Below, piece after piece: positions 1-64,000 of a stretch of DNA of 64,000 nucleotides. Numbering within the stretch: position 1 is the stretch's first letter; each line of letters begins with the position of its first letter. The translations under genes were made by a program, and so were the position numbers. This DNA is from Cephalotus follicularis (taxonomy: Eukaryota; Streptophyta; Magnoliopsida; Oxalidales; Cephalotaceae), in the NCBI GenBank assembly GCA_001972305.1, contig BDDD01000050.1, positions 635,859-699,858 of the forward strand. Reading direction: 5' to 3'. The notes under the pieces were generated by a model. It was given only the letters and a program-made list of their open reading frames with translations. It did no database searches and had not been told where the DNA came from.

Positions 1-1158
1 TTAGTGGTTTATTTTTATTTGCCACCGTATTGTCAATTGATATATTAAAGAGAACCACAGTGGGAGTATGTTGATACATACTATGTGCGGGGCACATAAT
101 TCAAACAAGAGAGAAACAATTTTAATAAAAGAAGAAAGAGACAAAAAGGGAGACACATGGCGTTGATTTTACTTAAGTCAATTTTTTTTCTTTTTGGCTC
201 ACGGGCAGTACGCAAAACAGGGGAGAAATCGCATGCCATGCGTGCGTTGGCTCCTACTGAGTGCTTCGGCAGGAGAAGACGACCCGCGATGGCGTCAGAA
301 GCCGGGGAAGAGGCGAACCTTTATCCACGATACTTTCCTCTTCTCTCTCTCCCCGTTTTTCTCTTTTTATCTCTTTGTTTTTCCGTGATATTTTTGCGTC
401 ACTCCCACTTCCGGCCTTCTCTTCCGCCATCGATGGTCTTGGTAGGTGGAGCCTCCTTGGCTCTACCTATTTTGATCCTAGACTAGGTGATACCGGCGTT
501 GCTTGGACGGGTTTTTGTGCACCGAGTCGACCTTGGCGTTCTTGCCAGCGTCATGGCGAGTCTTGGTTGTTTGTGTGAAGATTGGGGTATTTTGTTGTTG
601 GTGCTGGCTTGGCCGGTTCTGGTTCTGTCGGGCGAGTCGACTCAGTGAGTCAGACTCGCAGATATGCTATGACCAGCCATTCCTTGGCGAGTCACAGTGA
701 GTCCTGCCCTCCACGGTGAAGATCGGATGTTTTGGAGACCGATCTTGGCAAGGCCGGTCCATGGGGTGTAGGATCGGCACTCGCTGAGTCCAACTCAGCG
801 AGTCATCGCCGCTGCCAGCGGAGTCAGGGCGTTCCGGGGCGCTTCCTGCAGAGTCTCTGCCACCAATGGATAGATCGGTGCATCTTGAGTCCGTTGGTGT
901 CTTGATCGGCGTCTGACATGCTCGCCAGATTCCAAGCAGCGGGTTCGATGATGAGCAGCCGTTCCGGTGATGAGATGTGACTGCTGCAAGCGTGTAGCGG
1001 CAAAGTGGTGGAGCCTCCTACGTTGGTATGGTCGCTTCCCTTATGCTTTTATGTTTACCTATATGGTTTTGGTTTAATTTGATGTGCATGCTTGATATTT
1101 GTTTTGGTTCAATTGTTAATTAAACAGTGATCCTCGGCTTTTCTATTTGGTACTGAGA
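1..1158. other. unassigned non-coding region, possible LTR remnant
   Basis: No gene recognised. Short overlapping reading frames at 157-700 have no family resemblance and switch frame freely. A pyrimidine-rich tract (about 340-390) resembles the CT-rich leaders seen just downstream of promoters in other LTRs of this window. Between 534 and 810 the motif GAGTC recurs, once as the full palindrome GAGTCGACTC (634-643), with looser copies near 534, 647, 689, 699, 786 and 800. This echoes the GTCGAC-core arrays of neighbouring LTRs, but without their clean 21-bp spacing. It may be the decayed end of another LTR; this is inference only. Confidence 0.3.
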
Positions 1159-3552
1159 TGTTAGTGTGGACCATGACTTCTAGTCTTGGTGTTTTTGAAA
1201 AATTAAAATTATACACACTAGCGTCCTAGGACCAAATTGACCGGGAACCCTTGCCAGGTTTCCAATACTCATTGCCACTTGGGTATAACCCTAAAGCTGA
1301 TGTGGGGTGCATGAAGAGGGGCATTTTACACTGAACTGACCCACCATAGGAAACCTATTTGAATTGTCATTACCTATGTCAATAGGATTCCTATTTGTCT
1401 CGGTAGTGTGTAGCCATGGGAGGCTAGTAGGCCATTCGTGACCTACGATGTTCCTTAGACCTGAGCGGTTGTCATACATCGTGTAGTAACTCCTTGACTT
1501 TGATTTCCGCCTTCCTCGGGTCTAACCACGACCCGACAAAAGGGTTGCCTTTGGGTCTTGGGGGAGCTACATTGGTGTATGAGCGAGTTGGCGCAACATG
1601 GGATCGTCACACTCGTAATGAGGGTGAACGGCTTTATAACATCTATGATTATTGTAGACTTAAAATCTTGGCTAGTTATAGGTAGATTGGAAATGGGGTT
1701 TCCATGAGGGTCTGTCGATAGTCACAGTGCGTTCATAGATTTATAGTTATCACGGAATACCTAGGGTTAACATTTACCCAAACCATAGTCTGCGGTCGGA
1801 GCCAAGTATGACGAGGGATACACTACACGCAAATTGAGACAGGGTAGGAGCACTGATTAACCAGCTAATGACTGATAGACGTGGAACTCTGGTCCACAGA
1901 TAGAGGGGATGATTGGATCATGCCGTGGCTATTTTTGCTAGTCGGGGACTATTAGAATGGTCGTACCAGAATATGGGATGTTCTATGAAACATATCGTCG
2001 TACCGGGAACCAACCGGGCTTTAGGGTGCCACCTAATATCGGAACAGGTTGACTAGTTGGGAGACATTTCATTTAGTGAGAGGATAGCATCTGGGAGATG
2101 TTATTTTCATGAGGATATTTTATTTGATGGACATGTGTCAAAAAGTCTATGCAACACCATAATAAAATATTTTGTCAAAAGGTTGAGTGTTGAATAAGTA
2201 ACGTCTTGGGAGAGGGAGCATTTGGGTCAGCATTGGGCTTGATGTTCCCATGCCTTTTTGGGAAGAAGTGTAGCCTTATTCAAGGCACAATTCAGCCACC
2301 CCAAGTCATGGTAAGAAGCCCACCATTTCTTTTTTGAATTAATTCAAATTTGGTCAAAGAAATTGTCACATGCTTTTGAGTTTTAAACACTCAAGATATG
2401 ACACATTATGGTGGGAGGTAAGGGGCTTCATGACAGGGGGTATGGCTCACCATTCCCTTGCCATGGCCGACCACATGAGGGGAGAGTGAGAAGAGACAAA
2501 ATTCGACTCATTCTAACTTAATTACACACACTTTTACATGCCTTTTCCAAGATAGGAAATAGGCTAGCACACTTTTCCTTTCATGCTTCTCTCCAACCCG
2601 AATCTCTCTCTCTTTTCTTCCTGTATCTCATCTCTCTTCTTCTCTTGTTGAAGACACATAAAACCTGCTGGTTTTAAGAGGAAGAACAACACTACATCCT
2701 CCTCCCACCCTTCCTTGTCATGATAGGTGGAGATAACCTTTTACCTTTACCTATAGTGACTTTTAGCTTAACTTTTTTTTTTTTTTTGGACTTTTGACCT
2801 CCATCAACCTTTGCTGTTTTGGACGAATTTTGGAGCTTTTTTGGAGAGGATTGGAACTAGGTTTTAGAGTGTAGAGGGAGCTCTTGAAGGAAGGAGATAA
2901 AGACTTGTGTAAGTCACTCAAACTTCTCCTTTCTATCTTCCATTTTGGGTGCTAGATTTTTTCGGGTTTGGCTTAGGGTTTTACAACCCTAGCCGAACTC
3001 TTATAGGATACAAGGCATAGGGTTTGGCAAGAGTTTTATCAACCCTAGCCGAACTCTATCCTTGCCTTTTGTAACCTTCAAAACACTTAGGGTTAGGGTT
3101 TTGTTGCTTGTTTTGCTAGATGCATCTTTAGAGTTATATATTGTGATATTGTGTTTGTATGTGTGGTGTTGTTTTTCCCTTAGGGTTTTGGTCTAGGGTT
3201 TGGTACCCTAGTTGAACCCTAAGGGCTGCTTGTGGGCTCCCTTTTAATGCATAAGAGTTTGGCATTTTAGTGGTTAAGGGTTTCATGGCATTGGATTAGG
3301 GTTTTGGTGTGCAACCCTAGTCCATTTTGTGTATTGCCAATTTTAGGGCTATGGAAACCCTATGTGAACCCGCTCCTTGTGCATGCACATATCTTTGTTG
3401 GTTCAATTGGAAAGTTTAATTAGAAGATCCTTGCTGTGTTTGGACTAATTATGGACTTAGAATTAGGGTAGTCCATTGCTTGGGAGATTGTAAAATTATA
3501 CCCTTGTGAATCTGAAACCTTAAATTGGTCCAACTGGCTTTTGAGCCTTTCA
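1159..3552 (+). mobile_element. SL1: probable solo LTR, large-LTR copia family of Copia-A/B
   Basis: The sequence from about 1285 onward is collinear with the Copia-A 3' LTR (from about 44390) and with the LTRs of Copia-B and SL6. Shared landmarks include the block around 'ctaaagct..tggggtgc' and 'gacccacc'. The start TGTTAGTGTGG and the end GAGCCTTTCA match the TGTTAG/TGTTGG start and the GAGCC...CA end of the family, and the 2394-bp length fits (Copia-A 2254, Copia-B 2467). Flanks are TGAGA and GTAGA, not a convincing duplication, so the ends are less certain than for the other solo LTRs. No internal genes follow. Unlike Copia-B and SL6, it has no GTCGAC-core array. Confidence 0.6.
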
Positions 3553-4540
3553 GTAGAAAGAGAGAGAGAATATTATCAAATCATTCCATTAATGTTATTA
3601 CCATAATCCTTGGTCTTTTCTAATTATGTCTCCTCCCACTATTGTAATCGTATCCCACACCTCCATGTGGAATTCAGGAAGCCTCTCACTTCCTAGTGGG
3701 GATCGAAATCTATCTCTCTATCATGGCCACAGCGGTGGGCATGACAGACCACAATATCAAGATAGGTAGACACGAGTGTCAATTTACGTCAGGACCTCTT
3801 GCCCAAAAATGTAAGATCCGATACAAGATTCAGCCTATCGGCCCTTATGGTCTCATCGGTGGGCATGATAAAAACCATAAGATCCCGATATAAGTCAAAC
3901 CCACAATCCTCGAAGAAATGAACTTGTTTTGTTACCCACAAGAGAGCTTGTCAGAGTTTCAAAACATGGTCATTTCCTTCCAGTGCACCTCACACTGAAA
4001 TTAAACATAAATGGTCATATGAGGGACCTCTGTGGAGGTAGTGTTATCCCTAATATGTCCACACCATTCAACGAAGGTCATATAAGGCCAACGACGGGGA
4101 AGCCTTATGCCCCACCGCTTATGGACTTATTATTTTACAAGTTGGAGGAAATTTGTCTCATCGGGTTTTAAGATTTTACCATAAGCTGTTATTATATTGA
4201 TTTTATCATCCAATCCATTTGAACGGTTTAGCATGCTTACGTGTTTGGATTGTTTGCAAAAAGAAAACATCCATCTCATGCAACCTATTCCCACATAGAA
4301 ATAAAAATGGCCAGGAACTAAATCTATAAGTGATCACATGAGCCAATGTGATCACTCAATCTCCTAGGTGAACTATTCAAAACTACTTTATTACATAATA
4401 CACCATGCATACATGACCTTCACTTGGTCTTACAATTTCCATGATCATCCTCTTCAAGCTCCTTTGTGATTCCTCTCTTCTTTGTTTACAAAATGAAATT
4501 TCCAAATACATTTCAAAAATAAAGAATAGAATAAAAATTG
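3553..4540 (-). mobile_element. fragment of copia 5' leader, homologous to 39850-40540
   Basis: This stretch matches plus-strand 39860-40540, the untranslated segment upstream of the Copia-B gag start. Shared blocks include the region around 'cttcctagtggggatcg' and the one around 'ccccaccgcttatggactt'. Because gag of Copia-B is on the minus strand, the sense direction here is also minus, opposite to the adjoining SL1. No gag follows, so it is a stranded fragment. The short reading frames at 3696-4171 are chance. The right edge at about 4540 is where homology to the Gag-2 LTR begins. Confidence 0.55.
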
Positions 4541-6618
4541 GTTCACTGATTCAACCCTTTATTTATAGGCTTCTTGCAGAAATGTAGTCGTTGTAATCGT
4601 CTTAGAGCCGTTGGAATCATTTAAGGAAAGTTGTCACCATTTCAGCAACTTCAAATCTTACAGATTTTCATATCTGGTTGTCTTGGGCATCGACGCTTAT
4701 GCATGGCATTGACGTCTATGGTCTGTGTGTTGATTCCATTATGTCTTAGCGTAATCTCCATATGCTTCTGTCTGATTTTTGCTCGAATTGGCGTTGAGGT
4801 GTAATCATGAAGTTGACGCATATATCCTTTGTGTTGACTTCTTCCTTGTTACGTGTTAACGACTAAACCTTCTGTAAGATTATTGCACTTTTTGGCGTTG
4901 ACGTCTTCAGTATAGGTGTTGACTCATTTCTGTCTTCACGTTAATGTCTAAGTCTCTGTTTTTTTTTTTTACACCTCTTGGCGTTCACGTCTTCATTATG
5001 GCGTTGACGCCAATATGACAATATCCAGCACATTGACGTAAATCCATGTAGTAATTGACGAGGATCATCTTGAATCTCAGAATTCATATTCAAGCTCAGC
5101 ACGTTTGTAGCGCCCCGACCCGAGTTCGCTAATAGCTCAAAGCGAACTCCGAAGATCGGTGCGTTACGTGTGTGTAACCTTTAACCGTCAAATTGTTTAA
5201 TCATTTAACGATCCATTTCATATCATAAAATCTTGGCTTAGATTTAAAACCTAACATTATTACTCAATAACTTCACAGGATCACATATGCTTACATCTTT
5301 GAAACACCAATTTCAAAATATCATATTCTCATTATCATGATCGTTTCTAATACCTTTGCATTTGTACATCACTTAATATATAACCTTTCACAGCGGAAAA
5401 ACATAAACTTATTACATCATAAAACAATCATATACACACCTTTATCATTAACTTCTCATACTCTCAAATATGTTCAATAACCTTTGATATCATCATAACT
5501 ATAGCATTCGATTCTATACGTTCACATCTATACATCGTCTATCATAAAACATTATACAGCGAAAAATATTAACACATGACATTAAAACATAGCTGCATAG
5601 CATATCATTCTTTCATTCCTTACTCTTCTTCCGCGAACTTCCACTAAAGCTCGCAACATCACGTTCAACGTTTCCTGGAAGATTTATTTAAAAACAAGAT
5701 ATTGAAAGGAGTGAGCTTTTAAGAGCCCAGTAAGAAGCATAGTTATAAAACGTTATCGAAATCCGTTATTTTTGATAATCTTTATCAAAACGTTTCAACA
5801 AAAACTGTTTTCTCTTGTAAAAACATTCATTTCATTTCATTTCACAATCATAAAACATTTCTCATCACTTTGAGTAATTAACTCAAAAACCTTTAGAAAA
5901 CAGTTTTGCATACCTTTTGTAAAATAGATATTTCGTATAGAATTAATTACTGTCTCAGAAAACTTAAAACATAAAAGTTAGAGTAGACATCTCAATGAAT
6001 CTATAGAGAGAAAAATCATAAAATTCCATTGAGAAACGAAGCTGCAATGAATTTTTAAAGTTGCAGTTTCCTTTTGAAAACAGGACCTGAGCAGTAGAAG
6101 AAAACATGGATTTTCATCAATAATTAGATAGAAAAATAACAGTTAAAGTATACATCTTGAGGTTTTCAAAACATTAAACCATTCGAAATTTCATCAAGAA
6201 CTCAGCAAGATATGAATTAAACTATCTGTTGTATAATTTTGAATCAAAACAGAGGAAGCTTTGACATAAATGGGTATAGAATTTCCTTACCTCACTTGAT
6301 CTCCTTCTCTTCTTCTCTCCCACGAATTCTCCTCTCCTAGCTCAGTAGAAACCAACGTTTTTGTTCAGCTAAGAAGGCACACATATATAAAGGGGAAGAG
6401 AAACTTGGAGGCTAAGCTTGGATGGTGTCATCCATGACCTCACCCATGTGAGCTTGCCTCCATGTGATTGAATTCAATCAATTCAGCTGATGCCACCTGC
6501 CCTATATTAGCAAAATATCATAATTCATCCATTCCTTGCTTGACACGTGCCCTACAAACCATTTAAATCCTCCCAAATGGGATAAAAAGCTAAAATTATG
6601 CACCTGACACAGGGCAAA

Positions 6619-6838
6619 GCGTCGACTCTTTACTTTTAAGCGTCGACGGTTAAGGCCTTATACAGAGCTTTTTCACCTCTATCCTGACTAAAGCGCTGAC
6701 GCTTTCTTACAAAGCGTCGACGCTTTAAGTCTTCATCTAAGTCAACTGACACATTTGATCTCCAAGCGTCGACTTTTACATTCTAAGCGTCGACCGTTAC
6801 TACCAAAGCGTCGGCGCTTTAAGTGGAACTGTCGGCGC
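6619..6838. repeat. GCGTCGACGC-type array, 21-bp phasing, in SL2
   Basis: Cores begin at 6619, 6640, 6693, 6714, 6766, 6787, 6808 and 6829. Steps of 21 bp dominate, with gaps of 53 and 52. Variants include GCGCTGACGC and GCGTCGGCGC. Spacers between cores differ. In the sense direction of SL2 (minus) the array lies upstream of the TATA box. Confidence 0.85.
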
Positions 6839-6885
6839 TTTAGACAGTTTTCCTTCTCATCACTTAGCAAAAAAAATTTCTTCTA

Positions 6886-6990
6886 GGGGCGCTGCCCCCT
6901 GAACCCCCGCCCGCTGTTCGGGCAGCGGGACCACCCGTCCACTCACCGGGGAAACCCCCGTACTCCCCAAGCGTAGGGTCATACTACGGG
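6886..6990. repeat. GC-rich hairpin module in SL2
   Basis: A block of G and C runs with strong self-complementarity: GGGGCGCTGCCCC, followed by CCCGCTG...CAGCGGG (7-bp stem). Related blocks occur in SL5 (53636-53735) and SL7 (60893-60965) at the same distance from the LTR start, so it is a family feature and not chance. Confidence 0.7.
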
Positions 6991-7236
6991 TCCCTTAAAC
7001 TATTTGCCAATTTACACAATAGAAATCATTTTCCATAATTAATATCTTTACTGGAAATTTGGGTCATCACAACGTTGATGCCAATATAATAGGCGTTGAC
7101 ACCAATACGTCTGATTTGCATGAATTGGCCTGATTTAACTTGACTTGTTTGTTTTATATAATTGATCCTTCACATCAACAAACAAGTTAGGTGATTTGTT
7201 ATCATCAAAACCAAGATTGTAACACAAATGTCAACA

Positions 7237-7836
7237 ATCTTCCCCTTTGTGATGATTACAAAACATTTACAATAAAGGGCTTTAATCAATACCAATTGAA
7301 CTTTAAAAACAAACTCCCACTTAACTTATGCATTAAGGCATCCCTTTAACAGGTCACTCACATACCTATGCATACATTCTCTATGCTCATTACACGAAAA
7401 GTAAAACATTCTCCCCCAAATTTCATGTAGAATAGGTCTGATATATCATACAATTTACCATTGTTCATTCTTATGCAAAACCCCCCTTAATAATGCAATT
7501 AACATATTAAGCATCCCTGATTATTTAATTTTCAGATTCAAAACATAAGTATCATAATAAGTTCATAAATCAAGAATGCATATTATAATTATCAACAAAA
7601 CATCATATTAACTCATGTATATTATCAACAAAACATGATATTAACTTATGCATATTATAAATATCAATCTCAATCTTTCTTCCCCTTTTTGATAGCATCA
7701 AAAAGTTGAGTAGAACATTTTATATGATAAATGAGTGAATATTAACTGAAAACATTTCTTACAACTCATATGCTTGGGAGAAACATTACCATCTTTTGGG
7801 TTTATCTTTAAGCACTCCTGCAAAACAAAAAAACAT
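7237..7836 (-). other. Gag-2 3' untranslated internal region and polypurine tract
   Basis: Lies between the gag stop (7837-7839) and the 3' LTR. On the minus strand it has purine-rich blocks: one near 7412 (a run of five G) and the tract AAAGGGGAAGA at 7239-7249 directly before the LTR, suitable for plus-strand priming. No open frame of interest. Confidence 0.6.
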
Positions 7837-8214
7837 TTAACATTTTGGTACCCAAGTGATTTTGGGTCTGTTGGAAAACGTATGTATGGAAACCTTTAAC
7901 TAAAACAATTTGTTTGCGGAATTAACAAATTAAATTATGAATATAAACAACCACACAAAAACACTCAAACAATAATAAGTAAAGAGATAAGGGATAGAGA
8001 GTGCGCAAACGATTTATAGTGGTTCGGCAAAATCCGTGCCTACGTCCACTTTCTCAAGAACCCCTTGAGTTTCCACTAGATACCACTAGCAACCTTTGAT
8101 TTTCGGCTTACGGGTGCAAATCAAAGCAAACCACCTTACACTTGATTTTGGGTTCCGGGTGCAAATTAATCAAACACCTTACAAGGGTTCACTCCCCTCT
8201 TTTACAATGGAAGA

Positions 8215-9261
8215 AAACAAGGAATACTTGTATGCATGTTTTGATATGTTACAAACACATATACTCACTTGATTGTAATGTTGAAAGTGTTGCAAAGGTT
8301 TAGATTGCATATACAGGCACATCCAGTCGACTGCCAAGCAATCCAGCCGACTGTTGAGGTTGAGTAGCCGACTGCCCAAGGATGAATAGCCAACTGGACC
8401 TTCAAAGAAACCCAACACCTGGAAATTGTCTCCAACCAGCCGACTGCCTCAGGGCTCCAGTCGACTACCATGACAATCCAGTCGACTGCCAAGGTTTCCA
8501 GCCGACTGCCAAGAAGTGCACATTTCAACCAGTGGCTTTTGTAAACTCCATTTCTAGCACCAACAGCCGACTGGAACAGAGCACCAGTCGACTGCCCAGT
8601 CCATCCAGCCGACTGCCACTCTCCAACGGCTATAATTACAAATGCACAACATTTGTCCAGCCGACTGCAAGGAAAATCCAGCCGACTGGATTTGGTTTGA
8701 ATGCTTAAAAATAGATCCGTTGGAGCATCTCTATTTAAGGAAGAATGTGGTATCTTTACACAAGAGACACAAGAAGAGATTACAAGACAATACACACTTC
8801 TTCCAAGCAACTCAAGAGCTATCCTACATCTTTCAAATCAATACCCAAAAGCTTGCAACTAGTTTATACTTTCACATCCAACCTTTAAGAGGTTATTGTA
8901 AACACAAACCAATCTTTTTATCTTCCATTGTAAAAGAGGGGAGTGAACCCTTGTAAGGTGTTTGATTGATTTGCACCCGGAACCCAAAATCAAGTGTAAG
9001 GTGGTTTGCTTTGATTTGCACCCGTAAGCCGAAAATCAAAGGTTGCTAGTGGTATCTAGTGGAAACTCAAGGGGTTCTTGAGAAAGTGGACGTAGGCACG
9101 GATTTTGCCGAACCACTATAAATCGTTTGCACACTCTCTATCCCTTATCTCTTTACTTATTATTGTTTGAGTGTTTTTGTGTGATTGTTCATATTCATAG
9201 TTTAATTTGTTAATTCCGCAAACAACTTACTTAGTTAAAGGTTTCCATACAATCTCCAACA
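8215..9261 (+). repeat. Gag-1 plus-strand 5' LTR (start missing)
   Basis: Ends CTCCAACA three bases before the primer binding site. A TATA box (CTATTTAAGG, 8731-8740) is followed by an R-U5 segment that includes a block resembling the U5 of Gag-2 ('gtggacgtaggca'). Upstream of the TATA box is the CAGYCGACTG array. The long antisense frame 8265-8810 is a by-product of the array and not a gene. Confidence 0.75.
8324..8688. repeat. CAGYCGACTG array, 20-22 bp phasing, in Gag-1 LTR
   Basis: Cores begin at 8324, 8344, 8365, 8387, then 8437, 8458, 8479, 8499, then 8564, 8585, 8606, then 8658 and 8679. Within each run the step is 20-22 bp. Full palindromes CAGTCGACTG alternate with CAGCCGACTG. The array lies 40-400 bp upstream of the TATA box at 8731. 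Confidence 0.88.
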
Positions 9262-9263
9262 AG

Positions 9264-9277
9264 TGGTATCAGAGAGG
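9264..9277 (+). other. primer binding site, initiator tRNA-Met type (Gag-1)
   Basis: TGGTATCAGAGAGG, three bases after the LTR end. This matches the usual plant copia/gypsy site for the 3' end of initiator tRNA-Met. Confidence 0.85.
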
Positions 9278-9316
9278 TTTTCTCATAATTCTTAATTGTT
9301 AGAGATATAAAGATCC

Positions 9317-11003
9317 ATGGCAAACCAAATGAATCTAAACATAGGATTAGAAGGTTCCTCCATAACTAGACCTCAGTTCTTTGACGGAAATAACTATAGT
9401 TTTTGGAAGACTAGGATGACCATTTTTCTACAATCCCTTGACTATCAATTGTGGCATATAATTGTTAATGGTCCTAGGATGCCCACAAGAACTATAGAAG
9501 GAGTAGTCTCTCGTAAACCCGAAAATGAATATAATGATAATGATTTTAGGATGCTCCAATTAAATTCTAAAGCTAAACATGTTTTATTCTGTGCCGTTGG
9601 CCCTAATGAATTTAATCGGATATCTTCTTGTGATTCGGCTAAAGAGATGTGGAATTTATTAGAAGTCACATATGAAGGCACGAGTCAAGTAAAAGAATCT
9701 AAAATTAGCATGCTTGTACATGAGTATGAATTGTTTGTGATGCATAATGATGAATGTATAAGTGACATGTTTACTCGCTTTACTACTATTATTAACTCTC
9801 TTAAGAACCTTGGCAAATCTTACTCTAACCAAGAACTTGTAAGAAAAATCTTAAGGTGCTTGCCGAAGAGTTGGACTCCAAAGGTGACGGCAATTGAGGA
9901 GGCTAAGGACCTTTCCACTCTTCCACTCGAACAACTCCTAGGTTCCTTGATGACACATGAGACAACAATGAAGAATCATGAGAATGTGGAAGTCAAGAAG
10001 AAGAAATCAATCACTTTTAAAGCTTCAAAGGAAGATAGTGAAAGTGATGAAGATGGAGATGTGGCACTAATAACTTCCCAATTCAAAAGGTTCCTCAAAA
10101 GTCTAAAAGGGTAAAAAGACTTTCAAAAAGAATTTCTCTCAAGATGAAGAGTCAAGCAAAAGGGAAGAACCAACATGCTACGAATGCAAAAAGCCAGGCC
10201 ACTTCAAAAACGAGTGTCCGAATCTTAAAAGGAAAGAGCATTTCAAGAAAAGGAATGAATACGTCAAAAAGAAGAAAGCGATGGTAGCCACATGGTCGGA
10301 TAGCGATTCCTCAAGCTCCGAAGAAGAAAGTGATGAAGAAGTTGTAAATTTTGCTCTCATGGCTATGGAAGAAGATACAAGTGAAGATGAAAGTAAAAAT
10401 GAGGTAAATTTTACTTTTGATGAATTGCAAAATGCATATGAGAACTTGTTTAAAGAATATGAAAGTATTTGCTTGAAAAATAAGTCTCTAAAGAAAAATG
10501 CGATTTCAATGTCTAAAGAATTGGAAACTCTAAAGAATGAGAATAGCAAATATATAAATGATATTGGTTCTCTAAAAAGTAAGAATAGCTTTTATATGAA
10601 TGAGATTGAAATTTTAAATGTTTCTTCAAAATTATCAATCGATTCAATAGAAGAAAATGAAAAACTGAAAATTGAGATTGATGCCTTGAAGAAGTCTTTT
10701 TCTATTTTTTCAAATAGTAGTGCAAAATTGGATAATTTGTTAGGACTTCAAAGGTGTGTGTTTGACAAAGCCGGACTTGGCTACGAAGAAATGAAAAATG
10801 TCAAACACTTTAAGAATTTCTTTATTAAGAAAAATGAGCCTAAAATTGCTTGCAATTATTGTGGTAGATTAGGACATATTTCTACTTCTTGCATTTTTAG
10901 AAATAATCTTTGTTTTGGTAAAACTAGAAAGATTTGGGTTTCGAAAGGAACTCTTGTGACTAACTTGAAAGGACCCAAGTTCAAATGGATACCAAAAGCT
11001 TAA
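9317..11003 (+). pseudogene. gag: Gag polyprotein of Gag-1 (one frameshift)
   Basis: Forms the retrotransposon particle and packages RNA. The first frame (9317-10114, 265 codons) has the copia gag region (DUF4219/UBN2-like) with 'FDGNNYSFWKTRM' near the N-terminus. A frameshift near 10110 moves the continuation to another frame, which holds a zinc knuckle CYECKKPGHFKNEC, an acidic and coiled-coil stretch rich in Glu, Lys, Asn and Leu (about 10281-10750), a second knuckle CNYCGRLGHISTSC, and the C-terminal motif GPKFKWIPKA before the stop. Two knuckles separated by a coiled coil are typical of long SIRE-like gag proteins. No protease, integrase, RT or RNase H follows, so mobility would need a helper. 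The start ATG at 9317 is 40 bp past the primer site. Confidence 0.8.
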
Positions 11004-11496
11004 ACTTTGCTTTGTAGGTGTACTTAAAGACAAGCTCAATATGTTCAAGTACATAACTTGGGGAGAAAGCTTTAGTTGAGGGGGAGGTATTGATTATGTT
11101 GATAATAATATTATTTTCTTAAATCTTTTATTGAGTATCATTTTATCCAACAATTGATATCTCTAAAAAAATTTTAAATGATATTTTTTCAATTGGTATT
11201 CTTTTATTCTCATTTGATATCCCTTTAAAATTGTTTAATTGGTGTCAATTCTTTGGTATAATTTTTTTTATGCTAACAAAAATGGGAGAATGCTTATGCT
11301 TAAAGAAAAATTGATAGCCTATGCTAAGGGGGAGCTAGATATGAAAATGTGCTATAAATGGAAATGAACTTCATGTGAATTTATAATTGATAAACTTTCT
11401 TTTTTTATTGTGAGATGACTTTGAAGTTTATGTAATGAATTTGAATGAATTTGCTTCATTATTTATGTAATGGTTTTTTTTTAGTGTGTTGATGAA
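11004..11496 (+). other. Gag-1 3' internal region
   Basis: AT-rich, non-coding. Contains G-rich blocks 'gagggggagg' (about 11078) and 'aagggggagc' (about 11327), as found after gag/pol in SIRE-like elements. It stops at about 11496 where the inverted LTR piece begins, with no 3' LTR in the sense orientation. Confidence 0.55.
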
Positions 11497-12207
11497 ATAA
11501 ACTAGTTGCAAGCTTTTGGGTATTGATTTGAAAGATGTAGGATAGCTCTTGAGTTGCTTGGAAGAAGTGTGTATTGTCTTGTAATCTCTTCTTGTGTCTC
11601 TTGTGTAAAGATACCACATTCTTCCTTAAATAGAGATGCTCCAACGGATCTATTTTTAAGCATTCAGACCAAATCCAGTCGGCTGGATTTTCCTTGCAGT
11701 CGGCTGGACAAATGTTGTGCATTTGTAATTATAGCCATTGGAGAGTGGCAGTCGGCTGGATGGACTGGGCAGTCGACTGGGTGCCTCGACTGGTGCTCTG
11801 TTCCAGTCGGCTGTTGGTTCTAGAAATGGAGTTTACAAAAGCCACTGGTTGAAATGTGCACTTCTTGGCAATCGGCTGGAAACCTTGGCAGTCCACTGGA
11901 GCCCTGAGGCAGTCGGCTGGTTGGAGACAATTTCTAGCTGCTGGGTTTCTTTGAAGGTCCAGTTGGCTATTCATCCTTGGGCAGTCGGCTACTGAACCTC
12001 AACAGTCGGATGGATTGCTTGGCAGTCGACTGGATGTGCCTTTATCTACAATCTAAACCTTTGCAACACTTTCAACATTACAATCAAGTGAGTATATGTG
12101 TTTGTAACAAATCAAAACATGCATACAAGTATTCCTTGTTTGTTACTTGTTTGTTAATCATCGAAACATAACCTCTAACACATTTAAAGGGGTGGCAAAA
12201 GCCAACA
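11497..12207 (-). repeat. inverted LTR fragment (first ~710 bp) of Gag-1, with CAGYCGACTG array
   Basis: On the minus strand it starts TGTTGGCTTTTGCC at 12207 and follows the Gag-1 LTR through U3 and the TATA region, ending where homology with 8215-8870 stops. Its array (about 11676-12032) is the reverse complement of 8324-8688, with independent substitutions. The plus-strand frame at 11554-11823 is the same chance frame seen antisense at 8265-8810. Confidence 0.75.
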
Positions 12208-12212
12208 GGGTC

Positions 12213-13810
12213 CTTGCAGATTAGTCACAAAAGTTCCTTTGGGAACCCAAATTTTCCTAGTTTTAACAAGGCCAATTTTCTTTTTATAAAAACAAGAAGT
12301 AGAGATATGTCATAGTTTACCACCATAATTATAAGTGAATTTGGAGTCATTCCTCTTAACAAAGAAATTTTTAAAGTGTTTAACATTTTTCATTTTGTCA
12401 TAGTCTAGTCCGGCTTTGTCAAAAACACACATTTGTAATCCTAGAAGTTTATCCAATTTATCACAGCTATTTGAAAACGTAGAAAATGATTTTTGTAGAG
12501 AATCAACTTCTCTTTTTAGCTTTTCATTTTCTTCCTTAAAATCATTTGACAATCTTAAACAAACATTTAAGATTTCTATTTCATTTTTATAATTACTATT
12601 TTCATTCTTTAGAGACTCAATTTCTTTTGATAAGGAAAGAATGTTTCTCTTGAGTGTTATATTGTTCAAACTAACCTTTTCAAATTCGTAACATAATTTC
12701 TCATATGCAGTTTGTAATTCATCAAAAGAAAAATATACCTCATCTTCTTCCTCCTCAATTGCCATGAATTCAATGTTTGCTTCTTCTCCATCACTTTCTT
12801 CATCGGAGCTTAAGTAGTCAATGTCACTCCATGTAGCTACCATTGCTTTCTTCTTCTTCGTTTGCTCTTTGTTTTTTCTTGAATTGTTCTTTCTTTTTCA
12901 ACTTGGGACATTCATTCTTGTAGTGTCCTGGATTGTTGCACTCTTACCAAATAATTTCTTCTTTCTTTCTCGACTCTTCCTTTTGAGGATTCTTCTTGAA
13001 AATCCTCTTACCTTGTTGACCCTTGAGAAACTTCTTAAACTGTTTTGTGATTAGAGCCATCTCTCCATCTTCATCACTCATATCTTTATTCTCTTCTTTT
13101 GAGGCTCTTAAAGCAAAAGTTTTCCTCATTTTAGTCTCCACACATTCATGGTTTTTCATGGTGGTTTAATGTGTCATCAAAGACCCAAGGAGCTGCTCGA
13201 GTGGGAGAGTTGTGAGGTCCTTTGCTTCTTCAATTGCCGTCACCTTTGGTGTCTAGCTCTTTGCTAAACATCGCAAAATGTTCCAAACAAGTTATTGGTT
13301 AGGATAGGTTTTTCCAAGATTTTTCAGAGAATTAATAATTGTAGTAAAGCGAAAAAACATATCACTAATATTTTCATCATTATGCATCATAAACAATTCA
13401 TATTGATGTACTAACATGCTTATTTTTTATTCCTTTACTTGGTTGGTACCTTCATAGGTAATTTCCAACAAGTTCCACATTTCTTTTGAAGAATCACATG
13501 AAGAAATACGATTAAACTCATTTGGACCCAAAGCACAAAATAGAGCATGTTTAACCTTTGAATTTAATTGAAGCATTTTGAAATCATTGTCATTAAACTC
13601 ATTTTAGGGTTTAAGAGAAACTACTCCTTCTACCGTTTTAGTGGGGACTTTGGGACCATTAACTATAATATTCCACAATTGATAGTCTAATTATTGAATG
13701 AATATGGTCATTTTGGTTTTCCCAAAAGTATAGTTGTTCCCATCAAAATAGGGAGGTCTAGTTATTGATGAACCTTCAAGTCCCATGTTTAGGTTCATTG
13801 AGGTTGCCAT
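12213..13810 (-). pseudogene. gag: Gag polyprotein of Gag-2 (decayed; 3' end displaced to 7837-7868)
   Basis: The minus-strand start codon at 13810-13808 is 40 bp after the primer site, with the same leader as Gag-1. The N-terminal part (13810 to about 13160) is full of frameshifts. Clear pieces are 13159-12944 (linker with 'DEDGEMALITKQF') and 12843-12310 (acidic then coiled coil, 'LDKLLGLQMCVFDKAGL'). The second knuckle has a damaged first half. The Gag-1 insertion splits the last codons: the motif resuming at 7868 reads 'KITWVPKC' before the stop at 7837-7839. Divergence from Gag-1 gag is substantial, so they are separate family members. No pol. Confidence 0.75.
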
Positions 13811-13849
13811 GGATCTTTATATCTCTAACAATTAAGAATAATAAGATAA

Positions 13850-13865
13850 CCTCTATCAGATACCA
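13850..13865 (-). other. primer binding site (degenerate) of Gag-2
   Basis: On the minus strand TGGTATCTGATAGAGG, an initiator tRNA-Met type site with small changes, just inside the 5' LTR. Confidence 0.7.
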
Positions 13866-15230
13866 ATTAAAAGTCCTATGAGGCAACCTAACATGTGAGG
13901 TGAATAGAGTTCTTAGAGAAAATTGACCATTTTTGTATAAATGCCTAATAAAAAAATTTGAATCAACAACTCAAAAGGAAAATACAAAGATATAAGCATT
14001 ATATAAACAACTATAAGCAGAAAATACGATATAAGTAGAAAGAGTAAGAGTGTGCAAACAGAGTTTTAGATGGTTCGGCTAACTCTTGCCTACGTCCACT
14101 TTTCTTAAGGACCACTTGAGATTCCACTAGTATTCAATTCACTCTTGAACACGAACTCCGAATATCTTTACAGGAGCTATTCGGTGCACCTTTACAACCT
14201 TTTGTGATTGACCCCAATCATAAATACTTCTTAGGTTCACTCCCCAGATTATCACACTAAGGTTCACTCCCTTTGATAATCACACTATGGTTCACACCCT
14301 TTGATAATCACACTAAGGGTTCACTCCCCTTTTACAAAGTGTTACAATGTTGTTTGATCTTGTATAACCTCTCTTAGGTTGGATATGGAAATTATATAGC
14401 TCACAACAAAATCAGAAAATAAGGCTTGCTAATGGCACAAAAATAACTATTGAATGATTTTAATGATAATTTTCTTTCTCACTATTTTGGTTCACTGATT
14501 CAACCCTCTATATATAGGCTTCTTGCAGGAATCTAGCCATTGTAATCGTCTTAGAGCCGTTGGAATCATTTAAGGAAAGTTTTCACCATTTCAGCAACTT
14601 CAAATCTTATAGATTTTCATGTATGACTGTCTTGGGCGTCGACGCTTACGCATGCCGTCGACGTCTATGGTCTTTGTGTTGATTCCATTCTGTCTTAGCG
14701 TTAACTCCATATGCTTATGTCTAATTTTTGCTCTGATTGGCGTTGACGTGTAATCATGACGTTGACACATATTTCCTCTGTGTTGACTCCTTCCTTGTTA
14801 CGCGTTAACGACTAAAACTTCTATAAGAGTTTTGCACTTTTTGGCATCGGCATCTAATAATGGTGTTGACGTCTTCAGTATAAGTTTTGACTCCTTTATC
14901 TCTTCACGTTAACGTCTAAGTCTCTATTTGTTTTTGCACATCTTGGCATTGACATCTTCATTGTGGCATTGACGCCAATATGACAATATCCAGCACGTTG
15001 ACATAAATCATTGTAGTCATTGACGAGGATCATCTTGAATCTAAGAATTCATGCTCAAGCTGAGCATGTTAACGCCAATATAATAGGCATTGATGCCAAT
15101 AGGTCTGATATGCATGAATTGACCTGATTTAACTTGACTTGTTTGTTTTATATAATTGATCCTTCACATCAACAAATAAGTTAGGTGCTTTTTTATCATC
15201 AAAACCAAGATTGTAACACAAATGTCAACA
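13866..15230 (-). repeat. Gag-2 5' LTR
   Basis: Starts (minus) TGTTGACATTTG at 15230 and runs to the primer site. TATA box CTATATATAG at 14508-14517. The U5 side includes three near-identical copies of 'ggttcactcccyttgataatcacac' (about 14234-14330). Upstream of the TATA box is the GCGTCGACGC-type array. It lacks the SL2 insert and so preserves the empty site. Confidence 0.75.
14636..15090. repeat. GCGTCGACGC-type array in Gag-2 5' LTR
   Basis: Cores at 14636, 14655, 14676, 14698, 14740, 14759, 14780 and 14802, then looser ones to about 15090. Steps are 19-22 bp, once 42 (two steps). Most copies have lost CpGs (GCGTTGACGT, GTGTTGACTC). Sense is minus, so the array lies upstream of the TATA box. 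Confidence 0.8.
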
Positions 15231-15549
15231 ATTTCAATGCAATACAGTCGATAAATAATGGTCTCACCTATGTAGTATATCAAAAAAAAGGATAAATTAA
15301 AACTTATTACAAACATGCATCAAGCTTATAAGAGTAATGATAACAATTAATACTAGTTATTACAAGTCTGAATTTGAGTACAACTCTTAGTCCAAAACAG
15401 TACAGTACTTATACATGCTAGATATAAAGCAGTAAGGTCCAAGATGAATAATCTTCAACATAAAGTTGCAACTAGAAGTCTCAACGACCGCTGCTCCCTC
15501 TGTGTTACCTGTATCAAAATAGATGCCCCATCCTGAACGATGGGTTAGC
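15231..15549. other. unassigned island between Gag-2 and the Copia-A LTR
   Basis: No match to any repeat recognised in the window. The minus strand is open from about 15545 to 15387 (about 50 codons) and reads 'GWGIYFDTGNTEGAAVVE' within it, which looks protein-like but which I cannot assign. It could be an exon fragment of a host gene or part of a repeat. Confidence 0.3.
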
Positions 15550-17068
15550 CAAAGGGTTGGATCTCTTGTCAGGGAGGCCATGAGAATGAGATCCTTATTC
15601 CCTGTGACTAAACTGTTCCAAGTCATAGGTTCATTTTCTTTGGGCCATTGTTGAACCGTGACAAAAGACTTGCCACATTATGTTTGCTCCCAATGAAGGA
15701 GAATGGATATTCTCATGGACCATTCGGTATTATCCTAAAGCTAAAGTGGGGTGCGTGCACGGATGTATGATGTTGAACTGACCCACCAATAGGATCCGTA
15801 TTTGGATAGTCAATACCCATGTCAATAGGGATTCCTATGGTCTCGGTAGTGTATAGTCTATGGTTACGCATGCGTTGTCTCCTTTGACCTGAGCGGATAG
15901 CATGCATTGTGTGGTAACTGCTTGACTTTGATTTCCTCCTTCCCCAGCACTAGCTATGTGCTGGCAAAAGGGTTGTCTTTGGGTCTTATGGAAGCTGCAT
16001 TGAGATGTATGAGCGAGTGTGCAACAAGGGATCGTCACCCCCGGGCTGAGGGTGACCAACTCTATTTATCTGTGTACGTTGCAGACTTAAAATCCTGTAC
16101 AGGTTACAGACAGACCAGAGATGGGGTAGTTTCCATGGGAGGTCTGTCATAGTCTCAGTGCGATCATAGATATTTAGTATCATGACAAAATCTAGGGGTG
16201 ACATTCATCAAAACCATAGACAACTGATCGGAGCTAAGTATGACGAGCGAAACATGACACATATGCTGATGACAAGATAAAGCGACTGGGTATTCAATCC
16301 CTGATTGATAGACGTGGTAATACACGGATCCGGTGGGTGACTGGAGATCACACTGGGGATATTTTAATAGTCGGTGACTGTTAGAATAGTCGTGCCAGAC
16401 AAACGGGATGATCTGGGAATTTATCATCATACTAGAGATCGAAAGGCTTTCGGGTCCTGCCTGACTTTGAACTGGTTGACGTGTAGAGAAACATGTCATT
16501 TAGTAAAAGGTTGACATCAAAGAGATGTTACTTTGCTAGTGAATATTTTATTTGCTGGGTTCGGGTCCATCCAGTACCACGATAAAATATTCCAAGCGAA
16601 AGGTTGATATGAATTTACATTATGTGCTTTGGGAACTTATTTTATAAAGAGAGAGCATTGGGCTACCTTTGGGCTTGGGATTTAATCCCATGTTTCTGCC
16701 TAATTTTGGGCCAAAGAGTGGACATTTGGCTTGTAATTATTGGCTCAATATTGTTTAATATTGGGAGGCACAAATGATACCCAAAAGTAGCACACAAATG
16801 TTGACTTTGTCAACTTATTTCTTCAAACTTGATTCACACGGCAATCACATATTTGAGAGAAGTGTGTGGCCGGCCATGTGATGGAATTGTGAGATATTTT
16901 GTTAATTGAGATGAGTCATGGTTGCATTCAATGATAAAAGACAAAAGGGATTTATTGCATAAAAGACAAAAGGATAAAGTAAGATATTTTTTATATAACT
17001 TACTAATCAAGGTTTGGTTTTTCTATATAATGTATCTCATGACAATATTGACTCTCTCTTGCAATCTC
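15550..17068 (+). repeat. Copia-A 5' LTR fragment, interrupted by Copia-B
   Basis: Collinear with 44220-45748 of the Copia-A 3' LTR and stops abruptly at ATCTC (17064-17068), where Copia-B begins. The first roughly 200 bp of the LTR are missing on the left. The part after ATCTC is not found elsewhere, as expected if it was lost in the deletion that joined Copia-B to Copia-A near 40540. Confidence 0.65.
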
Positions 17069-19535
17069 TGTCGGGAATCCCGGCTCGGGAGCAGCGGAAG
17101 AAATATCGATTCGTACTTTGGGATTTATGGTCGATTAATTTTAAATTTCTCTCAATTGATTAATCCCCAAGCAATGGGTTACCCTAAACAAAGTCCAAAT
17201 CGTCCCAATAAATGCCAAGGAACATCTAATCAACATCCAATTAAACAGAAACCATAAACCCAAGCATTGGGCACAACAGGTTGATAAAGCTAGGGTTGCC
17301 ATAACCCCTAGAAATGGGACACTAACAAAGGCTTACAAGGAATAACACACAAAACCCTAGCCATAGCCCAATCAACCCTCACCCACATCATCCCTAACCA
17401 TAGGAGATGATAAACAAAGCAACGCAAGAGAACCATGGTTGGCAAGGGTTCACACACCCACATCAAGACCCACTGCCATGGTGCCACAAGAGAGGGAAGA
17501 AACGGATTGTTACCGGAGGTGAAGACTCCTTCCTTCAAGAGAGCTCCCTCTACTATTTATCCCCAAAAGCTCCAAGAGCTCCAAGTTCTCCACAAGCCAG
17601 GGATGGGAGAAGGCAAGGTGTTTAACCTAGTCTAAATCTCTCTAGGTAAAGATAAGAAGCAATGTGCAAGTTATCTCCACCTATAATGACTTTGAGTGGT
17701 GAAAGGAGGATTGAAAATGGCTGATTTAACGCACCAGGAGACACAAGCGTCGACGCATAGGCGACAGGCGTCGATGCATCCAAGAGCAGGTAGAAGAGAT
17801 CGCACGGGAGGGAAGAGAGAGAAAGAAAGAGTCCAAGTATGTTCAACAAGTTTCTCTCAAACTATTTATAGTGCTAACTTTCTGTCTCCTTTTGGAGTCA
17901 ATGTGTACACAAGGCGTCGACGTGTACGCGTCTCATATTACGAAAAGGGGTCAACGCTGTGTATAATATGAGACAGGTGTATAGTGTCATTTTTCTTTGT
18001 GTCAACGCCAAAATCCCATGCCGACAACGTGTAAAGCTACTAGTTTTTGCAGTGTCAACGCCATGCACACATAGCGTCAACGACTAGCGGCCATTCTAGT
18101 GTAGACGTCAACGTGATGCCCTATTGGCGTCGACGTGTAAAGCTACTAGTTTTTCCAGTGTCAACGCAATCCCTTCGTGTCAACGCCCAATAGCCCAACT
18201 AGACATTGGCGTCGATGCACAACCAAGGCATCGACGCCCAAGACAAAGAAAGAAGACACTCTCTTCTATTTCCAAATAAGCCTTCGCATGGAATATTTCA
18301 TCGTGGCATTGCATGGAGCTAAATCCATCAAATGAAATACTCACTAGCCAAACAACATCTTCCCTGATGTTGTCCTTTCACTAAATGATATGTGTCCCGC
18401 CACATACTAACCTGTTGAAAGTCAGGTAGGACCTGAAAGCATGTCGTTCTCCGGTATGATGATAAATTCCCAGTGCACCCCGTCATCTGGTACAACCACT
18501 CCAATAGTACATCGACTATCAGAGCAGCCCCGATGAGAGCACCAGCCACCCCCCGGATCCGTGTATTACCGTGTCTATCAATCATGGTCTGAATAGCCAT
18601 TCGCTTTATCCAGTCATCGTCATATGTGTCATGTTTCCCTCGTCCTACATGGCTCCGATCACAGCCTAGGGTTTGGATGAATGTCACCCCTAGTATTGCT
18701 GTGATAGCTTTGAATCTATGATCACAATGAGACTATCGGTAGACCTCCCATGGGAACCTTTCATTCCCAGTCCACCTTTACCTGATCAGGACTTTTAAGT
18801 CTGCAACATACATAGACAAATAGAGCCATACACCCTTAGCCTGGGTGTGACGATCCCCTATTGTGCACTCGCCCATACATCTCAGTGTAGCTCCCACAAG
18901 ACCCAAAGACAACCCTTTTACCAGCACCTGGCTAGTGCTGGGGAAGGCAAAAATCAAAGTCAAGTAGTTACCACACAATGCATGTCAGCCGCTCAGGTCA
19001 AAGGAGACAATGCAGGCTATAGACCTACTAGTCACCATAGACTATACACTACCGAGACCATAGGAATCCTATTGACATTGGGTATTGACTATCCAAATAG
19101 GTTTCCTATTGGTGGGTCTGTTCAGTGTCCTGCTCTCTAGCATACACCTCACATTTAGCTTTAGGGATTACCCCAATTGGCTACGAGATAACCAACTTCC
19201 ACTGCTAACCCGGGAGCAAGCTTAACATGACAAGTCTTTACGGTTCATCAATGGCCCTTAAGAAAGTGAACCTATGACTTGGAACATTTGTCACAGGGAA
19301 TAAGGATCTCATTCTCATAGCCCTCTCTGTAAAAGATCCAACCCTTTGAAAGTGGCATACAATTAATTAGGTATAATTAGTCTGTTCCTTTTGGTTGGTT
19401 GGGATGAGCCACATAGTCTTGCCATTAAAGAAATATGCACATGCAACATAACCGTAATTCAGAACTGTATTAATTAAGAGTGCATATATACAAACGAGCC
19501 ATATCGTGGCATACAGGGACACCCCTAACCTAACA
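17069..19535 (-). repeat. Copia-B 3' LTR (2467 bp)
   Basis: On the minus strand it starts TGTTAGGTTAGGGG at 19535 and ends GGGATTCCCGACA at 17069. It follows the polypurine tract directly. TATA box (minus) CTATAAATAG at 17862-17871. Unlike the Copia-A LTR it carries a GCGTCGACGC array. The frames at 17308-18080 and 18328-19140 are chance. Confidence 0.82.
17747..18240. repeat. GCGTCGACGC-type array in Copia-B LTR
   Basis: Cores near 17747, 17768, 17895, 17914, 17948, 17999, 18018, 18052, 18074, 18105, 18127, 18158, 18177 and to about 18240. Steps of 19-22 dominate, with gaps of 31-34. Most lie upstream (minus sense) of the TATA box at 17862-17871; two lie downstream. Variants GTGTCAACGC and GCGTCGATGC indicate CpG decay. 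Confidence 0.78.
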
Positions 19536-19556
19536 ATCTCCCACTCAGCCCTATAG
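19536..19556 (-). other. polypurine tract of Copia-B
   Basis: On the minus strand GGGCTGAGTGGGAGA precedes the LTR start by one base; the standard primer for plus-strand synthesis. Confidence 0.7.
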
Positions 19557-21416
19557 CCACGACGATTGATAACCTAAGCCCATAGCACTGCGATGCCTCT
19601 CTAGAACAGTGCTGCTCAAGGCCTTGGTCAGTGGGTCTACTAAGTTTGCCTCCGTGGCAACTCTCTCAAGGGTAATGTCTCCTCTGTCAATGATCTTTCT
19701 AATCAGGTGATACCGTCGCTGTATGTGCTTGGAGCGATGATAAGACTGGGGTTCTTTGGCTTGTGCAACAGCCTCATTGTTGTCACAGTATACCACAACT
19801 AGACGTGCAATGGTTGGAACCACATCAAGTTCAGCATTGAACTTTCGCATCCAAACAGCTTCCTTAGCGACATCGGAGGCTGAAACATATTCCGCTTCAG
19901 TCGTGGAGTCAGCAGTAGTCTCCTGCTTAGAACTCCTCCAACTCACAGCACCTCCGTTGAGGATGAAAACATATCCTAACACGGATTTGTGATCATCCGA
20001 ATCACTATTGAAACTAGAGTCTGTAAAGCCCTCTAATTTTAACTCACTGTCTCCTCCATAGACCAAGAATGTATCCTGAGTCCTTCTCAGGTATTTGAGT
20101 ACCCCCTTGTCTGCCTCCCAATGTTTCTCACCGAGATCAGACTGAAATCGACAAGCCATACCCAAGGCATAGGCAACATCAGGTCTAGTACATAGCATGG
20201 AATACATGATGGAGCCAACTGTCGAAGCATATGGCTGCCTACTCATGAGAATCCTCTCCTCATTTGTCTATGGAGACATCCTCTTAGAGAGGTGAATTCC
20301 CTGGCCAATCGGAAGAAGGCCCCGCTTGGAATTCTCAAGGCCATACCGTTTCAGCACCTTGTTGATGTACTGGCTTTGGGAGAGTCCCAACAACCTGTTA
20401 GATCTATCTCTATTGATCTTTATACCCAAAATATAGGATGCCTTTCCCAAATCCTTCAAGGAGAAGTTCTTGGATAACCATAATTTAACGGACTGCAACA
20501 TACCCACATCATTCCCTATGATTAGTATGTCATCCACGTATAGTACCAAGAACATGATATTCACGTCATCCTGTTTCTGGTAGACACAAGGCTTATCCAC
20601 GTTTTTGATGAAATCGAAAGTCTTAACGGTCTCGTCAAAATGGATGTTCCAGCTACGGACGCTTTCTTAAGGCTGTAAATCGACCTTTGGAGCTTACACA
20701 CTCTCTGTGGACACTCCATGCATACAACCAATCGGGTTGGGACATGTAAATGTCCTCTTGAAGAAAGCCATTCAAGAATGTTGTCTTGACATCCATTTGC
20801 CATATCTCATAATCGTAATGAGCGGAAATAGCAAGTAATATCCGGATGGACTTAAGCATAGCGACTGGTGAGAATGTTTCGGTATAGTAGACTTCATGTC
20901 TTTGCCTATATCCTTTCGTGACCAACCACGCTTTGTAAGCCTCTATCTTACGATCAGCGCCAATCTTCCTCTTAAAGATCCATTTGCAACAAATACAGGT
21001 GCATCGACCAAGTTCCATACTATGTTGGCGTCCATGGAGTCCATCTCGGATTTCATGGCCTCTAGCCATGCCCCGGATTTAGTGCTCTTCACTGCCTCCT
21101 CATAGCTAACAGACTCGTCATCATCGATGTCGTTGAGTTCCTCAATGTCCTTAATGAGAAAGCCATATCTCTCAGGAGGTACTGGAACTCTGCCTGATCT
21201 CCTCACAAGAGAAGCACCTAACTGAGATCCACTCTCAGGTTGGGAACCTTCCCCAACTGTGTCTGTAGAGGGTTGAACCTCTAATTCCTCCACATCCTGT
21301 GGCCTTTCACCAGGTGATAACTCTCTCAGTTCCACCGTGCTTCCACTACTCCCTACAAGCAGGTATTTCTTCTCTAGGAATTTGGTAGTAAGTGATACAA
21401 AAACCTTTTGATCGTT
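19552..21416 (-). pseudogene. pol: Copia-B reverse transcriptase and RNase H
   Basis: Copies element RNA into DNA and removes the RNA strand. The linker after integrase (21335 to about 21110) has 'RRSGRVPVPPERYGFL'. RT begins near 21069 ('GAWLEAMKSEMDSMDANIVWN') and continues to 20653 with 'DYEIWQMDVKTTFLNG'. Frameshifts separate it from 20600-20268, which holds the catalytic LYVDDILIIGND and 'SLKDLGKASYILGI'. RNase H (20246-19551) is open for 231 codons and has 'QPYASTVGSIMY', 'SSKQETTADSTTEAEY' and 'DNNEAVAQAKEP', ending next to the polypurine tract. Same family as Copia-A, several residues apart in every ten to twenty. Confidence 0.85.
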
Positions 21417-22399
21417 GGGATTGTAATACCCGTTTTCTGTATAAAATTTATTTTATTTTATTATATTTGGACCCCTTTTTAATTAATATTTATGGACTGC
21501 CTATTTGTTTTAGATATGAATAACCCAAAATTTTGATTTGTTTGGGCTAATTTAATTTTGAATATTGACCAATAAACATCTTTGGTAAATGGTTAAAGAA
21601 AATATTTTTAAAGCCATTTATCACTTTTTTTTGGAAAAGCCAAATTACGCATTTTAAGAAGAAAATCTTTTAAAAAGGGAATTGTCCATTTTGTTTTAAA
21701 AACCAAATTGTGCAAAATCAATTAAAAAGGAAATGGTTTATTTTTCCTTAATTTTGCCTTATTTTGCCGCCACCCTCTCTCCCAAAATCTCTCCCTTCCC
21801 AATTTTGGTTTCTCTCCCATTCTCTCACTCACTCTCTCCCGCACCAACACTCTCTCTTTACATCTCTCTCTCCTGTGTTTTTGCCTTATTTTGGCCACCT
21901 TATTTCCTTTATTTTCATCTCTTGCGTTCGTCTCTCTCCCTCATTCGTCTGGACAGCCTCTCTTTCTCACTCTTCATGCCACCATTGTTGCACAGCTTAG
22001 AGGAAGCTTCTTTTTCATTCGCCATAGTACATCACTTCAGGTTCGGTTTCTTGCTTCCTTGTGGTGAACCGATTCATTTGTTATAAACTGTATATAGATA
22101 TGCATGTGATTAATCTCCTTCTCTCTGTGTAAGCCTGCACCGCTGGTTACTAGGTTCTCTAGCAGTCATGGTGTTTTGCTTGGGTCATGGTCGGGTTGGA
22201 TATCAACCTGGTCACATGTGTAGGGATTGATCCCATCCCTCTCCTTAACACAGCCACCGTTGCATATGCCTGTTTTCTCCCCTGTTTTGCTGTTTTTCTT
22301 GATGTTTCCATCGGCATCATGTAAGGATTGGTTTAACTATTGTGTTGACACCGTTGTTGCCATAAATTATCACCTGGGTTCATGCTCGGCACTAGGATC

Positions 22400-22830
22400 G
22401 TCCTACATGTGTGTGTGTTGGTTGTGTGTATGTGCTGTGAAAACAGAGTGTAGGTCATGCATGTGTTGTGTGACCGTGTGTGTGTGTTCTGTGTATGCGG
22501 ATGTGGTGTGTGTGTTGCATGAAAAATGTGCAGGTGTGCAGTGCGTGTTTTGCATGTAATATGCATATGTGTGCCGTGTGTGTTGTGTGTCCGTACGTGT
22601 GTGTATGTGAGCAGTGTGTGCTTGTGTTGTGTGCAGCCGGAGTGATATGCATGCAGTAAATGTTTTGAGTGTGCAGTGCGGTTGTGTACAACCTTGGTGT
22701 GAAAGTTTGCATGCGGTGTGTGTGCAGTGAGTCGTGTGTGTGGTGAAGGCAGTGTACATATTAAGCAAGTGTGCTGTGTGCGTGAGTTAAGTGTAGATAG
22801 TGTGCATGTGTTGTGCATGCCATGGGTGCT
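22400..22830. repeat. TG-rich low-complexity block in SL3
   Basis: Alternating purine-pyrimidine words (tgtgtgtg, tgtgttgtgtgc, gtgtgcag) fill about 430 bp. They create antisense frames full of His and Thr at 22333-22818, which are composition effects and not genes. Runs of TG can adopt Z-DNA; that is inference. Confidence 0.75.
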
Positions 22831-22923
22831 GTGTTAGAATGGTGTGCTCACAAATGCATTGTCTTATTTCTCACTTCCTTCAATCTCTGTGTAGCACTGT
22901 AAACACACCTAAACTCATGTAAA

Positions 22924-23165
22924 GCGCCGACGCTCTTCCCCTTTGTTTCATCAAAGCATCGATGCCTTCCCACAATTATGTATAATCCTATTTTGTTAAT
23001 GTAAAGCATCGACGCCATCCTGTTTTGTTTTGTAAAGCGCCGACGCTCTGTCTTCAAAGTTTGAGTTTTTAAAATGTTTAAGCGTCGCCTGTGTCCTGAT
23101 AAACGTCGACGCTTATGCTAGAAGAGTCGACAGTTTTGGCTTTGTTTTAGCTAAAGCGCTGACCC
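22924..23165. repeat. GCGYCGACGC-type array in SL3
   Basis: Cores at 22924, 22956, 23006, 23037, 23082, 23103, 23124 and 23156. Steps are 21, 31-32, 45 and 50 bp, mostly near multiples of 10.5. Several have GCGCCGACGC. Here the array is downstream of the presumed TATA box, unlike most other LTRs. Confidence 0.7.
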
Positions 23166-25247
23166 TTTCGCAGGGATTTTTAATTTCTTATTTGAATTGT
23201 TATTTTTATATCTTTTAGATAACTGTACCAATGGAAGTGCTGCGTAGGATTGTTTGATTTTCTCTTGAGGATAATTTTGGTGTTTACGTAAGGTACGGAT
23301 GTCCTTCTTTCTTGGCTATCTTTCTGATTTTATTTGAAATAATGTCAGATTCTGTATTTGGCATAGATCTCCTTTCTTGGTTATCATCGATCGGTTTTTG
23401 ATTGAATAAAACCTGTTTTATTGCCTAATGAATATGTACGGATTCTATCGTTCTTTGGCTATCTGATTTTATTTAAACAGTCCAGTTTCACTTTTATAAT
23501 TAATGTAGGGATTATTCTTTCGTTCTTGGATATTCCTCGATTAAATTGAATAAAGTCGATTTTTACTGTTTGATGATTATGTACGGATACATCGTTCTTT
23601 GGTATACTCCTTATGTTTATTAAGTAAATGTTTCTATGATTTTTCTCCTGATTTTATTCGGAATAAAATTTAGATCTTTAATCTATGTACGTATTTTCGA
23701 CATTCCTTTATATTTACGAATTTTTTAAAATAAAGCCAGCTCTAATATTTTTGAAATTAAATATTCCTGACTTTATAAAATTGAGTTATGATTCATTTAC
23801 GAAAATCTTGCACGCATATCTCTTTTATTGTGAAAATTAAATGAGTTGGTTCCTGAATATGAAAATGTACGGGTTTCTTGTTTTTAGTTTATTCTTTTGT
23901 TATTTATGAAAATTATTCCAATTTCGTTACGGATTTTCTTTCCTTGATTTTTAATTGTGAAAATGTCCGGATTTCTTTGTCTCTGGGTTTTATTCTATGC
24001 TTTTATTCAAATGAATTCAGACTTGTTTTTCGCACGTATTTTTCGTTTTGGCGAATATGTTTCGACATGATAAAATATGTTTTATTACTTTCGATGTAAA
24101 GTTAAATATTACTGATTTTACAAATTCAGCATGATTTTCATCTAAGAAAGTATGCTAAATTTTTATGATACAGATTTCATTATGAGAATGATTTTCAATT
24201 ACGGAAATATGCTAATTTTAAGATATGATTTGGTTTTGTGAGTAAACCAATGGTTGGAAATGATTTTGATAAATCATTATTTTTGAAATACTAAGAATAT
24301 ATTGTTTCCTACCTATGGAGGTACCATAGGCATGTCGTAGGCCTGGCACGGGGACATGACACTTCCGAAGCGGTGTGATTAGTCTACGGCGTCTCTTAAT
24401 ATCTTGTGATAGGATATGGCCAACTGAGGCGTATGGATCGATTCTAGTTATTATAAGATAAGATACAGTATTGGGATTGATTGTGTAGTGTCGAACACGT
24501 CATTCCGTTTGGCAAGTGGATTCTGTAGGATCCCTTGCATATATGTATGTATTTAATTCGATATTTCATCTCTCAGTATAAGACAAGGTTTTTGAGAAGT
24601 TTTGGAAATGAATTGTTCTGTTTTTGTAAAGGATTAGTATTGTTCCATTACGTGAACTGTTTCGTAAATTGTCTTGTTTCGTAAAATGTTTTATTTCGTA
24701 TTCTGAAGTTTTGATTACTGTTTCGTATCAAACATTGTTCTGTTTCGTATTCGTTGTCATTCGCAACTGTTTTATTTGGCTTCGTCTCGTAACTGTTATG
24801 ATTTTGGAAACTGATCTATTTCGTAATCTGTCTTGTTTCATACTGCTTTATGATTCTATATTCGTACTGAGGTTTGCTCAGCCGCGTTTTTGTTTCCATG
24901 CGGCAGGTTATCTGGAGCTTTGGGGGCAAGTATGATAAGAGAGCAACCTATGACTTGAGGATTTTATTAGAAATGCTATGTTTTTCAGAACTATGATTTC
25001 CAGTTCTAGTTGCATTATCAGATTATGTTTAGACCACCACGTGTTAAATTGGAGACCAATTCGTTTATGAGTAGAATTTAAGTTTTGAATCTTAAATTTT
25101 CTTTTATCAATTTAATTAGAAATTTATTACTGTTTTTAATGACATAAGTTTAGGATATGCTGATATTTTTTTATTAGTTCGGTTTAGCGTGACATTTCCG
25201 GTTCTGAATTGGGGGTGACATCCTGATCCCGAACCGGGGGTGTTACA

Positions 25248-25555
25248 GGGATGGTAAAAGAAGTATCTTTTTCTATCCTTCTGATACCCCAAAAACCGAC
25301 AACGATACACTCGTGCCTCCAACTTAGAAGGTTTCACCCTTCAAACATAAGCTGGACAGCTCCCAACCCTCAAATGGTTTAGGTTGGGTTTCCTCCCTTT
25401 GAAGGAATCCAGTTTAGGATGAACACCACTGCGTGCAGTGCATAACCCCATAATGATAAAGGAAGATCCGTAAAAGACATCATGGACAAGACCATGTTCA
25501 TCAAAGTCCGATTCCTCCATTCGGACACACCATTATGCTGTGTTGTTCCTGGAGG
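25248..25555 (-). pseudogene. pol: Copia-B integrase, C-terminal part
   Basis: Minus-strand continuation of the integrase between Gypsy-1 and SL3. It contains the third catalytic acidic residue in 'NGVSEWRNRTL' and the helix 'LWGYALHAVVFILN', then 'EARVYRCRFLGYQK' of the C-terminal region. A frameshift lies near 25380. The remaining integrase is at 38595-38004. Confidence 0.8.
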
Positions 25556-25711
25556 TGTCCTATCATGCCCGGGATTTTCATTAAGTATAATATTGTATTT
25601 CCAAAGTAAATTACGCTTTGAATAATGAGAATTATAGATTTTCCCATGTTGTGGTGTTAAAGTTGCATACAAAGATAGAGGAAATTGTAAAATGTGTGGG
25701 AACCAGGTGGC

Positions 25712-25836
25712 CAACCGATTGTCCAAGGGAGGCAGTCGACTGGACACCCTTAAGTGTAACCAGCTGACTGCTGAGGAAACAGCCAGCTGGAAGTTGTCGA
25801 CAGAGGCAGCCGACTGCCAAGCAAAGCAGCCAACTA
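25712..25836. repeat. CAGYCGACTG array, cluster 1, Gypsy-1 5' LTR
   Basis: Cores at 25712, 25733, 25761, 25780, 25794, 25807 and 25827; spacing looser than in clusters 2 and 3. It starts about 150 bp from the LTR start, the same place as the first array of SL4. The counterpart in the 3' LTR is 35734-35868. Confidence 0.75.
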
Positions 25837-26379
25837 CCATCGGTTAGACAGTATAACGTGCTGCCAGACCTGGCATGACAGAGGGAAAGTAAATTTGGGG
25901 GTTGTGCCGGAAGAGAAAGAAAGAAATGAGGGGGAAACATATTTTCTCCATAAAAACACATTTTCTCTCCTCTTCCCATCAGCAATCCAAGAGACAAAGA
26001 GTTGTGAGGAAGAAAGGAGAAGAAAAGAAAGAAGGAGGTTGAGCCCGAATGCTCCGCACTTGAACCGAAAGCTTGGAGACTCGAACCAGGGGGGAGAGCT
26101 GGACCTGTTGGAGTCCTTGGACGGACCTGGGAGTTTTGAATGCCTCGGATCCGTGACTCAAAGTGGTGGATTGCAATTCCTAACTTGGAATTCAAAGGTA
26201 GGGGAAATTTTATAAATGTGATTTAAGTTCTGTTATAATGGACGCTCATGAATTAAATGCATGCAATGGACTGTGATATGAGCATGAAATGTGTTGTTGA
26301 TGATAAATGCTCTGTTGTGTTTGGATTTGGATTGACGATTGCAAGTATTTTCTATTGTTTTGTGCATTGCGCGTAGGAC

Positions 26380-26604
26380 TAGCCGACTGTTCAAAGAGGA
26401 CAGCCGACTATTCAAGGTTACCAGTCGACTGTTCAATGCGAACAGCCCACTACTCGAGGGAAATAGCCGACTGTGCTAAGGAGCCAGTCGACTGTTCATG
26501 CGTTTTAATGGAGGTTTTCTCCTGTTGTATGACTAGCCAACTGCAAAGAGAAGGCAACCAACTGATTCATGGCACAGCCGACTGTTTGGGATGACAGTCG
26601 ACTG
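26380..26604. repeat. CAGYCGACTG array, cluster 2, exact 21-bp phasing
   Basis: Cores at 26380, 26401, 26422, 26443, 26464 and 26485 (five successive steps of exactly 21), then 26534, 26555, 26575 and 26595. The 11-base spacers differ from one another, so only the core and the pitch are conserved. Counterpart in the 3' LTR about 36402-36625. Confidence 0.92.
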
Positions 26605-26687
26605 TCCACGTGTCACTTCACCCGGATTTGCTGAGGTGGCAATGCTGGGGTGAGTGGCGAGGTAGAAGATGCGTATTGTTCACGAAA

Positions 26688-26863
26688 CAGCCGACTGTCG
26701 TGCGGAGACAGCCGACCGTTAAAGGGGCAGCCGACTGTCAAAATGAGACAGCCGACTGTTAAGGGAGGCAGCCGACTGCCAAATACGGGACAGCCGACTT
26801 TTAAAAGGAAACAACCGACTGTCATGAGGAAACAACCGACTGTCATGAAGTGGCAACCGACTG
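26688..26863. repeat. CARCCGACTG array, cluster 3, 19-22 bp phasing
   Basis: Nine cores at 26688, 26709, 26728, 26749, 26769, 26791, 26812, 26833 and 26854. Eight read CAGCCGAC or CAACCGAC, that is, they contain RCCGAC on the plus strand. Steps are 21, 19, 21, 20, 22, 21, 21, 21. The same nine positions and steps recur in the 3' LTR (36707-36882). Confidence 0.92.
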
Positions 26864-28016
26864 TTGAGGGACTGACTTGCATTTTGAGCATATGCTTGCA
26901 TCGTATTTTGATATGAAATGAATTGATGATTGAAATGCGAGTGATTATAAAGTGTTTTATTCATTTTAGAAATGTGTACATGATTTTATACAAATCATTA
27001 TTTGATATGAAAATATATATTTTGATAAACCTATGTTTTTGACGGATTGAAACATGGTTTCAAAGATGTGATAAATTTTAAAATAAATGTATTATTTCCA
27101 GTATTTTATAAATTACTTGAAAACGATTAGATTTGATTTGATTGTGATTGATGCCGTACTAGCTCGGGTGACGGAGTGTCGTCGATGGCTGGTGGCAGGA
27201 TGTTTTTCTAGGGGCCAGGAGATGGCTAGGAACATCCAAATACAATGTTATTAGACACATAGTGCAAGTAACACGGGTTACCATGATTGTTGAACACAGA
27301 GTGCGAGCATCATGAGTTTGATTTGTTGCCTTGCTTCGTGACCCGGGAGTCAGGGGCCGGAGTAAGAGTACGACGTCGGGGCCAGGAGGTGGTGGTGCTC
27401 TTCGTACCTATTTGATTTGATTTGATTTGTCCTTTGAGACATGATTGATGATATGATGGTTGTAGCCACTTGGCATAGTTGCACATATTGGCATAGATAC
27501 ATATATGTATATATGTATTGTGATATATTGTATATTGCATCATGGATGCATTCATTTCATGACATTCATTATCATTGACCCTAAATTACACTTATGATTT
27601 AGCCGAGTGAGGACAAAGGATAACCCCCTACTATTACAAAATTGATGCAGTGACTTGGACATCGACCGTGAGCGGCCGAATCAGAGGGGAGACGGAGTTT
27701 TATCTACTTGAATAAATGTTAAAACAATGTATTAAAACATGTTTTATTTCAGATTACTGTACTGATGTATTAATGATGTTAATCTACTTTGATCACGCTC
27801 CGTTTGTGGGCAGTTGACAATGACTTAATAATATTAAATGTTGGAATCGTGTGGTATGGGACGCATGGTTCGGTTTACCTTCAGCTTATTATTAAATGCT
27901 TCCGCAAGATGTTAATGGTATTTAAAGTTTTAAATTTTACCGTATTGACATAAGCTGAATATTTATGTTAATTGCCATGACTTACATGTTGTTAACGAAG
28001 TGGGGTGTGATAGACA

Positions 28017-28030
28017 TGGTATCAGAGCAT
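28017..28030 (+). other. primer binding site, initiator tRNA-Met type (Gypsy-1)
   Basis: TGGTATCAGAGCAT, four bases after the 5' LTR end. Confidence 0.88.
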
Positions 28031-28153
28031 ATAACCATTATATGCTTGGCTAGGATACTATCCTTGGAAATTAAATTAGTGTTCCTATAGGGAAAGTTCA
28101 TTAATGATTTAAGATTGTTCCTGATGGTTAGTGTTGTTCTATTATAGGAACAA

Positions 28154-29335
28154 ATGGACGGTCGGAGAAGACACGGATGGCTTAGAGTTGTTGATGAGGA
28201 TGTTCCCGAGGAGGTAAATCTTGGGGGAGATCCAATGAATAATGTTCCACAGGGGGCTGCCAACATGAATGTTCCGGAGCCGGCACCTGATACGAGAAAT
28301 CCCATGGACCGCATCACTGACTATTTCCAGCAGCACTAATGCAGCGAGCATGGAGGAGATGCGGAGATTGTATGCTCAAGCTCAGCCTCAGCAGATGGCT
28401 CCTGCTCAGGGTGTACATGATGATGGTAATCAGTTTGGAAGGAACCTTAAGAGGTTCACGAGATAGAATCCTCCCAGTTTCAAAGAGGAGCTTGATTCAA
28501 CTATTGCGAAGAGGTGGCTACAGGATCTAGAGAAGATCTTCGAAGTGATGGAGTGCACTGATAGACAGAAACTGAGATTTGCTGTGTACCGATTATGGGG
28601 TGAGGCCACTCACTGGTGGGAAATGATCAAACCTAAATGGGAGGCCATCAGAGTTGCTAGTACATGGGAGGGGTTTCAGGAGGAGTTCCTGGAGGCTTAT
28701 GTACCGCGGATAAAGCGGGAAAGGAGAGAGACGAAGCTCTTGGAGCTGCATCAGGGTGACATGAGTATCAGGACCGATTTGTGGAGCCTACCAGACATTC
28801 AGCCTATCTGGTGGCCGACGAAGAAAAGAAGATTCAGAGGTTCTTGAGAGGCCTACGACCGGATCTTTGGTCTCAGATTAGAGTCATGGAGCTGGGTACT
28901 TTTGTGGAAGTCACCCAGAAGGCGAGGTTGATAGAGAGTGTATTGGGTGAAGATCGGGGCTGAGAGGGCCTGAGCACAGCAGAGTAAATAGACTTCTACT
29001 CAGTCTAGGCCAGCATCATCAAAATGGCAGGGCAGTGGTTCACCATCAAAGTCACCAAAGAATAGATCCAGTCAGTCTGCCAGTCAGAGGAGTAACATGA
29101 GGCCCGAAGCTTGTTCTGCTTGCGGCCGTATGGGTCACATTCAGAAAGACTGTTGGTTGAAGAAAGGGTTGTGTATGAGATATGGGGAGTATGACAACAT
29201 GGCGAGGGACTGCCCGAGGGGTCAGATGACAGCACCTACTGGGCCAGCGAGTGGTAGCGGTTTTGCACCTGGACCGTCACAGAGGAGAGATACCAGCAAG
29301 GGTATCGTGAAAGGTAGAGTTTTCATTCTCACTTA
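28154..29335 (+). pseudogene. gag: Gypsy-1 gag with zinc knuckles
   Basis: Begins ATGGACGG shortly after the leader. The coding run crosses frames at about 28337, 28470, 28840 and 28965. Recognisable core: 'WLQDLEKIFEVMECTDRQK' (about 28510) and 'GEATHWWEMIKPKW', the retrotransposon gag region of plant gypsy elements, followed by 'FQEEFLEAYVP' and a knuckle CSACGRMGHIQKDC (29115-29156). A second knuckle-like motif 'CMRYGEYDNMARDC' has His replaced by Asp/Asn. Packages RNA; here inactive. Confidence 0.8.
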
Positions 29336-29363
29336 GACAGAGGTTCCAGAGTCTACTTCTGTT

Positions 29364-29640
29364 ATGGGAGGTACTATTTATGTTTACGGTTTTTCTGCTA
29401 GAGTGTTGATGAACTCGGGAGCATCGCATTCTTTTATTGCTTCTCATTTTGCATCATGTTTAAATATGCCTCCTGATTGCATGCCATATGTTCTTGATGT
29501 GAGTACACCCACTGGGGGTTCCATGTGTACATATTCAGTGTATAGGGGTTGTGAGATTTCTACAGGTGTTTCAATGTATGCAGATTTGATTGTATTGCCC
29601 ATACATGATTTCGATGTCATCTTGGGTATGGATAGCATGC
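29364..29640 (+). pseudogene. pol: Gypsy-1 protease, catalytic Asp changed
   Basis: A retropepsin-like domain. The usual active-site triad Asp-Ser-Gly appears as 'VLMNSGASHSFI', with Asn at the catalytic position, followed by 'DVILGMDSM' near the end of the domain. The change alone would abolish proteolysis. Downstream to 30001 is the protease-RT linker with 'EFPDVFPTDL' and 'PPRRSMGFVIDL'. Confidence 0.8.
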
Positions 29641-29829
29641 ATACATGGACTGTTACAACAAGACTATGGATTTTTGCTTACCTGATGGGACTACTACACA
29701 GTTTAAGGGAAACAAAGGGTTCTCGACGCCGATTATATCTTTTATTCATTCCTCGAGGTACCTAGAAAAAGGATGTGAAGTGTATCTGGCGCATGTGATT
29801 GACAAAAGAAAGGAGAAAGTTAAGAGCCT

Positions 29830-30720
29830 TGAGGAAGTTCCTATTGTTAATGAATTTCCAGATGTGTTTCCTACAGACTTGGTGTCTTTACCACCGAGGA
29901 GGAGCATGGGGTTTGTTATTGATCTGGTACTGGGTACGGCTCCTATTTCTAAAGCACCCTCCCGAATGGCTCCTGCGGAGTTGCGAGAGTTGAAGTTATA
30001 GTTGCAAGACCTAATTGATAAGGGTTTTGTATGGCCCAGTGTTTTTCCGTGGGGCGCGCCAGTGTTATTCGTGAAAAAGAAAGATGGGTCGATGAGGCTT
30101 TGTATCGACTATAGGATGTTGAATAAGGCTACCATCAAGAATAAGTATCCTCTTCCACATATTGAGGATTTGTTTGACTAGTTACAAGGGTCAAGGGTGC
30201 TCTCCAAACTCGATCTGAACTCGGGTTATCACCAGTTGAGAGTAAAGGAAGGAGATATAGAGAAGACTGCCTTCCGGACGATGTATGGTCATTATGAGTT
30301 CTTGGTAATGCCGTTTGGTGTCAGCAACGCACCGACAGCGTTTATGTCGCTAATGAAAGATGTGTTTCGACCGTACCTGGATCAGTTTGTGGTAGTGTTT
30401 ATCGATGACATACTGGTGTACTCAAGGAGTGAGGAGGAGCACACCTATCATCTGAGATTGGTTTTGCAGATTCTCAGAGAGCATCAGTTGTATGCCAAGT
30501 TTGGCAAGTGTGAGTTCTGGGTCGATCATGTGATTTTTCTTGGTCACATTGTATCTGGAGAATGTTTGGCGGTGGACCCGTCGAAGACTGAGGTGGTGCA
30601 TGATTGGCCACAACCAAGGAATGTGACTGAGGTACGCAGTATTCTTGGTTTGGCAGGTTAGTATCGGAGGTTCATTCAGAACTTCTCAAGAATGGCCGCA
30701 CCGTTGACGAAGCTAACTCA
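29830..30720 (+). pseudogene. pol: Gypsy-1 reverse transcriptase
   Basis: Palm motifs in order: '[19 protein letters not shown]' (about 30060-30115), '[14 protein letters not shown]' (30203-30245), '[15 protein letters not shown]' and the catalytic 'FIDDILVYS' (about 30398-30424), then 'LGHIVSG'. In-frame stops occur at 29998-30000, at about 30179 and at about 30659. At least two of these stops are explained by CAG-to-TAG transitions. The open piece 30197-30661 is only a fragment. Confidence 0.88.
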
Positions 30721-30799
30721 GAAGAAGACTTTGTTTATCTGGGATGATGAATATGAAGCCAGTTTTTGTAATCTGAAGGATCGGTTGGTTTTCGCTCTT

Positions 30800-31190
30800 G
30801 TTTTGGTGTTACCTTAGGGTAACGAGGGCTTTGCAGTCTATAGTGATGCTTCGGGTAAGGGGTTGGGTTACGTGCTGATGCAATGAGACAGAGTGATCGC
30901 TTATGCTTCGCGGAAGCTAAACCCGTATGAGGAGAACTACCCGACGTATGATCTTCAATTGGCCGCAATTATTTTTGCTCTTCAGAAATGGAGACATTAC
31001 TTATATGGGGCACAGTTTGAGATTTTCACTAACCACAAGAGTTTGATGTATCTTTTCTGTCAAGATACACTGAACATGAGACAACGACGATGGGTTGAGT
31101 ACTTTAATGACTATGACTGCAGTATTCAGTACCATCCTGAGAAAGCGAATGTGGTCGCGGATGCCTTGAGTCGTAAGGCTATGATTTCTA
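30800..31190 (+). pseudogene. pol: Gypsy-1 RNase H
   Basis: Degrades RNA in hybrids during cDNA synthesis. 'YSDASGKGLGYVLMQ' is followed by a stop at about 30886 (a CGA-to-TGA type change is the simplest explanation), then 'VIAYASRKLNPYEENYPTYD' and 'HKSLMYLF' to 'VVADALSRK'. Order and motifs are those of Ty3/gypsy pol, RNase H before integrase. Confidence 0.87.
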
Positions 31191-31766
31191 ATACAATGAT
31201 ATCTCAGTGGAAGATGTTAGAGGACTTCCAAAAGTGGTCCCCATTTAATCAGTCACCGGGGGTTTTTGTGGCTAGAATGCAAGCACAACCGGTGCTACTG
31301 GACCATATAAAGGATGCACAGTTGCGTGATCCTGAGTTACTGAAGGTTTGCGAGAATCTGGAGCCTGAGTCTGATTTTCAGATGCATTCTGACTGCATTC
31401 TGAGATTTCAGGGCCGAGTATGTGTTCCTGATGAGGCTTGGATAAGAAGTGAGTTGTTATATACGGCACATAAATCATGGTATAGCATACATCCTGGTAG
31501 CACAAAAATGTATCAAGACATGAGAAGGGATTACTGGTGGTCTGGCATGAAGAGGGAGATTGCTGACTATGTTGCGAAGTGTTTGTAACGCCCGAGATTT
31601 TCATGTATTATAATTTCACATTGTATTTGTACTTTTGAATTGTGGAATTAATAAAGGATGGATTTTCCAAAATTGGTGATGTTTTCCCATCTCTATAATG
31701 TTGAATTGTTGTGTTAAATGCTAAATGAATGTTAAAAGGGCTAAACGACGTTGTTCTGGGGGAAAC

Positions 31767-31915
31767 ACGTCGACGCTTTTATTATCACGTCGACGCCTTT
31801 GAGGCAAACGGGCGCACGTAGCTGCATGCACATGCACATCGACTCGGACGAAGACATCGACGTCCTCGTGTATAATGGTGATAGACATCGACGCCTTTGT
31901 AAAGACGTCGACGCC
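31767..31915. repeat. ACGTCGACGC array, cluster 1, SL4
   Basis: Cores at 31767, 31787, 31836, 31854, 31885 and 31905, followed by 'cc/tt' in most. It lies about 180 bp from the LTR start, upstream of the TATA-like box. Confidence 0.78.
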
Positions 31916-32764
31916 TTAACTTCGAATGTCATGCATGTTACTCTGCTGACAAACAACGTGCGAAGGGGAGTCTTTTTAGAACCCTTCTCAGGCGCCTTGG
32001 GGTATGGATTAGGACATGTTGGGTATGCACCTTACTACCTAACTTGCATGGCTGAAATTATGTGGACAAGTGTAGCTTGTGTGTGGACATGCAACAAATG
32101 CAAGAAGAATGGGACATGTGTGCATGCAAGGGATGGATAGAATGAACGGGGCACTGTCTGGCATGAAGGACTGAGAAACGAGCCCAGCTGCTACATGCAT
32201 AGGTGGGGGTGTACCCTAGACACATGTGACCTGCAACAAAAATGCAAAGGAAGAAGAAGGAGGGTGAGTTGCATAAAAGACAGCCTCCACCTCCTACCTT
32301 CGGCTGTTATTGATTAAGAAAGAACCAGACACTTGAGAGAGACACTGTGACTACTGGAAAACAGAAAATAAAGGAGAGAAAACACTTCCACCATTGTTGA
32401 GCTTGGAGCTTAGACCTTGGAGCTACTAGTGCAGCTACGGGACGGACCTAGAGGGGCTGCTGTGACCAGTTTGGAAACGAAAAGAGGTGGACTTTCCAGT
32501 TCCTAACTTGGAACAAAAGGTAGGGGATAGCCATAACTGTAATCTCGAGTTTGATATTCATGTATGGTCTATGATTTTGGGTGTATGAAATGCATGATTC
32601 TTGAACTAATTTTGCTACTGGATTGATGCCATGATATGCTAGATATGTTTTGAGTATCTGCATGTTGGTTTCTTGCCTCGATTACCTGTTATTACGCATG
32701 ATTATGGGTTGTTAAGGCTACTGTGTGTTATGTCGTGAGGAAGAAGATGACTGCTGTTGGATAG

Positions 32765-33086
32765 ACATCAACGCCTTTTAAATAAACATCGATGTCTTTT
32801 TAGTTTTGCCTTGTTACTGATTGAAAGGGATCAACGTCTATAGAAAGACATCGACGCCTTAGGCTACCTGCCTGGATTTTGACGCGTTATACGTCGACGC
32901 CTAAGGTTCCTCTTAACACGTCAACGCCGTCAACAATACGCTGTCGTTTTAAGGTTCCAGACCTTGAGCATCGACGCGCATGAAATGGACATCGACGCCT
33001 TCTGCTGAAGAATGCGCTGACACTGAGACTTGGACATCGACGCCTGTTGGAAAAGACATCGACGCCTTTTGGATAGACATCGATGT
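32765..33086. repeat. ACATCGACGC array, cluster 2, SL4
   Basis: Cores at 32765, 32786, 32828, 32848, 32891, 32918, 32968, 32989, 33014, 33034, 33056 and 33077. Steps of 20-22 predominate, with 42 and 43 as double steps. It lies downstream of the presumed transcription start, like clusters 2 and 3 of Gypsy-1. Confidence 0.8.
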
Positions 33087-35059
33087 CTTTAGAACTGTTT
33101 GGGGTTTTCTTCATCTAACGATACGAAACGATCCCGATGCCTGTTAGGGCGCATTTGAGCATTTGTATGCATTGCACATATACTGTTTTACTGCCTGTTT
33201 GTACTGTTTGTACTTGGATTATGATTTCTAATGTGTTGTTACCTTAGAAATGCATATGTGAACTGAAACTACTATTTTGAGTACGAACGAATACTAACAT
33301 CGTATTTTCAAATATATTTGGGAAGCGATTTCCATTACTGTACTGTTCAAAAGTATTTTCTACTGAAAATGTCTATTTCAAATGTTGTCGCTTTTGGAAA
33401 CATTTTGGGAAACAACTGCCTGTTGTCGATCTAAACGATCATTACTGTTTATTGTACTGTTACTGTTTGAATTCACTGTTTGCATTGTGAATTGCTATGT
33501 GGTTGTGTTTGCGCTACTAGTTGCATGGCAGAGGCTGCCAGCGCCGACTAGTGGTAGGGTTGTACCTAGGGGCCAGGAGCATGGCTAGGTGACTCACTGT
33601 ACTGTTGCCTCGCTCGTTTGCCCGAAGTGGTGACCGGAGTGGGAGTGTAGCGTGGTGCAAGGAGTTGGCGGCGCTATGCATACTGTTGATGTGGTCCTAT
33701 GTGGACATACTGACTGTTGTTGTGGTCCTATGCGGACATACCGTACTGCCTGTTGGTCCTTCTTGGACATTACTATGTTTATTGATGTAGCCCTGGCCGG
33801 GTTACTACTGTATTGTTACTGCATACGCATATTTCTTATATATGTAACACTGATATCTACTGTACTGTTAAAATATATATATTTCTCATATATATATATG
33901 AGTTGGCTTTCCTACACTGCATCATTTACGCATTCATATCATGACATGCATTACGTTAATCCCGAACTGCTGTTATGACTTGGCCGAGTGAGGACAAAGG
34001 CTAACCCCCTACTTTACAGATTGATGCAGCGGACCGGTTGGACAGACATGGGCGAAGATCAAGTTGTTATGTTCTTGATTTTGCTTCTCCTGCTTTGTAT
34101 TAAACCTGTGTGGGTTATGGTTTTCGGATGTACCGTTGTTACGGTTTTGTTTCTGTTGGAGTTTAAAATTGTACTGTAATTCACGCTCCGTTTTATGGGC
34201 GATTAACTATGATGACTTGTATTTGGGTAGCGTGCGGTATGGGACGCACGTTACGAGTTACAGCTTATGAACTTGTTATGCTTCCGCAACTGACAGTTTG
34301 TTTAAAAGTTTTAATTTTATGGATTTTACATGAGCTGTATTTTATGTTAATTGCCTTTACCACTTTAATGTTGCGTTTCTCATGAATGGGGTGTGACAGT
34401 GTTATACTTGTCAGACTGTCAAGGCTAAGCACCAGAGGCCAACGGGTTTTTTACAGCCCTTACCGATTCCATAGTGGAAATGGTAACATGTGACGATGGA
34501 TTTTGTTTCAGGTTTTCCTCTGACTCGAAACCATGACAATGCGGTGTGGGTTATCGTGGATCAGCTTACCAAATCGGCTCACTTTTTGCCTACCCACGTC
34601 AGAGATTCAGCGAGCAAGTTGGCTCAGTTATACATCAAGGAGATTGTGAGGTTGCACGGTGTTCCTATGAGTATAGTTTGTGACAGAGATTCGATCTTCA
34701 CTTCCAACTTTTGGAAGAGGTTTCATATAGCTTTTGGGGCGAAGCTGAACCTTAGCACTACCTTTCACCCACAGACAGATGGTCAGTCAAAGCGTACCAT
34801 CCAGACTTTGGAGGATATGCTCCGAGCTTGCATTATTGACTTTACTGGTACTTAGGAGGACCATATTCCTCTGATAGAGTTTTCTTATAATAACAGCTAT
34901 CATTCCAGTATTGGTATGGCACCATACGAGGCTCTATATGGAAGAAAGTGTAGATCACCCATTTGTTGGGATGAGGTTGGTGAGCGACCGTTGCTTGGGT
35001 CAGATCTGGTGGAAGAGACTTCTAAGAAAGTCAGGATTATTATGGAGAAACTGCTTGCA

Positions 35060-35582
35060 GCTCATAGCCGGCGGAAGAGCTATGTTGACAGCGTCAAGAG
35101 GAGGCCTCTGACCTTCGACGTTAAGGATCATGTGTTTTTAAAGGTTTCGCCATGGAAGGGCGTGCAGAGATTTGGGAAGAAGGGCAAGTTAGCTCCACGC
35201 TACATTGGTCCTTTCGAGATCTTAGAGAGAGTTGGGAAGGTGGCTTATCAGCTTGCTTTACCTCCTGCACTGTCAAATATGCATGATGTCTTCCATGTGT
35301 CTATGCTGAGGAGATATATTCGAGACCCATCACATGTCTTGAATTATGATTCAGTTCCTGTGCGAGATGACCTTTCTTAGGATGAATCACCGGTACAGAT
35401 TCTGTAATGGAAGACGCAGATGTTGAGGAACCGAACCATTCCTACGGTAAAAGGTTCAGTGGTAGTTCCATCGACCAGATGAGGCGACTTGGGAGCGCGA
35501 GGAGGACATTAGAGAGAGTTACCCTCTTTTGTTTTAGTACAATTTTAATTTCGAGGATGAAATTCCTCGAAGTAAGGGTGGA
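35060..35582 (+). pseudogene. pol: Gypsy-1 integrase C-terminus, chromodomain-like tail, polypurine tract
   Basis: 'VFLKVSPWKGVQRFGKKGKL' and 'YIGPFEILERVGKVAYQLAL' are the conserved C-terminal integrase block of plant gypsy elements; 'HDVFHVSMLRRYI' follows. After a stop near 35378 and a frameshift, the translation still shows 'MLRNRTIPTVKG' and a closing 'YPLLF', which resembles the chromodomain-like tail of Tekay-type chromoviruses. The tract before the LTR at about 35572-35582 is purine-rich. Clade assignment is tentative. Confidence 0.7.
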
Positions 35583-37998
35583 TGTCACGCCCGGGATTTT
35601 CATTAAGTGTAATATTGTGTTTCTAATGTAAATTACACTTTGAAATAATGAGAATTATGGATTTTCCCACGTTGTGGTGTTAAAGTTGCATAAAAAGATA
35701 GAGGAAATTGTAAAATGTGTGGGAACCAGGTGGGCAGCCGACTGTCCAAGGGAGGCAGTCGACTGGACCCCCTTAAGTGTAACCAGCCGACTGCTGAGGA
35801 AACAACCGGCTGGAAGTTGTCGGCAAAGGCAACCGACTACCAAGCAAAGCAGCCGACTGCCATGGGTCAGACAGTATAACGTGTTGCCAGACCTGGCATG
35901 ACAGAGGGAAAGTAAGTTGGGGGTTGTGCCTACAGAGAAAGAAAGAGAGGAGGGAGAAATGTATTTTCTCCATAAAAACAAATTTTCTCTCCTCTTCCCA
36001 TCAGCAAGCCAAGAGACAAAGAGTTGTGAGGAAGAAAGGAGAAGAAAAGAAAGACGGAGGTTGAGTCCGAATGCTCCGCACTTGAACCGGAAGCTTGGAG
36101 ACTCGAACCAGCGGGGAGAGCCGGACCTGTTGGAGTCCTTGGATGGACCTGGGAGCTTTGAACGCCTCGAATCCGGGACTTAAAGAGGTGGATTGCAATT
36201 CCTAACTTTGAATTCAAAGGTAGGGGAAATTTTATAAATGTGATTTAAGTTCCATTATAATGGACGGTCATGAATTTAATGCATGCAATGGACTGTGATA
36301 TGAGCATGAAATGTGTTGTTGATGATAAATGCTCGGTTGTGTTCGGATTTGGACTGACAATTGCATATATTTTCTGATGTTTTGTGCACTGCGCGTAGGA
36401 CCAGCCGATCCAAAGAGGACAGCCGACTGTTCAAGGTTACCAGTCGACTGTTCAATGCGAACAGCCCACTACTCGAGGGAAACAGCCGACTGTGCTAAGG
36501 AGCCAGTCGACTGTTCATGCATTTTGATGGAGGTTTTCTCTTGCTGTATGACTAGCCGACTGCCAAGAGAAGGCAGCCGACTGATTGGTGACACAGCCGA
36601 CTGTTTGGGATGACAGTCGGCTGTCCACGTGTCCCTTCACCCGGATTTGTTGAGGTGGAAATGTTGGGGTGAGTGGCGAGGTAGAAGATGCATACTATTC
36701 ACGAAACAACCAACTATCGTGCGGAGATAGCCGACTGTTAAAGGGGCAGTCGACTGTCAAAATGAGACAGCCGACTGTTAAGGGAGGCAGTCGACTGCCA
36801 AATACAGGACAGCCGAATGTTTAAAGGAAACAGCCAACTGTCATGAGGAAACAACCGGCTGTCATGAAGGGGTAGCCGACTATTGAGGGACTGACTTGCA
36901 TTTTGAGCATATGTTTGCATCGCATTTTGATATGAAATGAATTGATGATTGAAATGTGAATGATTCTAAAGTGTTTTATTCATTTTAGAAATGAGTACAT
37001 GATTTTATACAAATCATTATTTGATATGAAAATGTATATTTTGATAAATGTATGCGATACGTTTTAAAATAAATGTATTATTTGCAGTATTTTATAAATT
37101 ACTTGGAAACGATTAGATTTGATTTGATTGTGATTGATGCCGTACTGGCTGGGGTGACGGAGTGTCACCGATGGCTGGTGGCGGCATGTTTTCCTAGGGG
37201 CCAGGATATGGCTAGGAACGCCCAAATACAATGTTACTAGACACATAGTGCAAGTAACACGGGTTACCATGATTGCTGAACACAGAGTGCGAGCATCATG
37301 AGTTTGATTTGTTGCCTTGCTTCGTGACCCGAGAGTCGGGGGTCGGAGTAAGAGTACTACGTCGGGGTCAGGAGATTGCGGCGTTCGTCGTACCGATTTG
37401 ATTTGATTTGATTTGTCCTTTGAGACATGATTGATGATATGATGGTTGTAGCCACTTGGCATGGTTGCACATATTGGCATAGATACATATATGTATATAT
37501 GTATTGTGATATATTGTATATTGCATCATGGATGCATTCATTTCATGACATTCATTATCATTGACCCTAAATTACACTTATGATTTAGCCGAGTGAGGAC
37601 AAAGGCTAACCCGCAACTATTACAAATTGATACAGTGACTTGGATATCGACCGTACGCGGCCGAATCAAAGGGGAGATGGAGTTTTATCTACTTGAATAA
37701 ATGTTAAAACAATGTCTTAAAACATGTTTTATTTCAGATTACTCTACTGATGTATTAATGATGTTAATCGACTTTGATCACGCTCCGTTTGTGGGCAGTT
37801 GACAATGACTTAATAATATTAAATGTTGGAATCATGTGGTATGGGACGCATGGTTCGGTTTTACCTTTAGCTTATTATTAAATGCTTCCGCAAGATGTTA
37901 ATGGTATTTGAAGTTTTAAATTTTACCGTATTCGCATAAGTTGAATATTTATGTTAATTGCCATGACTTACATGTAGTTAACGAATCGGGGAGTGACA
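35583..37998 (+). repeat. Gypsy-1 3' LTR
   Basis: Starts TGTCACGCCCGGG and ends GGGAGTGACA. Collinear with the 5' LTR, with the same three palindrome clusters (35734-35868, about 36402-36625, 36707-36882) at the same steps but many independent core substitutions. A 60-bp stretch of the 5' LTR near 27035 is shortened here near 37045. Confidence 0.9.
36707..36882. repeat. CARYCGACTG array, cluster 3, Gypsy-1 3' LTR
   Basis: Cores at 36707, 36728, 36747, 36768, 36788, 36810, 36831, 36852 and 36873. Steps 21, 19, 21, 20, 22, 21, 21, 21 are identical to those of the 5' LTR, so spacing has survived while the cores mutated (for example CAACCAACTA and CAGCCAACTG). Confidence 0.92.
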
Positions 37999-38003
37999 TG
38001 TCC

Positions 38004-38919
38004 TTTGAGAGCGAATTCCGTTATCCCTTAGATAACCCAAGAATTTAGCAGATAGGTATTCACCACCTCGATCCGACCGAAGGATCTTAATGGGTTTACC
38101 CATTTGCTTTTCTACTTCTACTCTGAATTCTTTGAACCTATCAAAAACCTCAAACTTGTGTTTCATTAGAAACACATAACCATACAGTGAAAAATCATTG
38201 GTAAAGGTGATGAAGTTGGGAAAACCTCCAATAACATTGACCGACATAGGTCCACAGACGTCGGTGTGGACAAGAGCCAGTATGTCCACAGCCCTTTCTC
38301 CTACCACGAAGAAGGGAGATTTGGTCATCTTGCCAATAAGACATGGCTCACACTCTGGAAAGGACTCCACGTCCTGTATGTTTAAAAGGGCATCCTTAAC
38401 CAAACGTGTTGGTCTACCCAGACTAGGATGACCTAATCTACAATGCCATATATATGAAGGGTTTACATCGCTTAACTCTCGTTGTCTTTTGGTGCTTGTT
38501 CCAGTTTGAATTGTTAAAACCATTTGTGCATTATTATTTAAAACATAGATCCCATTGTCAATGTGTCCCTCACATAAAAGAACATAGTTTTGCATAAGTC
38601 TAACACCTATGTAGAAAAAGTGAGCTCCATGCCCATCTTATAAAAAATAAGAAACAGAAACAACATTTGTAACAAGGTTCTTTACAGAGTAACAAGGATC
38701 AAGTTTAATTACATGGCCATTACAAAAAGACAATTCAAAAAAGCCTATTGTCGTGGTGTGAATCCTCGATCCATCACCTAGACGCAAGTCCAATGCTTCA
38801 GCCTCTCTCAGCTGTCTAGCTCCTCTTAGTCCCTGCAAAGAGTTACAAATGTTAGTACCACAACCTGAATCCAAAACCCAAGTTGAACTAACATTGGTAG
38901 CTAGAAAAAGCTCAATCAT
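38004..38919 (-). pseudogene. pol: Copia-B protease and integrase N-terminal part
   Basis: Protease: 'STWVLDSGCGTNIC' (about 38890) with the catalytic Asp-Ser-Gly, on 38919-38638. A frameshift follows. The 38595-38004 piece has the GAG-pre-integrase region 'YIWHCRLGHPS' and 'CEPCLIGKMTKSPF' (zinc finger), then the catalytic 'VHTDVCGPMS' and 'ILRSDRGGEYLS'. It is cut off at 'NGIRSQRT' by Gypsy-1 and continues at 25555-25248. Confidence 0.87.
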
Positions 38920-38946
38920 GAAAGTACCTGACCCTGAGGCATCTCA

Positions 38947-39849
38947 TTATTTGGACTTTTGGAACTCACTGCACTGTGATCTCCAATGTCCATGCTTCTT
39001 GCAATAGAAGCAGCAGTCATCATCCTGTAGCTGTCGGATCGTATCTAAGACTGAACCCCCAACAACTAGCCCCATCGGCATAGCTGCTTTTCTCCCTTTG
39101 TTCTTCTTCTTCCTTTTCGGTTTCATGGGCGCCTTGCCCTTGGACTTGGATCCTCTCGATCCGCTCCCTCTCAGAGCTGTCCTGGAAGAAGTATATGGGA
39201 GAAACATCACATTAGACTTGGACCTACCATGGTCCATGTCTACTTCAGCCGTACGAACCATTTCCACAAGTTCTGGAAGATTAGTATCCACATTGTTCAT
39301 GTGGAAATTCGTGAGGAACTGGGAGTATGACCTAGGGAGGGATGATAGAACCAGGTCAATGTAGAAATCATTGTCCATGGTAAGATCTAACTGAGCCAGC
39401 TGATCAACAAGATCTATCATCTTCAATCCATGTGCGTGGACTGAAGATCCCTCGGCCATCTTCGTACAAAAGAGCTGACGTGACAAGTTAAACCTCTCGG
39501 TCCTCGACCGAGATTCATACAACTCCTGAAGACGAAGAAGTATGGCTCCTAGGGTATCAAGATTCTCGTGCTGTCTTTGCAATACCGGTACCATACCCGA
39601 AATCGCTAGGCAACGAGCTTGCTCATCATCGTCTAACCATTTGGCCCTCTTGGCCATTTGCTCTTCAGACGGGTTTGCTCCCAGTCTAGGGGGGCGCTCA
39701 GTCATGACATGAGCAATCTTCATGCTCGTGAGTGCCAAGCGCAGGTTGCGCTGCCAGTCTAAGAAATTAGGACCCGTGAGCTTATTTGTTTCAAGTACAC
39801 ATGATAGTGCTGAGCCAATAGACATTATAGCAGTATATGGTGAACACAA
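38947..39849 (-). CDS. gag: Copia-B Gag polyprotein (intact frame, 300 codons)
   Basis: The only uninterrupted retroelement gene here. It forms the particle shell and binds RNA. The N-terminus has 'LTGPNFLDWQRNLRLAL' typical of copia gag, then the UBN2-like region with 'LYESRSRTERFNLSRQLF' and 'LPRSYSQFLTNFHMN', a basic linker (Lys/Arg-rich) and one zinc knuckle CCFYCKKHGHWRSQC near residue 280. The start at 39849 is supported by the stop-free frame and by position after the leader. The next ORF, protease, lies in another frame about 30 bp on. The Copia-A copy has lost its N-terminal half. Confidence 0.88.
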   Translation of the reverse strand: MCSPYTAIMSIGSALSCVLETNKLTGPNFLDWQRNLRLALTSMKIAHVMTERPPRLGANPSEEQMAKRAKWLDDDEQARCLAISGMVPVLQRQHENLDTLGAILLRLQELYESRSRTERFNLSRQLFCTKMAEGSSVHAHGLKMIDLVDQLAQLDLTMDNDFYIDLVLSSLPRSYSQFLTNFHMNNVDTNLPELVEMVRTAEVDMDHGRSKSNVMFLPYTSSRTALRGSGSRGSKSKGKAPMKPKRKKKNKGRKAAMPMGLVVGGSVLDTIRQLQDDDCCFYCKKHGHWRSQCSEFQKSK

Positions 39850-40540
39850 CCTATATAAGAGGAAACAAATAAGAGTTTAATTAGAAAATCATTCCAATTA
39901 TATTATTAACATAACACTTGGCCTTTATAAATTATGGTTCCTCCCATTATTCTAATCGTATCTCACACCCCCATGTGGAATTCGGGAAGCCTCTCGCTTC
40001 CTAGTGGGGATCGGAATCTATCCACAATACCATAGTCCCGACTGTGGTCGTGCAAACCATAATACCTGAATAGGTAGGTACGAGTACCAATTTACATTAG
40101 GATCTCTTGCCCATATGTAAGATCCGATACTGTAGCATAATGGTAACCATAAGATCCCGGTATAAGTCAAACCCGTAACCCTCAAAGAAATAGATCCATT
40201 TTGGCACCCACACCATTCAACGATGATTGTGGAAGGCCAACGACAGGGCAGCCATATGCCCCACCGCTTATGGACTTATTATTTGCAAGTTGAAGGGATT
40301 TGGTCTCATCAATTTTTACAAATTACCTAAGCCATTTTAGATTAATTTAAATCTTCCAATCCATTTGGATGGCTTAACATGCTTGGACGTGTTTGGATTG
40401 TTAAAGAAAAACATTCATCTCATGCATCCTAAAAGTGGCCTGACAAGGGACTAAAGCTATAAGTGATCACGCGAGCCAACGTGACTACTAGGTCTCCCTA
40501 GGTGAACTAATTTAATTAACTCTATTACAATTGCTACCAT
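39850..40540 (-). other. Copia-B 5' leader; ends at fusion with Copia-A
   Basis: Untranslated segment upstream of gag, matched by 3553-4540. No tRNA-type primer site and no LTR end are found before the junction, so the 5' LTR was lost. Near 40540 the sequence passes into plus-strand Copia-A gag at a short shared word around 'accatg'. Confidence 0.6.
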
Positions 40541-40860
40541 GCATACAAGGAAATCCAAGTCTAATGTGATGCTTCTACCTTCTACTTCTTCCCGGACAAC
40601 TCCTAAAAATGGTAGATCGAGAGGATGTAAGTCCAAGGGCAAGGCGCCCATGATTTCTAAAAGGAAGAAGAAGAAGAAAGGAAAACAACCAACTGGGTCG
40701 GCGGGGCCAATGGTTGGGGGAGCCATCCTAAACAATATCCGACAGCTTCAGGATGAATACTGTTGCTTCTATTGTGGGAAGCAAGGTCATTGGAGATCTC
40801 AGTGCCGAGAGTTCCAACAGTCCAAATCAGAAGCTGCCTCAGGGTCAGGTACTTTTATGA
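40541..40860 (+). pseudogene. gag: Copia-A Gag, C-terminal part only
   Basis: Opens at 'RKSKSNVMLLPSTSSRT', aligned to residue about 205 of the Copia-B gag, and continues through the basic linker to a zinc knuckle CCFYCGKQGHWRSQC. The N-terminal two thirds are missing at the junction with Copia-B. The frame runs on without a stop into the protease, unlike Copia-B. Confidence 0.8.
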
Positions 40861-42160
40861 TTAAGCTTTTTGTAGCTGAAAATGTTAGTTCAACTTGGGT
40901 TTTGGATTCAGGTTGTGAAACTAATATTTGTAACTCTTTGAAGGGACTAAGAGGAGTTAGAAATCTTGATGCTATTGAAGCACTGGACTTACGCCTAGGT
41001 GATGGGTCAAGGATTCATACCGCTTATGTAGGCGTTTTTGAGTTGTTTTTTGTTGAATGGACATGTATTAAACCTTGATCCTTGTTTTTATGTCGGGAAC
41101 CTTGAAAGGAACATTATTTCTATTTCCTATTTGTATAAGATGGGCATGGAGCTCACTTTTACTGCATTTACTTGTAGTCTTATGCATAACAAAGTTCTTA
41201 TATGTGAGAGACACATAGACAATGGGATTTATGTTTTAAATACAAATCAGCAAATGGATTTAACAATTCAAACTGGAACTAGCACTAAAAGACAAAGAGA
41301 GATAAGTGATGTAAATCCTTCTTACATTTGGCATTGTAGATTAGGTCATCCTAGCGATGCTAGATTAACACGTTTGGTTAAGGATGGTCTTCTCGACATC
41401 CAAGACGTGGAGTCCTTTCCTACGTGTGAGCCATGTCTTATTGGCAAGATGACCAAATCTCCCTTCTCTGAGGTAGGGGAAAGGGCAGTGGACATATTGG
41501 GACTCTTGCACACCGACGTCTGTGGACCTATGTCGGTCAATGCTATTGGAGGTTTTGCCTACTTGACTACCTTCACTGATGACTTGTCATGATATGTGTA
41601 TGTGTTTCTAATGAAACACAAGTCTGAGGCCTTTGAGAGGTTAAAAGAATTCAGACTAGAAGTAGAAAAGCAAATGGGTAAACCCATTGAGATCCTCCGG
41701 TCGGATCGAGGTGGTGAATACCTGTCTGCTGAATTCCCGGGTTATCTTAGGGATAATGGAATTCGCTCTCAATGGACACCTCCCGGAACACCACAACATA
41801 ATGGTGTGTCTGAGCGGAGGAATAGGACCTTGATGAATATGGTCCAGTCCATGATGTCATTTGCCGATCTTCCTATATCATTATGGGGTTATGCGCTACA
41901 GGCAACAGTGTACATCCTAAACCGGATTCCTTATAAATCCGTCCCCTCTACTCCTTACGAAGTATTTTTAGGGAGGAAACCCAGCATAAACCATTTGAAG
42001 GTTTAGGGTTGTCCAATGTATGTGAAGAAGCAAGAGGCTTCTAAGCTGGAGGCACGAGTGGATCATTGCCGGTTTATAGGGTATCCTAAAGAGATAAAAG
42101 GGTACTACTTTTACCATCCGAGCGAACAAAAGGTTTTTGTTTCATGAACTGCCACATTCC
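40861..42160 (+). pseudogene. pol: Copia-A protease and integrase
   Basis: Protease 'STWVLDSGCETNIC' at about 40887. A frameshift near 41060 leads to the GAG-pre-integrase region 'YIWHCRLGHPS' and 'CEPCLIGKMTKSPF'. Integrase catalytic residues are in 'LHTDVCGPMS' (about 41510), 'ILRSDRGGEYLS' (about 41693) and 'NGVSERRNRTL'. Stops at 41590, 42004 and 42145 correspond to codons that are Arg or Trp in relatives, consistent with CGA-to-TGA and TGG-to-TAG transitions. The tail has 'EASKLEARVDHCRFIGYPKE' in the same position as Copia-B. Confidence 0.87.
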
Positions 42161-42199
42161 TAGAGAAGGAATACCTGCTTGCAGGGAGCAGTGGGAGCA

Positions 42200-43300
42200 A
42201 GTTGGAACTGAGAAAGTTATCACCCGGTGAAAGCCCACAGGATGAAGAGGAATTAGAAGTTGAACCCTCTAGAGACATTATTGGTGAAGGACCCCAACAT
42301 AAGAAAGGATCTCGGGAAGGCACTCCTCTGGGGAGGAGATCAGGCCGAGTTTCAACAGCGCCTAAGAGATATGGTTTTCTCATTGAGGGCACTGTTGAAC
42401 TCAACGACATCGATGATGACGACCCTGTCAGCTATGAGTAAGCAATGAAGAGCACTGAATACGGGGCATGGCTTGAAGCCAAGAAATCCGAGATGGATTC
42501 CATGTACGCCAAACAGGTATGGAACTTGGTGGATGCACGTGAGGGTGTTAACCCTATTGGTTGCAAATGGATCTTCAAGAGGAAGATTGGCACTGATGGT
42601 AAGATAGAGACTTATAAAGTGCAATTGGTCGCTAAAGGGTATAAGCAAAGACACGGAGTCGACTATACCGAAACTTTCTCATCAGTCACTATGATTAAGT
42701 CCATCCTGATATTGCTTGCTATTGCCACTCATTATGACTATGAGATATGGCAGATGGATGTCAAGACGGCCTTCTTGAATGGCTATCTTGAAGAGAATAT
42801 TTATATGTCCCAAACTAAGGGGTTTACATCTAGGGAGCATCCACAGAAAGTGTGCAAGCTCCAAAGGTCTATTTATGGCCTTAAGTAAGCATCTCGTAGC
42901 TGGAATATCCATTTTGACGAGACCGTTAAGACTTTTGGTTTCATCAAAAATGTAGATGAGCCTTGTGTCTACCGGAAATAGGATGGCCCAAACATCACTT
43001 TCTTGGTACTATACGTGGATGACATACTAATCATAGGGAATGATGTGAGTATGTTACAGTCCGTTAAAGTATGGTTATCCAAGAACTTATCCATGAAGGA
43101 TTTGGGAGAGGCTTCCTATATATTGCGTATAAATATCTGTAGAGACAGATCTAATAGGTTGCTAGGGCTCTCCCAAAGTCAGTACATCAGCAAGGTGTTG
43201 AAACGGTATGGCATTAAGAATTCCAAGCGTGGCCTACTACCAATTGGTCAGGGAATTCACCTCTCCAAGAGGATGTCTCCATAGACAAATGAGGAGAGGG
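42200..43300 (+). pseudogene. pol: Copia-A reverse transcriptase
   Basis: The linker to 42440 has 'RRSGRVSTAPKRYGFL'. RT from 42445: 'GAWLEAKKSEMDSMYAKQVW', 'NPIGCKWIFKRKIG', 'DYEIWQMDVKTAFLNGYLEE', then a stop at 42886, where relatives have Gln, and another near 42979. The catalytic LYVDDILIIGND is at about 43006-43041. The piece ends at a stop near 43282, again a Gln position. Confidence 0.87.
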
Positions 43301-44016
43301 CACGCATGAGTAGGCAGCCATATGCTTCGGCTGTTAGCTCCATCATGTACGCCATGCTATGTACAACGCCTGATGTCGCTAATGCCTTGGGTATGGCTAG
43401 TAGATTTCAGTTCGACCCCGGTGAGAAACACTGGGAAACAGTCTAACGGGTTGTTAAATACCTGAGAAGGACTTAGGATACTTTTTGACTTATGGAGGAG
43501 ATAGTGAATTGAAATTAGATGGTTATACTGACTCTAGTTTCAACAGTGATCCGAATGAGCACAAGTCCATTTCAGGATTCGTTTTCGTCCTAAATGGCGG
43601 TGCTATAAGTTGGAGGAGTTCGAAGCAGGAAACTACTGCGGACTCCACAACGGAAGCAGAGTATGTTGTAGCCTTCGATACTGCTAAGGAAGCTGTTTGG
43701 ATGCGAAAGTTCATTACTGAACTTGATGTGGTTCCTACCATTACCGTTCCGGTTGTGGTATACTGTGACAATGATGGGGCTGTTGCACAAGCCAAAGAGC
43801 CACGGTCTCATCATCGCACCAAACACATATTGCGACGGTATCATCTGATCAGAGAGATAATTGACAGAGGAGACATCACCTCAGAGAGAGTTTCCACGGA
43901 GGCAAACTTAGCAGACCCACTTAACAAGGCTTTGAGCAGCACTGTACTTGAGAGACACAGAAGTGCAATGGGCTTGGGCTATAGGTCATTGTGGCTTGAA
44001 GGGCCAAGTGTGAGAT
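43300..44016 (+). pseudogene. pol: Copia-A RNase H and polypurine tract
   Basis: 'SRQPYASAVSSIMYAML' (about 43313) opens the domain; stops at 43444 and 43474 break it. The rest is open from 43485: 'SSKQETTADSTTEAEYV', 'DNDGAVAQAKEPRSHHRTKH', 'ADPLNKALSS'. The frame runs past the end of pol into the LTR. The purine-rich tract at 43999-44016 precedes the LTR. Confidence 0.85.
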
Positions 44017-46270
44017 TGTTAGATTAGGGGTGTCCGTACATGCCACGTGGTGCGGTGCTTGTTTCATACACTCTTGATTTATACAGTTATGTATTCCATT
44101 TATGTTCTATGTGCAAATTTTATTTGTATTGGCATGATTATATGGCTCATCCCAACCAATCAAAAGGAACAGAATAATTAATTTTACTGTATGCCATATA
44201 TAGCCCTGTCACATCAAAGGGTTGAATCTCTTGCTAGGGAGGCCATGAGAATGAGATCCTTATTCCTTGTGACTAAACTGTTCCAAGTCATAGGTTCATT
44301 TTCTTTTGGCCATTGTTGAACCGTGACAAAAGACTTGCCACATTATGCTTGCTCCCAGGGAGGGAGGATGGATCTTCTCATGGACCATTCGGTATTATCC
44401 TAAAGCTAATATGGGGTGCGTGCGCGGATGCATGATGCTAAACTGACCCACCAATAGAATCCCTATTTGGATAGTCAATACCCATGCCGATAGGGAATCC
44501 TATGGTCTCGGTAGTGTATAGTCTATGGTGACTAGTAGGTCTACACCTGTGTTGTCTCCTTTGACCTGGGCGGCTAGCATGCATTGTGTGGTAACTTATT
44601 TACTTTGATTTTCACCTTCCCTAGCACTAGCCATGTACTGGCAAAAGGGTTGTCTTTGGGTCTTGTGGAAGCTGCATTGAGATGTATGAGCGAGTGCGCA
44701 ACAAGGGATCGTCACACCTGCGCTAAGGGTGACCAGCTCTATTTATCTGTGCACGTTGGAGACTGAAAATCATGTACAGGTTATAGACGGACCGGAGACG
44801 GGGTAGTTTCCATGGGAAGTATGTCATAGTCTCAGTGTGATCATAGATATTTAGTATCAAAATAAAATCTAGGGGTGACATTCATCCAAACCCTAGACCG
44901 TTGATTGGAGCTAAGTATGACGAGGGAAACATGACACATATGCCGATGACTAGATAAAGCGACTGACTATTCGGTCCCTGATTGATAGACGTGGTAATAA
45001 ACGGATCCGGGGGGTGACTAGACATCACACCGGGGCTATTTTAATAGTCGGTGACTATTAGAATAGTCGTACCAGATAAATGGGGTGATCTGGGAATTTA
45101 TCATCATATCGGAGATCGACAGGCTTTCGAGTCCTGCCTGACTTTGAACTGGTTGACGTGTAGAGAAATATGTCATTTAGTAAAAGGTTGACATCAAGGA
45201 GATGTTACTTTGCTAGTGAATATTTTATTTGCTGGATTCTGGTCCATGCAGTGCCACGATAAAATATTACAAGCGAATGACTGATATGAATTTACATTAA
45301 GTGCTTTGGGAACTTATTGTATAAAGAGAAAGCATTGGGATACCTTTGGGCTTGGGATTTAATCCCATCTTTTGGCCTAATTTTGGTCCAAAGAGTGGAC
45401 CATTTTGACTTGTAATTTTGGGCTCAATATTGTTTAATATTGGGAGGCCCAAATAATACCCAAAAGTAGCACACAAATATTGACTTTGTCAACTTATTTC
45501 TTCAAACTTGATTCGCACGGCAATCACATATTTGAGAGAAGTGCGTGGTCGGCCATGTGATGGAATTGTGAGCTTTTTTTTAATTGATATGAGTCATGGT
45601 TGCATTGAATGGTAAAAGACAAAAAGGGATTTATTGTATAAAAGACAAAAGGATAAAGTAAGATACTTTTTATATAACTTACCAATCAAGCTTTGGTTTT
45701 TCTATATAATGTATCTCATGGAAATATTGACTCTCTCTTGCAATCTCTCCCTTTCACATATTGTTCTCTCTCCCGTCTCTCTCTTGTGTGGCCGTCCTTG
45801 TCCTTTTTCAAAAGGTGAGCGCGCGCCATTTTGTCTCCAAATTGGAGAGATTTCATTTCAACAAACCATATACACTTCCTTGGATCTTTACATATATTGA
45901 TTTAGTCTAGATTAAACACAAAACCTCTCAATCTTCTCCTCCTTGCCTTGGTAAAAGGAAGGTCTTGGAGCTATTGGTTTTGGATTAAAGAGTAGAGGGA
46001 GCTTAACTTGAAGGAAGGAGTTTTTCACTTTGGTAATATTTTCCTCTCCTTCTTTTGTCTTTGAAATTTTTAGTTACATGATACTTGGTGATAGTTTTGG
46101 TTGTATGTTTAATTAGTGATCTTGGACATTATTTGGGACTTTTTGATAATAGGTTTTAGGGTTTTCCCATTTCTTGGGAATTAACTATTTGGTTGAAATT
46201 AAAGTCAATCACCCTAATAGCAAAAATTCAAATTGAGTGCTTCCGCTGCCCTATGAGCCATAGGTTCTCA
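44017..46270 (+). repeat. Copia-A 3' LTR (2254 bp, no GTCGAC array)
   Basis: Starts TGTTAGATTAGGGG directly after the polypurine tract and ends CATAGGTTCTCA. TATA-like 'ctatataatg' at about 45702-45711, followed by a CT-rich leader (45727-45790). It has no palindrome array, whereas the homologous Copia-B and SL6 LTRs do. The frames at 44584-44766 and 45634-45900 are chance. Confidence 0.82.
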
Positions 46271-46654
46271 AATTATACTATGTACAGGTATGCACTATCA
46301 TATCAATATATACATGTACATTGTTAATATCAATGTGTACAATATTAATGTATGGCATGTGAATGCATGAATGCCAGCTGTGATCTACCAATTGTATACC
46401 ACCGTTCTATATCGGCATAGAGGAATGTGATCTAATTAATCAATCCTATCAATCATCTATCAAACAATATATAGCGTCGTATGAATACACCCAATAAATC
46501 CTATAGAGTATGTGACCTCAGGTAGTACAATATCAATGACAATATCAATGTCAATATCGATAGCCTAACCATGGAAGGTAATCTTTCGAAGAAGGTGGCT
46601 AGATTGGTTTGGTGGACTTGGATCGGGTAAATCACAATCAACTTGATCTGCGTA

Positions 46655-46829
46655 GTGGTTAGTGCCATCTAAGTGCATACTCAGTGGTAAGTGTCATCTA
46701 AGTACATAGGTAGTGGTAAGTGTCATATGCATGCACACTTGGTAGTAAGTGGTATCCAAGCACTTACCCACTGGTAAGTGCCATCCAAGTGTCTACATTG
46801 TGGTAAGTGCCACATGAGGTTAATAGCTC
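46655..46829. repeat. 29-bp tandem repeat, six degenerate units
   Basis: Units start at 46655 and every 29 bp to 46800, each beginning GTGGTAAGTGYCAT or a close variant (GTAGTAAGTGG, CTGGTAAGTGC). The units share the first 20 bases best. Confidence 0.85.
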
Positions 46830-47370
46830 TGCCACAAGTGGTGTCCGAAGGCGGTGACGATCTAATCAAAGGGAACAGATGTATATATATCTATCGCCCA
46901 GCTTCTTGACTAGAGTCACGATACTCTAATAGGAAACAATACAATACAATCAATCAATCTCAATAGCCAACAGCCAATGATGGTCTAACTAGGGGGAATA
47001 GATGGACATTTAACCATTGCCTAGCCTACCTGGCTAGAGGTCGCTAAAGCACCTATGGTCACAATTAATCAATCAAGCAACACTACTCAATCGTTCAATA
47101 CAATAGGTTGGTCGATGGATGGACCATGGTCCAATCAGTTAGTCAATTAATCTATCGGTCAATGAATCAGTCAACCAATCACATCAATCGACAATGATGT
47201 ACAATCAATTGATCTACAAAAAGATCAAGACCTGCCTAACCAAGATAGAAAACTGGTTTAAAAAGGTTTAAGTGATCTCAAGTGCGATTAGGTTAAGAAG
47301 TCATTTGCAAACGTGTTGAAACAGTTTAAGAATAAGTACAACAACACTTTTTGTGTGAGAAAAACCAGAC

Positions 47371-47450
47371 CAGTCGATTATTAGTCGATTGGTAAATTCA
47401 TCAGTTGACTGGTGAGGTCATCAGTCAACTAATAGTCGACTAGTGACTCG
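47371..47450. repeat. short CAGTCGACTG-type array with 10-11 and 20-bp steps
   Basis: Cores at 47371, 47382, 47402, 47422, 47433 and about 47443. Most are decayed (CAGTTGACTG, CAGTCAACTA, TAGTCGATTG). Steps of 11, 20, 20, 11 and 10 equal one or two helical turns. Confidence 0.65.
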
Positions 47451-48230
47451 AAATCTGCAAAAAAAAAAAAAATAACAAGTTTACACTTTGCTCAATCCGA
47501 GCTAACTTTTGATTTTGATAACCTTTCTAAAATCTGTTTGAAATGAAACTTTAGGGAAATGATCTGCACATGTCTAAGGATAACATATCATGATATCAAG
47601 TCATTTGGATCATCAAAAAGTCAACAAATCAGAAAGGGGGTATTTTATACCTAAAACACCATTTTCAATCAATATTCAATCAATCTCAATCAATGTAGTC
47701 AATCAATAATAGTTTATATATGCATAATCTTAAGCATTCTAGGTAGAGAGTATCTACCTATCAATTAGAAGCTTCAACGGAGGAAATCTATCGGGAATCA
47801 GAGATTGGACTCAAGTCCAAAGATTCTTCAAGCTAAGATTCAACTATGGATGATATAGATGCAAGAGATGGGGCGATTATAAAGGGAAATTAGTTGCCAC
47901 GATTCATTTAAAACATGTGGTCATGGTTGACGACGGCCCTACACTTCAAAACTTAAATTCAACGTACCCGAACAGTAATAGAAATTTGTATGTATAATCA
48001 ATAAAACAAGAATGAGTATAAAATACTCCAATCCAGTTAATAAAAATATAATACAATTTGGTACAATAGAACAAAGTATACAATAAAATACAATAGTACA
48101 AAGTAAACGATAAAATACAATAGGTAAGTTCTAGTCGTTACATAAATATTCAATCTAATTCAAAAAAGCGATGAAAGAGTAAGATCCAGGATAAGTGAAG
48201 AGGCCATCAGCAATGGTGATCTATTAACCA

Positions 48231-48930
48231 TGCCCAAATTACTTTGTCTCAAAACGCTCCCATTTTGAATACTCGGATAAGGAATTTACACTCAAGCCGA
48301 GGATAGAGGTAATACATGAAGCCTATAAATATTTCTGCAAAGTTCAAGTAAACTGTTTTCAATTCTTTGAGACTTTAGCTCTTGCTAAATACTGTCTCTG
48401 TACATCTTTTGTCTGTTACTGACTTAAGCATCTGAGTATTACTGGATGTCCAACCCTTAGAATCTTACGATCTCTCCTGATCTTAGAGTGCAGCTGATGA
48501 AGAGAATCCCTACAAGAGTTAAGGTCATGAACACTCATCAAGTATACGTTGCTAAATGTGATGCATTTTATGTTGCACAGTCAAGATTCAAACCTCATCA
48601 GACATGATGTATTTTAATACGACATATCAGACAAGATGTATCTTAATACGACATCTGTCATTTTTAAACACTATGCAACATAAAATGCTAATAATTAGTA
48701 TTAAAAAAATTGCATCACATTTATCACACTTTTGCCAAATATCATACAATCACGTTAGAAATATTAGCACAATTATTATTTAAAAAAAATCACATCACAT
48801 TTATCACACTTATAAGTCGCCAGCCGCACAGCACGGGCATTCGCTAGTTGTATTATGTGCGAGTTTCCAGCTAGTTTATTACCACAATACGTATACAGAG
48901 GTAATTCCACTTCAAAAACTTCAGACAAAT
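48231..48930. other. 3' flank of laccase with a small foldback repeat
   Basis: AT-rich and non-coding. It contains a 170-bp inverted repeat (48554-48723), a 28-bp duplication inside that repeat, and a repeated 'catcacatttatcacactt' at 48713 and 48792. Nothing else recognised. Confidence 0.5.
48554..48723. mobile_element. foldback MITE-like element
   Basis: Left arm TAAATGTGATGC followed by 'attttatgttgca'; the right arm is its reverse complement with an extra AT-rich stretch of about 28 bp. The interior has two near-identical copies of 'atcagacawgatgtat'. No clear target duplication, so the class is uncertain. Confidence 0.5.
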
Positions 48931-50100
48931 TTAACATGGTGGCATGTCTGGTGGTGGAGGTCGAATCGTTGCTTTTGGGCATTTGGCGTTCTTGACAATG
49001 AACACTACCTCCATGCCCCATGTAAGGTGTCTCTCTAAATGGCAGTGCAAGAACCAAACTCCTACAAGTAACATGAATGCAAATGAGAAGAATAAGCATA
49101 AGAACAACATTATTCTACGGACGTATATAGACACTGGACCAATGCTACTTACCAGGATTGCTTGCCTTGAATCTTATTGTAATCCAGCCATTTTTAGGCA
49201 CAGTCACAGTATTTAAAAGAGGGGGGTCCATGAGATTATAGCTTAAAGGGTCCTTATATTTGTCAAAATTGCCCATTCCTCCTCCAACAACGTAGAAGCT
49301 GTACCCGTGTAGATGCATCGGATGATCAATCCCTCCAACTAAGTTTGTCCCTTGAAATACCACCTCCACTGTGGAATTATAATCTATTATTTTCAACTCT
49401 GTCCCACGTCTCGGTCTTTCTAATATCAATGGCAAATATTGTGCTGTAAAGTTGAATATCAGTGGTGGAAAACTTGGAAACTTAGAGCTAAAAACTCCCT
49501 TGACATGTTTATAGTAAGCTTCTAATATGTCAACTGATGGGTTAACGAAGCTTATGTTGTTCAAGCTAGCGGCTAACCGGGTTCCATTTGGTCCTTCACA
49601 TGAGCCATTTTTAAGGCAGGGGAATGTGTTAACAGAGATGGTGGAAATTATTCGAGTGGAGATACTTTTTGGGACATCAATTGGATGATCTTTATTAGCC
49701 AAACTTCTAAAACTACCAAAAAAATTGAAGGCTGACTTTGTGTCATTATAGTAAGGGAGATAAGGTAGTGAAGGTGGTGAAGATGGAGTATAGTTCCCAC
49801 TGTATTCGACTATTGCTGTAGTTGTTGTGTTATCAAAGGCAACATTAAGGCCGGTAAAGTATGCTCTGGCAGCCATGTAATAATGGTTGGGCTTTTGGTT
49901 GGCTTCTAATAAGACATCGAGAGACTGTCCTGGAGATATGACAATGTATTCTGTTGTCAATGGCTTCATGTAGCAACCATCTGCTCCAACTACTGTGAGA
50001 TGATGATTTTCGATGGATAAGAAGAGAATGATGTTCATAGCAGCATTTACCATGCGAAGAAGGTAAGTTTTTCCCTGATCAACAGCCAGCTTAAATGTTT
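48931..50100 (-). CDS. laccase, last two exons only (LAC14/15-like)
   Basis: A multicopper oxidase of the plant laccase family, secreted and acting on phenolic substrates in the apoplast. Penultimate exon 50100-49153 starts after a TTGTTGCAG acceptor and encodes the end of domain 1-2 linker, domain 2 and most of domain 3, from '[20 protein letters not shown]' to the copper motif '[10 protein letters not shown]'. A 91-bp intron (49152-49062, GTAAGT...TTGTAG) precedes the last exon 49061-48931 with '[14 protein letters not shown]' and stop TAA. These carry T1 and T2/T3 ligands; Met follows at the axial position, as in the LAC14/15 group. The first roughly 200 residues (signal peptide and domain 1 with its HWHG and HSH motifs) are not in the window. 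The frame is intact, so it may be a live gene with a long intron or a 5'-truncated relic. Confidence 0.9.
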
Positions 50101-51810
50101 CTGCAACAACGAGTGTATTAAGAGATGAAGAATATTCTTGACAGCATGACCAGCAATATATTTTCAGGGAAAAAAAATGATGAGGTATTTATTTATTTTG
50201 AAATTGCATATCTCAGAATTGTCATGCCTATGGATGGGTCTAGCAAATCTGTAGGAAGCAGAAAAAAATTCTTAGATACATGTAAGAATGTATAATTTAA
50301 GTTGTGTGAACCAATGAATTTAATGTCATTGCTGTGTTTTGCTTTTCGTGAAGATCTCAGTGCACGGGTATATCCAGCCGATAATTACTGGAGGGTCAAA
50401 ATATAAAAATAAAAATTTAAAAGGATCAACATAAAAGTTTTAAAAAAATTATATAAATATAATTTTTATGAATATAAATATTCTGTGAGGACCGGGCCCC
50501 TGCCGGCCCCATAAATCGTTATTGTCTCACTTTAAAAAAGACCGTAAAAAACTTCCCTAAGAAAACATCTTAAAAGACACCTTTATTGAAAATAGATCAG
50601 GAGAAAGCGAAATGCCACAACTAACTATTCAATACATTCTTAACTAGCATATTTACATCCAAAGTAGTAATCCAAACCACGCTATAGCAAAAACATTACA
50701 TTCAAATATCTTAAATAGCACTTTATCATTTACATCTCCTAGCGAGGTCTTCTTCGGGATCCCCTATCCGCGAGTTATTCATTAGTTTTAATTAACGTTT
50801 AGCCAGGGCCATCATGTTGAAAGGTAATGATCAATTTGTTTTAATTAATGTTTTCGGCCGCCAGATCCAATAGTTTGTGTTGAATTTGGTTCCAACTTCT
50901 AGAGGTTGTGTTACGTGATATTGCCTCTCATGTCATGTCATTATGGTAACCTGATAACTAGAAAAAGGAGGCCACAGCCGACTTCATCCTAGATCGTCCG
51001 ATGATAAAATTTTTTAGATAGTTGAAGATGAATATGAAATGAGAATATATGAGGAAATAAGAATGGTGAACCCCATTACCAAAAATGTTGTGTGCTTATT
51101 ATTAGGAGAAATTAAGGTATCAACAAAAATGTTAAATATCATAGTAAATGAAATGAGTATATATGAGGAAATAAGAATTGTTAACCCCATTACTAAAATG
51201 TTTGGTGTACTTAAACTCTATTTAGGAATGTTGTGTGGTTTGTAAAAGTGTTTTTTTAAAGCACTTTTAGTAAAAGTGCTCTCAGAAAGCTGAAAAGTGT
51301 TTTTGGAATAAATATGTGTTTGGTAAATATATTTTTAAAACTGCTGTAGACATTTTAAATGACTGAAATGGACATAAAATTATAAATGCTATATAAGCAT
51401 GTGATTGACAAAAACACTTTTTCAACTGATCAAAATTTCTCAATTAAAAAAGTACTTTTGCTCCTTTTAAAAACAAAAGTACTTTTGCTAAAAACACTTT
51501 TGTTGAAACTTTACCAAACACTAATTTAAGAAAAATTGAGTTTGAAAAGTGTTTTTGACAACCAAAAAGCATTGCCAAACGGGGTCTTATTATTAGGAGA
51601 AATTAGGGTATCACCAAAAATGCAAAATATCATAGTATATGAAATGTTATATAACTAGTGGAAAGAATAATAATTACATCAGTTTTTTTATTTTACTTTA
51701 TTACACTAATTAGATAACACATCATATGCTATGCATTTGCTATGTCAGTTCTTATGTTTATGGATGTGTCACATATTTGACCTTCATTTAGAAAAATACC
51801 TAGATGGAGA
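50101..51810. other. laccase upstream flank or intron, with repeats
   Basis: No laccase exon 1-4 motif was found on the minus strand. 50484 begins TGTGAGGACCGGG, which resembles a gypsy LTR start (weak). A 113-bp direct duplication lies around 51037-51200 ('atatgaggaaataagaat' at 51048 and 51161), and its second copy is interrupted by a MITE-like insertion at about 51225-51587. Confidence 0.45.
51225..51587. mobile_element. hAT-like MITE
   Basis: About 360 bp, rich in 'aaaagtgttttt' and its complement, beginning near 'gaatgttgtgtggtttgtaaaag' and ending 'gccaaacggggtc'. Terminal similarity is imperfect. The flanking sequence 'ttattattaggagaaatta' is found uninterrupted in the neighbouring duplicate at about 51096, which marks the right edge. 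Confidence 0.5.
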
Positions 51811-51812
51811 TA

Positions 51813-52187
51813 ATTAAGATCCTCTTATTCACTCACCTCTCATGCTCCCGTCAAGCAACCAAAAATATTGAACTTATGATTCATATTTTGTAATTTAACT
51901 GTTGAATTGGATGTTCTATGTAGTGTTGGAAAATATTTATTATTCTACATGTACATCATGCATACAAATTTTTAATTCAATTGAATATCTATAAATATTC
52001 CAATTTTATATATTTACAAAGAGAATATTTATAGATATTCATTTGACTTAAAATTTGATAGATATATATGATTTATATAACTAGAACATCAAATTCAATA
52101 ATTGGATTTATTAGATATGAACCATAAATTCAATTTTTTTGAGCTACTTGATAAAAAAAATGAAAGGTGAATGCATGAGAGGATATA
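51813..52187. mobile_element. foldback element with ~110-bp inverted arms
   Basis: The left arm, from 'tcctcttattcactcacctctcatg', and the right arm, to 'catgagaggatat', are reverse complements with scattered differences, including the block 'gaatttgatgttct'. The AT-rich centre also folds ('gaatatctataaatattc'). Copia-C is inserted at its right tip. Confidence 0.6.
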
Positions 52188-52189
52188 CT

Positions 52190-52433
52190 TGTTGGAAAAA
52201 TAAACTTGATGCTTTGACTTCTGTATTTGCTAAATACATGTACTCATGTTGTTCTTTACATCTTATCATTCATGGTATGTATAGGTGGCTTCATTAATTA
52301 CTTTGGTTTTGTACATCCTACTTAATCTATAATAGACGTTATAAGTGAGTTTTTTTAGTAAGCCAAGAAATAAAGTGTTATTCAAAAGAAACCTCTTGTA
52401 TTTTTTCTTCCTCCAATTGTTTTATTTGCAACA
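52190..52433 (+). repeat. Copia-C 5' LTR
   Basis: Starts TGTTGGAAAAATAAAC and ends TTTGCAACA. Matches 63695-63950, with a few substitutions and a 14-bp length difference near 52310. Confidence 0.88.
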
Positions 52434-52436
52434 AAG

Positions 52437-52450
52437 TGGTATCAGAGAAC
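52437..52450 (+). other. primer binding site, initiator tRNA-Met type (Copia-C)
   Basis: TGGTATCAGAGAAC, three bases after the LTR. Confidence 0.8.
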
Positions 52451-52451
52451 A

Positions 52452-53335
52452 TTGCTAAATATGAGTTGCTCATTTCCCTATTCTATTCCTAAACTTACAA
52501 AGGAAAACTATGGACATTGGTGCATTCGCATGAAGGCGTTACTTGGCTCACAAGAAGCATGGAACATTGTTAAGAAAGGATATGATGAACCAGAAAATGA
52601 AAGAGCCTTGAATCAGAATAAAAAAAATACTTTCCAAAAGAATCGTAAGCTTGATCAACACGCAATCTCCATTATTCACATGGGATTGGATGAATGCATG
52701 TTTGTGAAAGTTGCTTCTGCAACAAAGGCTAAAGAAGCTTGGGAAATTCTTGAGAATAATTTTAAGAGGTCGAGAAAGTAAAGAAGGTTCGTCTTCAAAC
52801 TCTCCGTGGTGAGTTTGAATCTTTACATATGAAGGAGTCTGAATATGTTTCCAACTACTTCACTAGAGTCTCTTCTATAACCAACAAAATGAAGCAATTT
52901 GGTGAAAAGATTGAAGATGCTTGTGTTATAGAAAAGATTCTTAGATTGCTTGACTCAAAACTTGAGCTTGTTGGTGTTACCATCGTAGAGTCAATGACCC
53001 TTGATCAACTCATGGGATCATTGCAAGCATATGAAGAGAGATTAAAGAAGAAGGGAGAACAAGTGGCTGAAGTACTTTAAACTAAGGTCTCTTTGCAAGA
53101 CCAAGAGAAGGAGCAAGGACATTTTCAAGCAAGAAGTCAAAATCGTGGCCGAGGCCGAGGTCATGGAGGAAATTTTGGTCGTGGTCATGGTAGAAATGAT
53201 GCTGGCCGAAATTACAATAATGAAGGATCAAGATATCAATCAAGAGAGCGTGGAAATTATGGCTCTAAGAGAGGTGGTGGAAGAAGGTTTGACAAATCCA
53301 TTGTTCAATTTTACTCTTGTCATATGTAGAAGTAC
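52452..53335 (+). pseudogene. gag: Copia-C Gag
   Basis: The N-terminal region 'LTKENYGHWCIRMKALLGSQ' and 'AKEAWEILENNF' is the DUF4219/UBN2 fold of copia gag. A frameshift at about 52780 and a stop at 53078 break it. The next pieces have '[20 protein letters not shown]' and an Arg/Gly-rich stretch (about 53140-53230). The zinc knuckle is reduced to 'FYSCHM' before a stop at about 53327. Confidence 0.82.
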
Positions 53336-53635
53336 CACTACGATTAACGAAGAGAGATCCAATTATGTTGAAGTTAAAGAAGAAGAAGAAGAGTTGTTAT
53401 TGTTATTGACAACCAAAGAAGATAAAGAAAAAGGAGCATGGTACCTTGACACCGGTGCTGTCAATCACATGAGTGGTAACAAGGGGCTATTTTCAATCCT
53501 TAATGAGTTTGTAAAGGGCAATGTTATCTTTGGAGATGATACCTGTAATGACCTGAATTTCCAGTAAAGATATTAATTATGGAAAGATGATTGCTATTGT
53601 GTAGTTGGCAAATATTTCAAGGGACCCGTAGTATG

Positions 53636-53735
53636 ACCCTGCGCTCGGGGAGTACGGGGGTTCCGCTCCCCGGTGAGCGGACGGGGGGTCCCGCTGCCCG
53701 AACAGCGGGCAGGGGTTCGGGGGGCAGCACCCCTG
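53636..53735. repeat. GC-rich hairpin module in SL5
   Basis: Complement of the SL2 block: CCCGCTGCCCGAACAGCGGG can form a 7-bp stem, followed by GGGGGGCAGCACCCC. It lies about 90 bp from the LTR start. Confidence 0.7.
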
Positions 53736-53784
53736 GAAGAAAATTTTATTTGGATATTTGTTTTGGATGAATGTCATGCTGAAA

Positions 53785-54045
53785 ACATCGATCTAAAAGG
53801 CTAAAGTTGACAAAACTGTCTAAAGCGCCGACGGTCTTATTTAAAGCGTCGCCGCTTTGGACAACGGTCGATGTCCTAATTTAAGACGTCGACGCGTTGA
53901 AGATTAATGTGTCAGTTGACTTAGACGAAGACTTAAAGCGTCGACGCTTTGTAAGAAAGCGTCAGCGCTTTAGTCGGGATAGAGGTAAAAAAAAAACTCA
54001 GGTAAAGGCTGTGACAGTCGACGCTTAAAGGTAAAGAGTCGACGC
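53785..54045. repeat. GCGTCGACGC-type array, 21-bp phasing, in SL5
   Basis: Cores at 53785, 53804, 53825, 53846, 53865, 53886, then 53913, 53938, 53959, then 54015 and 54036. It lies 250-500 bp upstream of the TATA box. Flanking AA/TT often extends the palindrome to AAAGCGTCGACGCTTT. Confidence 0.85.
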
Positions 54046-56329
54046 TTTGCCCTGTGTTAGATGCAGAATTCTAGCTTTTTACCCCGTTTCGGAGGAATTA
54101 AATGGATCGGGGGACACGTGTCAAGCAAGGGATGGAAGACTTATGATATTTTTGCTAGAAAGGGCAGGTGGCATAAGCTAATGGATTTAATTTAGTCACA
54201 TGGAGGCAAGCTCACATGGGTGATGTCATGGATGACACCACCCAAGCTTGGCCTCCAAGTTTGGCAAGCTTGGCCTCTAAGTTTGGCTCTCCTATATATG
54301 TATGTGCATTCTCAGCTGATGAAGGGCTGCTTTTCTTCTGAGATTATAGAGGAGGAATGCTTGGGAGAGATGAAGAGAAGGAGATCAAGTGAGGTAAGGA
54401 GATTCTATACCCATTTTATCAAAGTTATTCCTCTGTTTTGATTCAAAATTATGCAGCAGATAGTTTAATTCATATCTTGCTGAGTTCTTAATGAACTTTC
54501 GAATGATTTAATGTTTTGAAAACCTCAAGATGTCTACTTTAACTTTTATGTTTTATGCATCTCGAGATTCTGTCAAATTCTTGATGAAAAGCCATGTTTT
54601 CGTTTACTGCTCAGGTCCCGATTTCAAAAGGAAATTGCAACTTTAAAAATTCATTGCAGCTTCGTTTCTCAATGGAATTTTATGATTTTTATCTCTGTAG
54701 ATTCATTGAGATGTCTACTTTAACTTTTATGTTTTAAGTTTTCTATGACAGTGATTATTTCTATACTGAATGCTTTGAGCTGGTCACTCAAAGTATAAGA
54801 AATGTTTTATGAAATGAATGAACAACTACTGGATTGCGATCCAGTGAGGATTAATCTAGTAAGAGATTAATAAATGAACCGCCCTTGGATTGCGATCTTC
54901 CAAGGGGAATGGAGCGAGATGCTCAAAGTTAATGGAGCCGAGCGTGCTCACGGACATGCATGTGATGTAAGGATAGTAATCGGGGAGTGCACAATGCCCC
55001 GGTGAAGCGGTGTAAAAGGGTTCACAAGAAGTTCACGACCACCAAGTTTTATGAAATGTTAAGTTTCATGATATATGAACAGAAAAAGTGTTTTAAAAAT
55101 GTTTTGTTTATGAATGTGAAGAAAATGATTTTTGCTAACGTTTTCAAGTATGGCTGTGATACAAGCCAAATAACGTATGATTGGAAAACGTTTTTGATTG
55201 TTTTCAAGTATGCTGGTTATATATATATATATATACCAGAAAATGTACGATTTTAAAAATGTTCTGGTTTGTATAAAATTAGAAGATGATTTTCAAAGAT
55301 ATTATGAAATGTATGATGTTGAAATGTTTTGATAAATATTATCAAAAATAACGGATTTCGATAACGTTTTATGACTATGATTCTTACTGGGCTCTTAAAA
55401 GCTCACTCCTTTCAATGTCTTGTTTTTCAAATAAATCTTCCAGGAAATGTGGAACGTGAGGTTGCGAGATTTAGAGGAAGTTCGCAAAAGAAGAGTAAGG
55501 AAAGGAAGTATACGCTATGAAGTTATGTTTTATGTCATATGTGTATGTTTTCCGTTGTGTAACGTTTTATGATAGACGGTGTATAGACGTTATAGTATAG
55601 AAACAAATGCTATAGGTTATGATGTTTTTATGTAAGATGATGATATTAAACGTTATTGAACATACTTGAGTGTATGAGATGTTAATGATAAAGGCGAGTA
55701 AATGATTATTTTATGATGAGATAAGTTTATGTTTTTCCGCTGTGTAAGGTTACATGCTAAGTGACGTATAAATGTAAGGTATTAGAAACGATCATAAAAA
55801 TGAGAATATGACATTTTAAAAATTGGTGTTTCAAAGATGTATGTATACGCGATCCTGTGAAGTTATTAAGTAATAATGTTAGATTTTAAATCTAAGTTAA
55901 GATTAAATGATATGAAATGGATCGTTAAATGATTATATGATTTGACGGTCAAAGGTTACACCCACGTAACGCACCGATCTTTGGAGCTCGCTTTGAGCTT
56001 AAAGCGGACTCGGGTCGGGGGCGCTACAAGACCAAAGTTTCAATCAAAGGCTAATGTGATATTCTAATTCATGCCAAGAATGGAAGTCATCTTTTGATTT
56101 CTCAAGTTTATTATGTACCTACTTTGAAGTCTAATATTTTAAATTTGGGACAATTACTTGAGATGGGGTATGATATTCACTTGAAGGATCATTGTCTATC
56201 TTTAAGAGATGAATCAAATAATTTAATAGCAAAGGTGCCCATGAGAAGAATCGAATGTTTTTGCCGAATGTTCATGTTGATCATTTATGGTGTTTGAAGA
56301 GTTATGTCGAAGATAATTCTTGGCATTAG

Positions 56330-57039
56330 CATTTTAGATTTGGCCACTTGAATTTTGGTGGTTTGAAAATTTTAGCCAACGAAGAGTGGTGAATGGGTTG
56401 CCAAAAATTAATCATCCCAATCAACTTTGTGAAGGATGTTTATACGGCAAACAAGCTAGAAAATGTTTTTTTTCCAAAATAAGCCACTTCAAGAACAAAT
56501 AAGCCACTCCAACTTGTTCATACGGATGTGTTGGGACCAATTAAACCATCCTCTCATGGTAATACTAATTATTTCTTGTTATTTATTGATGATTTATCTC
56601 ACAAAATGTGGGTTTATTTTTTGAAGGCTAAGGATGAAGTCTTTGGAGCATTCCAAAAATTCAAAGCACTTGTTGAGAAAGAAAGTGGCTATTACATCAA
56701 AGCTTGAGGATTGATTGAGGTGGAGAATTTACTTCAAAGGAGTTTGAAAAATTTTGCGAGGACAATGGAATTCGTCATTTTCTCACTATTCCAAGGTCCC
56801 CAAAGCAAATGGTGTTGACAAGCGAAAGAATATAACCATTCTTAACATGGTTCGAAGTATGCTTAAGAGTAAAAGAATGTCAAAGGTGTTTTGGGCTAAA
56901 GTAGTTGCATGTGCCATATATTTATTTAATATTTCTTCCTTAAGGAGCGTTCGTGGCGTGACACCGCAAGAGACTTGGAGTGGTAAGAAACCTAGTGTTT
57001 CTCACTTACGTTTTTAAGGAGTATTACTTATATTCATGT
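56330..57039 (+). pseudogene. pol: Copia-C integrase
   Basis: 'RFGHLNFGGLKIL' (GAG-pre-integrase) is at about 56338. The first Asp is in '[14 protein letters not shown]' (56512). The second catalytic region, near 56705, is disrupted by stops. The position of the catalytic Glu reads Lys in 'NGVDKRKNITI' (56802). The helix 'FWAKVVACAIYLFN' follows, then 'TPQETWSGKKPSVSHLRF' and the insertion of SL6 after a small frameshift. Confidence 0.83.
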
Positions 57040-58422
57040 TGTTGGAGTTGGGTGTCCCTGCAAGCCATGAATGGGCTTAATGTGTGTATATATTTGATAT
57101 ATTCCTTAATTGGAATAATCCATGCAAGCCTATGGTTGGCTGCATGTATGTACTTTACACTCTTATCCTACATTCTAAGTTCCAATTATGTTGAATTGTG
57201 CAAATATATTCACAATGGCAAACCGGCTATATGTAATATCCCAAACCGTCAAAAGCGAATCAATTGATCACCATGTCAACTGAGTACACATATAGCGCCC
57301 TGTTACCGAGGGGTTGGATCTCATGCCTAGAGAGGTAATGAGAATGAGATCCTTAGTCCCTTTGGACATAAGTTCCAAGTCATAGGTTCACTTTATGGGA
57401 AATTGATGAAATTGATAAACCGCAAAAACTTGTCGTATTATGCTTGCTCCCTCGTTTGGAGGACGGCTTCTCTCATTGCCGTTTGAATGGCACTAAAGCT
57501 GATGCGGGGTATGTGCAAGGAGCATGATACTGAATCGACCCACCATAGGTGACCTATTTCGATGGACATTACCCTTGTTGATATGATCCCTATTGTTTTC
57601 GGTAGTGTATACTCCATGGTGACTTGTAGGTCTTAGCCTACGCTGTATCCTTAGACCAGAGCGGCTGACATGCATTATGCAGTGACCGCATGGCTCTGAT
57701 TTCTACCTTCCCTAGCACTAGTCACGTGTTGGCAAAAGGGCTATCTTTAGGTCATGTAGAAGTTGCATTGAGCGTATGGGCGAAGTTCACAATATGGAAT
57801 CATCACACCCGTAATGATGGATGAATGGCTCTATATGATCTTGACCATTGTTGACTGAAAGACCTGGCCAAGCTTAGGCGGACTGGATATCGGGTGATTC
57901 CGGGGAGGTCAGTCGAATTCATAATGTGCTCACAGATTTATATGGTCATGGTATTTCTAGGGTGGACATTTAATCCACGCCCTAGTCCATGGTCGGAGCC
58001 AATAGCGATGAGGGACATACGACACATATGCCGAAGATGGGCTTAAAGCACTGGCTATTTGGAAAACGACTGATAGACGTCGTAATACAAGGATCCAGGG
58101 GTGATGGAAGCTCACACCGAGGCCATTTTGTGAATAGTCGAGAGGACTATTAGGATGGTCGTACGAAAACTCGGGATGTTCTAAGAAATTTATCAGCGTA
58201 CCGGATAACGACCAGGCTTTTCGGGTCCTGCCTAACTTTGAACGGGTTGATGTGTAAGGAACACATGTCATTTGGTGAAAGAATAACATCATGGAGATGC
58301 TACTTTGCTAGTGACTATTTCATAAGCAAGATATAGGGCCACGCATTGCCACGATGAAATATGCCATGCAGTGGGTTGAAATGTATGAAATGTATGAAAG
58401 AGAGTGTCTCATCTTATCGTAC

Positions 58423-58700
58423 GCGTTGACGCCATGAAGAGCATGCGTTGACGCCTAGATAGGAAGAGATAAAGTGAGTCTCATCCATCCTTACGCGTTG
58501 ACGGTATGAAGAGCATTGTGTCGACGCCATGATAGGAGGACACATCGCGTTGACACCATGGAGAGCATGGGTTGACACCATGAGAAACAGACACTTACGT
58601 GTTGACGCCATGAAGAGCATGCGTCGACGCCATGAAAGTAAGAGATAGCTGTTTCATCTTATCGTTTGCGTTGACACCATGATAAGAAGAGACGCATGGC
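58423..58700. repeat. GCGTYGACGCCATG array in SL6
   Basis: Cores at 58423, 58445, 58495, 58518, 58547, 58569, 58599 and 58621, then looser ones to 58700. Steps alternate near 22 and 29 bp. Here the spacer is partly conserved ('atgaagagcatgc'), so it looks younger or recently re-amplified. It lies upstream of the TATA box; two cores resume beyond SL7 at 61054-61085. Confidence 0.78.
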
Positions 58701-60485
58701 GTTGACGCCATCCTAGGCTAACACACGCCTTTTACCAGCTTATGGGAAGTTGGTGGGCAAATGGGAAGTGTTCTCAGCAAGCCAAAGAGTGGACTTTGAG
58801 CGTTTAATGAGAGAGGAGAAATTTGCATATAAGACAATAGGTCTTTAATGTTCAAAAATACACTTTACTCTTCCTCTCTCTCTTCCAGCTCGTGCGTTTC
58901 GCTTTCTTCTCTTTCTATCTGATCCGCAATAGGCGTTGATGTAACGCCCCTGATCCGAGTTCCCTTTAAGCTCAAAGCGAGCTACGAGGGTCGGTTGCTT
59001 TACGTACGGTGTGTTACTATTAATCCTTAATAATCTTACAAATTGCTTCTCATAATTTCAAATATAACTTATAACCTTCAATACTAAAATTTCTAATAAC
59101 ATACTATCGTTTAAATCATCATAAACCATAACATTCATAATTAACCTCATTCTGATACATTTCACAGCTGAAAAATATTAACTTATTACATCAACAGTAC
59201 TTTATACATAACATTATTGTAAAACATAATTTCTTTCCAGACTTGCTTTCCGAGCTTCCTTTAAAGCTCAAATTCCACGTCAATCATCTCCTGGAAATTT
59301 TATTTAAAAAAAATATTGAAATGAATGAGCTTAAATGGCCCAGTAAGAATTATAGTTATAAAAATGTTATCGAAATTCCTTTTCGATAATCTTTATATCT
59401 AAACGTTTCAAATCGTACATTCTTTCGGCATATAACATAGCCATACTTGAAAATAAAACATCATTAAAATTCTTTTTTGGTATAAAAACCAGCATGTTTA
59501 ACATTCATTTCCCTTTTAAAATCACATTCATTCTTTTCTGTTCATATCTCATGAAACAGAACATTTCATTTCTTTTTCTGATCATATCTCATGAATCAGA
59601 ACATTTCATAAATAACTGAGGGGTTGTATAAACTTAAATAACCTAATTGAACCATTGCTTCCCCGGGGCATTGTGCACTCCTCGATTACTATCCTTACAT
59701 CACATGCATGTTTGTGAGCACTCTCCGCTCATAACATTAATCTTTACTAGATTAATCCTCCCTGGATCGCAATCTAGTAGTTGTTCATCTTAGTTCATTA
59801 CATTTTCACATTTCATAAATCATTTCATAAATATTTTGAGTGGTCAGCTCAAAGAATTCGTAAACAAACAAATTCGTACAACATTTTGTAAAACTGAATT
59901 TACATAAAAACAGAAAAATTATGGTAGTCATTTCAACGATGATAAATTCAAAATAACAGCAAAACATGAGCAATAATTTTAACATAGAATTTTATCAATA
60001 ATTTAGCAGAAACTCGAAATACGTAAAACATAACAATTTGCTATATAATGTTTAGAAATAATATAAATTACTTTAGCATAAAAATATAGAATAAAATACT
60101 TTGAAAAAAGGATAGTAATCCTTACATTGCTTCAATCTCGTTCTTTCCTTTTCTACACTGAAGTAATTTCTACACTAAAATCACAGCAGAATTTTCCCTC
60201 TTTTCTCTTCTCTTCTCTTATCTCTCTTTCTTTCTCTCCCTCTTTCTCTCCCTTCAGTAAAATTTTTACTGCCCTCAGACTTACCTTCACACGGTATTTA
60301 TAGCGGATGCAGCCGCCCTCTCCCTTCTCTTTCTTGCCATAGGAAAACGACAAGTGTCGTTTTCTTACCACAAGCGGCTACAGAAATCTACCGCCTTCCT
60401 TTCATCTGTTGACACGCGTCCTTATTTAGAATTATTAACGCGTAAAACGAAAAAAGTCACCGGCATTTCCAATTTTTTTCTCAAA

Positions 60486-60765
60486 GCGTCGGAGGTTATG
60501 AGCAAAGCGTCGCCGCTTAACCCTCAAAGCGCTGCCGGTTTCCACGCTAAGCGGCGTCGGTTGAACGCGTTAACAAAGAAAATGGGCTTTAACTATCGAC
60601 AAAAACGCTTAAAAGCATCAGTGCTTTTAGGCTAAAACTTTTGTCTTGAAATTAGTCGACACTTAAGGCATTTCACCGCATAACCAAGGCAAACCGTCGA
60701 TGCCTTAAAGTAGGCAATCAACGCTTTGTAAACTGTCGACGCTTATTCCTGGCAGTCGACGCTTT
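60486..60765. repeat. GCGTCGACGC-type array in SL7
   Basis: Cores at 60486, 60507, 60529, 60554, 60567, 60615, 60653, 60694, 60715, 60733 and 60753. Steps 21, 22, 41, 21 and 20 recur among irregular ones. It is upstream (minus sense) of the TATA box. Confidence 0.75.
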
Positions 60766-60892
60766 CAACGCCACAGAACATGCGCAAAACGTGTTCACAC
60801 ACTTTACAAGCCCTAGAACAACCATATATCCTTAAATAATAACTTCTACAAAATTTTCAGTCCAAAACAAATAGCCAATTTTGACTACCTTT

Positions 60893-60965
60893 CGGGGGCG
60901 CCGCCCCCTAGCCTTCGCCCGCTGTCTGGGCAGCGGAACCCCCGAACCCCCCGATCGTTAGGATC
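60893..60965. repeat. GC-rich hairpin module in SL7
   Basis: GGGGGCGCCGCCCCC is a perfect 15-base dyad, followed by GCCCGCTGTCTGGGCAGCGG. It is about 90 bp from the LTR start on the minus strand, as in SL2 and SL5. Confidence 0.72.
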
Positions 60966-61871
60966 ATAGTACCGGTCCTTTGAAATATTTGCCAACCTCA
61001 ACAATAGCAACCAAATTTCCATATAAATTTAACAAAATTTCCCGGTTATTACAGTTGACGCCATGGAGAGCATTTGTCAACGCCAATATCGCCTGGATGA
61101 AGAAGTCACCATTTTCAACCATCCTTTCACCCCTCAAAACTCGTTATAGGTGGAGATAACTTGTACATTGCATCTTATCTTTACCTAGAGTGTTTTAGGA
61201 TAGGTTAAACACATAGACCTCCATTATCTTCTTCCTTATCCATGGCTTAAGGAGGAGCTTGGAGCTCTCATGGAGCTTTGGGATTAAAGTGATGAGGGAG
61301 ATCTTGAAGGAAGGAACCATCACTTGAGGTGACGATTTCTTGTTCCCTCCTCTGTGGATTCAGATTGGGGCTATGGTTTGCCAACCCTAGCCAAACCCAA
61401 GATGAACATTTGTGTGGGTTTTGTTTGTCTTGTTTATGTGATGTGCAGGTTTTGTTTTTTTATGGTTGTGGCTAGGGTTTGCCTACCCTGGCCGAACCGC
61501 CTGTTTTCTTGGAGGAAATTCTTGCAAACCCTAAGGGTTTGGGTTGCTTGGATTCAGGTTTGTGGGTATATTGCATTGGGTTTGTGTGTGTTCCCTTAAT
61601 GCAATTGTTTGTGTCCAATGTAAGGATTTATGACAATCCTTGCACCAAACCCACCCCTCCCTTATGCTTGGATTTATGGTTGGTTTGACTAGATGCTCTA
61701 TTAGGGTTCCTTGGACACAATTGGGACATTTGTGGACATTGGTTAGGTTATCCAATTGCTTGGGAATCAATTATTTGATTGAAAATTACAATTGATCACC
61801 CTATACACCTAATGTCCATAATTGGTTTTATCTTCCGCTGCGCCGAGCCACCCCTTTGGTATGTTCCCACA

Positions 61872-62340
61872 CATGTTCCATATGAGAAGAGATCAAAGCT
61901 TGATGAAAAAAGTGAGAAGTTTGTCTTCATCAGCTATGATTCTAGTTCCAAAGGCTACAAATTTTACAATCCCTCAATTGGAAAGATTGTAATTAGTAGA
62001 GATGTAGAATTCGATGAAGGAAGCTCATGGGATTGGATTACTGCTTAAAATGAAGAAGATGTTATTTTTCCTTTGCAAAAAGGAGAATCTAGTAAAGAAG
62101 CAAGACAAGATGATGATACTTTCCCCGAAGGACAAAGGTGTACAAGAAGTCTTGGAAAAATTTATGAAGAAACGAAGGAGATTGATAATCAAACTTTCTT
62201 TTGTCTTTTTGTAGACACTGAACCCTTAAATTTTGAAGATATTGTACAAAATAAAAAATGGAGGCTTGCAATGGATGAGGAGATTCAGGCAATTCAGAAT
62301 AATGGAACATGGGAGTTAACGACCCTTCCTAAAGGGTAAA
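61872..62340 (+). pseudogene. pol: Copia-C integrase C-terminus and linker
   Basis: 'VPYEKRSKLDEKSEKFVFIS' and 'SKGYKFYNPSIGKIVISRDV' are the conserved C-terminal segment of copia integrases. A stop follows 'GSSWDWITA' at about 62046. The linker then reads on in another frame to 'WRLAMDEEIQAIQNNGTWEL', the start of RT. Confidence 0.85.
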
Positions 62341-63110
62341 AAGCAATTGGTGTGAAGTGGGTGTACAAAATAAAGAAAAAATGTCAAAGGAAAATTTGAA
62401 AGATACAAGGCATGGCTTTTCGTAAAAGGATTCAGTCAGAAACATGGCATTGACTATGATGAGGTCTTTGCCCCTGTAGCTAGCTTGGAGACTATTCGTT
62501 TGATTATTTCCTTGGCAGCTCAAAATAGGTGAAAGATTTATCAATGGACGTCAAATATGTGTTTTTAAATGGCTATCTTGAAGAAGAGGTGTATGTCCAA
62601 CAATCTTTGGGCTATATTGTCGACATGAAGACAAAGTCTTGAAGTTAAAAAAGGCATTGTATGGCTTGAAGCAGGCATCGAGAGCATGGTATAGTTGCAT
62701 TGACAAGTATTTTCAAGACCATGGATTCATCAAATGTCCACATGAGTATGCTCTTTATGTCAAAGATGATAAAACTGGAGGTTTTATGCTCGTGTGCTTG
62801 TATGTTGATGATTTAATCTTCATTGGAAACAATCCAAAAATGTTTGAAGAATTAAAGAAGGTGATGGCTCAAGAATTTGAGATGATAGGCATTGGTCTTA
62901 TGTCTCACTACCTAGGAATTGAGATGAAACAACATGGAGATAGTATTTTTATTTCTCAAGAAGCTTATGAAATTTTTTTTTTGAAGAAATTTAAAATTAC
63001 AAATTGTAAGCCCGTTAGCACACCCATTGAATGTGGAGCAAAATTATCAAAGTGCGATGAAAGTAAGAAAGTATATTCATCTTTATATAGAAGTCTTATT
63101 GGAACTTGAG
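62220..63110 (+). pseudogene. pol: Copia-C reverse transcriptase
   Basis: Begins 'NKKWRLAMDEEIQAIQNNG', stop at 62338, then frameshifts near 62380, 62530 and 62625. The fragment 62639-63109 has 'LKKALYGLKQASRAWY' and the catalytic 'CLYVDDLIFIGNN' (about 62797-62835), then 'MSHYLGIEMKQHGDSIFISQ' and 'VSTPIECGAKLSK'. Confidence 0.87.
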
Positions 63111-63632
63111 GTTTTTGACATACACAAGACCCGACATTCTTTATGGAGTTGGTCTTGTTAGTCAATACATGGAGGTACCTACTGAGATTCACATAAAGAT
63201 GACCAAGAGGATACTTCGGTACATTAAAGTGATTGAGGTAGTGATGTTAATGATCGGGAGAGCACTACTGGATTTTTATTTTTCATGGGAGGTGCTGCAT
63301 TTACTTGGAGTTCAAAGAAGCAACCCATTGTGACTCTTTCTACTTGTGAGGCTGAATATGTTTCCGCTGCATCATGTGTTTGTCATGCAATTTGGCTAAG
63401 GAGGTTGTAAAAAATGCTTCATATGCCACAAGATGAAGCAACAACAATTTATATTGATAATAAATCGGCTATTGCATTGGGAAAGAATCTTATTTTCTAT
63501 GATCGAAGCAAGCATATAGATACAAAGTTTCATTTCATAAGAGAGTGCATTGAAAAGAAGTACTTGGAACTTATTTCTGTGAAGACCAATGATCAAGTAG
63601 CTGATATTTTCACGAAGTCCTTAAAAAGTTGA
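63106..63632 (+). pseudogene. pol: Copia-C RNase H
   Basis: 'LTYTRPDILYGVGLVSQYME' opens the region. After frame changes near 63235 come 'STCEAEYVSAASC' and 'IYIDNKSAIALGKNLIFYDR', 'SKHIDTKFHFIRECIEKKYL' and 'VADIFTKSL' before the stop at 63630. Ends about 60 bp before the 3' LTR. Confidence 0.85.
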
Positions 63633-63694
63633 AGATTTTGCAAGATTACGCGCTTGGATTGGAGTGACTAGATATGATCAAGTTTACATGGGAG

Positions 63695-63950
63695 GGTTGG
63701 AAAAATAAACTTGATGCTTTGACTTCTGTATTTGCTAAATACATGTACCCATGTGATTCTTTGCATCTTATCATTTATAGTATGTATAGGTGGCTTCATT
63801 AATTACTTTAGTTTTGTACAATGTGCTGAGAATCTTATTGAATCTATAATAGGCGTTGTAAGTGAGGTTTTTTTTAGTAAACAAGGAAATAAAGTGTTAT
63901 TCAAAAAAACCTCTTGTATTTTGCTTCCTCCAATCCTTGTATTTGTAACA
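63695..63950 (+). repeat. Copia-C 3' LTR and polypurine tract
   Basis: Preceded by the purine tract ending GGGAGG. The expected TG start reads GG; the LTR ends TTTGTAACA. The right flank GTACT begins at 63951. About 50 bp of unassigned sequence follow to the window end. Confidence 0.85.
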
Positions 63951-64000
63951 GTACTAACTCCTGGATATGGATATGTTGGCGAAGTGTAACTTCTCCATGG

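Follow-up and report, generated by a model that had tools for sequence, protein, structure and literature searches.

The long terminal repeats (LTRs) of several retrotransposons in the DNA analyzed here, a 64,000-nucleotide stretch of the Cephalotus follicularis genome (the window) that looks like plant DNA dense with nested LTR retrotransposons, carry rows of short palindromes at a pitch of 21 bp. The palindromes fall into three classes, occur in both the Ty3/gypsy and the Ty1/copia superfamily, precede TATA-like sites in several elements and, in the pooled set, are phased by whole turns of the helix from run to run. The earlier observation on this DNA is confirmed and larger in extent than first noted, and the interpretation offered with it is partly supported. 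Judging from sequence, we give roughly even odds (a probability of about 0.5) to the reading that the LTR arrays are enhancers to which a dimeric DNA-binding protein of the host would bind cooperatively and so drive LTR transcription. To our knowledge, the activation trigger of plant LTR retrotransposons is known for few elements, and an array shared by unrelated families, fixed on the helix, whose 21-bp pair occurs tens of thousands of times in a single genome would give a direct handle on a common regulator.

Arrays in the window

The features are collected in Table 1. Gypsy-1 is a Ty3/gypsy element based on the domains of its internal region (gag, RVP_2, RVT_1, RNase H (RT_RNaseH), integrase zinc binding and SH3_Tf2-1 in Pfam), and its PBS, TGGTATCAGAG, is at 28017. 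The six core starts originally listed for it (26380, 26401, 26422, 26443, 26464 and 26485), in five steps of 21 bp, are right, while the sequence CAGYCGACTG that had been assigned to all six is exact only at 26422 and 26485, the other four having 1, 1, 2 and 1 mismatches. The nine cores described for cluster 3 were also found, with starts from 26688 to 26854 and gaps of 21, 19, 21, 20, 22, 21, 21 and 21 bp. A splice-donor-like AGGTAGG is located at offset 636 of the Gypsy-1 LTR, and a pattern search upstream of it found no TATA.

Among the other arrays named earlier, those at 8324-8688, 6619-6838, 32765-33086 and 53785-54045 are clear and the one at 60486-60765 is looser, while that at 58423-58700 is weak; the array at 14636-14802 retains two intact sites, the remainder being decayed TTGAC-like forms. 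A coding repeat (21 bp being 7 codons) was considered and rejected, as a 190-codon stop-free minus-strand stretch in 8265-8837 is cut to 98 codons in its homologous counterpart and the stop-free stretches of the Gypsy-1 arrays reach just 85 and 63 codons. The nested 2.8-kb gypsy-type LTR at 31586-~34400 seems to have inserted into the Gypsy-1 integrase region, has no recognised internal region and is probably a solo LTR. The copia-like LTR has long inverted repeats near both ends (7883-8221 and 8914-9251, 339 bp, 96.8%), which flank its array and are unusual for an LTR.

Table 1. LTRs and core arrays located in the window
Feature	Position	Strand	Remarks
Gypsy-1 5' LTR	about 25561..28012, ends approximate	+	self-BLAST pair 25563-28010 / 35585-37996, 91.8%
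Gypsy-1 3' LTR	35585..37996	+	arrays 35735-35859 and 36420-36882, in register with 5' LTR
Gypsy-1 upstream CAG-class array	25712..25836	+	offsets about 150-280 from LTR start
Gypsy-1 six-core run	26380..26494	+	pitch exactly 21 bp
Gypsy-1 four-core run	26534..26604	+	gaps 21, 20, 20
Gypsy-1 nine-core run (cluster 3)	26688..26863	+	gaps 19-22
Copia-like LTR	7869..9261	+	TGTTGG...CCAACA ends; copia gag (PF14223) then at 9311
Copia-like CAG-class array	8324..8688	+	13 cores (at most 2 mismatches), 44-408 bp upstream of TATTTAAG at 8732
Inverted copy of copia-like array region	11497..12141	-	92.8%; lacks one 21-bp unit, has a 13-bp insertion
AAAGCGTCGACGCTTT-class array of 5.9-kb family	6615..6841	-	LTR at about 5935-7071; 235-445 bp upstream of TATA-like site
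AAAGCGTCGACGCTTT-class array, second copy of 5.9-kb family LTR (53544-54766)	53821..54048	+	
Nested gypsy-type LTR, upstream array, AAGACRTCGACGCCTT class	31763..31917	+	LTR 31586-~34400, inside Gypsy-1
Nested gypsy-type LTR, second array	32761..33089	+	after AGGTAGG donor-like site, as in Gypsy-1
AAAGCG-class array	22920..23168		7 sites
AAAGCG-class array	60482..60765		6 sites, spacing looser
AAAGCG- and AAGAC-class sites	17743..18240		six, scattered
Repeat with old array	14487..15232	-	cores mostly decayed to TTGAC-like (by eye); second copy 4538-5105 and 7074-7238

Conservation of cores and spacers

Identity between units was much higher in the core than in the flanks: 0.83 in comparison to 0.38 for Gypsy-1 (3 of the 27 rows of the 5' LTR, at 25780, 26264 and 27600, were left out as off-motif or isolated), 0.89 in comparison to 0.35 for the copia-like LTR, and 0.76 in comparison to 0.32 for the 5.9-kb family. 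The Gypsy-1 units are thus not alike along their whole length, as those of a satellite or minisatellite would be. The claim that the spacers differ each time holds to this extent, yet flank identity, which rises to 0.42 between adjacent Gypsy-1 units, exceeds the 0.25 of random 12-mers from the Gypsy-1 and copia-like LTRs, and the neighbors 26812 and 26833 are near-identical, so that some residue of tandem duplication is present.

These residues, together with higher-order periods of 42 and 63 bp and the one 21-bp unit by which the two copia-like copies differ, are what would be expected if a 21-bp unit had been spread by slippage and its spacers had drifted with no function involved. Such ordinary tandem duplication is nevertheless very unlikely to account for the arrays, based on several results. 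Recent gain or loss of units in Gypsy-1, suspected from the positions, was rejected, since the alignment of the two LTRs puts the cores in register, with 3 bp lost from one core and zero whole units gained or lost. The core is also far more alike than the spacer despite changing faster in Gypsy-1, where the two LTRs since insertion differ at 29 of 237 core positions in comparison to 9 of 211 spacer positions (Fisher p 0.003), and 27 of the 29 core changes are transitions, as expected for methylated CG. A core which mutates faster after insertion and is yet better kept between units suggests selection while the family was active. The faster change of the core was absent in the copia-like pair (3/120 in comparison to 1/87) and in the 5.9-kb family (18/112 in the core in comparison to 141/1002 in the rest).

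Furthermore, the core is common to LTRs with little likeness in their spacers. The flanks of the Gypsy-1 and copia-like cores are 0.28 identical in comparison to 0.251 (sd 0.009) for random sequence, and BLAST matches from array to array are short, the best being 59 bp at 76% (E 3e-4). The shared core thus looks convergent or very old, and some exchange of array sequence between the two families, as far as can be read from these alignments, may have taken place.

Enrichment of the 21-bp pitch in the window and the genome

The pitch of 20-22 bp that had been reported for the window stood up to shuffling: 45 pairs of RYCGAC-type cores lie at this distance (149 cores on either strand, duplicated LTR copies left in), in comparison to a mean of 0.08 and a maximum of 1 in 60 block-wise dinucleotide shuffles. 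A scan of 5-mers containing three or more different letters, in which three duplicated LTRs were represented by a single copy each, gave GTCGA the top excess at lags 20-22, with 29 pairs in comparison to an expectation of 1.8 derived from other lags.

A systematic sample of the 1.577 Gb genome was drawn to avoid the selection behind the original prediction; it consisted of 25 stretches of 10 kb (250 kb; contigs 1-20 and 41-45 at 300001-310000), with 5,700 N within the first 200 kb. Among 5-mers with at least three different letters at lags 9-51, the two strongest signals were GTCGA at lag 21 (42 pairs in comparison to 3.55, z 20.4) and at lag 20 (36 in comparison to 3.55, z 17.2), while the best z in three shuffled samples was 6.8. 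GTCGAC also ranked first of the 64 palindromic 6-mers at lags 19-22 in the sample (17 pairs), followed by GACGTC with 8. Clusters of at least three cores with gaps up to 130 bp numbered 28 in the sample and contained 167 of the 351 RYCGAC centres. In the whole genome, CAGYCGACTG-N11-CAGYCGACTG has 55,531 forward and 55,829 reverse occurrences, in comparison to 165 and 160 for the reversed-pattern control; this count covers the 21-bp spacing of the CAG class only, and a fully palindromic pair of cores is counted on both strands.

Array-bearing direct repeats were seen in the stretches L024 (6302-10000; identical over 1,654 bp) and L031 (39-4303; 98.8% identical over 1,818 bp), and such near-identical repeats indicate that young copies still have arrays.

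Flank classes of the cores

The original prediction described a single GTCGAC-core motif. GTCGAC is indeed enriched, while at least three flank classes were found around the TCGA/CG centre, namely CAGYCGACTG, AAAGCGTCGACGCTTT and AAGACRTCGAYGTCTT, in both Ty3/gypsy and Ty1/copia elements. Of 780 RYCGRY sites in the sample and the window, 233 have a neighbor at 18-23 bp, and these divide into 87 with CAGYC half-sites, 46 with AAAGCGTC, 73 with (A)AAGACRTC and 27 with none. The half-sites are 5-9 bp long, palindromic and conserved on both sides of the core, making palindromes of 16 bp for the AAAGCGTC class and about 18 bp for the (A)AAGACRTC class. The CAG class was seen in Gypsy-1 and the copia-like LTR, the AAAGCG class upstream of copia gag ORFs in the stretches L007 and L029, and the AAGAC class both in the nested gypsy-type LTR and close to ORFs for gypsy integrase in L024. 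The AAGAC class also lies close to copia ORFs in the stretches L010 and L018, where the owner element is ambiguous. The outer AAAG of the cores might conceivably be a Dof site.

The RCCGAC form, included in the earlier description, makes up 39 of the 87 CAG-class sites and is a minority outside that class (6/46 and 1/73), and 9 of the 73 third-class sites have an ATCGAT centre. These counts bear on the idea that the cores are DREB/CBF (DRE/CRT) sites and the arrays confer cold or drought inducibility, which is mainly a guess at the identity of the binder. Some of the CAG class agrees with the forms GTCGAC, GCCGAC and RYCGAC. In the available portions of the sources, a table names GTCGAC CRTDREHVCBF2 and RYCGAC CBFHV (PMC9138379), a classifier links DREB1D sites to plant LTRs (PMC11656987), and stress-linked maize transposable elements carry A/GCCGACNT (PMC4287451). 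The flank palindromes and the ATCGAC/ATCGAT-centred class are left unexplained by DRE/CRT sites, and the rarity of RCCGAC outside the CAG class makes DREB/CBF unlikely as a common reader. In addition, a palindrome of 16-18 bp exceeds what a monomer AP2 site needs. On the whole we regard this identification as quite improbable, and no one known factor was found to fit all three classes. The portion of PMC10670769 available to us contains no binding-site sequence.

The arrays had been said to be shared by unrelated LTR families, which is so for Gypsy-1 and the copia-like LTR and is not so for Gypsy-1 and the gypsy-type LTR at 31.6 kb, which have skeleton blocks in common (115 bp at 81.7%, 197 bp at 70.6% and 48 bp at 83.3%) and carry different motif classes at matching places. 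Moreover, the orientation of CAGCCGACTG is uniform within each of 9 arrays with at least three such sites, with the exception of one of nine sites in the Gypsy-1 3' LTR, so the array sites may be read with polarity.

Both features are shared with the targets of VANC proteins. According to the parts of PMC5735166 and PMC10398659 at hand, VANC targets in the VANDAL DNA transposons of Arabidopsis have the non-palindromic motif YAGTATTAY and a transposon-encoded binder, and their arrays resemble the present ones in that a short motif, varying among related families, forms dense tandem arrays in non-coding transposon DNA, with same-orientation motifs in non-coding regions and introns (PMC5735166). 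By analogy, a transposon-encoded protein might bind the tandem motifs and remove methylation, with related families switching motif and protein together. This kind of anti-silencing seems rather unlikely here. The VANC21 motif YAGTATTAY is not enriched in the present DNA (1 match in comparison to 2.54 expected); Pfam scans of some ORFs identified no extra element gene; and the occurrence of the core in both superfamilies favors a host factor. Pieces of a hAT transposase ORF were also seen in stretch L014 (6611-9782) between inverted 170-bp repeats (74.7%) with class 2/3-like sites, which resemble 14491-14877 of the window; the arrangement could reflect a DNA transposon that bears sites of this kind, or else nested insertion.

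Helical phasing between runs

Free B-DNA has a period of 10.5 bp. In the spectrum of lags from 24 to 160 bp, each of the six data-motif combinations had its top period in the range of 6 to 30 at 10.3-10.5 and not at 21. Significance was assessed with nulls in which tandem runs (gaps 18-23) were kept rigid and every other gap was jittered up to 5 bp, any period from 10.2 to 10.7 being permitted. With the strict RYCGAC motif, the observed power was reached by 104 of 500 nulls for the window, 15 of 500 for the sample and 2 of 500 for both, in comparison to 49, 1 and 0 of 500, respectively, with a loose motif allowing decayed cores. After related clusters were collapsed, the strict motif gave 10 of 1000 nulls, and its 78 far gaps had Rayleigh p values of 0.013 at 10.3, 0.067 at 10.5 and 0.38 at 21. 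The weight-matrix set (364 sites in 58 clusters, 28 after collapsing) showed a power of 40.3 in comparison to a null 95% of 13.4 (0/500 nulls), and the p values for its 71 far gaps were 4e-5 at 10.3, 0.08 at 21 and 0.36 at 9.5. Larger sets of nulls for the 28 collapsed clusters at 10.3 bp, 2000 for each of three ways of defining a rigid run, reached the observed power 1, 0 and 5 times, and the period of 10.3 held under leave-one-out.

Using 10.4 bp, a period picked after the spectrum was seen, 53 of the 70 inter-run gaps fell within a quarter turn; these were 26 of the 33 odd-turn gaps and 27 of the 37 even-turn gaps. The odd-turn gaps in phase go beyond what a 21-bp tandem repeat predicts, which again argues against simple duplication. 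The zero-phase period was 10.34 bp (bootstrap 10.26-10.43) for lags 24-250, slightly below 10.5, and 10.38 (10.30-10.54) for lags 24-160, a range that takes in 10.5. Phase coherence extended to about 300 bp and was lost at 300-450 bp.

The phasing differs in firmness by class. In the collapsed set, the observed power was reached by 1 of 500 nulls for the AAAGCG class (12 clusters), 10 of 500 for the AAGAC class (10 clusters) and 2 of 500 for the CAG class (four clusters), whose far gaps were without significance. In a targeted CAG-class set (16 contig 1 stretches chosen from listed 21-bp pairs, plus L001 and L005), nulls were 0/500 uncollapsed, 7/500 after lenient collapsing (11 clusters) and 141/500 after strict collapsing (2 clusters); the uncollapsed far gaps fitted best at 11.0 among the periods compared, better than at 10.3-10.5, and a 28-bp gap, which is out of phase, recurred. 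Whole-turn phasing is thus firm in the pooled set and in the AAAGCG class and fair in the AAGAC class, and between runs of the CAG class alone it is not established. The proposal that the sites face one side of the helix is supported in the pooled set, where inter-run gaps favor whole turns, and the CAG class taken by itself may or may not follow it.

A zero-phase period below 10.5 that stays coherent to about 300 bp would also suit chromatin geometry, in which CG-centred sites are spaced for the nucleosome surface, through rotational positioning or through access of a methyltransferase or methyl-CG reader; in the spacers, SS dinucleotides are in phase and WW half a turn out. This pattern is not separable from the effects of AT-rich flanks and of undetected sites 20-23 bp away, and palindromes of 10-18 bp are much more specific than rotational positioning needs, so that we give this explanation a small chance, similar to that of DREB/CBF sites.

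Position in the LTRs and comparison with Sireviruses

The arrays tend to be located ahead of TATA-like sites. Measured from the LTR start, the array is at 459-814 and the TATA-like site at 863 in the copia-like LTR, and the corresponding values are 242-452 and 687, and 290-501 and 754, for the two copies of the 5.9-kb family; the nested gypsy-type LTR has its upstream array at 186-324 and CATAAAAG at 687. In stretch L007 an array at 3979-4330 is followed by a TATA at 4433, a PBS at 4998 and a gag ORF from 5061. Both long gypsy-type LTRs have a second array downstream of the donor-like AGGTAGG.

The earlier observation knew of no named plant element answering to this description, which proved wrong or incomplete, since palindromic repeated motifs of Sireviruses have already been named (Bousios et al. 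2010, PMC2829016). As described in the text available from that paper, these RM boxes are palindromic, number 8-32 copies per element in 13 Sireviruses, and lie mainly in the LTR's upper half, ahead of the TATA box, some of them before the ENV gene; their sequence is element-specific around a conserved core, a CGG-CCG signature is present in 12 of the 13 elements tabulated (Tnd-1 being the exception), and they are described as Sirevirus-specific. The TCGA centre is common to the present arrays and the boxes of Vitis (CGGTCGACCG) and Tnd-1 (ACAATCGATTGT), and the Vitis box has no match within 1 mismatch in the window.

The copia-like LTR has some Sirevirus features. Its 13 cores agree with the boxes in number and in place ahead of the TATA-like site, and its junction, CA/AGTGG-TATCAGAGA at 9260-9275, agrees with the Sirevirus form CA/ATTGG (or AGTGG) followed by TATCAGAGC except for the last base; it differs in that its core is CAGYCGACTG and lacks the CGG-CCG signature. 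Sireviruses are reported to have several AGGGGGAG tracts, the last one 10 bp upstream of the 3' LTR (PMC2829016, in the part available), and the window contains just two, both in the copia-like element (11079 and 11327), after which no 3' LTR start was recognised. Gypsy-1 is not a Sirevirus, having Ty3/gypsy and not Ty1/copia domains. In comparison to the boxes as that text presents them, with no mention of pitch, the arrays here also occur in Ty3/gypsy LTRs, lack CGG-CCG, form three classes across families and are helically phased. The anatomy is of a kind already known from Sirevirus boxes, and the present arrays stand apart by the Ty3/gypsy presence, the TCGA centre without CGG-CCG and the phasing. 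No description of helically phased palindromes in LTRs was found among the papers listed by the literature searches, which, being judged from titles and abstract starts, is weak evidence of absence.

For the Sirevirus palindromes of maize a role in RNA has been proposed (PMC10760457, as far as its accessible text goes), and transcripts of the present palindromes might likewise form hairpins, leading to small RNAs or to dimerisation of genomic RNA. Two of eight segments fold far better than shuffles (z -6.3 in the 5.9-kb family and -3.5 in copia-like 8560-8700), two further segments in Gypsy-1 have z of -2.5 and -2.1, and the other four are unremarkable (z -0.6 to -1.2). Folding needs neither whole-turn phasing near 10.34 bp nor a location upstream of TATA, and we consider an RNA role highly improbable as the explanation of the arrays.

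Possible function of the arrays

Under the enhancer reading, the arrays would serve the LTR retrotransposons as cis-regulatory modules. Most of them would belong to U3, ahead of the TATA box, and the two long gypsy LTRs would have another module past their splice-donor-like site. Each palindromic core would be a site for a dimeric sequence-specific host protein, and with the copies on one face of the helix the dimers would sit side by side and could jointly recruit the transcription machinery. We infer protein binding, cooperativity, activation and the host origin of the protein from the palindromic half-sites, the kept cores as against drifting flanks, the core common to Gypsy-1 and the copia-like LTR, the phasing of the 28 clusters, the arrays upstream of TATA-like sites and the Sirevirus precedent. 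The reading is weakened by the lack of a TATA by pattern in Gypsy-1, by the confinement to that element of the core/spacer difference since insertion, by the weak phasing of the strict motif in the window, by the unproven phasing of the CAG class and by the possible exchange between families.

A wider proposal, which is possible and which we hold only tentatively, is that both superfamilies converged on one grammar of helix-phased rows of TCGA-centred palindromes in at least three classes, with sister gypsy families differing in class. If this is true, a few host proteins binding as a phased filament would be master regulators common to many LTR elements, and the elements would switch between them. 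Independently of this proposal, the arrays extend the Sirevirus box, which the available text of PMC2829016 called genus-specific in 2010, to Ty3/gypsy elements, with spacing as a testable part of its grammar.

Other features of the window

From 41514 to 53544 zero array sites were called. A piece of a multicopper oxidase (laccase-like) gene is located at 49145-50188, and a 29-bp tandem repeat of 5.5 copies, unrelated to the arrays, is at 46653-46812.
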